Below, one piece after another: positions 1-64,000 of a DNA stretch of 64,000 nt. The notes under the pieces were generated by a model. It was not told the DNA's origin and ran no database searches. It saw nothing but the letters and a program-made list of their open reading frames with translations. This DNA comes from Sphaerolaimus hirsutus (lineage: Eukaryota; Nematoda; Chromadorea; Monhysterida; Sphaerolaimidae), in contig OZ038450.1 in assembly GCA_964036195.1 (NCBI GenBank), forward strand, positions 4,714,701 through 4,778,700, in the 5' to 3' direction. A program made the translations under genes and the position numbers. How positions within the stretch are numbered: position 1 is the first letter of the stretch; every line of letters begins with the position of its first letter.

Positions 1-1149
1 GTGCAACTAATAGAAGAATATTACAGGGGTGTAAAATTGCCCACAAACACTGTGACGCCGGCTAGCCGCCAACAACCTGGGCGACCAGGTGCACAGCAGC
101 GATTTTCTATGAAAAATTTTGTTACAGAGTCCATGGCTGATCCCTGGTGCCCCCGATTGAACCATGCTGGGCATAGGGTAAGTGAGTGTAGAATTACTCA
201 GAGAGAGAAAACAGCAAACCCCAGTACGAGGCCGATGACGTCACCCAAGTCTGACGGTTTCGGTCAAGTCAAAAAATATGGCCCACCGCACACCGATAAC
301 TCTGCTTTACCGAAACCGGTGATGGCCCAGGCTGGAAAAGTGTCAGAACTCAGCGAGAGTGGTGAAAATGATCTGGCTAGTTCTAATCTGGAACCAGATG
401 CTGAATTTGACAATGGCAGCAAGTGGGATGTCTACTGCCACGAGTTTAAACATCGTATGGCGGCGTTAGCTGAAAAGGATCCAGGTGACTTAACTCAGTG
501 GGATAAAAAAATCCAATTTCATTTAAATAAACATTTTCCAACATCCAAACAGATGTCGCCGAGTCCAGCGTGCTTCAATTCTTTTCCGACATCTTTTCTG
601 AACACGATGTTGACGTATTCGGAGAGGAGTGAATTTAATGATAAAATGTGCAGTGAAACTGAATGTAATAATGATTCGAGTGATTCTCCGAATATACTGA
701 TTGCATGCAAAAATAAATGTAATTCACCAGATACTTTTGGAATTAACACTTCTACTACACACGCTTTTACCTCTGTAAGTGATAAACAACAGATTTGTGT
801 CCGCCTGGAAAGAACAAATGGTCCACAAGTTTTTGCAAACGTTAAGATTGAGGGATTGTCTTGCAAAGTGGTGTTAGACTCCGGCTGCACGAGAACTATT
901 TTGCCTATTTCAGCTTTGCAGAAAATATCGGTAGAAACTGGTCTCGATTTGAACAAATACATGCGTCCAAGCGCGACAGAAGTTTTTATGTTGTCAGGTA
1001 AAACTGGTCCTGGAATGATGCAAGAAATACCGCTGTATTTTGAGCATATTTCTCCCGTCGACAACGCCCTTGGACCTCACCTATTACGATTGCGCCCAAA
1101 GGAACTGATGGTTACAGATTTTGTGTGGATTTTAAAATGGTTAATTTGA
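1..1149 (+). pseudogene. Ty3/gypsy retrotransposon gag-protease remnant
   Basis: The reading frame is open from the window edge and ends at 1149, so its 5' end is missing. Around residues 49-63 lies a zinc-knuckle-like stretch, CPRLNHAGHRVSEC. It keeps Cys, His and the last Cys of a CCHC motif but has Leu where the second Cys should be. Around residues 290-305 the motif LDSGCTRTILP fits the active site of a retropepsin-type aspartic protease (DSG in place of DTG). The usual second half of the protease is absent and the frame differs from that of the polymerase downstream. The polymerase frame is already open at about 1041 and reads through an RT-type SPITIAPK start. I infer an internal deletion of more than 100 codons plus a frame change near 1000-1045. 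It is a decayed mobile-element remnant, on the same strand as the host gene at 3790-5128. Confidence 0.8.
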
Positions 1150-3563
1150 TCACTAAAATAGATTCATACCCATTACCTAGAATTGGGGAAATACTGGCTG
1201 AATTTGCTGGCAGAAAAATATTCACGGCTATAGACATTAGGCACGGTTACTACAATGTCCCGTTGGCCGATGAGGACTCCATGGAGAGAACATCCTTCGT
1301 ATGTAGTCTTGGTCAGTACCGTTATACGAGAATGCCGTTTGGTTCATGCAATAGTGGAGCCACTTTCCAGAGGCTCATGAACGTAATGCTCATGGATTTG
1401 AATGAGGATTTGAGCCGCGCGTGGGTGCGCGCTTACATCGACGATGTGCTGTGCTGTTCTGACACGGTAGATGAACACTTGGTTCATTTAAGGCGATTGT
1501 TCCTTCGACTGCGGTGGGCCAACCTGAAAATGCAGCCCAGAAAGTGTAATATTTTTGTCACTTCATTGAAATATTTGGGCCATGAGATTTCGGCCGAGGG
1601 GATATCTGCAACCCCATCACGCGTCAAAGCTATGACTGATTTACCGAAAGTGCATAATAAACAGGATTTGCGCCGTTTTCTGGGAAAGTGTGTTTACTAT
1701 TCCCACTTTATTCCAAATTTTAGTCGAATTGCAGCGCCACTTTACCAAGTGTTGAAGGGCCGCACACCGAAACATGGAGAAACACCATTTGAGTGGACAG
1801 AACCCATGTTGGATGCATGGTCCACCTTGAAATACTGCATCGCCAGCCCGCCAGTGCTCATGCACCCCATACGTGATGGACGACCGTTCTATTTGGAAAC
1901 TGACGCGAGTGCACTAGGTCTGGGAGCGGTATTGTCACAGACTGCCGACGATGGGACAGTTCACCCTATTTCATTCATTTCTAAGAGGCTTCCACATCCT
2001 CACAAAAATTTCTCAGCGGCAGAGCTTGAAAGTTTGTGTATAGCATGGGCAATCCGTCGCTTAGCCGATTTTGTGGAAGGCCAAAAATTAATCGTAATCA
2101 CAGATAACAGTGGGATAGCCCAAGTGTTGCGCTCGCCACATCACAGCAAACTTCACAGGTGGGCAGTCTACGTGCAAAATCGTGTGGTTAAGTTCGTTCA
2201 TCGTGCAGGCCGATTCAACCAGGTGGCAGATGCACTTTCACGCAACCCGATCGACGATGATCAATTCGGCCCCGATGAACTCGATGAGCCGACTGATTTG
2301 GTGGTAGGCCTAAGTGCAAAGATGATGACTACGGGAGTGCCGGAAAATTTGTTAAAATCACATTCTTCAAAAACATCCTCTATTTCGCCGGAAGTAGATT
2401 GGGTTCAACTACAACATAATGACCCAGAATTGTCACCTCTAATAGCTAAATTGAGGGCAGAGGCAGACTCAGTTCCTGGAGCCCAACTCATCGACAATAT
2501 TCTCTACTTTAAGTCATTTGCTGGAGACAATAGTTATGCCATCTGGCCTCCAAAATCCTGGCAGCAGGCTTGTTTACAGCAAGCTCACATGGGAATATAT
2601 GCCAGTCATGGCAGCCAGAAGCGCACTATTGAACTGTTGTGTCAATTTTTCTCATGGCCAACTTTACGCGAAGATGTTAATGGCTTTTGTTCAGCATGCA
2701 CCAACTGCATGCGTTACAAAAGACACGTGTTGCATGCCGGACCGCTGGGAAGCGTGAATACCCCTATGCAGCCCTTTGATACGGTCCATATTGACTCAAT
2801 GCAACTAGTGGACGGTGATCCCAAGTCGAAAATTATTGTTGTAGTCGATTCATTCACACGCTACACTATTACGTTTTCTGTTTCCTCACTTAAGGGACCA
2901 GCTGTAACAAAAGGTATTCTGCGAAATGTGTTTTTACTTTTCGGTGCGCCTAGATTGATCGTAACAGATCAGGGCACAGAATATTTGAATTCCGAATTTA
3001 GGGCACTTTGCCAAGAGTTCGGAGTGAGTCATTCACCAATCACATCTCACAACCCTGCCGCAAATGGACTAGTGGAAACGGTGAATGGCAGATTAAGGGA
3101 TTTGTTTGCTATTACGAAAAGTGAAAAACCAAGTTTGAATTGGAGAGACATTCTCCCATTGATAACTCTAAAACACAACATGGCTTTCAATAAAAATGTT
3201 AATTGTTGCCCATTTTATTTGATTTTCGGACACCTACCTCATTGGAACATGTTTTATGCAGCTTCTAAACATTTAAATATGGATGAAATACGATATAGCG
3301 CGAGAACGCACAGCGACAGAAGCAGAGCCATATATCAACGTTATTTAAATTCAAAAAACAAGGTTGAAATTGTAGCTGGCGATTCTATTATGGTGAAAAT
3401 TAATGATCAGAATCGAACTACACCGAAATTTTCTGGACCGCATGTGGTTTTGAATGTTGAGGGTCCCAGCGTCTTCATTAATATGGGCGGACAAGTCCGC
3501 AAAATCCCTCACAGATATTGCTGGAAATTAAATAATATTGTCAACTCTAGTTCTACACATTAA
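1045..3563 (+). mobile_element. Ty3/gypsy pol: reverse transcriptase, RNase H, integrase
   Basis: This is a long open frame whose first ATG is at 1125. Homology starts earlier, near 1050, with SPITIAPK and FCVDFKMVN. Reverse transcriptase motifs are FTAIDIRHGYYN, RMPFG and the catalytic YIDD. RNase H follows with YLETDASALGLGAVL. The integrase has an HHCC zinc region (H..H, then CSACTNC) and a DDE core seen as VHIDSM, TDQGTEY and the NPAANGLVE stretch with the catalytic Glu. The order RT-RNase H-integrase is that of Ty3/gypsy elements. The polymerase part is uninterrupted, which suggests a fairly recent insertion even though the upstream protease is broken. I could not find clear long terminal repeats. 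It probably sits in an intron of the gene whose last exons follow at 3790. Confidence 0.9.
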
Positions 3564-3789
3564 TATTTGTTTGAGTTGTTTAAATCATTTTGATTTTGTT
3601 TGTGAGTCTTTATGGTGTGTAGCTAGCAGTAACTTGTCATTTCCGTTTACTGGTTATTTGTTCTCTTGAAAAGAGACACAACAAGTCACAATAAAAAAAA
3701 AAGTCGAAAACAACTTCTGGAACAGCCTTTTGACAAAATGTTTTGCCAAAAGTTAATTTGGTGCTGTTTCTGTTTCATGCTGGTGTCAG
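3564..3789 (+). other. Unassigned DNA between gypsy pol and the next exon
   Basis: No gene is visible. The stretch should hold the 3' end of the retrotransposon and the last bases of a host intron. A run of A (aataaaaaaaaaag) near 3693 could be a polypurine tract or tail. The sequence just before 3790 (ttctgtttcatgctggtgtcag) works as a splice acceptor for the following exon. Confidence 0.4.
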
Positions 3790-5128
3790 CTGGGCGAGAT
3801 AAAAGATTACCTGCCAAGCCACGTGAGTGACGTCAGTCTGGCAGCACTGATCCCGCAATTCAGTCGATTTCGGGAGCTACTACCCCTGAGAATGCTGACC
3901 GAACTCATGCACAAGTTCGTAGGCATTTTTAGCATGCTTAAATGCTTTATTTTGGCAGTCTATTTTGACATTCGTTTTTTCATGTCATTAATTAATTAAT
4001 TCATCATTAATTCGTTATTGTTTCATGGGCTGTGTTTTCTGTCAGTGAAAATTTGGGGACTTTCTGTGCAGGTCCAAGACGAAGAGTTGGACTACGGTGA
4101 CGAGACCGAAGATGTGCCTTCGACATCAGCGCCGTTGCCAGCTCGTGCAGTTGATAATGAGCCAGCGGCTGGAACATCGGCAGACCCGGATAGGGCCGCC
4201 TCTACCGCCACAGAAGCCGCTCGTGTGGGGGATTTCGCTACAGCTTATCAAAATGTCAAAACTGTCCTAGAAACCATGCGTTCAAACATGACATCTTTGA
4301 GCGCTAAATACCAAGAAGTTGTGCGGTCTCTAGATGACATACACGCGGTAGCCGATGAACGTCATCGAACCATTGTGGGCTACAAAGTCCGATTTTGTTT
4401 TTCATGAAAACATTTTGATCGCATTCAATTTTGTTTCTTCATTCCATTTTAGTTGGAATGCGACAACCTGCAAGCTTTGTCTGATGAGCAGGGCAGGTCA
4501 ATTGCCAATATGGCTAGAGAACTTGAGGTTTTTCGACAGCGTGCGAATGTTGAGATGTATAATGCTACTACACAAACAGAAACCACGATTTTTCCTACGG
4601 TTGAGTAATTCATCAATGTTGACCGATCAACATTTTTGTAGGGTTGATGGTCAATTTTTATCTGTCATTCTAGCGCACGGTGGTCAACCTGGACGAAGCA
4701 AACGTATTTTACCGGCGTCACGAATTTGCGATGGCACTAAACGTGGCTGGGACACGCGCGCCGAACCCCCCTGAAATACGCCGCGCTCGCTTTGGTCTAC
4801 CCACTGAGCAGGTGCTTGGCGAACGCCGTGCACGCTTCAATTTGCTACCCGAACAAGAACCCGGACCGTCAGAAATTCCGGTAATTGTTTGATGTATATT
4901 GCTGAAGGCTGATGTTTTGGTCAAAAGGTCTATTTGAGGACATTTTGTTCTAAGACTCGCACGCCGTGTCCTGCACCTGCTGGGCGTGGTCGTAGTCGTG
5001 GACGAGGGCGGCGCCCGTCACCCAATGCTACTTTCCGAAACACGGCTGCTCGACTGTCACGTGAACCTTACCGCCGCCGACACCGTCGCAGCCGTTCACG
5101 TTCACCATCTTCACGCGCTAAGTTTTAG
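3790..5128 (+). CDS. Unrecognised coiled-coil protein with RS/RG-rich tail, last five exons
   Basis: Five exons join in frame: 3790-3918, 4072-4386, 4453-4599, 4674-4880 and 4955-5128, giving 323 residues to the stop. All introns are GT-AG. The first exon has an in-frame acceptor, so the 5' part lies upstream, probably beyond the gypsy insertion and the window edge. The protein starts with a helical stretch (DYLPSHVSDVSLAALIPQF), then an acidic, Ala/Thr-rich linker. A heptad-like coiled coil follows (NVKTVLETMRSNMTSLSAKY and on to MARELEVFRQRANVEM), then a charged section with repeated RRAR(F). The tail is GRGRSRGRGRR followed by RRRHRRSRSRSPSSRAKF. Such RG and RS tails are typical of RNA-binding or splicing-associated proteins, but I do not recognise the family. 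The continuous frame across four junctions is strong evidence that the gene is real. Confidence 0.65.
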
Positions 5129-5373
5129 AGACAAAAAAGAAAGGGGGAAGATTCCGGTTGGGAAGATAGAGTCGTTTTGAAAAAATTTGAAATTGTGATT
5201 ATAATTGAAAAGTCGAGAGAGTGAAAATGATGGAAATTGGAAGTGTTTTAGGTTGACATCTTAGTGATTCCGTTTTCTGAGTATTTAGTTGTGTCGTTGG
5301 CACGTTAAAGGGATCGGTACACGTCAATAAACTCTACAAATCCTTCATAGCAGCTCAACCATCCGTCAGTAGG
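5129..5373. other. 3' flank, no gene seen
   Basis: About 245 bp following the stop at 5128. Nothing coding is visible. It presumably contains the 3' untranslated region of the upstream gene, although no clear AATAAA site stands out. Confidence 0.3.
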
Positions 5374-5776
5374 CAGGGACGTATCCAGAATTTTTGAGCG
5401 GGGGGGCTGCTTGTTTACGGAGCCCGGCGAGGGGGGGGGGGGCTCAGCCCCCCCTAAAATTTTAGCTACATAGTGGCGGAATGGCGCCATTAGTATGCAC
5501 AACGCCATGGCGCCATTGGCGTTGGCGTCAGCGCCATGGAACGCTGTATATGTATGTAAATATACATACAAAACAGCAAAAAGCACAACATTTATAATGA
5601 TTTGCGGCCACATGGAGCAAATCTGATGATAATGCCTTATATCTGGTGAAGAATGCGCGCTTGCTCGCAAAATTTTTTACGCTGACATTAAAAAAGTCGC
5701 ATTTTTGGTCACTTTCTGGTCTGGCCCCGGGAGGGGGGGGGGCTGCTGCCCCCCCCGCCCCCCTGGATACGGCCCT
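5374..5776. mobile_element. hAT-like MITE, CAGGG(A/C)CGTATCCAGG family, copy 1
   Basis: The ends are CAGGGACGTATCCAG and the complement of CTGGATACGGCCCTG. Poly-G/C tracts lie just inside both ends and GGCGCC-type repeats further in. The flanks TCAGTAGG and CTAGTAGG match at 6 of 8 bases, an aged 8-bp target duplication. The same element recurs at 10369, 46999, 47894, 50955 and 62079, where five exact 8-bp duplications define the family. No transposase is encoded. Confidence 0.75.
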
Positions 5777-5932
5777 GCTAGTAGGTATTTATGGTGAAAA
5801 TGCTAAGTATTTATTAAAGCCGTCTATTAAGTTTCTGCCGTCATAACTCCCCATGTACGCAAACACAAAAATGTCGAAGGAATAGAAATCTTCCAATACA
5901 TTGCATCCGTCGACAACTTATAAATACATCTA

Positions 5933-6371
5933 CCGTATATCCTCGAATAAGACCCCCCCTCGAATAACTCCTCCCCCTTGAATAACTCCCCCTCAAAAAC
6001 ACCGACGAAAAAATAACTCCCCCCTCGACCAACTCCCCCTTCTTGAATAAGTCCCCCTCTTGGTGAAAAATATGCTATAAAATGTTCTAAAATGAAAGAT
6101 GTAAATACAAAAGAATGTTAACGTGAGGCAGCGACAGCAGATACATCATATGTACACAGTGTATAAACCTATTTTTGTTGTTGTTGAACTGTTAAATACA
6201 TGGATTACATGAGTTGACAGAATGCGTTCATACGATGAATTCAGTCCAAGTTTCTGAGGAAAAAATAACTCCCTCCCTTGAATAACTCCTCCCCCTTGAA
6301 TAAGTCCCCCCTCACAAACTGTGACGAAACAATAACTCCCCTGGGGTCTTATTCGAGGATATACGGTACAT
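5933..6371. mobile_element. TACCGTAT...ATACGGTA inverted-repeat MITE
   Basis: Inverted ends read TACCGTATATCCTCGAATAA and its complement, followed by runs such as GACCCCCC. Inside are repeated AATAACTCCCCC blocks on one strand. The outermost TA on both sides fits a TA target duplication, as in Tc1/mariner-type elements, but this cannot be separated from the inverted repeat itself. Related copies occur at 10219, 12551, 22486, 23303, 36066, 44939, 61218 and 62787. Confidence 0.7.
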
Positions 6372-6973
6372 ATACATTTATGTCAACTTCCTTTACATTC
6401 GTGTTCCCGTGAACATGGATTCGCGATTGAATCGAGACACACGTTCTACAAATACACAATTGATCTTCAAATATGTATTTGTCCCCTAATTTGTTACTTC
6501 ACATTTGTATACATTTATTGCCCAGGGGTTAATTCCAATTATAAAGTTCGGTAATCCCCGCAGTGCCTCAATGCGAATATTCCTAGTCAGTGGGTGTGCT
6601 TTCATGAACATTTGCATTGTGGCGCGCGTGACACAAATTTGCCGCATAATCCAAGCCCAGTGTGTCAGTTCTTTCCATCCATGTTGGGCCTTGATTGCTG
6701 CACACAAAAAGGCATTTCATGATGCATTTTTCAGTGGTTATTATACGGGTTCAAAATGGGATCTTGGAAATGCACCATACAGCAGACATCAAATACCTTT
6801 CCGAACAACCGATTCATTCTGCACACACTTGATATTCTTGTTCCGCGTTCGGACATTTACGTACTCGCATCAGTTTTCTACAGAAATTTCCACAAATTTT
6901 TTTTCACTTATGTATTTGAGTTCACCGGAACTAGTCATTCATTACCTAGTTAACACTCACTGACCCCTCGCAG
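6372..6973. other. Intergenic or intronic DNA upstream of the first visible NDUFS8 exon
   Basis: No exon could be assigned. Reading frames of 73 codons (minus, 6486-6707) and 152 codons (plus, 6505-6963) overlap each other here. Neither has recognisable motifs or splice sites that extend NDUFS8. The missing first exon(s) of NDUFS8 may lie here or further upstream. Confidence 0.3.
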
Positions 6974-9051
<2,078 letters not shown>

Positions 9052-9896
9052 ATTAATGTGATCTAGTATAATCGAGGTTTGCACCACTGCGTTTTGCGGA
9101 ATATTGTGTATAAATAGTCACATTCAGTTTGAAGTTTTCTCGCTCAGTGATAGACATTTTGAGCGCACTTCGTGGCCATACACATTCTAGTTTCTACCAT
9201 AATTTCATAAAATTTGGAATACGTATAAATCAGCTTTTGACGCAATTGAGATTACCTGAATGAGGTGTCCGTCAACTGCTGTTGACGGATTTGAAATTAA
9301 TCACCCAGGCAACTCGAATGCGTTCAAGGGTGATGGGGGAGTTCGAGTTTTTTATAAATATCGTTAGAAAACTAGTGCGAGTGTGTGGCCACTATTTATT
9401 AGTTATTTCCGATGAACATAATCGTCATTTTTTAAATATTTTCTCGATATTAGAATGGAAAATGAAACTCCCATACCTTATTTTGGCTGTTTTAACATGC
9501 TCAAACCTAGCACCGCATTGGATACACAGTTTGCCGGGTGATCGCAAGCTGTACCATCGCTTTCAAGCCCAAATTTAATTTACAAAGTCAAATTTTTTGG
9601 TCGACCTGGTGCCAGTTCCGCAAAATTAGAAGTGAAATGGCAAATGCGAAGTAAAAACGCAAAGGCGAAGTGAAATAGCAAAGGCTAAGTAAAAAAATAA
9701 AAAGTAATTTCTCTTCGCTTTTGCCATTTCATTTGCCAATTCACTTGCCATTTTACTTCTCAATTTGCAGAACTGGCCCCTGATTCGTGCTGGAAATATT
9801 TATATATCCACGTTTTTAACTGTCAATACCAGACACTGATCAGGCCGCCCTAAAACAGGTCAAAGAAAGCTGAACCATAATCGCAGGTGCCATAAA
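9052..9896. other. NDUFS8 3' flank with a small inverted-repeat element
   Basis: No gene is seen. At about 9609-9779 a short palindromic element has ends like CAGTTCCGCAAAATTAGAAGT and its complement, with GAAATGGCAAA and GAAGTAAAAA repeats inside. A target duplication was not found. Confidence 0.45.
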
Positions 9897-10100
9897 ATGG
9901 AACCTATCTCAACCTACTTGCCAATTTGTGCCGCGTGCGGCTGCGCGTGGATAGCCGCCACTTCGTATTTGAACCACACTCGTTGGCACAGGCGCGGTTC
10001 GGCGTTGATTTTTTATTTTAATTTTTGTCTCGCCGGAGTGACGTCATATTTGGCGGCTGGGTATGCTATTGGTGATTTTAATGTGGCCTGGCGACTATTG
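9897..10100 (+). CDS. Possible 5' exon of dolichol kinase or a separate membrane protein
   Basis: An ATG at 9897 opens a frame with two hydrophobic, likely membrane-spanning stretches (LPICAACGCAWIAATSYL and FYFNFCLAGVTSYLAAGYAI). The position, strand and hydrophobicity would fit the N-terminal part of the multi-pass dolichol kinase downstream. However, I could not join it in frame with certainty to the first secure exon at 11359. A possible continuation at 10176 (GIWVLSMAKAGTAL) ends where a MITE starts at 10219. It could also be an unrelated small membrane-protein exon. Confidence 0.35.
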
Positions 10101-10218
10101 GTATTTTGCCTGGATGACGGACCTAGGATTAGGTTATTTTCTGGGTGATTTTTATCATTGTTGAATGTGGTGCAGGCGGGATCTGGGTCCTGAGTATGGC
10201 GAAAGCTGGAACTGCTCT

Positions 10219-11171
10219 ACCGTATTTCCCTTGAATTAACCCCCCCTTGAAATACCCCCCTCTGGAGTAAGGTACATCATGTATGCAAGGAACATGATGT
10301 ATTTATTGCGACCATTTTGCATCGCAGTTATACATATGCGCTAGTTTGTGTAGCGATGTACGTTTACGCAAGGACGTAGCCAGGGGGGCGGCCGCCCACC
10401 CCCCTTCCCGGGCCGGACAAAAAAATGTGCCAGAAAGGGCACTTCCAGAAGACGATTTTGTCGACAGTTTGAAAAAATTTTGCGCTCAAGCGCGCATTTT
10501 CCCTTCGCAGCATATATTTTCGGCTGACTGGTCTCCGCGGCTTCAAAGTCAGTGAAAATGGACCCAATTCCTGTCCATGTCGCTCTATATGCCTGTGAAA
10601 AACAGACGTATACTGGTGTTTTGGCGCCAATGCCAACATCAGTGGCGCCATGGTGTGGCGCCTACGAATGGGGGGTGGGGGGGGTGCCGCCCCCCCCGTT
10701 CGCCGGGCTCCGTATACAATCCGCCCCCCCCCGCTCAAAAATCCTGGCTACGTCCCTGCGTTTACGTCCCTGTTATGTCCCTATGGCCCCACACACGCTA
10801 GTTGACACCGACACCGAATGTCAACTGGTTCCGTTCCCAATTCAAAGCTCGCGTTTGAACGTCATTCGTCGGCTCGTCAGCAAGCTTTGAATCGGGATCG
10901 GCACCAGTTGACATTTGGTGTCGATGTCAACTAGCGTGTGGGGACCCTATATACCCTATTTGGTCACGTTTATAAGCGGTTTGGAGTATGTAAAAGCGTA
11001 TACTTTAGTATGACTTTTCCTGAAAAGGGTATACTTTAGTATGACTTTTCCTGAAAATTTCTGACGAAATAATAAACCCCCCCCTCGAATAAGCCCCCTC
11101 GTAATACCCCCCTCAAAATTTCCACTCTGAAAAAATAAACCCCCTGGGGGTATTTCGAGGAAATACGGTAT
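10219..11171. mobile_element. TACCGTAT-type MITE with nested elements
   Basis: The left end is TACCGTATTTCCCTTGAATT and the right end GGTATTTCGAGGAAATACGGTA. Inside are a hAT-like MITE with an exact 8-bp duplication (10369-10758) and a CCCACACACGCTAGTTGAC-ended palindromic element at about 10789-10946. The sequence GTATACTTTAGTATGACTTTTCCTGAAAA is tandemly duplicated near 10999-11054. Confidence 0.7.
10369..10758. mobile_element. hAT-like MITE, CAGGGACGTATCCAGG family, copy 2
   Basis: Element with ends CAAGGACGTAGCCAGG and CTGGCTACGTCCCTG, poly-C/G tracts and internal GGCGCC words. The target duplication CGTTTACG is exact at 10361-10368 and 10759-10766. Confidence 0.85.
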
Positions 11172-11358
11172 ATCATTTCTAGAATAGGGTCACTCTGTTC
11201 CACGTTTCTCTGACATCTGCGGAAAATCTGGATCGTGCTATGTTACTCAAATTTCGAATATTTGAGAAATTTATTCACGTTAAAATTAGCCCCTAGTGGA
11301 ACCTCGGCACATCTACGCATAAAAATCACCTTCAAAATTACATTTCGTCCCACTGCAG

Positions 11359-14300
11359 ACCCTTAATCCTACTATTTTGGTTCGGCCTATGTCTCAGCTC
11401 CACATCGGCCTGCCTACTCTACTACGCACCAATCAACGATAGAAACTCACAGCTAATTCGAAACTCCGCCCACAAAGCGCCCAAATGGTTGCGCAAGTTT
11501 TTTCACTGCACTGCGCTGGGAATTGGCGTCAGCGGTTTGAGACATGACCCCCAGTTGACATTGGTCGCCAGTTCACTAATTGCGTGCACCTTTGTGGTTT
11601 TGGAGGTGGGCGGGTGATCATTTTGAGTGATTTTAACTCAAACATTAAATAAAAATTGTTTTTTGATTGTGATGGTTCAATGTGTTCCATTTGTTGTACG
11701 CTGGGAAGTTTTTCGTTGTTGGGATGTCGACTGTTTTCAATCCATTGAGATATATTCTAGTTTAAGGAAGTACAGCTTTTACGTCACAGGAAGGAAGGGG
11801 CGTGCTCTTTAACTCCCCGGTTCCCTAATGTATTACAACTCAATTTGCCCATTGAAATCTCAAGAAGAACCGTGAAAAATCTGCATGGAAAGCTACAGAC
11901 TCAACAATTTTTTTATAGATTTTTGCAATCTTGACCCCCACGACACACGTACACAAAGCCCCCCCCCTCGCAGTGCGCGCGCATACTCCGAATAAGCCTG
12001 TTCAATTTCTGCACTGTGATGGATTCTGCGTTGCGGCCATTATTGGATGAGCGCCAAGAATCCCTTTTTGGCGTAGTGCTGACACCTATTTTCTTGCTGT
12101 GTGGTACTTTTGCACCTTTGTGGCTTGATGCCGTACAGATGCCAGTGGATGTCAAATTAAGACACTATGCTGGTATGATTATTTGTTTTGTTTCTTTTTT
12201 GAATTTAATGTGTGTGACGGGTTGGGTGTAGTGATGGAAAAGCGCCAGGAAAAATGGCGCCATTCAAAATAATGGCGCCGGGCGCCAAAGGGCGCCAGAG
12301 AAAATGGCGCCAAGCGCCAATGGCGCCACGGCGCCATCTGAAAAAATGGCGCCGGGCGCCAAAGGGCGCCAGAGAAAATGGCGCCAAGCGCCAATGGCGC
12401 CACGGCGCCATCTGAAAAAATGGCGCCGGGCGCCAAAGGGCGCCAGGAAAAATAGCGCCGGGCGCCAAAATAGCGCCGGGCGCCAAAATGGCGCCAACGA
12501 TGAAAGTCACTATTTTAGCACAAATGTCAAAACAGAAGCTTTTTTAGAAGAGCCATATGTTACCGTATTTCCTCCAAATACCCCTTCGAAATACCCCAAG
12601 CTCTGAGCGAGCTGGGGAAATATAACCCCCACTCGACACCCCCCCCCCCGCGATCTGTAATAAGGTACATCATGTTTGCAATGAACATGATGTTTAATGG
12701 CTGCCAATTTACATCGCAGCTATACGTATTTCCTCGAAATACCCATGGGGGTGTATTTTTCATAGAGTTCAAAGTTCATTGTGTGCAGAGTGTCACATTT
12801 CGAGGGGGGTGGGTTTTGTTCAAGGGGTGGTTGTATTATTTCCCCAGAAATTTTCGAGACAGATTGTAGTAAAGATGGGCTTTTACATCCCCAAAACTGG
12901 TAATAAAAGTGACAAAACAGCATATATTTAGATGTATCAACGTAGATGGCTACACAAACTAGTCTTATGTGTGGCTGTGATGCATATTGACAACGAGTAA
13001 TATATCATGTACATTGTGTACATGATGTAACTTATTCCAGACGGGGGTATTTCGAGGGAGGTTATTTTTTTCTCAGCTCGAAAAAACCTGGCTCGAAATA
13101 CGGTACTGCTTTGTGCTGCTAATTGGTAAATTGACTGCTTTGTGTACGATCTACGATAAAATGTCCAAAAATGTCCTATTTATTCGCGGAATTTTGGCGC
13201 CATCCAAAACAATGGCGCCGGCCCCAGCGAAAATGGCGCCAAGGGCGCCATGGCGCCATTTGAAATAATGGCGCCGGGCGCCAGATGGCGCCAGAGAAAT
13301 GGGCGCCAAGCGCCAATGGCGCTGGCGCCCTTTGGCGCCATTAAAGGGCGCCAGCGCCATGGCGCCATTCCATCACTAGTTGGGTGGTCAGTAGGGTTGA
13401 AAAAAAACGTTTTTTTTTAACTCGATGTTTTTATAAAAACAACGTGTTTTTTTAAAAGCTCCCAGATATGACCTTGTGTCAACATATATAGGTATATCAG
13501 ATAGTGGCAATACTCTGTGATGTTATATATGACCATATAATGGTTGTTGAGCCATGGGATAGCATTATAAGTGGTGATTTGTGTCAAAAATATCCATTTT
13601 TTGTCGATACGTTCGTATATTGCCTTATGGTCGAATGTTCGTGACTTCAGGTAAAGTTTCGCACGGAATAGTGATGAAACAAGGTTATAAAAGGAGGTTG
13701 TTACTTTGGGAGTGAAGTTACACACTGTGGAGGTACATGGAAGCACATTACCTCAATATTATATACTACACCAACATATGACGGCTTATTAACCCATGGA
13801 AGCATATATAAATGGATACTTTGATACTAAAAATGTCACAAAACTAATGAAAATCACCACCAATGTCAATTTGTGTGTGAAATTGCGCGCTTGCGCGCAA
13901 AAATTTTGCAAAATACCTAGTGCTTAGGACCAAAAAATTCGGTTACATTTCGGACGTCATGTTTTTTAAAAAAAAAAACGTTTTTTTTATGATAAAAAAC
14001 GTTTTAAAAAAAACATCGGCCAACCCTAGTGGTCAGTCTAGAATTTTTCCTGTTATTTGCCAATGTGTTATGAGAGTGGAGATTATGGTTGAAAAATAAC
14101 AAGTTTAAAAATTTTTTAAATGTTATGGAGCGATATTTATTTATGATAAAATATTTAATGATAAATGGCTAATCAAAATCATTAGGTATATTTTGAAATT
14201 CGATAAGCAGCAGCGCAATTTTGTCACGCTCCCATTAATTATCATCTTTTTTTAATGCAGGGATCGCATCCGTGGGTGTCGGCGATGCCGCCGCTGCGTT

Positions 14301-15356
14301 AGTGGGTGGAAAATTTGGCAAAACTTCCTGGCCTAATTTAATTGGCAGGAGACACCATAAATCTGTTGAAGGTAAGTTTTCCCACAGTGGACGCACAAAT
14401 TCCTGTGTGCAGTAGCATCGAGGCACGTTCCCCACGTGACTCCGCCCACTCGCGCCCGCCTTAAAATTACTAAAGCACACGCGAATTTGCTCGCCCGCGT
14501 TTTCGACGTATTATCATTAATTATATTATAAGTATTGCTTATTATCGACGTTTTCCCATACAAACTTGTGATTTACGTAAATAAAAGAGCGCCCGTCAAG
14601 GCGGAAATTGTGCGCTTGTGTCGCTAGTGTGCGAATGAGAATTGTGTGCGAATCGATAGCGGAGGGGACTGGTGCAAACAAAAAATATATCTATGCGTTC
14701 CCCATTGCAATTCGTGCCCATCGACTTGTGGCTATCTTCATTGTTTTTATAAATTACGTGTTCCAAAATCCTAAGGCACCGGCGTGCGATGAGCCGGGTC
14801 AAAAGTGTTTCTCCATTGACTTTGACAAGTAATTTTTACCTTTGCAGTTTTCAGTTTACATGATTTTAATGCACCCACTAGATTTTCATCCATTCATCCA
14901 GAAAAAACTTTCGGCCGTTTTGAGTGTAGAACCAAAATATAGCACATTCAACACAATTTCAGGCAGCCTCGCGTGTGCGTTGGGTACACTCGTAACTTTA
15001 TCTACCGCTGCCTATGCTACTTGTGTCAATGTCAACCTGTTTCTCGTGTTTTACCTCTGCTTGGTGTCCGTGATTGTTGCAGGGGGCAATCCCAGACCCT
15101 GTGAAATGCCCTGTAAAATGTCAAATGTCATGCAAAGTGTCAAAAGTAATGGAAAATGCCCTGCAAAATGGCAACTCGGTTGCCATTTTGCAGGGTATTT
15201 TACATGACTTTTGACACTTTGCATGACATTTGACATTTTACAGGGCATTTTACAAGGTCTGTGATTGTCGCAGTTTTTGAGGCGCAGTTGAGGGTTGGTG
15301 ATAATATCGTTTTGCCTTTGGTCGCGTTTGCATTGCTCAGGGTGGCCGGGTTTTGA
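11359..15356 (+). CDS. DOLK: Dolichol kinase, C-terminal exons
   Basis: Dolichol kinase of the ER membrane phosphorylates dolichol with CTP to make the lipid carrier for N-glycosylation and related pathways. Exons 11359-11605, 11974-12172, 14261-14371, 14963 to about 15082, and about 15274-15356 join in frame. The first encodes several membrane segments and the second LDERQ followed by a membrane segment. The third encodes the conserved GIASVGVGDAAAALVG block, part of the nucleotide-binding signature of the family. The last gives LRVGDNIVLPLVAFALLRV and the stop, matching the usual C-terminus. The N-terminal half is not securely placed. The last intron is an introner-type element whose exact splice positions are ambiguous (GG-AG at the element edge, or GT-AG at 15066/15256). 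Both choices give the same protein. Intron 12173-14260 carries two hAT-like elements. Confidence 0.9.
12229..13378. mobile_element. hAT-like element, TAGTGATGGAA ends with GGCGCC arrays
   Basis: The ends TAGTGATGGAAAAGCGCC and its near complement enclose arrays of GGCGCC words at 12240-12490 and 13190-13370. The target duplication GTTGGGTG is exact at 12221-12228 and 13379-13386. This shows that the two arrays, 700 bp apart, are the two subterminal regions of one element. The interior contains a TACCGTAT-type MITE at about 12551-13109. It lies in a DOLK intron. Confidence 0.9.
13392..14028. mobile_element. hAT-like element, TAGGGTTG ends with AAAAACGTTTTT repeats
   Basis: Ends are TAGGGTTG and CAACCCTA, with poly-A/T blocks interrupted by ACGTTT inside both ends. 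The target duplication GTGGTCAG is exact at 13384-13391 and 14029-14036. It is inserted only 13 bp beyond the previous element in the same DOLK intron. Confidence 0.88.
15083..15273 (+). mobile_element. Introner-type inverted-repeat element forming the last DOLK intron
   Basis: The left end GGGGCAATCCCAGACCCTG and right end complement share the family pattern: CCCTGTAAAATG, AAATGTCATGCAAAGTGTC and their complements. CAG flanks both sides. Read unspliced, it would stop the protein within about 40 codons, so it must be removed. At the element edge the donor dinucleotide is GG, not GT. The exon end TCCGTGATTGTTGCAG and the element end TCTGTGATTGTCGCAG differ at two bases only. A GT-AG intron shifted 17 nt upstream (15066-15256) would therefore give the same peptide. 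Confidence 0.85.
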
Positions 15357-16240
15357 CTGCGATTTTTGAACGATTTTTGGATGATTTTTGACATTTTCGA
15401 TGTTCGTTAGGTTTGAAATGGCAGTTAGTAAATAGTAAATATGAATGGCCACGAAATGTGAGCAGATTTGTTTTGGCACGAAGTTGTTTTACATTTGGGA
15501 AAATCATAAGTCTTTCATAAATTTTTTCAATCGTGTTGCATATTTGTTTTTCAGGCCCTTTTGGGCCGCTTCTAATTTTTCCATTTCATAAAGTCAAAGG
15601 GTTCGGAATACTGGCACCCCTTTTTCGAAAATTTAAAAAAAAATCTAAAATCGGTTTTATATCAGAAAAAAACTTATTTTTGGCTATGCCAGATTGTGCC
15701 TACACACACTAGTTTTCACCGTGACTTCGTTTGAAAACTGAAAATTTTTAAAATGCAAATTAATAAACACGGTTGAATGATTTAATTTAAATTAAATTTT
15801 AATTTTAGTTTATAAAGGTTATAATTTGAAAAATTGGAAACTAAAACACATAAAGCATACAATAAGAGTAGGCTGGATGTCGCCATGTCGCCATTTCAGT
15901 TTTCACACATGTCACGGTGAAAACTAGTGTGTGTGTAGGGCCATTGAGGCACGATGTCTAAAAATGCAACAAAAACGTTGAAAATTTTAAGAACCATTTT
16001 TAGATGGCAAACCATGTGTTACTGCGTTATGCTCAAATATACTACTCTGTCGCGCATTTAGCTGTCAAATTTTTTTGCCATGCTCTTCTGATAAGAAATG
16101 CTAACGTCATCGACTTTTTCGGTGTTGTAACAGTTTACGTGATGTTAATGAATTACGTTTTTCTTTTAAATTCAGCTACGACGATTTCATGATTGGGATT
16201 AAAATTTTATCTACCATATTTCCTCGAAATGCTCCCACGA
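15357..16240. other. Intergenic DNA with a palindromic element
   Basis: No gene is visible. Around 15690-15945 an inverted-repeat element starts GCCTACACACACTAGTTTTCACCGTGAC and ends with the complement (cacggtgaaaactagtgtgtgtaggg). It belongs to the same broad group as those at 10789, 20862, 47240 and 56820. Confidence 0.5.
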
Positions 16241-16445
16241 ACATCGACGTGCCAGGATTTTTCAGCGGGGGCGGATTGTTTACGGAACCCGGCGAACGGG
16301 GGGGGGCGCCTCACCCCTAAAATTTGACCCCTGTGGTAAAGGAATGGCGCCTTGGCGCCAACGCCATTCGTAGGCGCCACGCCATGGCGCCATCGGCGTT
16401 GGCATTGGCGCCAGATAGTGATGTACATGTATATTTTACATACAT

Positions 16446-16906
16446 ACCGTAAATGCTCTATTAGGACGACCCCCTCCAATAAAGCGACCTCTCCAATAGT
16501 ACGACCCCATTTGGCACGTTGTGTAAGTATAAAGCGACCCTCTCCAATAATGCGACCCCCTCCAATAATGCAACCCCCAAAGAAAAACAAAAAACAAAAA
16601 GTGGACGTAAGAAAATGATGTCGCAATCTTCGGGGCGACGCTAATTCGGCGGTCAAGGTGGCGGCCACTTCGCCAGAGCCAGCGGGCAATTCGCAGGGGT
16701 ATACATATTGCTATATTGCAAGGGCAATATTGCTTTACAATGCCATGCTCATACTAGAGTTGCATGAAAAGTAGAGTTGTTGAGGTATCGAAAAATACAA
16801 CGCGACCCTCTCCAATAAAGCGACCCCTCCAATAATGCGACCCCCAAAAATGTGCTGAAAACAATAAACCGACAGTCGCCTTATTGGAGCATTTACGGTA
16901 TACAGC
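16446..16906. mobile_element. TACCGTAAATGCTCTATTAGG inverted-repeat MITE
   Basis: The ends TACCGTAAATGCTCTATTAGG and CTTATTGGAGCATTTACGGTA are inverted. Blocks of AATAAAGCGACC and AATAATGCGACCC repeat inside. It resembles the TACCGTAT group but has its own internal words. It appears to lie within an older, degraded CAGGGACGTATCCAGG-type element spanning roughly 16240-17595. Confidence 0.65.
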
Positions 16907-16920
16907 GACGGGGACACAAT

Positions 16921-17452
16921 TAGGGTTCAAACGGGATTGACTTTTCGGGATCGGGATCGGGATTCACTTTTTGAGATTTCGGGATCGGGATTGGGGTTTC
17001 TGGATCGGGATTGGTTTTTTGAGATTTCGGGATCGGGATTGGCCGGGATTGGGGTCACAGGATCGGGATCGGGATTGGGATAGGCATTTGTCCGAGATCG
17101 GGATTGGGTTCTAGGGATAGAGATTTTGGCCATTTTTCTGGCATTCACAGTTGTTCATAAAGGTCTCAAAACACTGTTGGATGCCAGAAAAGTGGCATAA
17201 AATTGACGCTGGGGGTTTGCATCCACTTTTTTGCATGCAAAAACGTCATTATTTCACTTTTTATAATTTCCACTAATTTTTCCGGGATCGGGATCCCGGA
17301 CTTGGGAGTTTCTCGGGATCGGGATCGGGATTGGTATTTTTGAGATTTCGGGATCGGGATCGGGATTGGGGTTTCGGGATCGGGATCGGGACTGGTAAAT
17401 CCCGGAATTTCACGGGATCCGGGATCGGGATCGGGATCCCGTTTGAACCCTA
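16921..17452. mobile_element. hAT-like MITE, TAGGGTTCAAAC ends with GGGATC repeats, copy 2
   Basis: Reverse-orientation relative of the copy at 7684-8262, with the same unique core. The target duplication GACACAAT is exact at 16913-16920 and 17453-17460. Confidence 0.9.
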
Positions 17453-17595
17453 GACACAATTTGATAGCTTTTTGGTGCTAAACCATTGGTCTGAACAGAA
17501 TATACTGTTTCATGGGAGTGCATTTCTGGCACAATTTTTTGTCCGACCCGGGAAGGGGGGGGGGGCGGCCACCCCCCTGGCTACGTTCTTGCCCA

Positions 17596-20076
17596 CAAAA
17601 TCCTCCCTCCCAAAAAAAAGAGTGTAAAGAGAACGTAAATGACAAAAGCTGCCGTTTGTGATCCGGGCAATGCAGAAAAACAATGACTGCGTTACGTTAT
17701 AACAGGGTTTATACCATTTACTTATTTAAGTCTATACACTCTTCTACATGCTGGTCATTGCTGCATTTTTCTACGTTTGCGTACGTATACTCGGCGGACA
17801 TGGCACTTAGTATGAAAACTTCTGAATATACACTTAGTATGAAAACTTCTGAATTTACACTTAGTATGAAAACTTCTGAATATACACTTAGTATGAAAAC
17901 TTCTGAATATACACTTAGTATGAAAACTTCTGAATATACACTGAGTATGAAAACCATAACCCATTTGAATAATGAACCAGAAATTATACAGTTTTTCATC
18001 ATAATATTTTGTTTTTACGATGGTATAATTAAATACGAAAATTATCACAAAATTTTATTCATTAAATTATGGTAGGTTTCCATACTAGGTGTGCTGTACG
18101 CCGAGTATACAAGCAACAAATAAGTACTGGGAGTTCAAGAAAATTCTGGCGAAATAATAACCCCCCTCGAAATACACCCCCTTCGTTTAACTTTTCCTCA
18201 AAATTTCCACTATAAAACATAAACCCCCGGGGTATTTCAGGAAATACGGTATAATAAGCTTGAAGTAAGCTTTTCCTGTATTTTTTTTTCCTATCATACT
18301 TATTACAGTGTGATTTTTGCGTGTACATAAACTAGACACAAAAATGGGGACCGTTCTATAATTCACAAAGTTCCACATAAATGTCAGCAGAGCAGCTGAT
18401 AAGAACAGAACGAAAATTTTCATGTTTTGTACGCATGTATCCATGCCACAGCTTTGAACAAAAAGTACCGAAGTTCAACTTTTGATAACGCAATCAATGT
18501 TTACACAATTTGAGTGAGAGCTGACATGTTCCTATGTTCTAGCGTTAATAAAGTTCGAAATATTCTCTTTTGATACAGCATAGTTGCGGCAAAATATACA
18601 TTATACGCAGATGTTTGCTTAGACAGTACAGTTATTTTCTCTAACGATATTTAAGCTGCCTGTGACTCTCTAAATATTTATTTGTGATTTAAGCTTTTAG
18701 TTTGTGGTAATCTACTGCGCACACGGCATGTATCTAGTCGTCAGATTTTACTTGTGAGCTTGTTTTTTGATATTTTACGATGTTAATATTTGTTTTGATA
18801 TGTTGAAATATCTTTAGATGTAAATTATTATTGTGCATGGTTTCTCGGAAAAATCACATAAGGTCAAACGGACTACAGTGTAGTGTTTATGAGATTCGTT
18901 AAGATTGAATCAAATAAATAAGTGGGACAAAATAAAGTTGCAGCAATTGCTGAAACTTTTAACAATAATGCTAGTTTTGTGGGTAATTGCACTTCAAATT
19001 ATTTTCGTAACAAACATGGTCAATTATATATAATATGGCGTTTGCAACTGCCTTATTTCTTCTAATAGAACGGCATACCTTCAATATAACGGCACCTCCA
19101 ATAGAAGGGCAGGTAGAAATATTTCCGAGTGTGCGGTGTGTGTAAAGCGAGTGCGAAACACAAAAATAAGCCAAAAATGGATGGTGAGAGCATTCAAAGC
19201 ATTCAAATAGGTGTTAAATCTCAAATTGATCCTCTGATATTAAAATACTGCTCAATCTCTATTTAAAAATAAGGCTACGTTGAAATGAGAAATCTGTGAA
19301 ATAATTGGTGAAAAAATAGAACGGCAGCCTCCAACAGAACGGCAGGTAAAAAAGTTGACGAAAAAAATAGAACGGCGCTCTTCTATTAGAAGAAATACGG
19401 TACCTACCTAGATAAATAGGTACGTAAATATCTCTGCCATCCATTGTAAGGTGTTCCCGACTGGAACACATTTAGCCGCCAGTTCAATTATAGGTAGTTT
19501 TTTAAATCTATTGTGTTCGGTTGTGTACGCCATCAAATATCTACCGACAAAGCGCAAAAAAGATGGGGGAAACAGCGGCGACATTCCTCACTGATTGATC
19601 TGAATTTGACAGGCCACAAAAATGTTCTCCCCCAAATCCACCCCCTTTTCGCTCGCAATTTGCTATTTTCAATGTCCGATTTCGCGGACATTAAATATTG
19701 AACAGGAAACCGTAAAAATTGTCCTTGGCCAGCTGCCATGTGTGATTATGTCACCGCTTTTTGTATTTTTGTCGTGTTTAACATGGAAATTTGGCGTGCG
19801 ACCAAATTATTTACATGCAGTCATTGATTCAACGTCAGTACATGAATTAAATAGGAACTGCATTATTTGTATGCCGATTGTCACAGGGAAAAATTATTTC
19901 CAGAAATAGCCACATAGGTAGATTGTTTTCGTTGTGGAAGTGTTTATGTTGTTGTTGGTCTTTTTAGTGAACTTTATAACCTAGACGTATCTTCACGTTT
20001 TTTTGTGTATACGCAGAAAAAAATTTTAAGTTGTTGAAAAGCGCCAGCCTAGCGCCGATGTCGGCATACAACCAAG
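17596..20076. other. Repeat-rich intergenic DNA
   Basis: No convincing exon is seen. It contains a 27-bp tandem repeat at 17803-17955, a partial TACCGTAT-type element ending near 18253, and an inverted-repeat element with TTCTAATAGAACGGC ends at about 19050-19403. The rest is AT-rich, with stop codons in all frames at normal density. Confidence 0.5.
17803..17955. repeat. 27-bp tandem repeat, about 5.5 copies
   Basis: The unit is about CACTTAGTATGAAAACTTCT plus GAATATA. It repeats head to tail with one or two substitutions, the last copy truncated after GTATGAAAAC. Copies abut without spacers, so it is a minisatellite. Confidence 0.9.
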
Positions 20077-20610
20077 CATAGTTGTTAAAACGTATTTACG
20101 TTTATTTGATAAATACGTATACTCGCGTACTGCGTAAATACGTTTACGTTTCCTCCCGAAAAAAATACCAGTACTCACATACTCGCGTCCTTTTTGAAAG
20201 TACGCGAGTACAGAAAACGTATTTTAAGGGGACAGAAAACGTCGTTTTGCCAGACAGAAAGTGACGAACATAAATAGGACATTTTCCAAAAAAAACTTAT
20301 CCGGAGGGAAAAACACATTTGATGTATTTTAGAGTAAAAATTGACAAAACACCAATCTTAACGTTATTTTTGTGAGAAAAATACTCACTTTTACTATTTC
20401 TGTGAGAAAAAATACCCATTTTTACATTTTCCCTGGAAAAAAACACTCATTTTCAAGTTTTCTTTGGTAAAAAGTATTTTACTCACCTTTTACGCTGTGT
20501 AAAAGTAAAAATAAAATACTTTATCTTTTCTGTACGCATGTGTGAGTAAAAAAAAATACTTTACCTTTGCGTTTACTTTTAAAAAAAGTTCAGTACTTTT
20601 AACAACTCTG
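20077..20610. mobile_element. hAT-like element, CATAGTTGTTAAAAC ends
   Basis: The inverted ends are CATAGTTGTTAAAACG and the complement of AGTACTTTTAACAACTCTG. The interior repeats TTTACGTTT- and AAATACTC-like words. The target duplication CAACCAAG is exact at 20069-20076 and 20611-20618. A second copy in reverse orientation lies at 34868-35354. Confidence 0.85.
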
Positions 20611-20861
20611 CAACCAAGAAAAATGGGCACTATATTTGTAAATACCATGCGAATCAGTGTATTTGTTTCAATATATTGTATTTTTTCGTTGTTGTTTTGT
20701 CAGTGGTGCCTGACTTTCCGTGTAAATGGCGCTGGCGCCTTGCGCCTTATCCCTACAAAAAATGCCTTGGCACCATTGACTGGGCATAACGTCTGAAACG
20801 CGCTTTTCCATCCTTTCTCACCACAGTGTTTACTACGCAAGGCCGCAGCTCTGCCACGAAT

Positions 20862-22190
20862 CTACACACTAGTTGACAAAGACACCAAATGTCAACTGGT
20901 ACCCATCCCAATTGAAAGCTTGCTGACGAGCCAAAAGTTCGAATGCAGAAGTGTTAATCATGTTGCGATTGCGAATGAAGCTGTAGTGTTGAAAGAATCT
21001 GCGGTATGTCCGATGTGAACATAAGGACGACTGGCGACTAGTGATGGAAAAGGCGCCATGGCGCTTTTTGGTTTGGCGCCAGCGCGATGGCGCTTTTCCA
21101 TCACTAAAATAAATCTGTATACCTAAATCAGGGTTGGCAAAATCTCAGAAAAAAATAAAATAACAATAAAATGGAAATATTGAGAATAAAATAAAATAGA
21201 AAATTTCAAAATAAAAATAAAAATTGTATAAAAATTCAAATTTGTGTAAAATTTTTGTAAAATTGTATACAAATTCATATTTTTGTAAAAATTGTATAAA
21301 AATTCATAATTTTTGTAAAATTTTTAGTTTCTTGCTTATGGTTCAACATGTTTATCCATGGAGCTGGATCAGTCCCGAGCCCTGTAAAGTGTCAAATGTC
21401 ATATGAAATATCATGCAAAGCATCAATTGTCATGACAAATGTTAAGTAAAGTGTCAATTATCATGACAAATAACAAATAAAGTGGCAACTGTCAAGCAAA
21501 TTGTATTCAAATCTTGTTTTGTATCCAAATGTTGTTGTTGGTTTTGTATCCAAATCGTATGTCAACATTTGGATACAAAAAATAAGATCTGGATACAAAA
21601 ACATAAGATTTGGATACAAAAACACAAGATTCGGATACACAATTGACACTGCATGACATTCATCATGACAATTGACACTTTGCATGACATTTTACATTGA
21701 CATGTCCCCGCACACTCCAGTACTCCTTCAACTGAAAATGCAAACCATTATTATCAGTGATTGTTACTATACACTTGCTACCTATTGCATGCAACTACCT
21801 ACTGCATGTAAGTTCTGCAAAGTAATGGAAAGATTTGTCACCCGGTTTTCATGTGTAGGTCTAATTATAAATTTTTTCTGGCCTTGCATGCAAGATTCTG
21901 ATTTTTTGTAAAATTACTGTACATTTTTGTAAAATTTTTGTAAAATCGTTCCATTTTATTATTTTATTATGATTTTGGAATAAAATAAAATAAAATAAAA
22001 TGAAACAAGAATAAAATACAAATAAAATACATTTTTATACAATTTGTATACAAATGATTTTTATAAAACCAACCCTGACCTAAATACACAAAAATGCGTA
22101 GCAAAAATGCGTACTCGTCAGCAAGCTTTGAATTGGGCTGGGGACCAGTTGACATTTGATGCCCTTATCAACTATTTAGCGTGTGAAGGA
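20862..22190. mobile_element. CACACTAGTTGAC-ended palindromic element carrying two nested insertions
   Basis: The left end CTACACACTAGTTGACAAAG and right end (tcaactatttagcgtgtg) are degraded inverted repeats with a GGTACC/GGGACCAGTTGACATTTG word inside each. A 68-bp GGCGCC element (21039-21106) and a hAT-like element with an exact duplication (21129-22077) are inserted within it. Confidence 0.55.
21129..22077. mobile_element. hAT-like element, CAGGGTTGG ends with AATAAAAT arrays
   Basis: The ends CAGGGTTGG and CCAACCCTG enclose AT-rich arrays of AAAATAAAA and TTTTTGTAAAAATT words. The target duplication ACCTAAAT is exact at 21121-21128 and 22078-22085. The centre (about 21366-21711) is a copy of the introner-related family with an added GTATCCAAATC inverted repeat. 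Confidence 0.88.
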
Positions 22191-22486
22191 CCTTTTTGCA
22201 TCACACTGGGAAAGTAAACTTTGCTTGTTAGAAAAACGCATGAAGTTGTAGTCCGGTTGCAGGTTTATTATTCATGTAATGCGCGTGTATGTTCATGTGT
22301 AAAAAATAAAATACTTGTGGTTATAGGCGAACATTTCACCGCGCCGTATGGAAAAAGCTGACATTTTGATTTATGAATCACGTCGATTCACATTATGCAT
22401 GACTTCCGAGCACATTTCACTGTTGGCTGCCACTTTCACTTTTCACATCGTGGCGGCAGTATTATTGCGATTTTCACGATCGTATA
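22186..22486. other. Intergenic DNA, one weak exon candidate
   Basis: A stretch at about 22327-22480 is less AT-rich than its surroundings. It follows an acceptor-like gtggttatag and has an open frame including HISLLAATFTFHIVAAVLLR. No homology is recognised and no partner exon was found, so it is not called as a gene. Confidence 0.2.
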
Positions 22487-22739
22487 CCGTATTATGTCGA
22501 TTAAGCCACCCCCTCCCCCTCCCTGAGGAAGTTATATTCTAGGTATTTTGGATTTGGTATCAAATTCTTTGAAAATCCAGTTTGTGAATTTATGCGTTTA
22601 TTTTGAGCCGATAAAATAATTTAATTAGGTAGCTAATTTCGGTGAGAGTTCTGCTGTTTTAGAAAATCACTTGCCCTGGAATTGTTCAACAGTGAGAAAA
22701 CAACTGATAATGTAGGGAGTTATTCGAGGTGGTACGGTA
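22486..22739. mobile_element. TACCGTAT-type MITE
   Basis: Ends TACCGTATTATGTCGATTAAG and ATTCGAGGTGGTACGGTA form an inverted repeat, with a C-run next to the left end. Confidence 0.6.
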
Positions 22740-22870
22740 TGTATATGTATAAAACTTTATGCATTTATATAATATTTAATAGAAAGTCGTACTTCGAAAA
22801 AAATTCCATGCAATTTCGATTTATACATGGATGCATTTATGTATGTAAAATATTTGTTTGTAAATATGAT

Positions 22871-24096
22871 TAGCATTGAAAAAATCTCTGGGAGATTTAT
22901 ATTTAAAAAATCTCAGAAAATCTCAGAAAATATAAGATTTTCTGAGATTTATATTTTTTCCACGATTTTCCAGAGAGATTTAATTATATTTTCTCCTGAT
23001 TGAGAAAATCTCTCTAGAAAATCTCTCTATAAGAGCATGCGTGATGTATTGATTTTAAGCAATTATTGCATATTTAACTAAAAAATGCAAAAAAAATTCG
23101 ATGGCTGAAAGTGAAAATATGGTGAATAGTGAATATTTGCTGGGCTATATTTTTGGAGGTTCCTTGACTAAAACAATTTTGCAGTGATCAATTGCCAGCA
23201 ACTATTGCCCATTTCCCTTATATGCCCTTTTATTCCCTTACATTGAGTTGATGTAAATGTAATGTATTTTACTCACTATCTGTGTACAGAAAACGAAAAT
23301 ACCATATTTCCTCGAAATAGCTCCCTTCAAAATAGGCACTATGAATTTTTAAGCCCGCCCCCATTCGAAATACCCCCCAAATTGAGTGTAAAGTGAACGT
23401 AGATGACTAAAGCTTGGGTCTGTGATCCAGGAAATGTAGAACACACATAAAAAACAATGACTGTGTTACATTAGAACATGGTTTATATGATCTACATAAA
23501 TACTTAAACAAGTCTTTAGACTCTTATACATAGTGCTTATTGTTGCTTTTTTCTACGTCGACCTACGTTACAAACAACAAATTAGTATCGGGAGTGCGAA
23601 TGAATTCTGGTAAAATAAAAAAACCATCGAAATACCGCCCTCGTTTAACCCTTATCAAAATCCTCGACACAATCACCCCCAGGGGTATTTTGAGGAAATG
23701 CGGTAAATAAAATAAATTAATTGTTTTACTTTTACTGATGCGCTCATGTAAGTACAATACATTTTCCCAGAAAATGTGACAGTATTTTTGAGAACTTTTG
23801 CCATACAAATTTGCCCTTTTTGCCCTACAACATTTGAAGTCGTGAATGAAAAGCTTAAACAATACATAAGGTGCTTAATCTACTCTTAATGGTTCACACA
23901 CCTTGAAATATCTATTAAAACATCACTCAAGTTGAGAGATTTTCTGAGATTTTTTTGAAGTGCAAGAGATTTTCTCAGAGATTTAATTATATTTTCGAAA
24001 ATGATCCAAGAGATTTAATTATATTTTATTCTCGAGAGATTTTCTGAGATAATATTTAATTATATTTTCTCAAAATCGGCCATTTTTTCAATGCTA
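22871..24096. mobile_element. hAT-like element, TAGCATTGAAAAAAT ends with GAGATTTTCTGAGATT arrays
   Basis: Inverted ends TAGCATTGAAAAAATC and its near complement enclose arrays of AGATTTTCTGAGATTTA words at both sides. The target duplication AATATGAT is exact at 22863-22870 and 24097-24104. A TACCGTAT-type MITE (about 23303-23704) sits in the middle. Confidence 0.88.
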
Positions 24097-24352
24097 AATA
24101 TGATAGAAGTACGGCATGTCTCCAACCAATGGCTGAGATTCCTATTTTTTCTGCTCTACTGAACGAACAGTATTTAGGATCCTGAAAAGTCAACTGTTTA
24201 CTTTTTGCATGCTTAACGCTTGCATTGCGTCAACTGCGGCAGAAATTTTCAAATAGCTTCAAAAAAATTTAATTTGAATCATATGAAGCTGTTGTGCCTG
24301 GTGTCTATAGCATTTTCCGTATTGTAAAATAAATCGAGCTTAACCTTCCAAT

Positions 24353-24410
24353 TGTAGTATTTGATTGAATTACTACAATATATATTGTAGTAATTCAATC
24401 AAATACTACA
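24353..24410. repeat. 58-bp perfect palindrome
   Basis: Two 29-bp arms, starting TGTAGTATTTGATTGAATTA and ending in its complement, meet with no spacer at ATAT. It is AT-rich and is not flanked by a recognisable element end. Confidence 0.9.
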
Positions 24411-25497
24411 CAATGCACAGAACCCAACAGACCTTGTAAAATAGCGACATCATTTTTAGGAACATTTTACCTATAATATGTGTCTGACCTATCTGATATG
24501 TTCCGTATTTTAAGAAATTACAGGTAGGTACAATATCCATCATAACATGAATATGATCATAATGTCGATGATTGTCGATATTTTGATGTCGTCATTTTTT
24601 CAAAGCATTTTTTTCGAAAAATGAGCGTTAAAATACATGGCAACGAATTTTCTCGGGTCAAATTTGATCCGGCAATTCACTTTTTTTGCATATTTGTAAA
24701 CATACGGAGCGGGTTTATATTTATTTTTGAAATTTGAGTGGCAAACATCACTTCCGCGCACATGTATGAAACCTCCATTTATTTTCACGCATTTTGATGC
24801 ACGCATTTTTCATGAAGTGACATGTAATGATGAAAAATAAAAATTTAGAAAATCGCATAAATTTCTTTTTGATTTTTTTTAACTGGGAGTATTAATCAAA
24901 AATCAAATGTATATTTTTTTCAGTCCTTGACCATTTTCATCCAGTAACGCAATTATTTTTTTATGGTTTAAATATTTGACAATTGTTATTGTGTATGTCG
25001 AAAATGTATGTCGCTTTAACTTTAGAAAATGTATGTCGCTGAATGATTTTTGAAATCATTTCATATTATTCGACACTTAGGAAAACCCAACTAAATTACA
25101 AATAAAATTTGTCTGCTGAACCCCTTCATTAAAACATTGGAAGGTCAATTTACGCTCTTTCCATGGTAATTATTCTATCATTTCCACAAACTAGGAAAAG
25201 TGAAAAAAATCAAAATTAGAAGAAAAAAACGTTTTCGAACAAATGTTTCTTTATTTCCACCGTCCCCAACATGCGAGGACAAACCGGGCGCGTCGACATG
25301 ACACGAATGTTGACAGTTCAATCGATTCTGATTGACGCCTGATTTCATGCGCGCGTAAATTCCGCCAGGCGTTTTGATGTCGTTGTATTTATTTTGCGCG
25401 CGGCAGAAAGTTGCGTAATCTGCGAGATTTATGGGCACTTATGTATCATCAACTTGACTAGGTACTTACGTCGCTTGAACGACCACATTCCCGCCAG
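24411..25497. other. AT-rich intergenic DNA
   Basis: No gene is called. A minus-strand open frame at 25178-25438 is relatively GC-rich and includes NLADYATFCRAQNKYNDIKT. I recognise no family and find no partner exon. Confidence 0.3.
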
Positions 25498-25663
25498 GGG
25501 GCTGTCCCAGACTCTCGAAAATGCCCTGTAAAATGTAAAATGTGATGCAAAGTGTATTAAGTCTTGTAAAATGACCTGGAAAATGGCAAATGTACTATGG
25601 CCAATTTACATGACGTTTGACACTTTGCATGACATTTGACATTCTCGGGCCTGGGATTGGCAC
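25498..25663. mobile_element. Introner-family element outside a coding region
   Basis: Ends GGGGCTGTCCCAGACTC and GGCCTGGGATTGGCAC, with CAG on both sides (25495-25497 and 25664-25666). The internal words are those of the intron-forming copies. The left end keeps GGGG, unlike the GTG(C) ends of copies that form introns. Confidence 0.85.
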
Positions 25664-26089
25664 CAGCGCGTAAGATGAAAATGCAGTCAATTGCAGCGAT
25701 TTAGGTCAGTTGTTATGTGCTGTTAAATCATCCCGCTACAAAAATTGCCCAATTTTATCAGCGTTTCTGCGTTCCATCGTCACTTTCACATTGTCTGCAT
25801 GCTGATGCTTATGAAATTGCTTTGTTTCCACAGAAAAAGGTAAATACGTACGAAATAGGTATTTACATTCACGTGTAAGTTGTGTATCCAAAAGAAAGCG
25901 CTCGATTCAAAATTCACATGCCTGCTATATGTAGGCACTAAAATGCCCGACGATACTCTCAAATTCCACAATCACACATTCATAAATAGAACATATTTAC
26001 CACACAAAATTGGTTCAACATCAAATCCCCGCCGCCATCCAGAATATTGCATAGTGCCTCGTTTGTCCCTCACAAAAAAATCCAACACG

Positions 26090-29000
26090 ATGCCCGAGCA
26101 CTACATGCCCGACGTGGACGAGCTGCTGTTCACCGCGGCGGCGCATCACGTTTTCCCCACCGAGCGCAGTTTGTCTATCAGAAAGGATCGGTCGTTGATT
26201 CATTACAATGCCAGCGAACCGACTTATGGAGACCGCATGCTGGGGGACCGAGTGATGCTGCCGGATTTTGCGTGCGTTTTGTATTCGTTCGGGTTGTCTG
26301 TAGTGATGGAAATGCACCGGTGCCTCGGTGCTGGGCACCCAGGGGGACCAGCATCGGTGCTGGTTCGGTGCGGTGCGGTGCCATTTTTTGGCCGGTGCCC
26401 AAGGTGACAGGTGCCATTTCTGAGGAATGGCACCGGTGCCGGTGCGGTGCCATATTTCCCGGTGCCTTTTCCATCACTACCTAGTTGTCGGCTGTTCGGG
26501 TTGTCGAGAACAGGTTGACTGGTTCCAACATAACATTGCTTCCCAAAAATGGACAGTCTTCAAGAAAAGTGGTGTGGCAGGCGCCAACAACTTGGCGCCC
26601 TTTTCTGACCCCTAGCGCCGAGGTCCTAAAATGCCACAGCGCTTTTTCCTTTGGCGCTAGTGCCAAGCGCCAGCGCCAGGCGCTATCGTTCCCGGTACCA
26701 CCGAAAGATAGCGCCATGGCGGTTTCCTTGTGAATGGCGCCATGCGCCACAGCAAAATGGCGCCAAACGCACTGTGGCAGTTTCACATCACTATAAAAAT
26801 ACCATCTCCCCACCAAGAGGCAACAACCCCGGTGACTTTTTCTCGCCCGCGCGCCAATACGCGATCTACCAGCCGGCGGCGCGGTCGCCCCACCAGAATC
26901 TGCAGCGCGACACGAGCAGTCAGAGCAGCGCGGCCAGCAGCAGCGCAGTTTCCCCGGCCGCGCCGCCGCCGCCGCAGCAGCCCACGCAGCTGCGAGTGCA
27001 GGTGCCAGTCCCGGACCCTGTAAAATGCCCTGTAAAATGTCAAATGTCACGCAAAGTGTCTAAAGTCATGGAAAATGCCCGGTGAAATGGCAAACGTACG
27101 TTTTACATGACTTTTGACACCTTACATGGCATTTGACATTTTCAAGGTCATTTTACAGGGTCTGGGACTACCCCCAGGTCGACCCGGCGCAGCGGCGGGA
27201 CCAGTGCAGCGAGAGTGAGCAGGCCTTGACTCATGAAGCCAGTACTGATGAAGTGCTCGATGGGGTGCGGCTGGTTCGATTCGGGATGGCACTTGATTTT
27301 TTTGAAACTGTTTTTTAATCGGGGCATAAAAATTGCTTTTTCGCAAGCTTAGGTTAGATAAATGCGATTTTATTCCATGTTGCTATCAGAATAAGCCACA
27401 GAAAATCCGCACGCAAGACGGTTTAAAAATGGGTGACGGACATGAAAGCTACCGGCATCGGGGCAACAAAAGTAAAGGAGAACTGACACCATATAAATAC
27501 AAAGAACCTCTGAACATTTATGTCAATTTATCCTTCATTTGTAACTCAGTTGCCCGAGAGTCCAGTTGACAGCGACATCACAACTGAAGATCTGCAAACA
27601 CAAATGGTCCATTTGACAATGGAAAAAGCGGACGCGGAAAAGACTGCTGAAGTAATTGAGGAGAGGGTTGAGACACCCCCGGGCACACCAAAGGTAAAAT
27701 AGTACAATATTTACGTAAAATATAACTCGGCTGACTTGACACTATGCACTCGTGCTTATTTATGTCTTTGGCTGGCTGTGCGCCAACCAATAACAATCTA
27801 TTTTATGAAATAGATAAGAAAACAATAAGATACTTTGTTGTCGGTAACCTATAATACCTACCTATACATCTACTGTATTATTTTCAGTGAATTGTGTTAA
27901 AATGTCCTTCGTCAGCACGTTTAGGGTGCCGATTATATTTTCCTTTTTTCCATGCAAATATTTCACAGAACTTTCTCACAACGAACTCCAAAATTATCAT
28001 TTAACCCACCCCAATTTCTAACTCAGTTGGCTGAGAGTCCAGTTGACAGTGACATCACAGCTGCGGATCCGCAAACACAGATGGTTAAGCTGACATTTGA
28101 AAAATCTGATGTGCACCTTGAGGCGGAAAAAGCACCTGACAATATTGAGGGCAGGGTTAAGACACCCCCGAGCACACCAAAGGTTGAATATTCTGTTTTT
28201 CATGAAATGGGTCTGGGGCGACTTTCTTCGCCAGTAAGATTCGAAGAGGCTTATTCGAGGGGAAACACTTTTTCATCAAGCAATTTCATGCATTTTCAAG
28301 TGTACGATAAACTGATAAATCTTGTTACTTGTTTGATTAATTAAACTTGAAAATCGTGACGCACACAATTCTCAAACAGATTAATCAAAAAGTATTCTCT
28401 CTCTATATAATATGACACTTCTGCAATTCATGCACTCTGCACTCAACCTTCCAAACTTTTCAAACCTCGCAGGACGCTGAAAATCAAATGCACCACCAGG
28501 ATGATGTGCAGCTTGTCAAGGAAGTCTCTGAGCACCTCAAACTTGACATTGCCACTGGAGAACAGTTTGAGCACCATGAAGTGCAATGTGTAAAAACTGT
28601 AGAAGTCGAACCAAGTGCACAAAGTGACGACCAGGTGCAACTCCCGGACCTTGTGAAATTCCCTGTAAAATGTAAAGTTTCATGCAAAGTGTCTAAAGTT
28701 GTGTAAAATTCCCTGGAAAATGGAAAAATTTGGTTCCCAACGACCACCAACTATTTCAACTTTGATCAAATTTGCCTTTTTTTAGAGAACATTTCTATGA
28801 CTTTAGAAACTTTGCATAGCATTTTACATTTTACATGGCATTTTACAGGGTCTGGGAGTGCCCCCAGATTGTAGTCACTGAAACCACAACCATTGTCACC
28901 TCTGAGAATCCGGAGGAGTCAGTGGAGAGTGTCAAGGACACAAAAGGTGAAAACGTAGACACTGAGAAGGATGACGTCACAGTGACAATTGTGGCACATC

Positions 29001-30545
29001 AGCAGAATAAAAGGAAAAATAGGCTGGAGACTACTGAGATTCAGTCTAATGTGATGAAAGAGTTAGATGAGGTAATTTAATAGGTATTTACATACTTTAC
29101 TGATAAAACATCGGGCATCACTGGGAATTTACGACATTTTGATAAAAATACGTTTGAAGATTATGCATCTAATTTACCGATAGTGAAAGCAACAAGATGC
29201 GATGAAAATTTTTGTTTCTTTTATTCATCACGGACAAGGTTTCATTTTAACCTGTGTAATCGGCAAACGATACATAACAACTGGTTAGGTATTATAAACT
29301 TGTCTTTGTCTTAATAGCAATGTTCTAGAAGCTTTTCACACAGGTAATCGATTCAGCAGAGGAAAACAAATCTGAGTCTGGAAGTGAACAGCAAATTGTG
29401 GAAAGGAATGAAGTACTACAAGTGATCCCGATCAGACTAGGGCTGGCTGCGGCTGGAGCCACGGATGTCACTGGGGCGGGTGGGTCTACTGATTTCAATT
29501 ATAACTTTAGCATTGTTAAATAAGGATTCTAAATAAGGATCATTATTAACACAATTCTATCAACACATTAAAAAAGTGCACTAGATATTTTTTTGTCAAT
29601 TTTCAGAGATTTTCATCAGGGTTCATTCACCTTGTTCAAACCTTGAACATTCTGTTCTCTTCATTTATACTGACAGAAACATGCAATAACATCTAAAATA
29701 CAGGGAACCAAGATGCTGCTGAACCAGAACAACAGACGCTTGAGGTTGGAACAACATTTCCAGTTACTTATTCCAGTTGCCAGTTACATTTCCAGTTACC
29801 CATTCCAGTTGCCAGTTACATTTCCAGTTATGCCACTAGCATTCAAATGGAATCTTGATTCAGATTTTGAAACATGTCTTACTGATCCTGGTCAAATGAA
29901 ACATGTCTACAAATCAAAATACTGATCCCAATCCTTAAAAACCCAAAACCCAAAATTTGATGCCACAAAATCTGATAACTTCTACATTTTCAGGCACCCT
30001 CATCCACAACACGAGAAACATCCACATCAACCACATCAGCATTCATCACAACCACACACATCAGCGGCACATCAGAGGAAACATCTGTATTGACACCAGG
30101 TGCCAGTCCCAGACACTGTAAACTGCCCTGTAAAATGTCATGCAAAGTGTCAAGAGTCATGTAAAACGCCCTGGAATGTATGTTTGTCATTTTCCATGGC
30201 ATTTTGCATCACTTTAGACACTTTGCATGACATTGATCATTTAACAGGGCATTTGACAGAGTCTGAGATTGGCCACTAGATTCAGTTATGCATGACATTC
30301 CAACACACTATGAGAATTCTGGCAATCCAATTCCCGAATGGCAAAGGAAAATTATGGCACAGAAAAAGGTTGAGCAATTGGTTGCTGAAGAGGAGGCCAG
30401 AGTTATGGTTATTTTTTGTGGAAGTTTTTTTTTTACATTCTGGCACAGGAAATTTTTTTTAATCTGACGATTTATTTCTCAGATACGGCCATCAACTGGA
30501 GAGAAACAGAGAACAGGCAGCCAGACAAAGGAAGCTGGATCATAA
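26090..30545 (+). CDS. Unrecognised acidic low-complexity protein, 12 exons, 526 residues
   Basis: Exons: 26090-26271, 26818-27001, 27178-27252, 27550-27693, 28027-28182, 28473-28634, 28868-29071, 29344-29479, 29704-29744, 29994-30099, 30280-30407 and 30483-30545. All phases agree and all introns are GT-AG, giving 526 residues. The N-terminus is MPEHYMPDVDELLF, followed by a Ser/Ala/Pro/Gln-rich stretch. Exons 4 and 5 encode two copies of a module (L.ESPVDSDIT...ETPPGTPK). A long Glu/Asp/Ser/Thr-rich, probably disordered middle follows. Near the end IPEWQRKIMAQKKVEQLVAE resembles the short PEWKRQ-type motif of some actin-associated proteins such as espin/forked and taperin; this is a weak inference. 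Introns 2, 6 and 10 are introner elements. I do not recognise the family. Confidence 0.75.
26301..26797. repeat. GGTGCC and GGCGCC MITE material in intron 1 of the 526-residue gene
   Basis: From 26301 (TAGTGATGGAA) to 26479 (TTCCATCACTA) lies a small element whose repeated word is GGTGCC, a one-base variant of the GGCGCC word seen elsewhere. A second GGCGCC block (about 26560-26797) ends in TCACATCACTA. No matching 8-bp flanks were found, so the exact history is unclear. Together they fill almost the whole 546-bp intron. Confidence 0.7.
27002..27177 (+). mobile_element. Introner: intron 2 of the 526-residue gene
   Basis: The intron is 176 bp and is exactly the element. It starts GTGCCAGTCCCGGACCCTG directly after exon CAG and ends GGGTCTGGGACTACCCC followed by CAG. 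Both exons are open and in frame (…LRVQ|VDPAQ…). The two ends are inverted repeats over about 50 bp (CCCTGTAAAATG, TGTCAAATGTCA). The element's first two bases supply the donor GT, and the second CAG supplies the acceptor. Confidence 0.92.
27550..28182 (+). repeat. Tandem exon duplication (exons 4 and 5)
   Basis: Exon 4 (27550-27693, 48 codons) and exon 5 (28027-28182, 52 codons) are clearly related. Both follow an AACTCAG acceptor, begin L(P/A)ESPVDSDIT, share QTQMV(H/K)LT and end TPP(G/S)TPK. Both are phase 0 at each end, so either can be skipped without a frameshift. Confidence 0.9.
28635..28867 (+). mobile_element. Introner: intron 6 of the 526-residue gene
   Basis: The intron is 233 bp and bounded by the element. 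It starts GTGCAACTCCCGGACCTTG after CAG and ends GGGTCTGGGAGTGCCCC plus CAG. The flanking exons are in phase 0 (…SDDQ|IVVTE…). An extra 60-bp centre is present relative to the shorter copies. Confidence 0.9.
30100..30279 (+). mobile_element. Introner: intron 10 of the 526-residue gene
   Basis: The intron is 180 bp. It starts GTGCCAGTCCCAGACACTG after CAG and ends GAGTCTGAGATTGGCCAC plus TAG. The codon split G|AT restores Asp between the flanking exons. The acceptor is TAG rather than the family's usual CAG. Confidence 0.9.
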
Positions 30546-31296
30546 GTTTTCAGAAAAAATATATTTTAGTCACTTGCCAAAAATGGGTGATTTAGACAAA
30601 ATGGGTAGTTACTGTAGTGGCCAATTATTGCCTTGGGTGATTGCATCCAAAACAAGTCTATTCATCATTTGGATACTTGCTGTGATATTCAAAATGTGAT
30701 TTCAAAGGGTTTTTTACAGGTTTTCTTCACACATATAGGCAACAGACAAATTCGTGGACCTATACAGTATGAGCTTTGAGATTTTTATAGCTATACTTTG
30801 CAAATTCACATTTGTATTGATTTACACACTTATGACGATAGAAGCATTACAATAATTAGCATACTGCACGCATTAATTAGCGTGTAATACAGTGTATTCG
30901 ATTCAAATTTACAAATGTATTTGTGAATGAAAACTGCCAACAGAACCCAAAAAGTCAAAATTTACACTCACTTTGAATACAGTGCCCGCCCCTTTGCCGA
31001 GAGTAAACGCATAAAAAACGCACCTATTACAGGTAAACCTTACATACACAAGCCATTGCGTGACCCCAACCTCAAATGACCTCCCACAAGCACCATTCAA
31101 TTCATGTGCATTATTTTGCAACACGATCGCACAATCCCGAGCATGCATAAATGCCCATGCGAAAGGCATTTTCAAATTTGGCGGCGCGCGCACCTGAGCG
31201 GTTTGTGTTACCATGGAAACGGGGCGTAAATAATGCTGGTCTCTGAATACAGTAGTAGAATCAGACTATCGGAAAACTTCAAAGGCACACCGAACT
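30546..31296. other. Spacer between the 526-residue gene and CDK20
   Basis: No gene is seen. The first part should hold a 3' untranslated region. The last 350 bp, upstream of CDK20, are less AT-rich (…GGCGGCGCGCGCACCTGAGCG… near 31180) and may contain its promoter. Confidence 0.4.
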
Positions 31297-31485
31297 GGGG
31301 CCGATCCCAAACACTGTAAAATGCCCTGTAATATGTGAAATGTCGTGCAAAGTGTCTGAAGTAAGAGAAAATGTCCTGCAAAATGGTTTTGTAATTCTCC
31401 AGAGCATTTTACATGACTTTATACACTTTGCATGACATTTGACACTTTACAGGGCACTTTTTACAGTGTCCGAGATTGGTCCTAG
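31297..31485 (+). mobile_element. Introner-family element abutting the CDK20 start codon
   Basis: Starts GGGGCCGATCCCAAACACTG and ends GTCCGAGATTGGTCC plus TAG, one base before the ATG at 31487. If the 5' untranslated region is spliced here, the acceptor would lie one base from the start codon. The left edge keeps GG; GTAAAATG inside is another possible donor. Flanking CAG is absent on the left (ACT). Confidence 0.75.
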
Positions 31486-31486
31486 A

Positions 31487-34400
31487 ATGGAAAAGTACGA
31501 AATCCTCGGTCGCCTCGGCGAGGGCGCTCATGGACTAGTCCTCGAAGGGCGCCACAAGCGAACGAAAAGACACGTGGCCCTGAAGAAAATCGCGCTGAGA
31601 TCTTTGGACGACGGGATTCCCTTGCGTGTTTTGCGCGAACTCAAATCGGTGCAAGCTTGCAGCCACGAGAATATCATCAGGTTCCACTCCCAGACCCCGT
31701 AAAATGTCAAATGTCATGTAAAGTGTCAAAAGTCATGTAAAATGCCCTGGAAAATCTCACGCACGTGTAAGTTTGCCACTTTCCAGGGCATTTTCCATGA
31801 CTTTAGACACTTTGCATGACATTCGACATTGCATTTTACAGGCTCTGTGAGTGCTCCAGATTGAGAGACAGTTTCGCTCATGGGGCGTCTTTGGTTCTGG
31901 TGTTCGACTACATGCTGACCGACTTGGCCGAGTTGATCAGGGACGCGCACAGGCCCCTCACCGTGCCCGTGCAGAAAGGTGTCGTCTTTTTGTTCGATTT
32001 GGGCGCCGCTTTGATATGAAGGGTGTGCTTCTAAAAGTACCGATCTACAAATTTTTCAAATTTGAGTTAGGACCATTTTTGGGGTCCCCATAAAAATGCG
32101 CTTCAAAAATATATATAATATGTGGGGGGTGCGAAATTCAATTTTGAGATATGGGGGGTCGAAAAAAGCAAAAAAATCGCAAAATACAGTTTTTGAAATT
32201 TTAAAAGTACCGATCTACAAGCTTTTTCAGCTTTTGTGTCATTAAAAGTACCGATCTACACACTTTTTTCAAAATTGTTCTTCTAAATGTACTGATCTGC
32301 ACATTATTTTTTGTGCTTCTAAAAGTACCGATGTCAGATCGGTGTCCGGTTGCGCAAAAACTCATTTTGTGCTTTTTTATTATGGGTAAAAGTACCGATC
32401 TACAGCTTTCTGATTTTGTGCTTTAAAAAATACCGATCTACACGCTATTACCAATTTGTTCCTTAAAAATGTACTGTACTACAAAAATACAATTCCCTAA
32501 ATTTTATATAGCTAGTGTTATGTGTATAATCAATGATTATACCCATGCATGTGGATACCCAACAATATGGCTGAAATACCCTTACCCAAAATTCCCATAC
32601 CCAATACCAATGTATGGGTATTGCATGCTCCAAACTTTCGATCGCGATTATCTCAAAATCGATTTTTTGTAGATCGGTACTTTTAGAAGCACACCCTTCA
32701 TATTTTCAGTGTGAATTGGAGCAGTTAGGACGCTTGTGTTCTATACGAGAGGCGCCGGTTCGATTCCCGCCCGTGGCGGTGCAAATTTTGCACTTTTTCT
32801 TTATCTAGGCACTTACTTCAGCCCTTCAAATGCAAAACCTCCCATCACACCACACAGCATACATGAAACAACTTCTGTACGGATTGGCGCACATGCACTC
32901 GCTGAACATAATGCACCGGGATTTGAAGCCCGCAAATCTGCTCATCAATGATAAGGGAACTTTGAAGATAGCCGATTTGGGTCAGGCCAGACTGTTCTTT
33001 GATACGGAGGAAAAAGTGAAACAGAGACCGTATTCACATCAAGTTGCCACCAGGTGCCAATCCTAAGCCCTGTAAAGTGTAAAGTAAAGTGTCAAGTCAA
33101 ATGTCAAATGTAAAGTCAAGTGTCAAGTCGAATGTCAAATGTAAAGTAAAGTGTCAAATGTAGTGATGGAATGGCGCCATGGCGCTGGCGCCATTTGAGG
33201 GCGCCAAAGGGCGCCGCGCCATGGCGCCATTGGCGCTTGGCGCCCTTTTTCTGTGGCGCCCTTGGCGCCTGGCGCCCACATTCTGAAAGGCGCCATGGCG
33301 CCCTTGGCGCCCTTTTTCCGTGGCGCCCTTGGCGCCTGGCGCCCTGCTTTAGAAGGGCGCCAAAAAGGCGCCAGCAGGGTTTCACGGTGAGAGCTGTGTA
33401 AACGAGAAAAAAAATGAAAAACGCATCCGTGGATGATCTAAATTCGCCAGAAAAATGGACTGAGTGGTGTGAGTGGGTGGAAATCTTTCGTCCAACGGTT
33501 CATCAGATCTGTCTGGCGGATCAGAAGACAAGAATGATGGATCGTTAATTTGCAAAATCATAAATAAATGGATTTAAATCGTTGCAATTAGGAAACATTG
33601 TTTGGAAAGGTCTATTTGTAATGAATGGATTGTTGTCAAATGACAATTTCCATTGCGTTTGAATTCCACAATTGAATTGTGGATTTTATTCGAAATTTTT
33701 TTGTTGCTAGCCTGGTTTTTGTTCATTACATCCTGGAGAACGCGAATTAAGAAGTGAATGCGCGTACAATGGTGCTGTAGAAACATTTTTAGCACACACA
33801 TGGTGTTGTAGGCACTTTTTTATCCTGGCGCCCTTGGCGCCTGGCGCCCTATTTTCCAAATGGCGCCATGGCGCCCTTGGCGCCCTCTTTCCGTGGCGCC
33901 CCTGGCGCCTGGCACCCACTTTCTGAATGGCGCCATGGCGCCCTTTTTCTGTGGCGCCCTTGGCGCTTAGCGCCCACTTTCCGAATGGCGCCATGGCGCC
34001 CTTGGCGCCTGGCGCCATTTTTTCTGGCGCTTTTCCATCACTAGTCAAATGTGAAGTCAAGTGTCAAGTCAAAAGTCAAATGTAAAGTAAAGTGTCAATT
34101 GTGTATCCAAATCTTATTTTTTGTATCCAAATCTTATGTTTTGTATCCAAATCTTTTTTTAAACAAGATTTGGATACAAAAAACATAAGATTTGGATACG
34201 AAAAAATAAGATTTGGATACACAATTGACACTTGACTTTACATTTGACACTTGACTATACATTTGACACTTTACTTTACATTTGTCATTTGACTTGACAC
34301 TTTACTTTACATTTGACACTTGACTTTACATTTTACAGGGCTTGGGACTGCCCCCAGGTGCTACTTATGAACATGTAAAGTTTGCCATTTTCAAGGGCAT

Positions 34401-37400
34401 TTTACACTGTGTATGACATTTGACACTTTACAGGGCGTGTTACATGACTTTGACACTGCATGACAATTTTAAATGACTTTTGACACTTCACGTGACCTTT
34501 GACATTTTCCAGGACATTTTCCAAAACATTTTCCACGACATTTGACATTTGACACCAAATTGCAATTTTTTAGGCTGCCTTTTCCTCACAGGTGGTACAG
34601 AGCGCCGGAACTGCTGTACGGCTCCAAAACGTACAGCAGCAAAGTGGACATGTGGGCGGTGGGGTGCATTTTCGGAGAGATGATCACCAAATCGCCCGTG
34701 TTCCCCGGCACGAACGACATTGAGCAATTGGTGCACGTGTTCAGACTGTTGGGCACGCCCGATGAGAAGGTATTTTAAACAATTGATTATGATTGCGATT
34801 TGCGTCACTTTGCGATGAAATGGCGTCGGCGCCCCCGGGGGTGTGCGCGAAACTGACCGATACTGTGCAGAGTTGTTTGAAGTACTGAACTTTTGTTAAA
34901 GTAAACGTAAACATAGGGTATTTTCTTTTACTCACCCCTGAGTACAGAAAACGTAAAGTATTTTAAAAATACTTTTACACTGCGTAAAACATGAGTAAAA
35001 TACTTTTTTCCAGAGAAAACGTAAAAACGAGATTTTTTTCTGGAGAAAGCGTAAAAAAAGGAAAAAAATTTCTCGCATAAAAGTTAGTATTTTCCTCAGA
35101 AAAAGTCAATGTTTTTCGAAGTTTTACTCTGATATACAAAATGATGTCTTTTTCTCTTCTGGTCAGTATTTCTTACGAAAATGTCTTATGTTTGTCACTT
35201 TCTGTTTGGCAAAATGACATTTTCTGTCTTCTAAAAATACGTTTTCTGTACTCGCGTACTTTCAAAAAGGTATTTTTTCGCTAGGAAACGTAAACGTATT
35301 TACGCAGTACTCGCGTAATCATCGAGTAAACGTAAATACGTTTTAACAACTATGATACTATGCCGCCATTTTGAAATGGCTTCGATGCGGCAACGACACA
35401 ATTAGTGAAGTGGTATGCTCGGCGAGCTGAAAATTATGCGCAGAACCCTACCATAATAAATGTAATGCATAAAATCTTGTGATAAATTTCGTAATTATCT
35501 TTTTTTTTTTATATATAAGTTCATTTGGGTTTTTAGATCGATGACCACGTAATGATACAATCAATCTGGGAACTTCCCACGGGCACTAGGTGACGGTGGA
35601 TGTATGAGTTCCACCCACTTCTAGTTCTAAATATTCCATACTAAAGACGAAATATTACAATGAAAAACTGTATAATTTTTGGTGCACTATTCATGGGTTA
35701 TGGTAGGTTTCCATACTAAGTGTGATGTCCACCGAGTATACCACAAAAAATTTACTGTCCGAAACGTTTACTGATTAGCAGCGTATCGTATTTACGCTAA
35801 TTATCGCAATTTTTGACTTAGCAATAGGACACTAAAAAATTTAACGAATTTCCCAATATACATATTCAGACATGGCCGGGACTGACGTCACTACCGGACT
35901 ACGCAAAAATCACATTTCCGCACTACAAAGCGGCGGGCATCAAAAGTGCGTTTCCCACAGCCACAGATCTGGAACTGGCCGCGCTGCAGAAACTTTTAGT
36001 TTATGATAGCAGCAAAAGGCTGCAGGCGCATGAAACTCTGGTGTTGGTTATAAATGAAAAATGTACTTACAGACTACCTTATTACCTCGAATTAACCCCC
36101 CCCTCAAAATGGGATGTGGAAATAATACCCCCTAGTTTGTGTAGCTATCTACGTTTGTGTCGCAATATACGTTTTTATGTCCAAATATATCCTGTTTGGA
36201 TACATTTATTACCTGTTTTGGGTACTCTAATGAAAATTTCTGATGAAATAAGGGAAAAAGAAAAATCCAAAACCGGTTTTTTCTTGTAAAGGAGGTAAAG
36301 TGGACGCGCGTGGCTCTCTGAGCCGCGTTTCGGTGTTTTTCTTTGGTGTTCTTCTTTCCTACGACAATAACAAGTACTTTTATACGACTTTACAGTTTTA
36401 CCACGTTTTATCTACTTTTCTATTCATACCGGAGTCGAAAAATTTGATTTTTGGCACATGTCCAATAAAAGTGAAATCGACACAAAAACCCCAAAAACTG
36501 TCGAGTGTGACCACAATTTGTCCTTCCGGTCTAAAACGAGTACTATATGGTCGTCAAGCGGTTCCAGCTCAGATAGCAGCTCTGACTCTACTTCAAGTGC
36601 CCCGACAACAGTACCCTCTACTGCGCCCCGCCGCTCGATGGATTTAACCCCGATCAGGGAGGACGCGGTCGAATCGACTGAGACGGGCGAAAAAATGGAT
36701 GAGAATACGGACAGGAAAAGGAAAATGTCCAATGAAGAGGTATGTGTTGAACGGACGTGTAAAAAGGTACGGGGTGAATTTTTGGCACTGGGATGGGGTT
36801 CAGGGTGTACGAATAATTTTGGCGGTGTGTCTCGAAAAATATGCAAATTAATGCTTGGTATGTTGCTCGCTCTGGCACTGTCTCACCAATTACAGTCGAG
36901 CGTGGCCCCGAAAAAGGCGGCGGTCAGCCAATCGTGTTCTACGCCGGTTTCAAACAAAACGGACAACCTTCCCGGGGATGACCAACAAACAGACAAAAAA
37001 TTGGTCAGTTACGTGCCTCGTGTTGACGTTGACTTTTGCCAGAATCTGCGGGAGGGTGAAACACTGAGAGATGCCTTTTCATCCGTCGGTGTTGGGGGTG
37101 GTTGTAAAAATCATCTAAATACGATAGATCTTGGGTTGACGTCGATGCTTTATCTGAAAGGGATCATTTGTTTGCCAAATTCAAAAATGCGAAATACGAT
37201 GAATAATACTGATATATATACGGCCTTCCTTTCTCAGACGGCGCGCGGATTTTTGGGGCTACTGGACAAAAAATTGAGCGAGGGCAAGGGGGCCAGGGGT
37301 GTGGATTTACAAACGTTACGCTCAACTATGTGGTTTGTGTGTGAAACCGAAAATCGTGTAAAGGCCTGTGAAGAAAGTCTGAAAAAAGCCAAAACTTTGA

Positions 37401-40400
37401 CGCTCGATTCCACACCCCAAACCGCCCCGCCCCCGGCGGTTCTGGGTCCCGAACCGGTGCACTTCTCGGCCTATGAATTTTCCGATATGTTCAGTTTAAC
37501 CTGGCCCTATACAATTATGGTGGATGATTGCCAAGACACTTTCAAATGTGCGATGCTGGCTCTGATGTATGTGAGTATTGTCGGAAAATTTCAAATTTTT
37601 GAAAAATGCCAAGTAAAACGTATCAATCTTGACTGCAAAAAAATACATTTTCAGCTGCAAGGGAAGAATTGCGGTAGTAGCGATGATCAAATGGCAAAAA
37701 TTTTGAAACTGAACTACGATTATCGCCCGCACAATATTTCTGGCTATGACAACGGTTTTAAAATGTGGTATTTTCGTGCTCAAAACTTGTGGGCTCAAGT
37801 TCCTCGTGGCAAGCACTGGTATGACGATGATACAGAAGACTTAAAATATGCTCGCCTGACTCCGGCATACATGACACTGATTCAAGTGGTTAGGAATTTG
37901 GAAAAACCGGAAATTAGAGTAAAAATTGGGTCCGGTGGTAACTGCAAAACTTTCTCGCAGTTGCGCGCGGCAATTGCTCTGAACAAAAACTTGGCGGCTG
38001 CGCTGCTGCGCACATTTGTGGTGGTTGACGGTAAACAAGTGCCACGCCAGCTGCGTTGCTGTGGCGTTTTTCCGTACTGCGAACGCAGGCCGGTCGATTT
38101 TCGGACGGCCATAATGATCGGTGCCGAAAAATATGAACAAGAGGTAAATAAAAAACTATACGGTATGGGGGTATTTTTTGGAGTATTTTGGGATTTCCAA
38201 CCGATGAGGCATATCGGGGTAAACAAAAGGTGCAACCTAGACATCAAAACACAGAAAGGTTTGGTCGGTATTTTGACCTGTACGGTAAAAATTGTGAAAC
38301 GGACAGGTGTGAGATGTGGGGGTTACATGTCACCACTAATCATTGATACCGTAATTATATCTTTGAAGGCTTTGATTCCGGACAGCGAGCGCGAAAACTG
38401 GGGTCGGCCTTATTTCAACCTGTTGGGGGAAGCCTATGACGATTTGCGGTACACCGTACTGCGCACACACGTTGAAAATGAGTTGGAAAAAAAGCTGTAT
38501 GATCAAGAATTTGATGTCTACACTGGCAGTGGGATTTGGTCTGCCAATCCCAATTTGACCTCGCATAGGACCCGCTATGTCGACCATTTTGGCACCCTAA
38601 ATCTGGTAAAAAGGGTCCATTTTTGATGGAAAGTTATCGGGGCGAGTTGAATCTGGAACCAATACGGGGGTTTATACGCGGTCTATACGTGGAACTTTCC
38701 AAGGGTTATGGATATGTGAAAAAACTGGAAACGGCTTGCTCTGGAGTTGATGGCTTGGAAAAAGTGATAAAAACGATTTCTGAAAAACACCACTCAAACA
38801 CTCTAATAACTCATGAGCGGCTGTTAAAACTGTTTTCTACTGGAAATGCAAATATGCATAAAATAGCGTTCCCTAAAGCGGCGTGTGACGTAAAATGGGT
38901 AAATGAAAATATTGTGACACTACATCGCAAAAATGTCTTGTTTTTTCAGTCACGTGTGAACCCCCTATCCGGTACCTCGGTCAACAGCAGCGCGGAAACG
39001 CTGCAACGGTCTGCGCGAATTGGCAAGTTTGGTGGAACGGCGGGAAAGGTGAATAAAATTAAAAAAAATATTTTTGCATTTTGCATTAGCGAGACAAGAT
39101 TGGGATACGTTGCGGAAAATTATGGTATAAATACATGGTCTTACTTGCAGACAAATACCTACGCAAAATCGGTATACGTTGGTGGTTATGGGGACGACAA
39201 TAATGAAAACCGTGGTGGAAATAACGCCAATGTAAGAGATAATTATCCCTCTGATTATGGCCGCGACAATAGATCATACAACGCCCGCTCTCAGGTGTGT
39301 GTGGGGTCGAATACCGTTGGGAAGTGTGCCAAATATCTGTCCATGAATGAACTGCCGATGTCAACTACTGCCACGCTAGCAAAATTGGTGAAACTTTCGC
39401 AAAGTGGCAAATGTGAAAAAATGTTGTGTCAATCAGTTCTGATCAATAAAAATAATGGGGTCGAATTGACGTTGAAAAATGTGCTGGGCCGAATTAGAGA
39501 GGGCACACATTGGGCCCCGGACTTTGCTCACCGCATGACACAGTGCTACCAAAATTTTGATGTGGAAATGCCACTTTGGCGTTTAAATAGAATCGAATTG
39601 AAAGAAGGAAAAATGAGAGTACTTCTGCTGGGAGATAGTTGTACCTCAAGGGTGAACATTGAATTAAATCGGTGGGTATTTTTGGACTTCCGGAGATTTT
39701 TGGCTTTAAAAAATTCAAAAATATGTTCAAAAAAGTTGTTTTTTGATTACAGCTACGCAAGACAGTGCAACTGGGTCATTGATATGACTGATTTTGGCAC
39801 ACTTTTTCACGGGAAAAGATTGGGCTGCATTTTGCCTGTTGTAATGGACAGCCATAAAACAGAAACGATCTACGATTTTGTTTTGATCAGATCCTGCCTG
39901 GATGCCACGGCTTGTGTAATTGCAGAAAACATGCAATGTAAAAATGAGAAAATTCGCGGAAAATTCTGGGAGGGTTGCTTTCTGAAGCCCCTGCAAAAAT
40001 TGTTGTTTCGATTTGAGTGTTGGTTAAATGAACACGGGCACTATAGTACACCGATTTTGCTCAGTCCATTAAACCCAATATTAAATGGTGTTCTTTCCCA
40101 AAAAACTGGCGAAACAGAGTTACGAGTTCTGTGCGATTATATGCTGGATCTCGAGAAATACACCGAACAATATTTTGAATGTGACAGCAGGGTGATTGTT
40201 CTAAAACCGCTGAAATGGTTGTGTGAAAATTTTGACAAAATTTCGGGAAATAAGTCGAGGGTGATGGCCTATTTGTACGGAATGAAAAATGACGGCCTGC
40301 ACCCAAGCATGGTTTTTGACGCTGTGTGTTGTCGCGAAGCGATGAAGCATTGTATCTATGTCGAAGAAATGTGTGTTGTCTATTTCAGAATAATGTTCGG

Positions 40401-43400
40401 TGATAATAAAAATGCACATACGTCAATAACAAACATTACAGTACGAGCGCGGCAGGGACAACGCGTACGGCTATGGCCGCGGCAACGGCCGCAATGCTGG
40501 ACGACAAACTTTTGGTGCCAAAAATTCATGGCAGAATACCGGTGGGGATTGGTGATGCGGTCAAAGAACGATTGGGGATTTAAAGGTATCATTTTACAAC
40601 GGTGCACTGCCGTTTTACAATGGTTGACTGTCAATAAATCGAATGTAAAAATCGCCCACTCTCTCAGAATGTGTTGGCAACAAATTATGGACTTGATCGA
40701 TTTGTTTGGCGTGATAAAATTTGGCGTGTGGTTTTTCTACGATTCGATCGCGTTTTTAATAGTTTCATCAAATATTTGTGCATTTGTTACATTTTTATCC
40801 GATTTTGAGCTTGGTTTGAATTTTTGCTGGATTGAATTGAAAACAGTGCTGCTGGGATGTGATTATGTGTGTGGGTATATGGCCTGTACGATTTTTATGA
40901 AAAATTTAAAAAACTTGAAGAATTTAAAAAACGTGACCAACGCGATTTACAAAAAAATTGACAAAACAATGATGTTTTTGACATTTTTACTCCTGATATC
41001 TGGAGTCGATGCAATGGATGGTAAGGCTAATTCGAACGGCTCATTGAATGCTACTGTATTGGGTGCTGCATGTGCGGGCATGCGCCGCCTAATACAGACA
41101 GCGTCTCACGGAATACTGAGCAAAAAACAGGGTTCGGGTAATTTGAAAATTTTATATCAAAACGTCCGCGCAATGAGGGGCAATTTTACATCGTTGGCGT
41201 CGACTTGTCAATCGGTCTCGTCGACAATTGGTTTGGATGTTTTGGCCCTATGTGAAACACAAGCGACGAATGGTCTAGAAATTCCGGATTTGGATGGTTA
41301 TGATTGTTTCAACAAATTTAAAACATCGAAAATGACAGGTGGCCTGACAATATATACGAAAAGGCGGCTAAATGGTCGATTTGTGGGTAGCGAGGAATCC
41401 CCAGACGTGCAAAACCACGTCATGCAGGTATTAATTACGGTAAACGGAACACACACAAGTCTGATCCTGGTTTATTTGGAAAATAATGGTAAGGTAAAAA
41501 ATAACAGGGCAATGGGCCTGTTAAATGACGAAATTCTGTTATCGATATCGGAAACTATTGAAAAAAATCTTAGCAAGGGTATCTCGAGCATCGTGTTGGG
41601 TGATTTTAATGGTCATATTGGGAATGACAGATGGGGGGTGGCAGGTAATGTCAGCCGCCACAACGAGAACGGAAAAATAGTGCGGAAATGGTTGAAAAAC
41701 ACAGGGGTTAGCCTAGCTAACAAGAAACTACGAGGCCTGTGGACATTCACGCGAAAAAACTGCAAATCTATAATTGACTTGATCTGTCACATTGGCCCAG
41801 ATGTGCACTTGCATGCGGGTGTGGTTGATGAAAATGGTGAAATAAGTAATTTAATTAGTGACCACAACGCCATTTGGGTTGATTTTTCGATAATTGCAGC
41901 AAAATTGAATGTCGAGGAGATGGCAGACGTGCCAATATTGAGAAAATTCCGCAAAACTGAGCTGCTAGAGCTCGAAACCGAACTGAATTTAGACCCAATT
42001 AAGAAACCTGCCACACATACGGAATTCCTAGAATCGATACATAAATATGCGAAAAAAGTGGGGAAATCTGGCAAAAATCAAAACCAAAAATTTGATACGG
42101 TGGAATGCAACTTGATAAAAAAAATGAATTTTGCCCGCACACACCTAAAAAAAATTCAACTGATACGCAAAGTTTGTTACGTTTGCAAATTTGCAGAATG
42201 CAATTGAATAAGTACAGGAAAAATTGGGAACTGAGACAAGAAACCGAATATGTGTCTCACATGTCATCAGACAGGACCTGGGGTGTGAATGAAATTTATA
42301 AGCACGTAACTGGCTATAAAAAACAAGCATTCAGAAATTTTGCATTGGAAAATGCTGATGGTATTATAACATCAAATGTGGAGATTGAAAAGGAGCTTTT
42401 GAAGGCGTGGGAAATTGTGATGACACCAAATCTCGGCGAAGAAAAAATGGATGCTAGGAAATGGCGCGGTAGGGACATTATTACAAAAACGGAACGAACA
42501 AAAATGGATGACAAAATTTCCGAAACAGAAATAAGAGATGCCATCAAAAAAATGAAAAATGGCAAATCTGCGGGCACAACAATGCTGCAACACGAAGTGC
42601 TGAAAATTTTGGATGAAACACGAGTAGCGGCCCTACTTGATATGTTCAATGGCTGGTTTAACGGCGGCAAAATTGAAAACGAATACAAAGTTTGTGAAAT
42701 GGTCTTTCTACATAAGAAAGGAAACACGATGGACATAAAAAACTACCGAACACTCGGAATCGGTTGCAACGTAATAAAATTGTACCTGTCAAATCTGAAT
42801 AAAAGGACGCTGGCAGCATTTGAAAATTGCTCAGGGTTTGGGGATATTCAGGGCGGATTTCGCGGCGAAAGAAGGACGTTGGATAACGTAACAATTCTTC
42901 AAGCGTGCAAAAAGTATGCTGATAAAACAAAGGGAAAATTGTTGACATGTTTTGTTGACGCAGTAAAGGCGTTTGACAGGGTTGATCGGAAAAAACTATG
43001 GGCAAAAATGAGCCACTACGGGTATACACACAAATTCATAACGGCGATAGCAAACACTTACGAAGGGCAAAAATGTAGATTGAAATTTGGCAAAACATTG
43101 ACCCAGGAACAGGACTACCCTATTGGCCTGAGACAGGGGTGCTGCTGGTCACCAACTGGGTTCATTTTGTACTTAGCAGACCTGCGATTTCACCTAGAAG
43201 AACTGGAATGTGGTGCACGATTGGAAGGAAAAAAAGTTCCTGCATTGATGTTTGCAGATGACATATGTCTGGCTGCAAACACAGAACCGGAATTGCAGCG
43301 AATCATGGACACATTCAGTGCCTGGGCATGGGATTGGAACGTGAAAATAAACCCGACAAAAAGTTTCGTGTTGAGATGGTGCAAAAAGGCCGATGTAATA

Positions 43401-46400
43401 AGAAAATGGCGCCTTGGCTTCGCCCGCAAAAATACTCCGACGTTCATTACGGAAGTGGACAAAATAAAATACTTGGGCGTGTGGTTCAGTAGCAATAGGG
43501 ATACTTTTGCACTGCATTGCGACAAAACTGTTGAAAAAGCGAAAAGATTACAGGGCATGATTTTCCGCTGCAGCAAACGGTCACATAGACCGTTATGGTA
43601 CGCAAACCACATTTGGAAAACATACGCTGAAAGTGCAGTGCTTTACGGACTAGATGTGGTCGGTGGCAGAAAAAAACACTTGGATGCAATTGACAGGATC
43701 TACCTGCAGACGATAAAAATGGCGGGGAACCTGAGTCGGACCACATGCAGTGATGCTCTACTACTGGACTTGGGAGGCGTTTTGCCATCGGAACGATTAT
43801 TCCGGCACACACTGAACTATGATCGTTATTTGAATGATAGCAAAAATGAGTTATTGAAAAGTGCCTATGACTATCTGTCCAAAAATCTGCCGAAAATTGA
43901 TGGAAAAATAGAAACCATGGGCGGAACTATATTTGCGAGAGTAGAAAAAATTCTGACAAAATTCGGATGGTCACTGGAAGAATGTCGCGCCATGACAAAA
44001 GCTTACATAAAGAAGAGTACAAACTACATCTGCATGCGCGAATGCAAAAAACGAGTGCTGCTACACGGCAGCCAAAAATCGCGACACGGCATTTTGGATG
44101 TTGACATTTTAAAGTTGGATTCCGTATCGGGAAAATACCACCTATGGCTGCAGTCGCGATATAACAGCCTAAGATATCCGAACAATGAAGTGCTTTTCTG
44201 CAACTTCTGCAGTACAAAAAAAACGAAGATTCCGATGACATTGTTGCATATGTTCGGCAAATGTGAACATGGCGCCACAAAAAAACGATTGAATTTGTTG
44301 TGTAAAACGAGTTCATGTCACTGTGAATCGATACACAGAACGACGAATGCAGCGAATATATGGCATTGGGCGCAAAAATCGGATAGATGCCAGTCACACA
44401 GGGCAAAAATACATGATCACATCGAACATTGTCTGAACAGAGGCTCTTTGGCCCAAAACGGTGAAATTGCGATTAAAAAATACGTGGGAATCGACGGATT
44501 ATAAAAATTCAGGCAATTTATACCTCGACGCAATTATCACCGCGCCGGCAGCAAACGCTCTCCTCGCGGACACGGGCCAACATCTGCAGATGGTAACCCG
44601 GATTAGCCAAAATGACACGATTGGAGCAGTTGGAATCGATCGATATCGACCAGATTTGGATTTTTGATGTCAATTGATTTGGATTTTAACACAATCATTG
44701 CGCAGAGTTATGTATTTATACCCCGTAAAAATTTTAAAAAACCATTTTTGGAGTCATGACTCTTCATGCGTCATTGTTACTAGTTATCAGCGACGTGAAG
44801 TCTGAATTGACTAAATAAACTTTAAACTATTAAAAAAATAAACCCCCATCGAATTTCGCTGGCGAAATAATAAACCCCGACGGGGGTATTTTGAGGTAAT
44901 ACGGTATACAATGACTCCAGACGTATGGAAAACTATCTACCGTATTTCCTCAAATTACCCCCCGGGGGTTTATTTTTTCAGTGACAATTTTGAGAGAAAA
45001 ACATGAAAAATGCAACAATAATCACCATTTATATGCAAAAATGCAAGTTTTTACAGCCTTATATAAGGATGTAAATAGATGGTATAAACGATGTTCTAAC
45101 GTAACACAGTGAGAGTTTTGAACGTCTGTTATGCATTTCCCGGACCAGAAATTCATAGTGCCCATTTTGAGGGGGGGGGGGGGGTATTTCGATGAAATAC
45201 GGTAGATAATAATCCATTTTCAGCTTGGACTATTTTTTCACCGCGCCGAAGCCTGCGAAAGCAAAAGAAGTTCCCCGACCAACGTCTAGGCAACGCAGAT
45301 CTGCGCCAGGTAGGTGAATTTGAATAGATTTAGGCGTCAAGTCAGTTTTTAATGGAATTAATTTAATTTTATGGTGATGACTCGAATGTGCGTCATTGGT
45401 ATTTCATTATCGGTGATGTAAAGTCAACATACCAAATAAACATACAACCCCCTTCAAAATGGAAATTTTTATGTCGCACTATCCCCTAATCACCCAATCC
45501 CGTGAGCATTAACCCAAAGTGAGAAAAAATGATAATTATTTCCAGTCAGGTATACCTCCTTAGTCCTTCAGACGATGTTACCATATGCGATAAGGTGCAC
45601 ACAATTTAGTAAAGACAAGAATGTAGAAATGTGAGTAGAATAACGACTTTTCGCTTCCACTGTAGCGTGCAGACGGCAACACAACTTCTTGCAATTTAAA
45701 AGTCGACCTAGCTTGAAAGTTCATTAGCCACCCCAGTTCTAATTTGTCGACACAAGAAATTGGCCCCTGACTAGGGTTCAAACGGGACCAGTTTTTCGGA
45801 CCGGGACCGGGACCAGAAATTTTCTAATGTCGGGACCGGGACCGGGACTGGGGGGTCGGGACCGGGACTGGCTTTTTTCAATTGTCGGGACCGGGACCGG
45901 GACTGGGGGTTCGGGACCGGGACTGGGATTTGCCGAACCAGGTACCGGCACCGCGGTATTGTTTGAACCTTATTGGTATGTAATATCCAGCCAATGTTGT
46001 TCCACACACCTCCACTGTGTGAAGGACCACTCTCAATGCATTAGCCTTTTCTTATAACATTATTCAAGCAGTATTCCATTGCCATCTTCACTTGAAGTTG
46101 TGAATATATGATGAAACGCAATGTACGCAGGATTTTTGGGAGGGGGGGGGGGCGGCGCCAGTTGTAGGTGCCAACGCCATGGCAGTATTGGCGTTGGCTT
46201 TGGCGTTAATGTCTACAATATAGGTATCTTTATATACCTATATTTCGTACTAGAATCATGTTGGGGACCTTTCTAACGCTGTCACATTATGGAAAAATAG
46301 ATAGTAATCATTGGCTGGGTATTTGCGCGCTTGCGCGCAAAAACTTTTTAGATGTTCCTACAAAATCGCTTTAGAAAAGTGCCATGTCTGGCAAATTTTT

Positions 46401-46758
46401 TTGAAAATTACATTTTTTTCCATCCCTTGTCGGGACCGCTATAAAATTCCGGGACCGGGACCGGGACTGAGTGGTCGGGACCGGGACTGGCTTTTTGTAA
46501 TTGTCGGGACCGGGACTGGGGTGTCGGGACCGGGACCGGGACCGCCCCAGTCCCGACTTTTTGCCGAACCATGTACCGGGACCGCGGTCCCGTTTGAACC
46601 CTACCCCTGACCCACACTGGATGTTCTGCAGCGTGTCTGTCCGATAGAAATATTTAAATTGGATTAATCTTCTTTCAGGAGCCAACTTGGAGTTTGATCC
46701 AAATTTGAGCCTGTCAGAGAGTTTGTTTGATGTCAATGTTTTGAGAGAGCTGTTTTGA
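31487..46758 (+). CDS. CDK20: Cyclin-dependent kinase 20 (cell cycle-related kinase), complete
   Basis: Ser/Thr kinase linked in animals to ciliary and Hedgehog control. Exons 31487-31680, 31860-31978, 32858-33053, 34592-34769, 35870-36042, 45224-45309 and 46679-46758 join in frame to 341 residues, close to the 346 of human CDK20. Visible features are the glycine loop GRLGEGAHG, the VALKK lysine, catalytic HRDLKPAN, the T-loop [32 protein letters not shown] and C-terminal YFFTAPKP. The metal-binding DFG is DLG here (IADLGQAR). DLG also occurs in active kinases such as some NEKs, so activity is plausible. All introns are GT-AG. Intron 1 is an introner. Intron 3 is an introner invaded by another element. 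Intron 5 (9.2 kb) holds a LINE inside a MITE, and intron 6 a hAT-like element. Confidence 0.95.
31681..31859 (+). mobile_element. Introner: CDK20 intron 1
   Basis: The intron is 179 bp and coincides with the element. It starts GTTCCACTCCCAGACCCCG after exon CAG and ends GGCTCTGTGAGTGCTC plus CAG. The split codon AG|A restores Arg in [13 protein letters not shown], matching the kinase family. The element interrupts a conserved kinase N-lobe, so the splice positions are well constrained by homology. Confidence 0.93.
32013..32703. mobile_element. Long-TIR element with AAAAGTACCGATCTACA repeats (CDK20 intron 2)
   Basis: The ends are inverted over more than 35 bp: ATATGAAGGGTGTGCTTCTA continuing into AAAAGTACCGATCTAC, with an exact complement on the right. 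The word AAAGTACCGATCTACA recurs at least six times inside. No target duplication beyond a possible TA was recognised. Confidence 0.8.
32712..32790 (+). tRNA. tRNA-like sequence, probably a SINE head or tRNA pseudogene
   Basis: GGTTCGATTCC at about 32757 matches the internal B box (T-arm) of tRNA genes, and TTGGAGCAGTTAGGACGC about 35 bp upstream could be an A box and D arm. The T stem pairs at about four of five positions, and I could not complete an acceptor stem. A degenerate tRNA or tRNA-derived SINE head within CDK20 intron 2 is more likely than a functional gene. Confidence 0.35.
33054..34591 (+). mobile_element. Composite introner in CDK20 intron 3
   Basis: The 1538-bp intron opens with an introner end GTGCCAATCCTAAGCCCTG after CAG. 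The matching right end (GGGCTTGGGACTGCCCC plus CAG) is at about 34357. Between them are family words, a GTATCCAAATC inverted repeat, and a GGCGCC hAT-like element at 33161-34043. After 34357 the intron continues with a further family-related fragment to the acceptor at 34591. The sequence after the inner CAG (GTGCTAC) resembles the true exon start (GTGGTAC). Homology (HQVATR|WYRAPE) fixes both exon borders. Confidence 0.85.
33161..34043. mobile_element. hAT-like element, TAGTGATGGAA ends with GGCGCC arrays, nested in an introner
   Basis: Ends TAGTGATGGAATGG and TTTTCCATCACTA with GGCGCC-rich arrays inside each, around a 450-bp unique centre. The target duplication GTCAAATG is exact at 33153-33160 and 34044-34051. 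It lies within introner sequence, so it inserted after the introner. Confidence 0.9.
34868..35354. mobile_element. hAT-like element, CAGAGTTGTT ends, in CDK20 intron 4
   Basis: Reverse-orientation relative of 20077-20610, with ends CAGAGTTGTTTGAAGTACTG and CGTTTTAACAACTATG. The flanks ATACTGTG and ATACTATG match at 7 of 8 bases. Confidence 0.8.
36458..38626 (+). CDS. LINE ORF1, 722 residues, no recognised domain
   Basis: An uninterrupted frame from ATG 36458 to TGA 38624-38626. The N-terminus is Ser/Thr-rich and charged, with a basic stretch ([10 protein letters not shown]). A hydrophobic patch [15 protein letters not shown] follows near residues 130-145, and then a long region without low complexity. 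I see no CCHC knuckle, RRM or esterase motif of the kinds usual in LINE ORF1 proteins. Its stop overlaps the next start as TGATG, suggesting coupled termination and re-initiation. It presumably acts in the retrotransposon RNP, but that is inference from position only. Confidence 0.8.
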   Translation: MSNKSEIDTKTPKTVECDHNLSFRSKTSTIWSSSGSSSDSSSDSTSSAPTTVPSTAPRRSMDLTPIREDAVESTETGEKMDENTDRKRKMSNEEVCVERTCKKVRGEFLALGWGSGCTNNFGGVSRKICKLMLGMLLALALSHQLQSSVAPKKAAVSQSCSTPVSNKTDNLPGDDQQTDKKLVSYVPRVDVDFCQNLREGETLRDAFSSVGVGGGCKNHLNTIDLGLTSMLYLKGIICLPNSKMRNTMNNTDIYTAFLSQTARGFLGLLDKKLSEGKGARGVDLQTLRSTMWFVCETENRVKACEESLKKAKTLTLDSTPQTAPPPAVLGPEPVHFSAYEFSDMFSLTWPYTIMVDDCQDTFKCAMLALMYVSIVGKFQIFEKCQVKRINLDCKKIHFQLQGKNCGSSDDQMAKILKLNYDYRPHNISGYDNGFKMWYFRAQNLWAQVPRGKHWYDDDTEDLKYARLTPAYMTLIQVVRNLEKPEIRVKIGSGGNCKTFSQLRAAIALNKNLAAALLRTFVVVDGKQVPRQLRCCGVFPYCERRPVDFRTAIMIGAEKYEQEVNKKLYGMGVFFGVFWDFQPMRHIGVNKRCNLDIKTQKGLVGILTCTVKIVKRTGVRCGGYMSPLIIDTVIISLKALIPDSERENWGRPYFNLLGEAYDDLRYTVLRTHVENELEKKLYDQEFDVYTGSGIWSANPNLTSHRTRYVDHFGTLNLVKRVHF
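38626..40555 (+). CDS. LINE ORF2, SGNH-esterase-like protein with RG-rich tail, one frame change
   Basis: The ATG at 38626 overlaps the ORF1 stop (TGATG). Near residue 336, [12 protein letters not shown] fits block I of SGNH/GDSL esterases with the nucleophile Ser. Near residue 556, DGLHPS fits block V with catalytic Asp and His. Esterase domains are known in the first ORF of CR1- and L2-type LINEs. An acidic, Asn/Gly-rich stretch ([16 protein letters not shown]) precedes the esterase. Between about 40430 and 40442 the sense frame changes by +1. The new frame reads [20 protein letters not shown] and ends GGDW at TGA 40553-40555, a plausible RG-rich RNA-binding tail. In the unshifted frame this stretch is composition-poor and runs into ORF3, so the apparent ORF2-ORF3 fusion is probably an artefact. 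Confidence 0.7.
40555..44504 (+). CDS. LINE ORF3, APE-type endonuclease and reverse transcriptase, with a -1 shift
   Basis: The ATG at 40555 overlaps the ORF2 stop (TGATG again). A hydrophobic N-terminal region of about 150 residues precedes an endonuclease seen as [30 protein letters not shown] and the C-terminal SDHNAIW. The endonuclease frame ends at 42207. The reverse transcriptase continues in the -1 frame (open from 42105): [40 protein letters not shown] and the catalytic FADD near 43250. A C-terminal zinc-knuckle-like CNFC...H(MFGK)C follows near 44200. Two A AAA AAA heptamers in the correct phase lie at about 42113-42121 and 42147-42154, inside the overlap. Either programmed -1 frameshifting or a one-base lesion explains the split. 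Confidence 0.85.
44939..45206. mobile_element. TACCGTAT-type MITE upstream of CDK20 exon 6
   Basis: Ends TACCGTATTTCCTCAAATTA and GTATTTCGATGAAATACGGTA form an inverted repeat, with C- and G-runs just inside. It ends 17 bp before the exon 6 acceptor. Confidence 0.7.
45772..46603. mobile_element. hAT-like MITE, TAGGGTTCAAAC ends with GGGACC repeats, copy 1
   Basis: Ends TAGGGTTCAAACGGGACC and GTCCCGTTTGAACCCTA, with GGGACC tandem words on each side of a 450-bp centre. The target duplication CCCCTGAC is exact at 45764-45771 and 46604-46611. The repeat word differs by one base from the GGGATC copies although the ends are the same. It lies in CDK20 intron 6. Confidence 0.9.
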
Positions 46759-46998
46759 TTTTTAGCAATATATGATTTCATGCTTATAAATTTTATATAA
46801 ATATGGTATTTATGGTTTATATAATATATTGTTTTATGGGAATGTAGAGCGATTTAGAATTATTTATGTTCATGTAAGTTTGTATTCACTGCAAACAATA
46901 TGGCGTATTGTATAGAGGATAGTTGAATGAAATGTTTACATTAGGGCCCAGATAATAAATACGATGCTACGGTGACAAATAATATTTAGCATGTAGAA
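46759..46998. other. CDK20 3' flank
   Basis: AT-rich, no gene. It should contain the 3' untranslated region; an unambiguous polyadenylation signal is not obvious. Confidence 0.4.
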
Positions 46999-47184
46999 CA
47001 GGGCCGTATCCAGGGGGGGCGGGGGGGCTGCAGCGTTTCATGGCATGACGCCTACTAATGGCGCCATTCCGTCACTTGATAGATAAAATTTTAGGGGGGG
47101 GGGGGTGGCTAACCCCCCCCCCGTTCGCGGGGCTCCGTAAACAAACAGCCCCCCCCCCGCTCAAAAATCCTGGATACGTCCCTG
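46999..47184. mobile_element. hAT-like MITE, CAGGGCCGTATCCAGG family, copy 3
   Basis: A short 186-bp copy with the family ends. The target duplication ATGTAGAA is exact at 46991-46998 and 47185-47192. Confidence 0.9.
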
Positions 47185-47893
47185 ATGTAGAAAAATGCAA
47201 AAATGCAAAATTTTACCACTTGAACCCCAAATTTTCTGCATTGGTCCCACACACGCTAGTTGACGCCAAAATTAGCGTCAACTCAGAGTCAACTGGTCAA
47301 AAATTCAATTGACTCTGAGCCATTTACAATATGTATCCAAAAAAAACATTCTTTCATTCTACATCAGTCGACTTCTCAATATTTCTTAATCAACACAGGT
47401 AAAAAATTGAAAATAGTTATACTCAAAACGGTTGACTCTGAGTTGACTCAATCGACTTCTAAAAAGTAGCGTCAACCACCGTGTGGAGCGCCATTGCGGA
47501 AATGGATAACATTTTTCAAAAAACACAACAACATTGTTTTACACAACAAAACTAAATAGAAAAAATGTTTTTGATTCAAAAACTAAAAACACAATAATAG
47601 TGATAAATGAGTTGGGAAACTTTGAAAAACCAATAATGAAACTTGGGTATTGAAATAGGATAAGTATACAATCGAGACAATCTGTCAAACAGAGATCAGT
47701 AACTCAAGATTAGTTTCTCTCCAGTATTCTAAAAACAAGGATTTTTGTAACAGAATTCAGAAACAAGGAAAATGGGTGATACTTTTCACCTTTTACATAC
47801 CTCTTGGGTAGAAGAACACCGTGATATTGTTCCCACGCGCACTAAGTTTTCAACGGAAATTTCAAACACTGATAGATCAGCTTTGAGTGCAAT
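47185..47893. other. Intergenic DNA with a palindromic element
   Basis: At about 47240-47489 an element begins CCCACACACGCTAGTTGACG and ends in the complement (cgtcaaccaccgtgtggag), with GTTGACTCTGAGTTGACTC words inside. The remainder is AT-rich with nothing recognised. Confidence 0.5.
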
Positions 47894-48198
47894 CATGACG
47901 TATCCAGGGGGGGGGGGGGCGGGGGGGACCAGAAAAGTCCCGGAAAATGCGATTTTGGGGGTGGATTTTTGAAGGTACCCGTAAAATTTTTTTGCGCGCA
48001 ATCTCCAATCACACATAAGATTTTTCAGCGAGTCGACCCCTGCACACGCATTTCGCTGAAAATGGCATCTAGGTGTGCCTGTCGCTGTGTATATATGTTT
48101 ATTTACATACATATTCAGCGTCAACGCCAATGGCGCCATGGCGTGGCGCCTACGAATGGCACGCCCCCCCCCGCTCAAAAATCCTGGATACGTCCCTG
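47894..48198. mobile_element. hAT-like MITE, CAGGGACGTATCCAGG family, copy 4
   Basis: Ends CATGACGTATCCAGG and CTGGATACGTCCCTG. The target duplication AGTGCAAT is exact at 47886-47893 and 48199-48206. Confidence 0.88.
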
Positions 48199-49159
48199 AG
48201 TGCAATTGAGTTATCTGGATACTAAAACGCGTCAACGCCGAGTTATCAAAGTTTTGGTTGAAAACTAGCATTTGTAGGCACATTTAGGTAAATACAAATG
48301 TAAAAAAACGGAAACAGACTCGCTTGAAGCTGAAAAAGAATTATGGGCTACCGAAAAATCCTGAGAAATGTAAATACATCAATACACACATGAAATAATG
48401 ATGGTATGCAATGGGAGTGGCAAGGTCAAATGAGACGCCGATAAAAAAACAGCGCCCATCGAATATTATGCATTCATATCCAGCAAAAATATCCGCATGA
48501 AACGTACCTCAAAGGTTGGATATCAATGCACTTGGCAGTACAATTTCCGACAACAATTCATTGGGGGAGGTACAAAGCGGTCGCTTAGGGGCCAGTCCCA
48601 CCTATTTTAGATCTCAGAAATGTAACGTGTTCGAAAAATCGCAAAAGAAAAATTACACTTTAATTGACGGTTTACACATTTGTCAGATATTTTGCTGACA
48701 TTTTTTGCCTAATTGTTACATGACATTTTTAAGCGTGAGACTGGCTCAGACCCACTTAATCTAAAAAAACAACATTTCGGAATGCAAAAAGCAACGTAAA
48801 AAGGTAAGATTCAAGACAAAGCAAAGCAGGCGATTCGAACGCGGACTAAAGCAGAGAAAAACAAAAAGCCTGAATTTGCTTTGCCATCACCAACGAACGA
48901 ATGCAATAACCGCACATTCAGTATTAAAAAATAACAGAAATATTGAATAAAACTCACCCACTGCTCTCCAATTTTTTCGAAAATAAAAAATGGCTCACAA
49001 ATGGCCGTGCGCGGCGCGACTCAAAACTGAGCGATCGTGGCTGGGCACCGGCGGCACGCACTTCGCCGCTGGCAAGAACGCCACCGCCGACAAACTGCGA
49101 ATGAAGAGATTTTTTTAAATGAAATTAAGCGAAATAGTTCATTTTGAATAGGGTAACAT
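48199..49159. other. Intergenic DNA with one GC-rich small reading frame
   Basis: Mostly AT-rich with nothing recognised. A GC-richer island at 48990-49118 reads as a 42-codon plus-strand frame (ATG to TAA) encoding MAHKWPCAARLKTERSWLG and, later, TADKLRMKRFF. The minus strand is open over the same interval and follows an acceptor-like ttcattcgcag, so strand and reality are both uncertain. Confidence 0.3.
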
Positions 49160-50349
49160 TAGGGATGGCAAGCGCTTTTTTTTTAAAAAAACGCCGCTTT
49201 TTAAAAAAAAAGCGCAAGGGTCCCAGCGCTTTTTTTAAAAAAAAAGCGCTGGCAAAAATTTGAGTACACATGCACTAGGTATTTTGCAATTTTTTGCGCG
49301 CAAGCGCGCAATTTCGCATGCATGTTACCATTGGTGATGGTTTCATCAAGCATTTTTAGTGGCATTCCTTCTATTCCTGCATGCTATTATGTAGTGATCA
49401 GTTGTGATATGTCAGTGTAGTATATAATATCCAGCCAATGTGCTTCCACACACTTTTCCACAGTTGGAAACATCAGTCTCACAGGGGTCTCCAGGATTTT
49501 GGCCCTCGCGGGGGCTGGATAGATAGCAAATCGCTCCTCCAGAGGGATAGATAGCTGGAAAATTTTTCTGGGGGGGGGCTGGGGGGGGCTGGCGGGGGCA
49601 CAATATATAGGCTTTTTCAAGGTTAAGAAGGCAGAAAGGGGAAAAAATCACTAATAATCAGTTAAAAGTAGCCATAAGTAGGTATAAAATGGCTAAAAAT
49701 AGGTATATAACCATGTATATAGCCGGAAAGCACGATTTTGAAGGTGAAAAACTATAAAAAGGTGTGAAAATTGGTGATTTTTAGCGAAAATTGGGGCAAA
49801 ATTTCTCAAAAATCACTCCAGATAGATAGATAGCTGAGCGATTGGGGGGGGGGGGTCTTTTGGGGTAGTAGCCAAAAATTTTGCCTCGGGATAGATAGAT
49901 AGCTGAGCGGCCTCCGGGATAGATAGATAGCTGGCCGATTTGGGGGGGGCAGCCCCCCCCCCCTAGGAGACCCCTGCAGTCTCAATGTATTAGCCTTCTC
50001 TTATAACCTTATTTGAGCACTATTCCATGCCTAACTTCACTTGAAGTCACAAAACATTAACAAACAGCAATATACATAATGAGTCGACATAAATTTGGAT
50101 TTTTTGGCAGAAATCAGCACTTATAATGCTATCCCATGACTACAGTGCCATTCTATGACTATATATAATCACAAGTACTGCTACTTGTCTGATATACCTG
50201 TATATATTGACTCAGAACCATATTTGGGAGCGTTTTACGTAACGTCTTGACATTTTTTTAAAAAAAGCGAAAAAAGCGCGTTTTTAAAAAAAAGCGCTTT
50301 TTTAAAAAAAAGCGGGGCCGTTAAAAAAAGCGCTTTTTTTCCATCCCTA
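49160..50349. mobile_element. hAT-like element, TAGGGATGG ends with AGCGCTTTTT/AAAAA repeats
   Basis: Ends TAGGGATGGCAAGCGC and GCGCTTTTTTTCCATCCCTA with poly-A/T and AGCGC words inside both. The target duplication GGTAACAT is exact at 49152-49159 and 50350-50357. A GATAGATAG-type element (49482-49976) is inserted in its centre. Confidence 0.9.
49482..49976. mobile_element. hAT-like MITE, CAGGGGTCTCC ends with GATAGATAG repeats, copy 1
   Basis: Ends CAGGGGTCTCC and GGAGACCCCTG, with GGGATAGATAGCTG and G-run words inside both. The target duplication CAGTCTCA is exact at 49474-49481 and 49977-49984. Confidence 0.9.
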
Positions 50350-50523
50350 GGTAACATTTTCAATTCCAGTTCCGACGCAAACGAAAATATGCACTTTTCC
50401 CACTAAATAATCATGATTAACTTCATCAGAAACAATGCTTTCAAAGTCACAATTTTACGTTTTTATCATTTTTCACTCATTTCACTACCCCCTTTTACGG
50501 AATGGTCCCAGGTTCACACAACT

Positions 50524-53500
50524 CTACCCACCAATCAGCAATAGAACCCTGCAAATACCCCCCCGCACCAACCCTGCGCTCTTGTATCTATTCAAGACGG
50601 CCTTGTGCTCCATCTCGGCGGCGGTCTTGTGCAGTCGGTGCAGCCGCTGCATGCACTCGTGGAAGTCGGCCACGCCGTAGTCGGCCGACTCGAGCAGCTC
50701 GGACGGCTGGCAGGGGGAATGGCATTTTAAACTGCTACTGTTTTTTTGAAGCAAACACAGGAAGTAGGAAATTGAATTCAATCGTGAAGTCTACGTAATT
50801 GTTATTCTGCGTAATTAAAAAAAGTATTCTACACATCTTACACTGTTGGCGTCTGAATGCAAAGTCGCAGTGCGAGCTAAAGAAGTATGTATGGATTAAA
50901 ACCTACAAATTGAAGCCGTCAATTGAGCGCGAAAAATTCTTGGTACGGTAAATTCAGGGCCGTATCCAGGGGGGGGGGCGGGGGGGGCTGCAGCCCCCCC
51001 CCCTTCCCGGGGTGAGGCCAGAAAGTGACCGGAAAATGCGACTTTTTTTACGTCAGCGTAAAAAATTTTGCGCGCAAGCGCACATTCTTCACCAGAGAAG
51101 GTATTATCATCAGATTTGCCACATGTCGCTGCAAATCGTCATAAATACACTCAATGTTGTGCTTGTTGCTGTTTTCTATGTATATTAAAATACATATACA
51201 GCGTTTCATGGCGCTGGCGCCAACGCCAAAGGCGCCATGGCGTGGCGCCTACTAATGGCGCCATTCCGCCACTATGTAGCTAAAATTTTAGGGGGGGGGG
51301 CTGAGCCCCCCCCCCTCGCCGGCCTCCGTAAACAAGCAGCCCCCCCCCGCTCAAAAATCCTGAATACGTCCCTGGGTAAATTTACCTATTTGTGCGCATA
51401 AATGGATTACCATAAACCACCGGAAATTCTCAAATTCATGGCAGAGAAAAAAATTTCATTTGGACGGGTTAGTCGATGTACGCAATAATCTTGCTTTGGC
51501 ACAAAAGCATCCCTCGCCCCGAAATTTGTAATATTCAGAGTCAAAAGCGAATTCCACAAACGCAGACTCACCCAGGGATTGGCACCCAACGACAACATGG
51601 CCATGGACACGGCCGCGACGCCGATTTGCGACGGCAGATACTTGATCATGTCGTAGTCCAAGAGCGCCAGCTCGAGCAGGTACTGCGATGGCGCCGATTT
51701 GTAACATAATAAAATATTAAATTGAATATTTATGAACATTTTTATTATCACCCTAAGAAAGGTTGAAGCAATCCTTGTTCTAAAGCAATTCGCAATTTGT
51801 AGGCATAACTTTTACCCTTTGCAGGCTTACGGATGACCGGTGTTTTGTCAACCTTTTCCACCCCTATACTGGCTTCCGCTGTTAGATTTCTCATTTCCGC
51901 ATTTTAGCCCCGCCTCCAAAAAGAACATACAAAAATGTCAACTCAACCGCAAACTCACATCGACCAAATGCTTAGCCCTATTATCCAATCTGCAGGCGCT
52001 CTTGTGTCGCTCGGCGAACCAGGCGGCCGTGGGCGACGACACGTCGTATTGCAGCGCGTGCAGCAGATGCATTTCCATACGCAGCACCTGGGGGGTTATA
52101 GGGGGGGTTGGGGGGTTTCAAGTGGAGTGTGGCTACATAGAGGTGGGAAGTTTGTTGGCAGGTTTTGTGCACTGACGATACTAGTGCTGAGACCGGAGTT
52201 TTTAACTGTTTATTAAAACGCAAACAGTGAAAGCATTAAAAAAATGCCAGCTGAAATTTTCTGTACTGAGTGCCTATACGTATCTTTGTGAACAATAATG
52301 TACAAATCAACACTGGCATTTATATCAGTAATTCAAAAGCCTATATTCCTGCGCTCACTCGGATGTACGGTCTCACTCACTGAATTCGAACATGGGTCGG
52401 ACAAACCTGCTCCATGGTGTAGCTGTCGTCGGTGACGTAGACGAAATCATTAACTTCTGGCGGGTATACCTCCTCGTATTTTCTGCGTTAGTGAAAAACA
52501 CTGGTGGAGACACGATTCAAATTTTCAGCGCACTATAATTTTGATCCATAATGCACTACCGTGAAAACACAGCATCTGGGGTAATCGGGCGTTTAGCAAG
52601 AGGAGGGCTACCCTTCAAACGCTACAGCTAAATATATTGCTGTGTATCTATCACAAAGCAAAAAAAACATTTGGCTGCTGTAGGGTTCAAACGGGACCAG
52701 TTTTTCGGACCGGGACCAGAAATTTTTCTTATCGGGACCGGGACCGGGACTAGGTGGTCGGGACCGGGACTGGCATTTTTCAATTGTCGGGACCGGGACT
52801 GGGGCATCCGGACCGGGACCAGGATTTGCCGAACCAGGTACCAGGACCACAGCCCCCTTTTGAGCCCTATCGGGACCGATAACCATTTGAATGCATATTT
52901 TCAGAAGTTTCATACGATTTTCACACTTCATTCAATCAAAATTGTCATCAAAAATATCTTAAAAGTCACAAAATTCAATTCAGTCACAAAAAAGGACATA
53001 ATGCACGATAATTATGACAGTGAGTATTGATATATAAGCTGGCGCAGTGCTTTCTGAAGGAAAATAAATTTTTCAGCCTTCTCTGATGTCGAAAATGAAT
53101 GAGAATGTTTGGAACTCACCAAAAAAAACGTCAAAAATTCGTAGACGGAATGAGAATGCGCCGATTGGCGCGAATTTTTTCGAATTTTACAAGTATTTAA
53201 AATCGAAATTTGGATCCAGTCCGGTCAATTTTTCTTATCGGGACCGCTGAAAAATTCCGGGACCAGGACCGGGACCGGGACTGGGTGGTCGGGACGCCCC
53301 AGTCCCGACTTTTTGCCGAACCATGTACCGGGACCGCGGTCCCGTTTGAACCCTAGGCTGCTGTCCCTGCCCCCCACCCAAAACGAGAAACGACCATCTT
53401 TCTTTCTATTGCCCATTTACTACAGCTATTTTTACACTGCCTTTAGCGATTCTCCCTTTTTCGGGGGGGGGGGGGCAGAAAAAATTCAGGAAGAAACTCA

Positions 53501-56500
53501 CGAGGCAACCATGAGCGCGGCCACGCCCACCAGCTGCAGGTTGACCTTGGGCACGGCCATGTGCGACATGAACCGGTCCGCATACGCCACGCCCAGATGC
53601 AGCGATTCCTGTGTACGAATCGCGGATGGACTGGCGATGCTTAACAGACCATTTGCAAGCCAGATTTAGGGCAATTTTACTTTTTCCAAAATCGTCATTT
53701 TGCAAATTGTGATTTAAAATCGGCATTTCTGCACGAATATATACCAAATCAGATGTGATTGATTACCCAACACGAATAGAAATACCCAAACACCAGCCCG
53801 AGTTGGCACCTGGCCAATGTCGTACTCGTCTGCCACATCGACGAACCAGTCGACCATGATGGTGCGGTACTCGGCCGACAGGTCCTTCTGCTTGCGCATG
53901 AAGTTCACGGACGGTCGCAAGTGCGGCAAAGTCTGACAGGGGAAAGTGACATTTTTAGCGTAGGGTACGCGGCAGAAAATTGAGTACCGCAAAATTTGAA
54001 AATTAACCGCACCGTAACGTTTGCTATCACTATTAGCTGGACATTCCCACGTGAAAAATTGAAAAACTTTACGTTTATATAAATACGGTGCGGGCGGTAA
54101 AGCGCAAGTGTCAACGAGTTTACCTAGTCAAGCGCATAATTTGCGCAGAATCCGACCAAAATTTAATCAATAAAATCTTGTGATTTATTTCGTAATTATT
54201 TATTCCATGGTAAAAACTAAATATCATGATGAACAACTGTATAATATTTGGTTCATTATTCAGATATGTTATGCTAGGTTCCAATGCAAAGTGTGATGTC
54301 TGTCGAGTATACTCAAATAAAGCATAGAAATCGAATCCCTCAGCGCTAGCCATAGAACAAACAATATTCCCCGGAACCCACCTCCCTATACCTCATATAC
54401 GCCATAACGTCGCCGGCATACGTAGGATACTCAAAAATGGCCATATCATGGCGCTGTCTGGCGCTGGGCGCGGGCGCCGAGTAAAACTCGCTCGTGTCCA
54501 ACGTGTCCAGCTCGGTGTCCTCCTCCATGGACATGCACAGGGTGGAGGCGCCGGGCGACGAGGCGGCCATGTCGGGCAACGAACTGAGGACGGATTGGCT
54601 GCTCGACGCCGATGACTCCGCCTCCAGTCTGCGAGGGGAGGGACTTTGGGCACATTGCGGGTGAAATGGAACGTAGAGAAGGTACCGGTGTGAGGAACAT
54701 TTCCCTGGAGAAGTCCTACCAAAGAGTAATTTCAATGAGTCTCATTTTGAAGAAAAAGTCTAAAATAGTAATTCGTGTAACCCTTCTCAATTAGAAAGTA
54801 AAAACCCATTAGAAACCAACGGAAAAAACGTCAGTTTTTGAACTTATACTTCAAATTTACATTTTGTCTACAATAAAAAACAAACCTGATCCTTTTCCTC
54901 TGGGTGCCGTCTGGCTTGAGGTTCTCCTTGGCGCCCGACGTGCACACCAAGCCCTCAACGTTGGGCGTGATGCCGCTGTTGCACCGACTCGCGACAGGGG
55001 GCGCTCGCGTCGCGCTGCTAGACTCCTCCTCCATATCGCAGTCGGAGTCATTTTGGCTGTGTTCCACTGCGGTGGAAAATGTCTTTTTCAAATGACTTTT
55101 GAATTTATCCAAAGCGCTGCGCGTGGGCAGCGATTTGTGTAGTATACCGATCCGGAATACCGATAATTTTTGAAGTTCAGTGATCCGAAGTCACGATCTC
55201 GATCACAAAAATTCAAAAACCCAATCCCAATACCGAAATTATCAAGTCCTGATCACGAATGCCAGAAAAATTTGCCAAATTCCCAAACAACATTTAAATT
55301 GATATATGATAATAAACACTTTGATGGCTAGATGATAAATACTTCAGAAACCATTTCAGCGGGGGCCCATTACTTTGGGGGGTACAGTTAAGTCTAGTTA
55401 CTTTTAGGTAAAAGTCTAGTTACTTTTTGCAAAGCCCGGGTAAATTTACAGTTTGAGTTGTGGGGCTAAGCAAACCTTTAGACCCTTTCATATAATACAC
55501 ACTGGACACACACGACGCATAACAAAAACAAATCAGCTAACATATGCACATGCGATGTCGCAGGGGATTTGGCGCCGGGTCAAAGTGGGCATCTGACCGA
55601 TCGTATTTATCCTTTTCTTGCTCCTGATCAGAGTCGACCCAATTCTCGTCGCCTGCAAAAACGGCGCGATTTTGAAATTGGGGTGACAAATTATGGGATG
55701 AATAATGAACCACATCAGGGGTCTCCTAGGGGGGGGGGCTGCCCCCCCCCAAATCGGCCAGCTACATATCTATCCCGGAGGCCGCTGAGCTATCTATCCC
55801 GAGGGAAATTTTTTGGCTACTACCCCCAAATCGCTCAGCCATCTATCTATCTGGAGTGGTTTTTGCGAAATTTTGCACTAATTTTCACACCGTTTTATAG
55901 TTTTTCACCTTCAAAATCGTGCTTTCCGGCTATATACTTCTTTTTAGCCATTTTAAACCTACTTTTGGCTACTTTTAACTGATTTTTGGCGATTTTTCCC
56001 CTTTCTGCCTTCTTAACCTTGAAAAAGCCTATATATTGTGCTGTGCCCCCGCCAGCCCCCTCCCCACCAAGAAAATTTTTCAGCTATCTATCCCTCCGGA
56101 GGAGCGATTTGCTCTATACAGGATCTATACAGCCTAGGACAGAGGAGGATCTATACAGCCCCCGCGAGCGCCAAAATCTTGGAGACACCTGAACCATTCG
56201 ATATACTCGGGATTCAGTGAAATTTGAAAATCCAAACAGATCCCAAAAAATTGCCAAATTCAGAAGTGAAAATGAATAAGTAAATACATCACTTGTTTGT
56301 ATTGAGAAATGTGAATGGAAATATCCAGTGCGCGTTTTATGCCACTCCTCTGGCAACCAAAACTTATTTGATCAAAATGTCAATTCCGGAATGCCATACT
56401 TTGAAAAGTCAAATCAAAATGACGTAAAAATACAACCGGTTCGGCCGATTTTCAATGGGCCCAGGGGTATCTTGAATTTTGACCCTCCGAGTGGTTGGAT

Positions 56501-59021
56501 AGATAGCAAATCGCTCCTCCGGAGGGATAGATAGCTGAAAATAAGCAGTTAGACGCATGAACCAGTGATTTTGGAGGTGAAAATCTATGTATAGGTATGA
56601 AAAATAGCGATTTTGAAAATTGGGGTATAGTTTCTGAAAAATCGCTCCAGATAGGTAGATAGCTGAGCGATTGGGGGGGGGGGGGTTTAGGGGGTAGTAG
56701 CACAAAATTTTGCCTCCGGGATAGATAGATAGCTGAGCGGCCTCCGGGATAGATAGATAGCTGGGCGGTTTGGGGGGGGGGTAACCCCCCCCCCAACCCC
56801 CCCATTCGAGACCCCTGAATGGGCCCACACACACTAGTTGACAACAAAAATTCATGTCAACTGAATGTCAATTAAATAACACTGTTCACTTTGTTAAACA
56901 TCACACTTGACAGAAACAATGAAAATTAGGTAAGTGTCATGGTATAAATGAACTATGTTCTATCACATAAGTTGTAATGACATCATTGACCAAAATTGAC
57001 AGACATTTTGATGTGAACTAGTGTGTGTGGGCCTAATCCCAACTTGAACCCACGCAAAATGATCATATGCCTCTTCACGGGCTGCAACGCCCTTCCCTGC
57101 GCTTGGGGCACCTTGGCCAGGGCGTCGACCAAAGCCGCCCGTTTCGCAGCCGACCACCGTGGAACGGCGTCGGACTTGCCGCACAGGGTGCTGGACACGG
57201 ACGAGGTGGCCGTGATGGCCGAACTGGACGAGGCCGTGTTGTTCCATGATTGAGACTGCGATTTTTTGGTTCGGTGACTATGGTGTTTTTTTAAACGGAC
57301 GGACAGCTCTCGCATTAGCTGATGTCCGTCCATTTGATGTCGTTTACATTGTAATAACAACAACAAGTACGAATTTCTTGGCACTTCTGTGAAAATGTTG
57401 TGACGGCGACAGTGAAATTGTACATTCTTTGCCGAAATGGGAAATACCTCGAAAACAACGCTTTTGATCGTTAAAAATCCCGGATTAGACCGGTACGTAA
57501 ATCGTGAATGATTACAAATTCCTCTTATATTGCCGCGTTGAATGTTTCTTTATTCCAATAATCACTACTTTCGGTCTAGTTTCGCTCTTTTCGCAAGTGC
57601 TCTAATCTCGCACTTGCGAAATAAAAACGCGGAATACAAAGCGTTCGGATGGGCAACCAAATTTTTCCCCGTGTTCGGTGCGACATTCAATAACATTTAT
57701 ATTTCGAAAAATGTGTTCGGCATGGGTCTCGAAATCTCTCGGACCTGTGACGAAAATTACGGTCCTACGCGAGTAATTAAAAAAAAACTTACGCTTTTGG
57801 CCGCGTCAGCCAACTTATTATCCTGCGAGTGCGTTTTTCGCTGCGGCGCCGGCTCGTCTACGTGCACCTGATAAGCGAGAACGCAGATTTACACGCAGGA
57901 ATTGGTTTATATGTAATGATAAAGGTAAAACAAGTGTAAACAATGTCGTGAAATATCACGTTACCTGAAATTGCGGGACGGCCAGAGATGCGGCGCGGCC
58001 TAGCTGGTGCGGCTGAAAAAGTGAGGCAGTGTGCAAACAATTGGAAGTGTGAGAAAAGAATAATTGAGGCGTCCAATTCTAAAAGTCGACAAGTCCAAAA
58101 TATGAAAATTTCGAGTTAGGCCCGGAAACGTCATCTGGGGCTACTTCTGCACATTTTTCATCATTTTCCATAAATATTTTGACCTCACATGCCCATATGG
58201 CAAAGTGCCAAATTTGACATTTTTGGGGAAAAATGCAAAAAGTTTGGGCAAGAAGTCGACAAGTCCACTTAGTTTTGGGCTAAAAGGCGACAAGTCCATC
58301 CCCGCTTCCTTTTTTTATGGGAAAAAAACGCAAGAAATGTGATAAGTCCACTATGGAAACCGATTTCTAAAAGGCGACTAGTCCATACTTTTCCCATAAG
58401 GCAGCCTCGGCTTCCCCGGGAACAAAAATGTTCTCGCGTGGAAGAAGGCGACAAGTCCATTTCCCTCCCCGAAACAGTTTTGCTCTGACCGAATGGAATT
58501 TTATGGACACCCCATTTTTCACATATACGTTGAAATAAGGGGCTGAAAATTTGACACTTTATTGTGAACATATGGAACTTTATGAAAACCATGAGAGAGC
58601 CAAATTGGACATGCACCACGGGCCTGGAATTGGATCGGAAACTTAAAATGCGATTTACTCAAAATCACATTTTGTGGACTTGTCGACTTTTAGAATTAGA
58701 CGCCTCAATTGTGGGACACGGAAAGGGGATAAAATGGGGAGGGAATGGCTGGAGATCTGCTTCTGTAAGATAGACGTGTGATCAGGGTAGAGGGGGAGCA
58801 GAACCGTCACTCCCGATGACAAGCTTCACGGCAATTCAAACCCAAAGTCACCCATAAACTTCACCTTTCCCCGAACTCTATTCGCAATCGAATTGGCATT
58901 GCCGATGACGCCCAGCGCCTGCCTGTGGCCGGGTATGGACTTCCCCTTCGCTCGGGCGTTGCCCCCCTCATTCTCGCTGTCCTGTCGCGCGCGCAGCATC
59001 GTGTCCGGCGACCTGTTCGAG
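50524..59021 (-). CDS. CCNA: Cyclin A, complete or nearly so
   Basis: Regulatory subunit of CDK2/CDK1 in S phase and mitosis. In coding order on the minus strand the exons are 59021-58865, 58012-57965, 57867-57793, 57255-57054, 55066-54886, 54628-54382, 53932-53810, 53608-53502, 52482-52407, 52087-51959, 51682-51572 and 50706-50524. From the ATG at 58999 they give 538 residues with all phases consistent and GT-AG introns. The N-terminus has a destruction box RQALGVIGN. The cyclin box shows [84 protein letters not shown] and the C-terminal lobe up to HRLH and NRYKSAG. YPPEV...DD.YT identifies cyclin A rather than B. The N-terminal region is longer than in human cyclin A2 (432 residues). The start and the small N-terminal exons are less certain than the box. 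Confidence 0.93.
50955..51374. mobile_element. hAT-like MITE, CAGGGCCGTATCCAGG family, copy 5 (cyclin A last intron)
   Basis: A complete copy with both poly-G/C tracts and the internal GGCGCCATGG words. The target duplication GGTAAATT is exact at 50947-50954 and 51375-51382. Confidence 0.92.
52681..53355. mobile_element. hAT-like MITE, TAGGGTTCAAAC ends with GGGACC repeats, copy 2 (cyclin A intron)
   Basis: Ends TAGGGTTCAAACGGGACC and GTCCCGTTTGAACCCTA around GGGACC-rich arms. The target duplication GGCTGCTG is exact at 52673-52680 and 53356-53363. Confidence 0.92.
55067..57053. other. Large cyclin A intron filled with elements
   Basis: Contains a degraded GATAGATAG-type element (about 55716-56191; flanks AACCACAT and AACCATTC agree only partly), an intact copy (56462-56817), and a CCCACACACACTAGTTGAC-ended palindromic element (about 56820-57037) that ends 17 bp from the splice donor. 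The part from 55067 to 55715 has GATCCGAAT/CCGATAAT words but no clear element ends. Confidence 0.6.
56462..56817. mobile_element. hAT-like MITE, CAGGGGT ends with GATAGATAG repeats, copy 2
   Basis: Ends CAGGGGTATC and GAGACCCCTG. The target duplication AATGGGCC is exact at 56454-56461 and 56818-56825. Confidence 0.9.
58063..58710. mobile_element. Long-TIR element with GCGACAAGTCCA repeats (cyclin A intron 1)
   Basis: The inverted ends ATTGAGGCGTCCAATTCTAA and complement continue with AAGTCGACAAGTCCA, in all about 33 bp nearly perfect. GACAAGTCCA recurs at least five more times inside. No target duplication was recognised. Confidence 0.75.
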
Positions 59022-59557
59022 CTGTTGAAGTAGTTTGAGTCGCGGGAGAAATCGGGTCGGATTTTTGGGGGCCGATTTTCACATTTCGGGACCCGCGTCG
59101 GACTGCATTTTCGTTCTGGCGACGCTGCGAAATGGGTTTTCGACTGTCATTTAGGGATGTTTCGAAGGTGACAAGATCTGGCAGGAAGATAAGAAACAGC
59201 GTCGCTTTCACTTTCGAAGGGACGCTTCCGCAAGCCACGCAATCAATTTACCGTGTACGCGTTTGAATTCGTGCATTTTGGCGACGCGCCAATTTATGAT
59301 AACTAAAATTATCTGTGGCCTTGAAATTCAGGGTTTCAGCATTTTCATTCAGCATTGGAAAACGCAGAATTTGTCAGAAATACTGAACAATATAACAGTA
59401 GTCTTTGGACTTACATAGCCGCTAACTTGATTTCCCGGAACTTAATGTAGAACTGACGCACGATCATCATAACACAGTCGAAAAAAATTGAAATAAATTT
59501 AGAAGAAAAATTTGTCCGTTTACGCAACGCATTAATTCATCATCAAATTCACTAAAA
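59022..59557. promoter_or_regulatory. Head-to-head interval between cyclin A and ZNF622
   Basis: About 540 bp separate the first cyclin A coding exon (minus) from the ZNF622 start codon (plus). It contains no recognisable mobile element, unlike almost every other spacer here. By position it should hold both 5' untranslated regions and promoters. No TATA box or other specific site can be named with confidence. Confidence 0.45.
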
Positions 59558-62500
59558 ATGTCCACTGCTGCCCGCACAATTCCATCAAATGACAGTTTAT
59601 CGGCATGCGTATCATGCCAAGCTGTTTTCCCGATGGACAGCCAAAAATCGCATTACCAGTCGGAATGGCACAGATATAATTTGAAGCGTCGTGTTGCAGC
59701 GTTGCCCCCAATTGGACTGAAAGTGTTTGAGGAAAAAGTCGCCCAGAGGTTGCAGGTTCGCATTCTGGCTTTTTTCACACCTTTTTGCACTTTTCTGGGC
59801 AATGGGAGTGAAAATATAGTATTTTGGCACTGTGCCAGATTTGTTATTTTTTAAATCTTTTTCGATCTCTACAGGAAGAAGCTGATCAGAAACGGCAATC
59901 GGAAGCGACCGATACATCGAAACAATGCACGGCGTGTGGTAAAAAGTTCCAGAGTGCCGAAACGTTTTCTCAGCATTGCCAATCGAAAAAGCACAAAGAA
60001 AATGAGAAACGTGCGGCTGAGATGCCAAAGGAAGTTAAGGCTGGTCAAAGCAATTATTGGCTTCGTTTTGATTATTTCCTGGCTATTGTATCGTTATATA
60101 GCTGGTCCGAAAATTGGAAAGTTGACTACGTGGTATGGGAAAGTGCGTGTCATAAATACATTTGATTTGATTTCTACCGGGCTTATGCGTGTTCGGACAT
60201 TACAATGGCGCACCGCACACTCAAAATTTTCAAGTGCAGTTCGAACGTTTTTGAGTTTCACCAAGGCGGAACTCCAAGTGCAGTTCGAACGATTTTTTTA
60301 GAGGATTTTTAGGGCATTTTTTGGACATTCGAACGGAGTCCGGACGAATTCGTACACTTTTCGCTGATTTGCGTGTCATAACATTTCCACGCAGCAAGTT
60401 TCAAAATGATTGGGACACTTTCAATTCCGCCCTTGACTTTCAATTCCACCCATTAGAGAAGGTTGTTGTGAGAAACACATCTCACTTATCTTGCCAAATA
60501 TATTTGTGAAAAAATTTTTATAGGTAGATCGAGGCTTTGTCTTCAAAAATGAATAGATAAATTTTTTAGTAATATCAACTTGTTTAAAAGATATTGAAGT
60601 TCACCGTGTGGCATATTTGTGTAAACCGAAACTGAATTTCACCCTCTAGAAAGTGTCCCAATGTTTTCTTGCCTAGATGGCAAACCGCACACTCAAAAGA
60701 GTGCGGACGTTGTTCAAACGCTTTGCGCTTTCCGCCTTTTCCAAATTAATTCCGCCCGTGCAGAATTCGAGGCAATTCTGCCGTCGAAAAAGTGTTCAAA
60801 CGTTTCATGTGCGGAATTGAAATTGAGGGCGGTTCGGATGTTTTTGAATTCCACCCCCGATTTTAATTCCACCCTTTTGAATTCCGCCCTTGAAAAAGTG
60901 TTCGAACTGCAACTGAAAATTTGAGTGTGCCGTGCAACATTGTGTCATTCATTTCAGCCGCCGAAATCACCTTCAAAACCGAGTCAACAAACTCTAGAAA
61001 GCGCTGAAACCAACGCGGCAATAATCGAAGATGAAAATGATGCAAACTGGTCTGATGTATCATCAGAAGGCAGCGCGACGGAAACGGATTTGTGGGGTGG
61101 AGACTTGTCAAATGCGATTCATATTGACCAATGTTTGTTTTGTGGGGACACCAGCCACGATTCTGAGGTTTGTGTAATTTGTGTAGCCAGAAATTGGCTG
61201 AAAACTTATGAAAGGATGTACCGTATTACCTCGAAATACCCCCATGGGGGTTTATTATTTCGCCAGCAAAATTTGAGGGGGGGTTTATTCGAGGGGGGGG
61301 TTATTATTTCGCCAGAAATTTTCGTGAAATTCATAGTAAGGAATAGGCTTTTTCTTACACAAAAACGGTAATAAATGTGAGAATATAGGTTATATTGGGG
61401 GTATTGATGTACATCTGTACACAAATGAGCGTATAATAGTAGCTGCGATGCAAATAAGTAGTAATAAATACATCATGTACATTGCATACATGATGTACAT
61501 CATTCCGGAGGGGGGGTATTTCGAGGGGGGGTTTATTATTTCCCCAGCCGATTTTGAGGGGGGGTTAATTCAAGGGGGGGATAATTCGAGGTAATACGGT
61601 ATATTTTGATTTTCACAACAATTTTGGCATTTGATTACCGTGTCAAAACTGAGTTGAATTTCAGGCGAACCTCAAGCATATGTATGTATCGCATGGATTC
61701 TTTGTGCCCGATGTGGAGTACTGCGTCGATGCGGATGGGCTGCTTCAATATCTAGGTGTGTTTACGTTTTTCTGACTATTTCAGCTGGGTCAGGTCACCT
61801 GGGGTCAGTATTGCTATCGGTGATGTGTCCTGTCAAGTAGAAATTATCGTTAAAATGTTGTTCGAAGTTTCCTAATGCCCTGTCAAGTGACTGGTAAAGT
61901 GTAAGGTAATTTCGACAGAACCTTCAAACCGACTGAGCAAAAGCCGTGAGAAAGTTTCTGAAATTTATCTTACACTGTAGAGAATTGTTATAATGTGATA
62001 AAACATTGTTATGATAAGTGGTACAGTGCTTTCCCGTCAATATGCGAACATTAAAATATGTGTTCTATTCAAAGGCGACAGGGACGTATCCAGGATTTTT
62101 GAGCGGGGGGGGCTGCTTGTTTACGGAGGCCGGCGAGGGGGGGGGGCTCAGCCCCCCCCCCTAAAATTTTAGCTACATATTGGCGGAATGGCGCCATGGC
62201 GCCGGCGCCATTAGTAGGCGCCACACCATGGCGCAATTGGCGTTGGCGTCAGCGCCATGGAATGCTGTATATGTATGTAAATATACATACAAAACAGCAA
62301 AAAAACACAACATTGAATGTATTTATAATGATTTGTGGCCACATGGAGCAAATCCGATGATAATAGGTTATGTATGGTGAAGAATGCGCGCTTGCGCGCA
62401 AAATTTTTTACGCTGACGTTGAAAAAGTCGCATTTTCCGGTCACTTTTTGGTCTCGCCCCGGGAGGGGGGGGGGCTGCAGCCCCCCCCGCCCCCCCCCTG

Positions 62501-64000
62501 GATACGGCCCTGAAAGGCGAAAAAGTCGGCTGCGGTCGTTTCTGTATCTACTGCCTTCCGTCTAAAAAACGTCGCTTTGCTGATTTGAACGCTGTCAGAC
62601 ATCACATGAAAGATCTGGCCCATTGCAAATTGCGGCGCGACGCTGAGAGTATGCTCGAGTTGGCAGATTTTTATGATTACAGGTGAAATTACTAGAAAAC
62701 ATCCTACGTCGACATTTTTATATTTTGTGTCGATTATCGAGTTTCGAGCTCATGTCTACGTCGACATATTGTCGGAATTCCAGCTACCGTATTTCCTCGA
62801 ATTACCACGGGGGATTATTGTTTCAGAGTGGAAAATTTGAGGGGGGTTATTTCGCCAGAAATTTTTGGAAACCACAGTACTAAATTGTTGCTTGTAACGT
62901 ACACAGAAGTCGAAAAATGCAACAAAAACCGTCATGTATAAGACTCTATAGACTTATATAAGTACGTAGACGGTATAAACCCTATTCTAACCTAACACAG
63001 TCATTGTTTTTAACGTGTGTTTTGCGTTTCCCGGATCACAAACCACAGTTTTTGTCATTTACGTTCACTATACACTAAATTTGGGGGGGGGTATTTCGAG
63101 GGGGGTTATAAATTCATAGTGTCCATTTTGAGGGGGGGGGGGTATTTCAAGGAAGTTCGGTACTATTTATTTTGTCGCTTCCCCTAAAATTACTCGCTGG
63201 AAAAACGCCAATGCAGTTCGAGCTACCCGGACGCCACTGAAACGGACCCGGAATCGGACGCCCAGGTCGATGTGATGCTCGAACGGAATTGGCAACTCGT
63301 TTTACCTTCGGGCAAGTAGATTTTCTTTTTAGAATTGACATGTCAACTGTGGTGGGTTGGTGCCGTGACGCGATATATGCCTGTACAGTTTGATTGTGCT
63401 GTTGGTAGGGCGCTAGACATCTGATGTTTCTTTCACAATGGACATATGCGCATGGGCCTTTGAATAGCCCTACACAACTATTAGATAACTTACAAAATTA
63501 TAAAAATTCATAAATCAGCTTTGAACGCATTTAGGTATGAAATTTGTAATTCGCGGGTTTGCGCTCAAAATCGGCACTGGGAACAAGAATGCTGTGAAAT
63601 AAATATTTACCTACATTTTTCATTTTTACCTATATTTTCCATTTTGCCCTTCCAGTGGGGTTAGAATCTCACGCAAGAGCGCTTTTCTGAAAAAAAGTTT
63701 TCAGTTGAGAATTTGTTTGAACGGGACACGCCTCCCCCCACCGTAAACAATATTTACTTTTGCGGTCAATAGTTACGGTAAACTGCAAAATGATGTGAGA
63801 AAAAGTGGTTTTTATGACACCAATTGGGTATTTTGGGTAAATGTCAATGTTCGAAACCTCACAAATGCATACAGCAATATTTGCTGGAGCTTGGCAACCC
63901 AAAGTAACCCCTACCAATCCCCACCCCCAAAAATCACCCCTCCCTGAATAACCCCCCCCCCCCCCTCAGGCGCCGCCCTGGGCCACCGTTCATTGGCGCG
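59558..64000 (+). CDS. ZNF622: Zinc finger protein 622 / Rei1-like 60S maturation factor, 5' exons
   Basis: Cytoplasmic C2H2 zinc-finger protein of the Rei1/ZNF622 family, needed for late maturation of the 60S ribosomal subunit. Exons 59558-59755, 59875-60033, 60958-61167, 61665-61755, 62517-62682, 63217-63311 and 63970-64000 (cut by the window edge) are all in phase. Zinc fingers: CVSCQAVF...H...HRYNLKRRVA, CTACGKKF...H..SKKH, CLFCGDTS...HMYVSH and CIYCLPSKKR...HHMKDLAH. ADFYDYSSSYPD, LVLPSG and GHRSLAR match the conserved C-terminal part. The acidic stretch DENDANWSDVSSEG matches the family's acidic linker. Intron 4 ends in a hAT-like element whose target duplication copies the splice acceptor. 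Intron 6 uses a GC donor (G|GCAAGTAG). Confidence 0.95.
60034..60957. other. ZNF622 intron 2, mostly an inverted-repeat element
   Basis: From about 60211 to 60935 there is an element with ends like CGCACACTCAAAATTTTC and the complement, and repeated AATTCCGCCCTT and GTTCGAACG words. No clear target duplication. Confidence 0.55.
61218..61602. mobile_element. TACCGTAT-type MITE (ZNF622 intron 3)
   Basis: Ends TACCGTATTACCTCGAAATA and ATTCGAGGTAATACGGTA, with GGGGGGTTTATT blocks next to both. Confidence 0.75.
62079..62512. mobile_element. hAT-like MITE, CAGGGACGTATCCAGG family, copy 6, on the ZNF622 splice acceptor
   Basis: A complete copy with both poly-G/C tracts. The target duplication AAAGGCGA is exact at 62071-62078 and 62513-62520. 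The exon starts at 62517 (aaag|GCGAAAAAGTC), so the duplicated octamer contains the 3' splice site. A run of C at the element's right end now precedes the acceptor. Confidence 0.93.
62787..63165. mobile_element. TACCGTAT-type MITE (ZNF622 intron 5)
   Basis: Ends TACCGTATTTCCTCGAATTA and GTATTTCAAGGAAGTTCGGTA; G-runs lie inside the right end. It ends about 50 bp before the acceptor of exon 6. Confidence 0.7.
63312..63969 (+). other. ZNF622: ZNF622 intron 6, GC-AG type
   Basis: The donor reads TCGG|GCAAGTAG. In-frame reading gives LPSG|AALGHRSLAR, the family's conserved order; no GT donor gives this join, and reading on reaches TAG at once. GC donors with an otherwise perfect consensus are known for U2-type introns. 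The acceptor follows a pure C tract (cccccccccccccctcag). Confidence 0.85.

Follow-up and report, generated by a model that had tools for sequence, protein, structure and literature searches.

Palindromic MITE-like elements as a probable source of spliced introns in the nematode Sphaerolaimus hirsutus

The 348 Mb genome of the nematode Sphaerolaimus hirsutus harbours a family of palindromic, MITE-like elements that mostly measure 160-230 bp and of which several copies lie in the 64,000 bp stretch analysed here (contig OZ038450.1, positions 4,714,701 to 4,778,700; referred to below as the window). The best explanation of the sequence data, to which we assign a probability of roughly 0.9, is that these are non-autonomous palindromic DNA transposons acting as introners of the MITE type, in which copies inserted at CAG would be spliced by means of their own GT and the duplicated CAG. 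That a transposon family forms introns in this genome had been proposed in a preliminary description of the window, and the proposal is supported by the duplication of CWG targets, by joins that fall inside conserved domains and by a strong bias towards the orientation in which the GT end comes first.

Seven of the window copies (those starting at 15083, 25498, 27002, 28635, 30100, 31297 and 31681; Table 1) can be aligned end to end, with pairwise identities of 73-84%. In the boundary pattern that they share, CAG is followed by 11 bases of the type GTGCCANTCCC; after the body come the mirror of GGGGCANTCCC and a second CAG, the right-hand target copy being TAG in two of them (30100 and 31297). 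Read from the sequence, the element ends in GTGCCANTCCC on one side and in GGGGCANTCCC on the other, and 3 bp, C(A/T)G, are duplicated upon insertion. A profile built from the seven copies matched each of them on both strands because each copy is a palindrome, the arms measuring roughly 85 bases. The RNA of copy 27002 folds as a single hairpin (-89.7 kcal/mol, z = -11.7), in which the first five and the last eight bases are unpaired and adjacent to one another, and the most intact hairpin is that of copy 15083 (-145.6 kcal/mol). The family had been described as recent, which holds only in part: the window copies differ from one another by 16-27% and the family is of mixed age. Among the additional copies listed in that description, those at 25498 and 31297 align end to end and 21366-21711 could be retained only as a decayed copy. 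A second, related palindromic element is present at 9603-9785 (ends GTGCCAGTTCC and GGGCCAGTTCT, CTG on either side), and a stretch resembling it was found in the intron to the right of one locus sampled elsewhere in the genome (L131); it may represent a sister introner family. The whole window was scanned for tRNA and Rfam matches and contained neither, and a search for one exact element pattern in IMG/VR and GTDB contigs gave 0 and 0 matches.

Table 1. Element copies and associated gene features in the window. Exon-intron and element borders are marked by ^; the last column gives the position of the first stop when the copy is retained.
Feature	Positions	Strand	Description	Borders	Stop if retained
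c1	15083..15273	+	In last coding exon of DOLK-like gene, at a CAG target and with the GGGG end upstream		Stop
c2	21366..21711	+	Decayed relative; weak partial profile matches		
c3	25498..25665	+	In no recognised exon; GGGG end on the left; flanked by CAG on either side		
c4	27002..27177	+	Intron of unnamed gene, phase 0, made up of element 27002-27174 and the CAG on its right	CAG^GTGCCA...CCCCCAG^GTC	27 codons in; open when removed
c5	28635..28867	+	Intron of the unnamed gene that also has c4, phase 0	CAG^GTGCAA...CCCCCAG^ATT	23 codons in
c6	30100..30279	+	Intron of the unnamed gene that also has c4 and c5, phase 1; right target copy TAG	CAG^GTGCCA...CCACTAG^ATT	21 codons in
c7	31297..31485	+	Directly upstream of CDK20 start codon, end one base short of the ATG (31487); without GT donor		
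c8	31681..31859	+	Intron of CDK20-like kinase, phase 2; join aligns to CDK7 without insertion	CAG^GTTCCA...GCTCCAG^ATT	7 codons in
c9	33054..34357	+	Younger copy, 33054-34354 plus CAG 34355-34357; carries other repeats; sits in CAG at donor of older intron	CAG^GTGCCAATCC...GGGACTGCCCC^CAG^GTGCTACTT	
Remainder of older, decayed element-type intron	34358..34591	+	Profile matches 34370-34445 and 34457-34523		
CDK20-like kinase, first four coding exons	31487-31680, 31860-31978, 32858-33053, 34592-34769 (gene 31487..34769)	+	Pkinase E 3e-59; CDK7 alignment		

Four introns (c4, c5, c6 and c8) begin at the GT of the element and end with the AG of the target copy downstream of it, exact to the base. 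Five such coincidences had been claimed for the window; the fifth, 15083-15273, does not start with GT. The accompanying claim that the flanking exons are open and join in frame was borne out for the four GT-AG introns, where a stop is encountered 7-27 codons in if the element is retained and the frame is open over the tested stretch if it is removed. For the CDK20-like kinase the join had been said to match the protein family, and in the alignment with CDK7 neither of the two element joins of this gene indeed shows an insertion.

The other element join of the kinase belongs to the intron 33054-34591, which was reported to start with the element. A copy is present there, but the intron is two-layered and does not consist of one element: the younger copy c9 is set into the donor of an older element-type intron, which begins with GTGCTAC at 34358. 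Splicing from the donor at 33054 to the inner AG would give VATRCYL followed by a stop, and splicing to 34591 gives 12 residues at the join. For the intron 33054-34591 as a whole, the acceptor is likely to be the AG at 34591, and splicing in two steps is possible, given that the older donor would be regenerated if only the inner copy were removed. Arrays of GGCGCC-rich repeats are found at 12240-13322 and at 33170-34040, the latter inside this large intron.

The copy at 15083 starts with GGGGC, not with GT. Its precise removal corresponds to a GG-AG intron and, as had been stated, the frame is kept; an alternative GC-AG intron (15086-15273) is likewise in frame, with one Gly added. The gene around it is one that we take, from its motifs, to be DOLK-like. 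The claim that this join matches the DOLK family was not supported: the C-terminal piece of the gene had no match in Pfam and the join had no convincing relative in PDB. The copy may be a young or unspliced insertion because its hairpin is very intact. A GG-AG reading is also thinkable because GG donors occur in the copepod Eurytemora affinis, for which the accessible text of PMC5714493 describes GA and GG donors after an obligate AG in recently gained introns; the non-canonical donors of E. affinis have A at intron position 3 in almost all cases, whereas the DOLK-like copy has G.

A search of the genome with the consensus ends, which the preliminary description had suggested as a check, located the exact GT-type end at 1,525 places in the 348 Mb assembly, 705 of them after CAG and 554 after CTG (83% after CWG). 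Exact end patterns of 26-29 nt were found hundreds of times and the reversed control patterns 0 times. From one large contig 130 copies were sampled (50 preceded by CAG, 40 by any other left flank and 40 more by CTG), a sample in which well-preserved copies are favoured, as it was drawn by exact GT ends from a single contig. The right end was located in 118 copies, the remaining 12 being dropped because it was not found, and the left/right combinations were CAG/CAG in 34, CTG/CTG in 36, CTG/CAG in 15, CAG/CTG in 2 and other in 31. Identical CAG or CTG thus flanked 70/118 copies, and the predominance of CWG on both sides indicated that insertion duplicates C(A/T)G.

Each sampled element was excised in silico together with one target copy, and the longest reading frame that stays open through the join was compared with Pfam, the reversed reading serving as control. 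Joins with an open frame under 50 aa, or with under 8 aa on one side, were excluded, as were six near-identical duplicates (L019, L033, L122, L129, L132 and L137), leaving 38 forward and 37 reversed readings for the CTG-left copies and 29 forward and 26 reversed for CAG/CAG. A known domain was present in 15/67 joined readings with the GT end first (12 at E <= 1e-4) compared with 1/63 reversed readings (P = 0.0003). Since the other 52 GT-first readings lack a known Pfam domain, 15/67 is not to be taken as the share of copies in exons. Among the CAG/CAG copies a domain was found in 6/29 GT-first readings (LRR, cadherin, calpain, carnitine acyltransferase and, weakly, VWD and PLC/C2) and in 1/26 reversed readings (GDT1 in L038, beside the join). 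The CTG-left copies yielded 9/38 GT-first (two GPCRs, TRP_2, CHGN, AMP-binding, trypsin, cullin, E1 dehydrogenase and a weak zinc finger) and 0/37 reversed beyond three weak, unassigned families (zf-rbx1, DUF2116 and SBSPON_C; E 0.003-0.05). Weak unassigned families in the same E range also occurred in forward readings (nec1, CHASE2 and DUF3405 for CTG-left; DUF4715 and RGS-like for CAG/CAG).

Counting assigned matches, the domain extends across the join in 11/67 GT-first readings and in 0/63 reversed ones. The spanning cases are L013, L024, L046, L070, L080, L091, L092, L107, L125, L126 and L135; in L115 the domain (69-114) begins past the join (60), and in L036, L043 and L055 the matches flank the join on both sides without crossing it. 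Three of the assigned matches are weak (L024, L055 and L080). Two earlier assignments were dropped: L035 had been called a cadherin by motif and has no Pfam match, and L131 had been named as the CHGN member, which is L070. Locus names beyond those with Pfam or PDB support are our assignments from motifs. Relatives in PDB align through the join for cullin-1, branched-chain E1 alpha and a trypsin-like serine protease, and also for calpain, where a gap of 2 residues lies close to the join. The interrupted E1-alpha gene (L092) has a second, uninterrupted paralogous locus, 47% identical, which has no intron at that place.

A codon score, whose model was trained on the CAG/CAG set, exceeded 10 in 15 forward and 2 reverse readings out of 34 for CAG/CAG and in 7 and 2 out of 36 for CTG/CTG, with no forward bias for CTG/CAG (3 and 3 out of 15). 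The CTG/CAG scores count against the introner reading, as do the 29 of 63 sampled forward joins (CAG/CAG or CTG-left) that were not clearly coding, the 52 of 67 joined readings that lack a known domain and the poor fit of the DOLK-like copy to the GT-AG rule.

The steps by which introns would arise from this family can be outlined as follows. A transposase would insert the element into CWG with duplication of the target, and the spliceosome would then recognise the 5' splice site in the element's GT and the 3' splice site in the CAG duplicate. At a CAG target, if the GT end lies upstream, the coding strand reads CAG^GTGCC...CCCC CAG^, and dropping the element together with one CAG restores the frame exactly, so that such an insertion could be spliced immediately. 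The RNA hairpin, with both ends unpaired side by side, may help splicing. At a CTG target the insertion reads CTG^GT...CTG^, with TG in place of AG; it would be spliced poorly and then be lost or repaired, the GT...TG ends being improved later by a T-to-A change on the right under selection for AG.

Several observations bear on such a repair. The right-hand target copy was CAG in 15/59 CTG-left copies and CTG in 2/48 CAG-left copies (15:36 versus 2:34, P = 0.006; 0.010 without duplicate pairs), and 15 of the 20 single-base variants of CTG on the right are CAG. Genome-wide the ratio of CAG to CTG was 549:341 at the right end and 705:554 at the left (P = 0.0096). In cullin-1 the left CTG encodes part of a Trp common to the human protein, and CTG is therefore the old state at that site. 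A domain was found in 6/11 CTG/CAG joins and in 3/27 CTG/CTG joins (P = 0.009), as would be expected if repaired copies persist in genes. The excess of right-hand CAG looks like selection repairing an AG acceptor; selection is favoured because mutation or arm-to-arm conversion in its absence should act both ways.

What becomes of CTG/CTG copies before any such change is a separate matter. Three of them (L091, L092 and L126) lie inside conserved domains. In a pair of tandem paralogues (L121 and L122, both CTG/CTG; their protein had no match in Pfam), 238/240 flanking bases are kept and both changes are synonymous, while the element differs at 14/163 positions and by a 2-base gap, and its retention would introduce a stop in both. 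This pattern is how a spliced intron behaves and suggests GT-TG splicing. Against such splicing speak the codon scores, in which CTG/CAG copies have no forward bias, and the arm divergence, by which the classes do not differ in age. One possible reading, which we advance tentatively, is therefore that introns of two grades exist: CAG insertions would be ready GT-AG introns, and CTG insertions would be GT-TG introns spliced well enough to survive and then upgraded by selection through a T-to-A change. If so, the passage of a 3' splice site from TG to AG could be followed in this genome through many parallel snapshots.

It is, on the whole, rather probable that the CTG/CTG copies in conserved genes are instead unspliced, being gene-breaking or polymorphic, and that only CAG-ended copies are introns, with no GT-TG splicing. 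Domains are rarer in CTG/CTG than in CTG/CAG joins, L092 could be dispensable given its uninterrupted E1-alpha paralogue, and TG is not known as a regular 3' splice site in animals. The L121/L122 pair speaks against this, but in that pair the next exon has, 15 bases from its start, an AG that is also in frame and could serve as acceptor. By arm divergence, moreover, the CTG/CTG copies are no younger: arm identity, used as a measure of age, did not differ between CTG/CTG (33), CTG/CAG (14) and CAG/CAG (32) copies. The available text of PMC2374985 describes TG as a U2-type 3' site in human genes, where it is used at alternative sites, whereas in the S. hirsutus family TG would stem from transposition.

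Removal by a route other than the spliceosome, that is excision at the DNA level or hairpin-guided splicing blind to GT and AG as proposed for Amoebophrya, is very improbable. The whole element does form one hairpin, the CTG/CTG genic copies lack an AG, and hairpin introners with non-canonical ends are described in the accessible part of PMC7789003. However, both routes should be indifferent to orientation, and domains in CTG-left joins were seen in 9/38 GT-first and 0/37 reversed readings; the shift of the right target copy towards CAG likewise argues against them. It is scarcely credible that MITEs entered pre-existing introns whose old sequence was lost afterwards: the intron 33054-34591 does hold a young copy plus other sequence, but in the four window introns and the CAG/CAG sample the splice sites coincide with the ends and target copies of the element itself and do not just lie close to them, and the E1-alpha paralogue has no intron at the place in question.

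The window also contains other mobile sequences and genes. At 1044-3563 an LTR-type (gypsy-like) element is represented by a frame in which domains of reverse transcriptase, RNase H and integrase were recognised, and 36371-44504 is occupied by a LINE-type element with endonuclease and reverse transcriptase domains in two frames. On the minus strand, 53700-57550 holds frames that resemble a cyclin A-type gene by motif, as we presume. Outside the window, COX1 on the mitochondrial contig (C762, 14,754 bp) is read by the mitochondrial code of invertebrates (AGA = Ser, AAA = Lys, ATA = Met, TGA = Trp), a set of assignments that excludes vertebrates, tunicates, echinoderms, flatworms and cnidarians. 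This contig (L139 and L140) presumably carries ND2 and ND1 on the minus strand and COX1, ATP6, COX3, CYTB, COX2, ND3 and ND5 on the plus strand, in an unusual order.

PIF/Harbinger (Tourist-like) MITEs have a 3-bp target site duplication, TWA, with a central A/T, and terminal inverted repeats with a G-rich start. The S. hirsutus element resembles them in its 3-bp duplication with central A/T and in its G-rich start, and its target is CWG instead of TWA. A Harbinger-type transposase gave 163 matches in the genome, with over a hundred closely similar copies. Seven of the eight copies fetched (L141-L148) are about 98-99% alike over 2.5 kb, with a catalytic domain apparently split by an intron, and these copies represent a recently active autonomous family. 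In the 8/163 matched loci examined, a zone of about 1.5 kb around the transposase contained no ends of the palindromic element.

The origin of new introns is an old question, and in this genome the birth of introns could be studied copy by copy. The recognisable ends of this family number well over a thousand, so that the choice of target, the orientation, the supply of splice sites and what looks like selection on a single acceptor base can all be counted, which amounts to a natural experiment on the quality needed in a 3' splice site. In an incomplete literature search we found no account of an introner that targets CWG and has its acceptor repaired. Splicing in tunicates is the subject of PMC13326754, as far as its accessible part goes. 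The introner elements of Amoebophrya, according to the available text of PMC7789003, likewise have inverted repeats that form a hairpin and direct repeats of 3-5 nt at their ends; those ends are mostly non-canonical and variable, whereas in the S. hirsutus family the GT end and the orientation matter.

Judged by its sequence features, the S. hirsutus family belongs with the introners surveyed by Gozashti et al. (2022, PMC9860276), which the accessible part of that paper characterises by introns near-identical from end to end, terminal inverted repeats, short target site duplications and an mRNA length unchanged on removal. The family corresponds to this in its palindromic ends and duplicated targets, in the likeness of introns of unrelated genes up to both splice sites (the four window introns and the CAG/CAG genic copies) and in its insertion into exons, where removal restores the frame and the joins lie within or between conserved domains. 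In some families of that survey, such as those of Chrysochromulina, the 5' site is likewise carried by the element and the 3' site comes from the target site duplication, and two animal groups with introners are listed in the part of the survey available to us (PMC9860276). From the introners described there the S. hirsutus family differs in its animal host, in its CWG target and in that the CTG half of its insertions would start with a defective acceptor that has seemingly been repaired.
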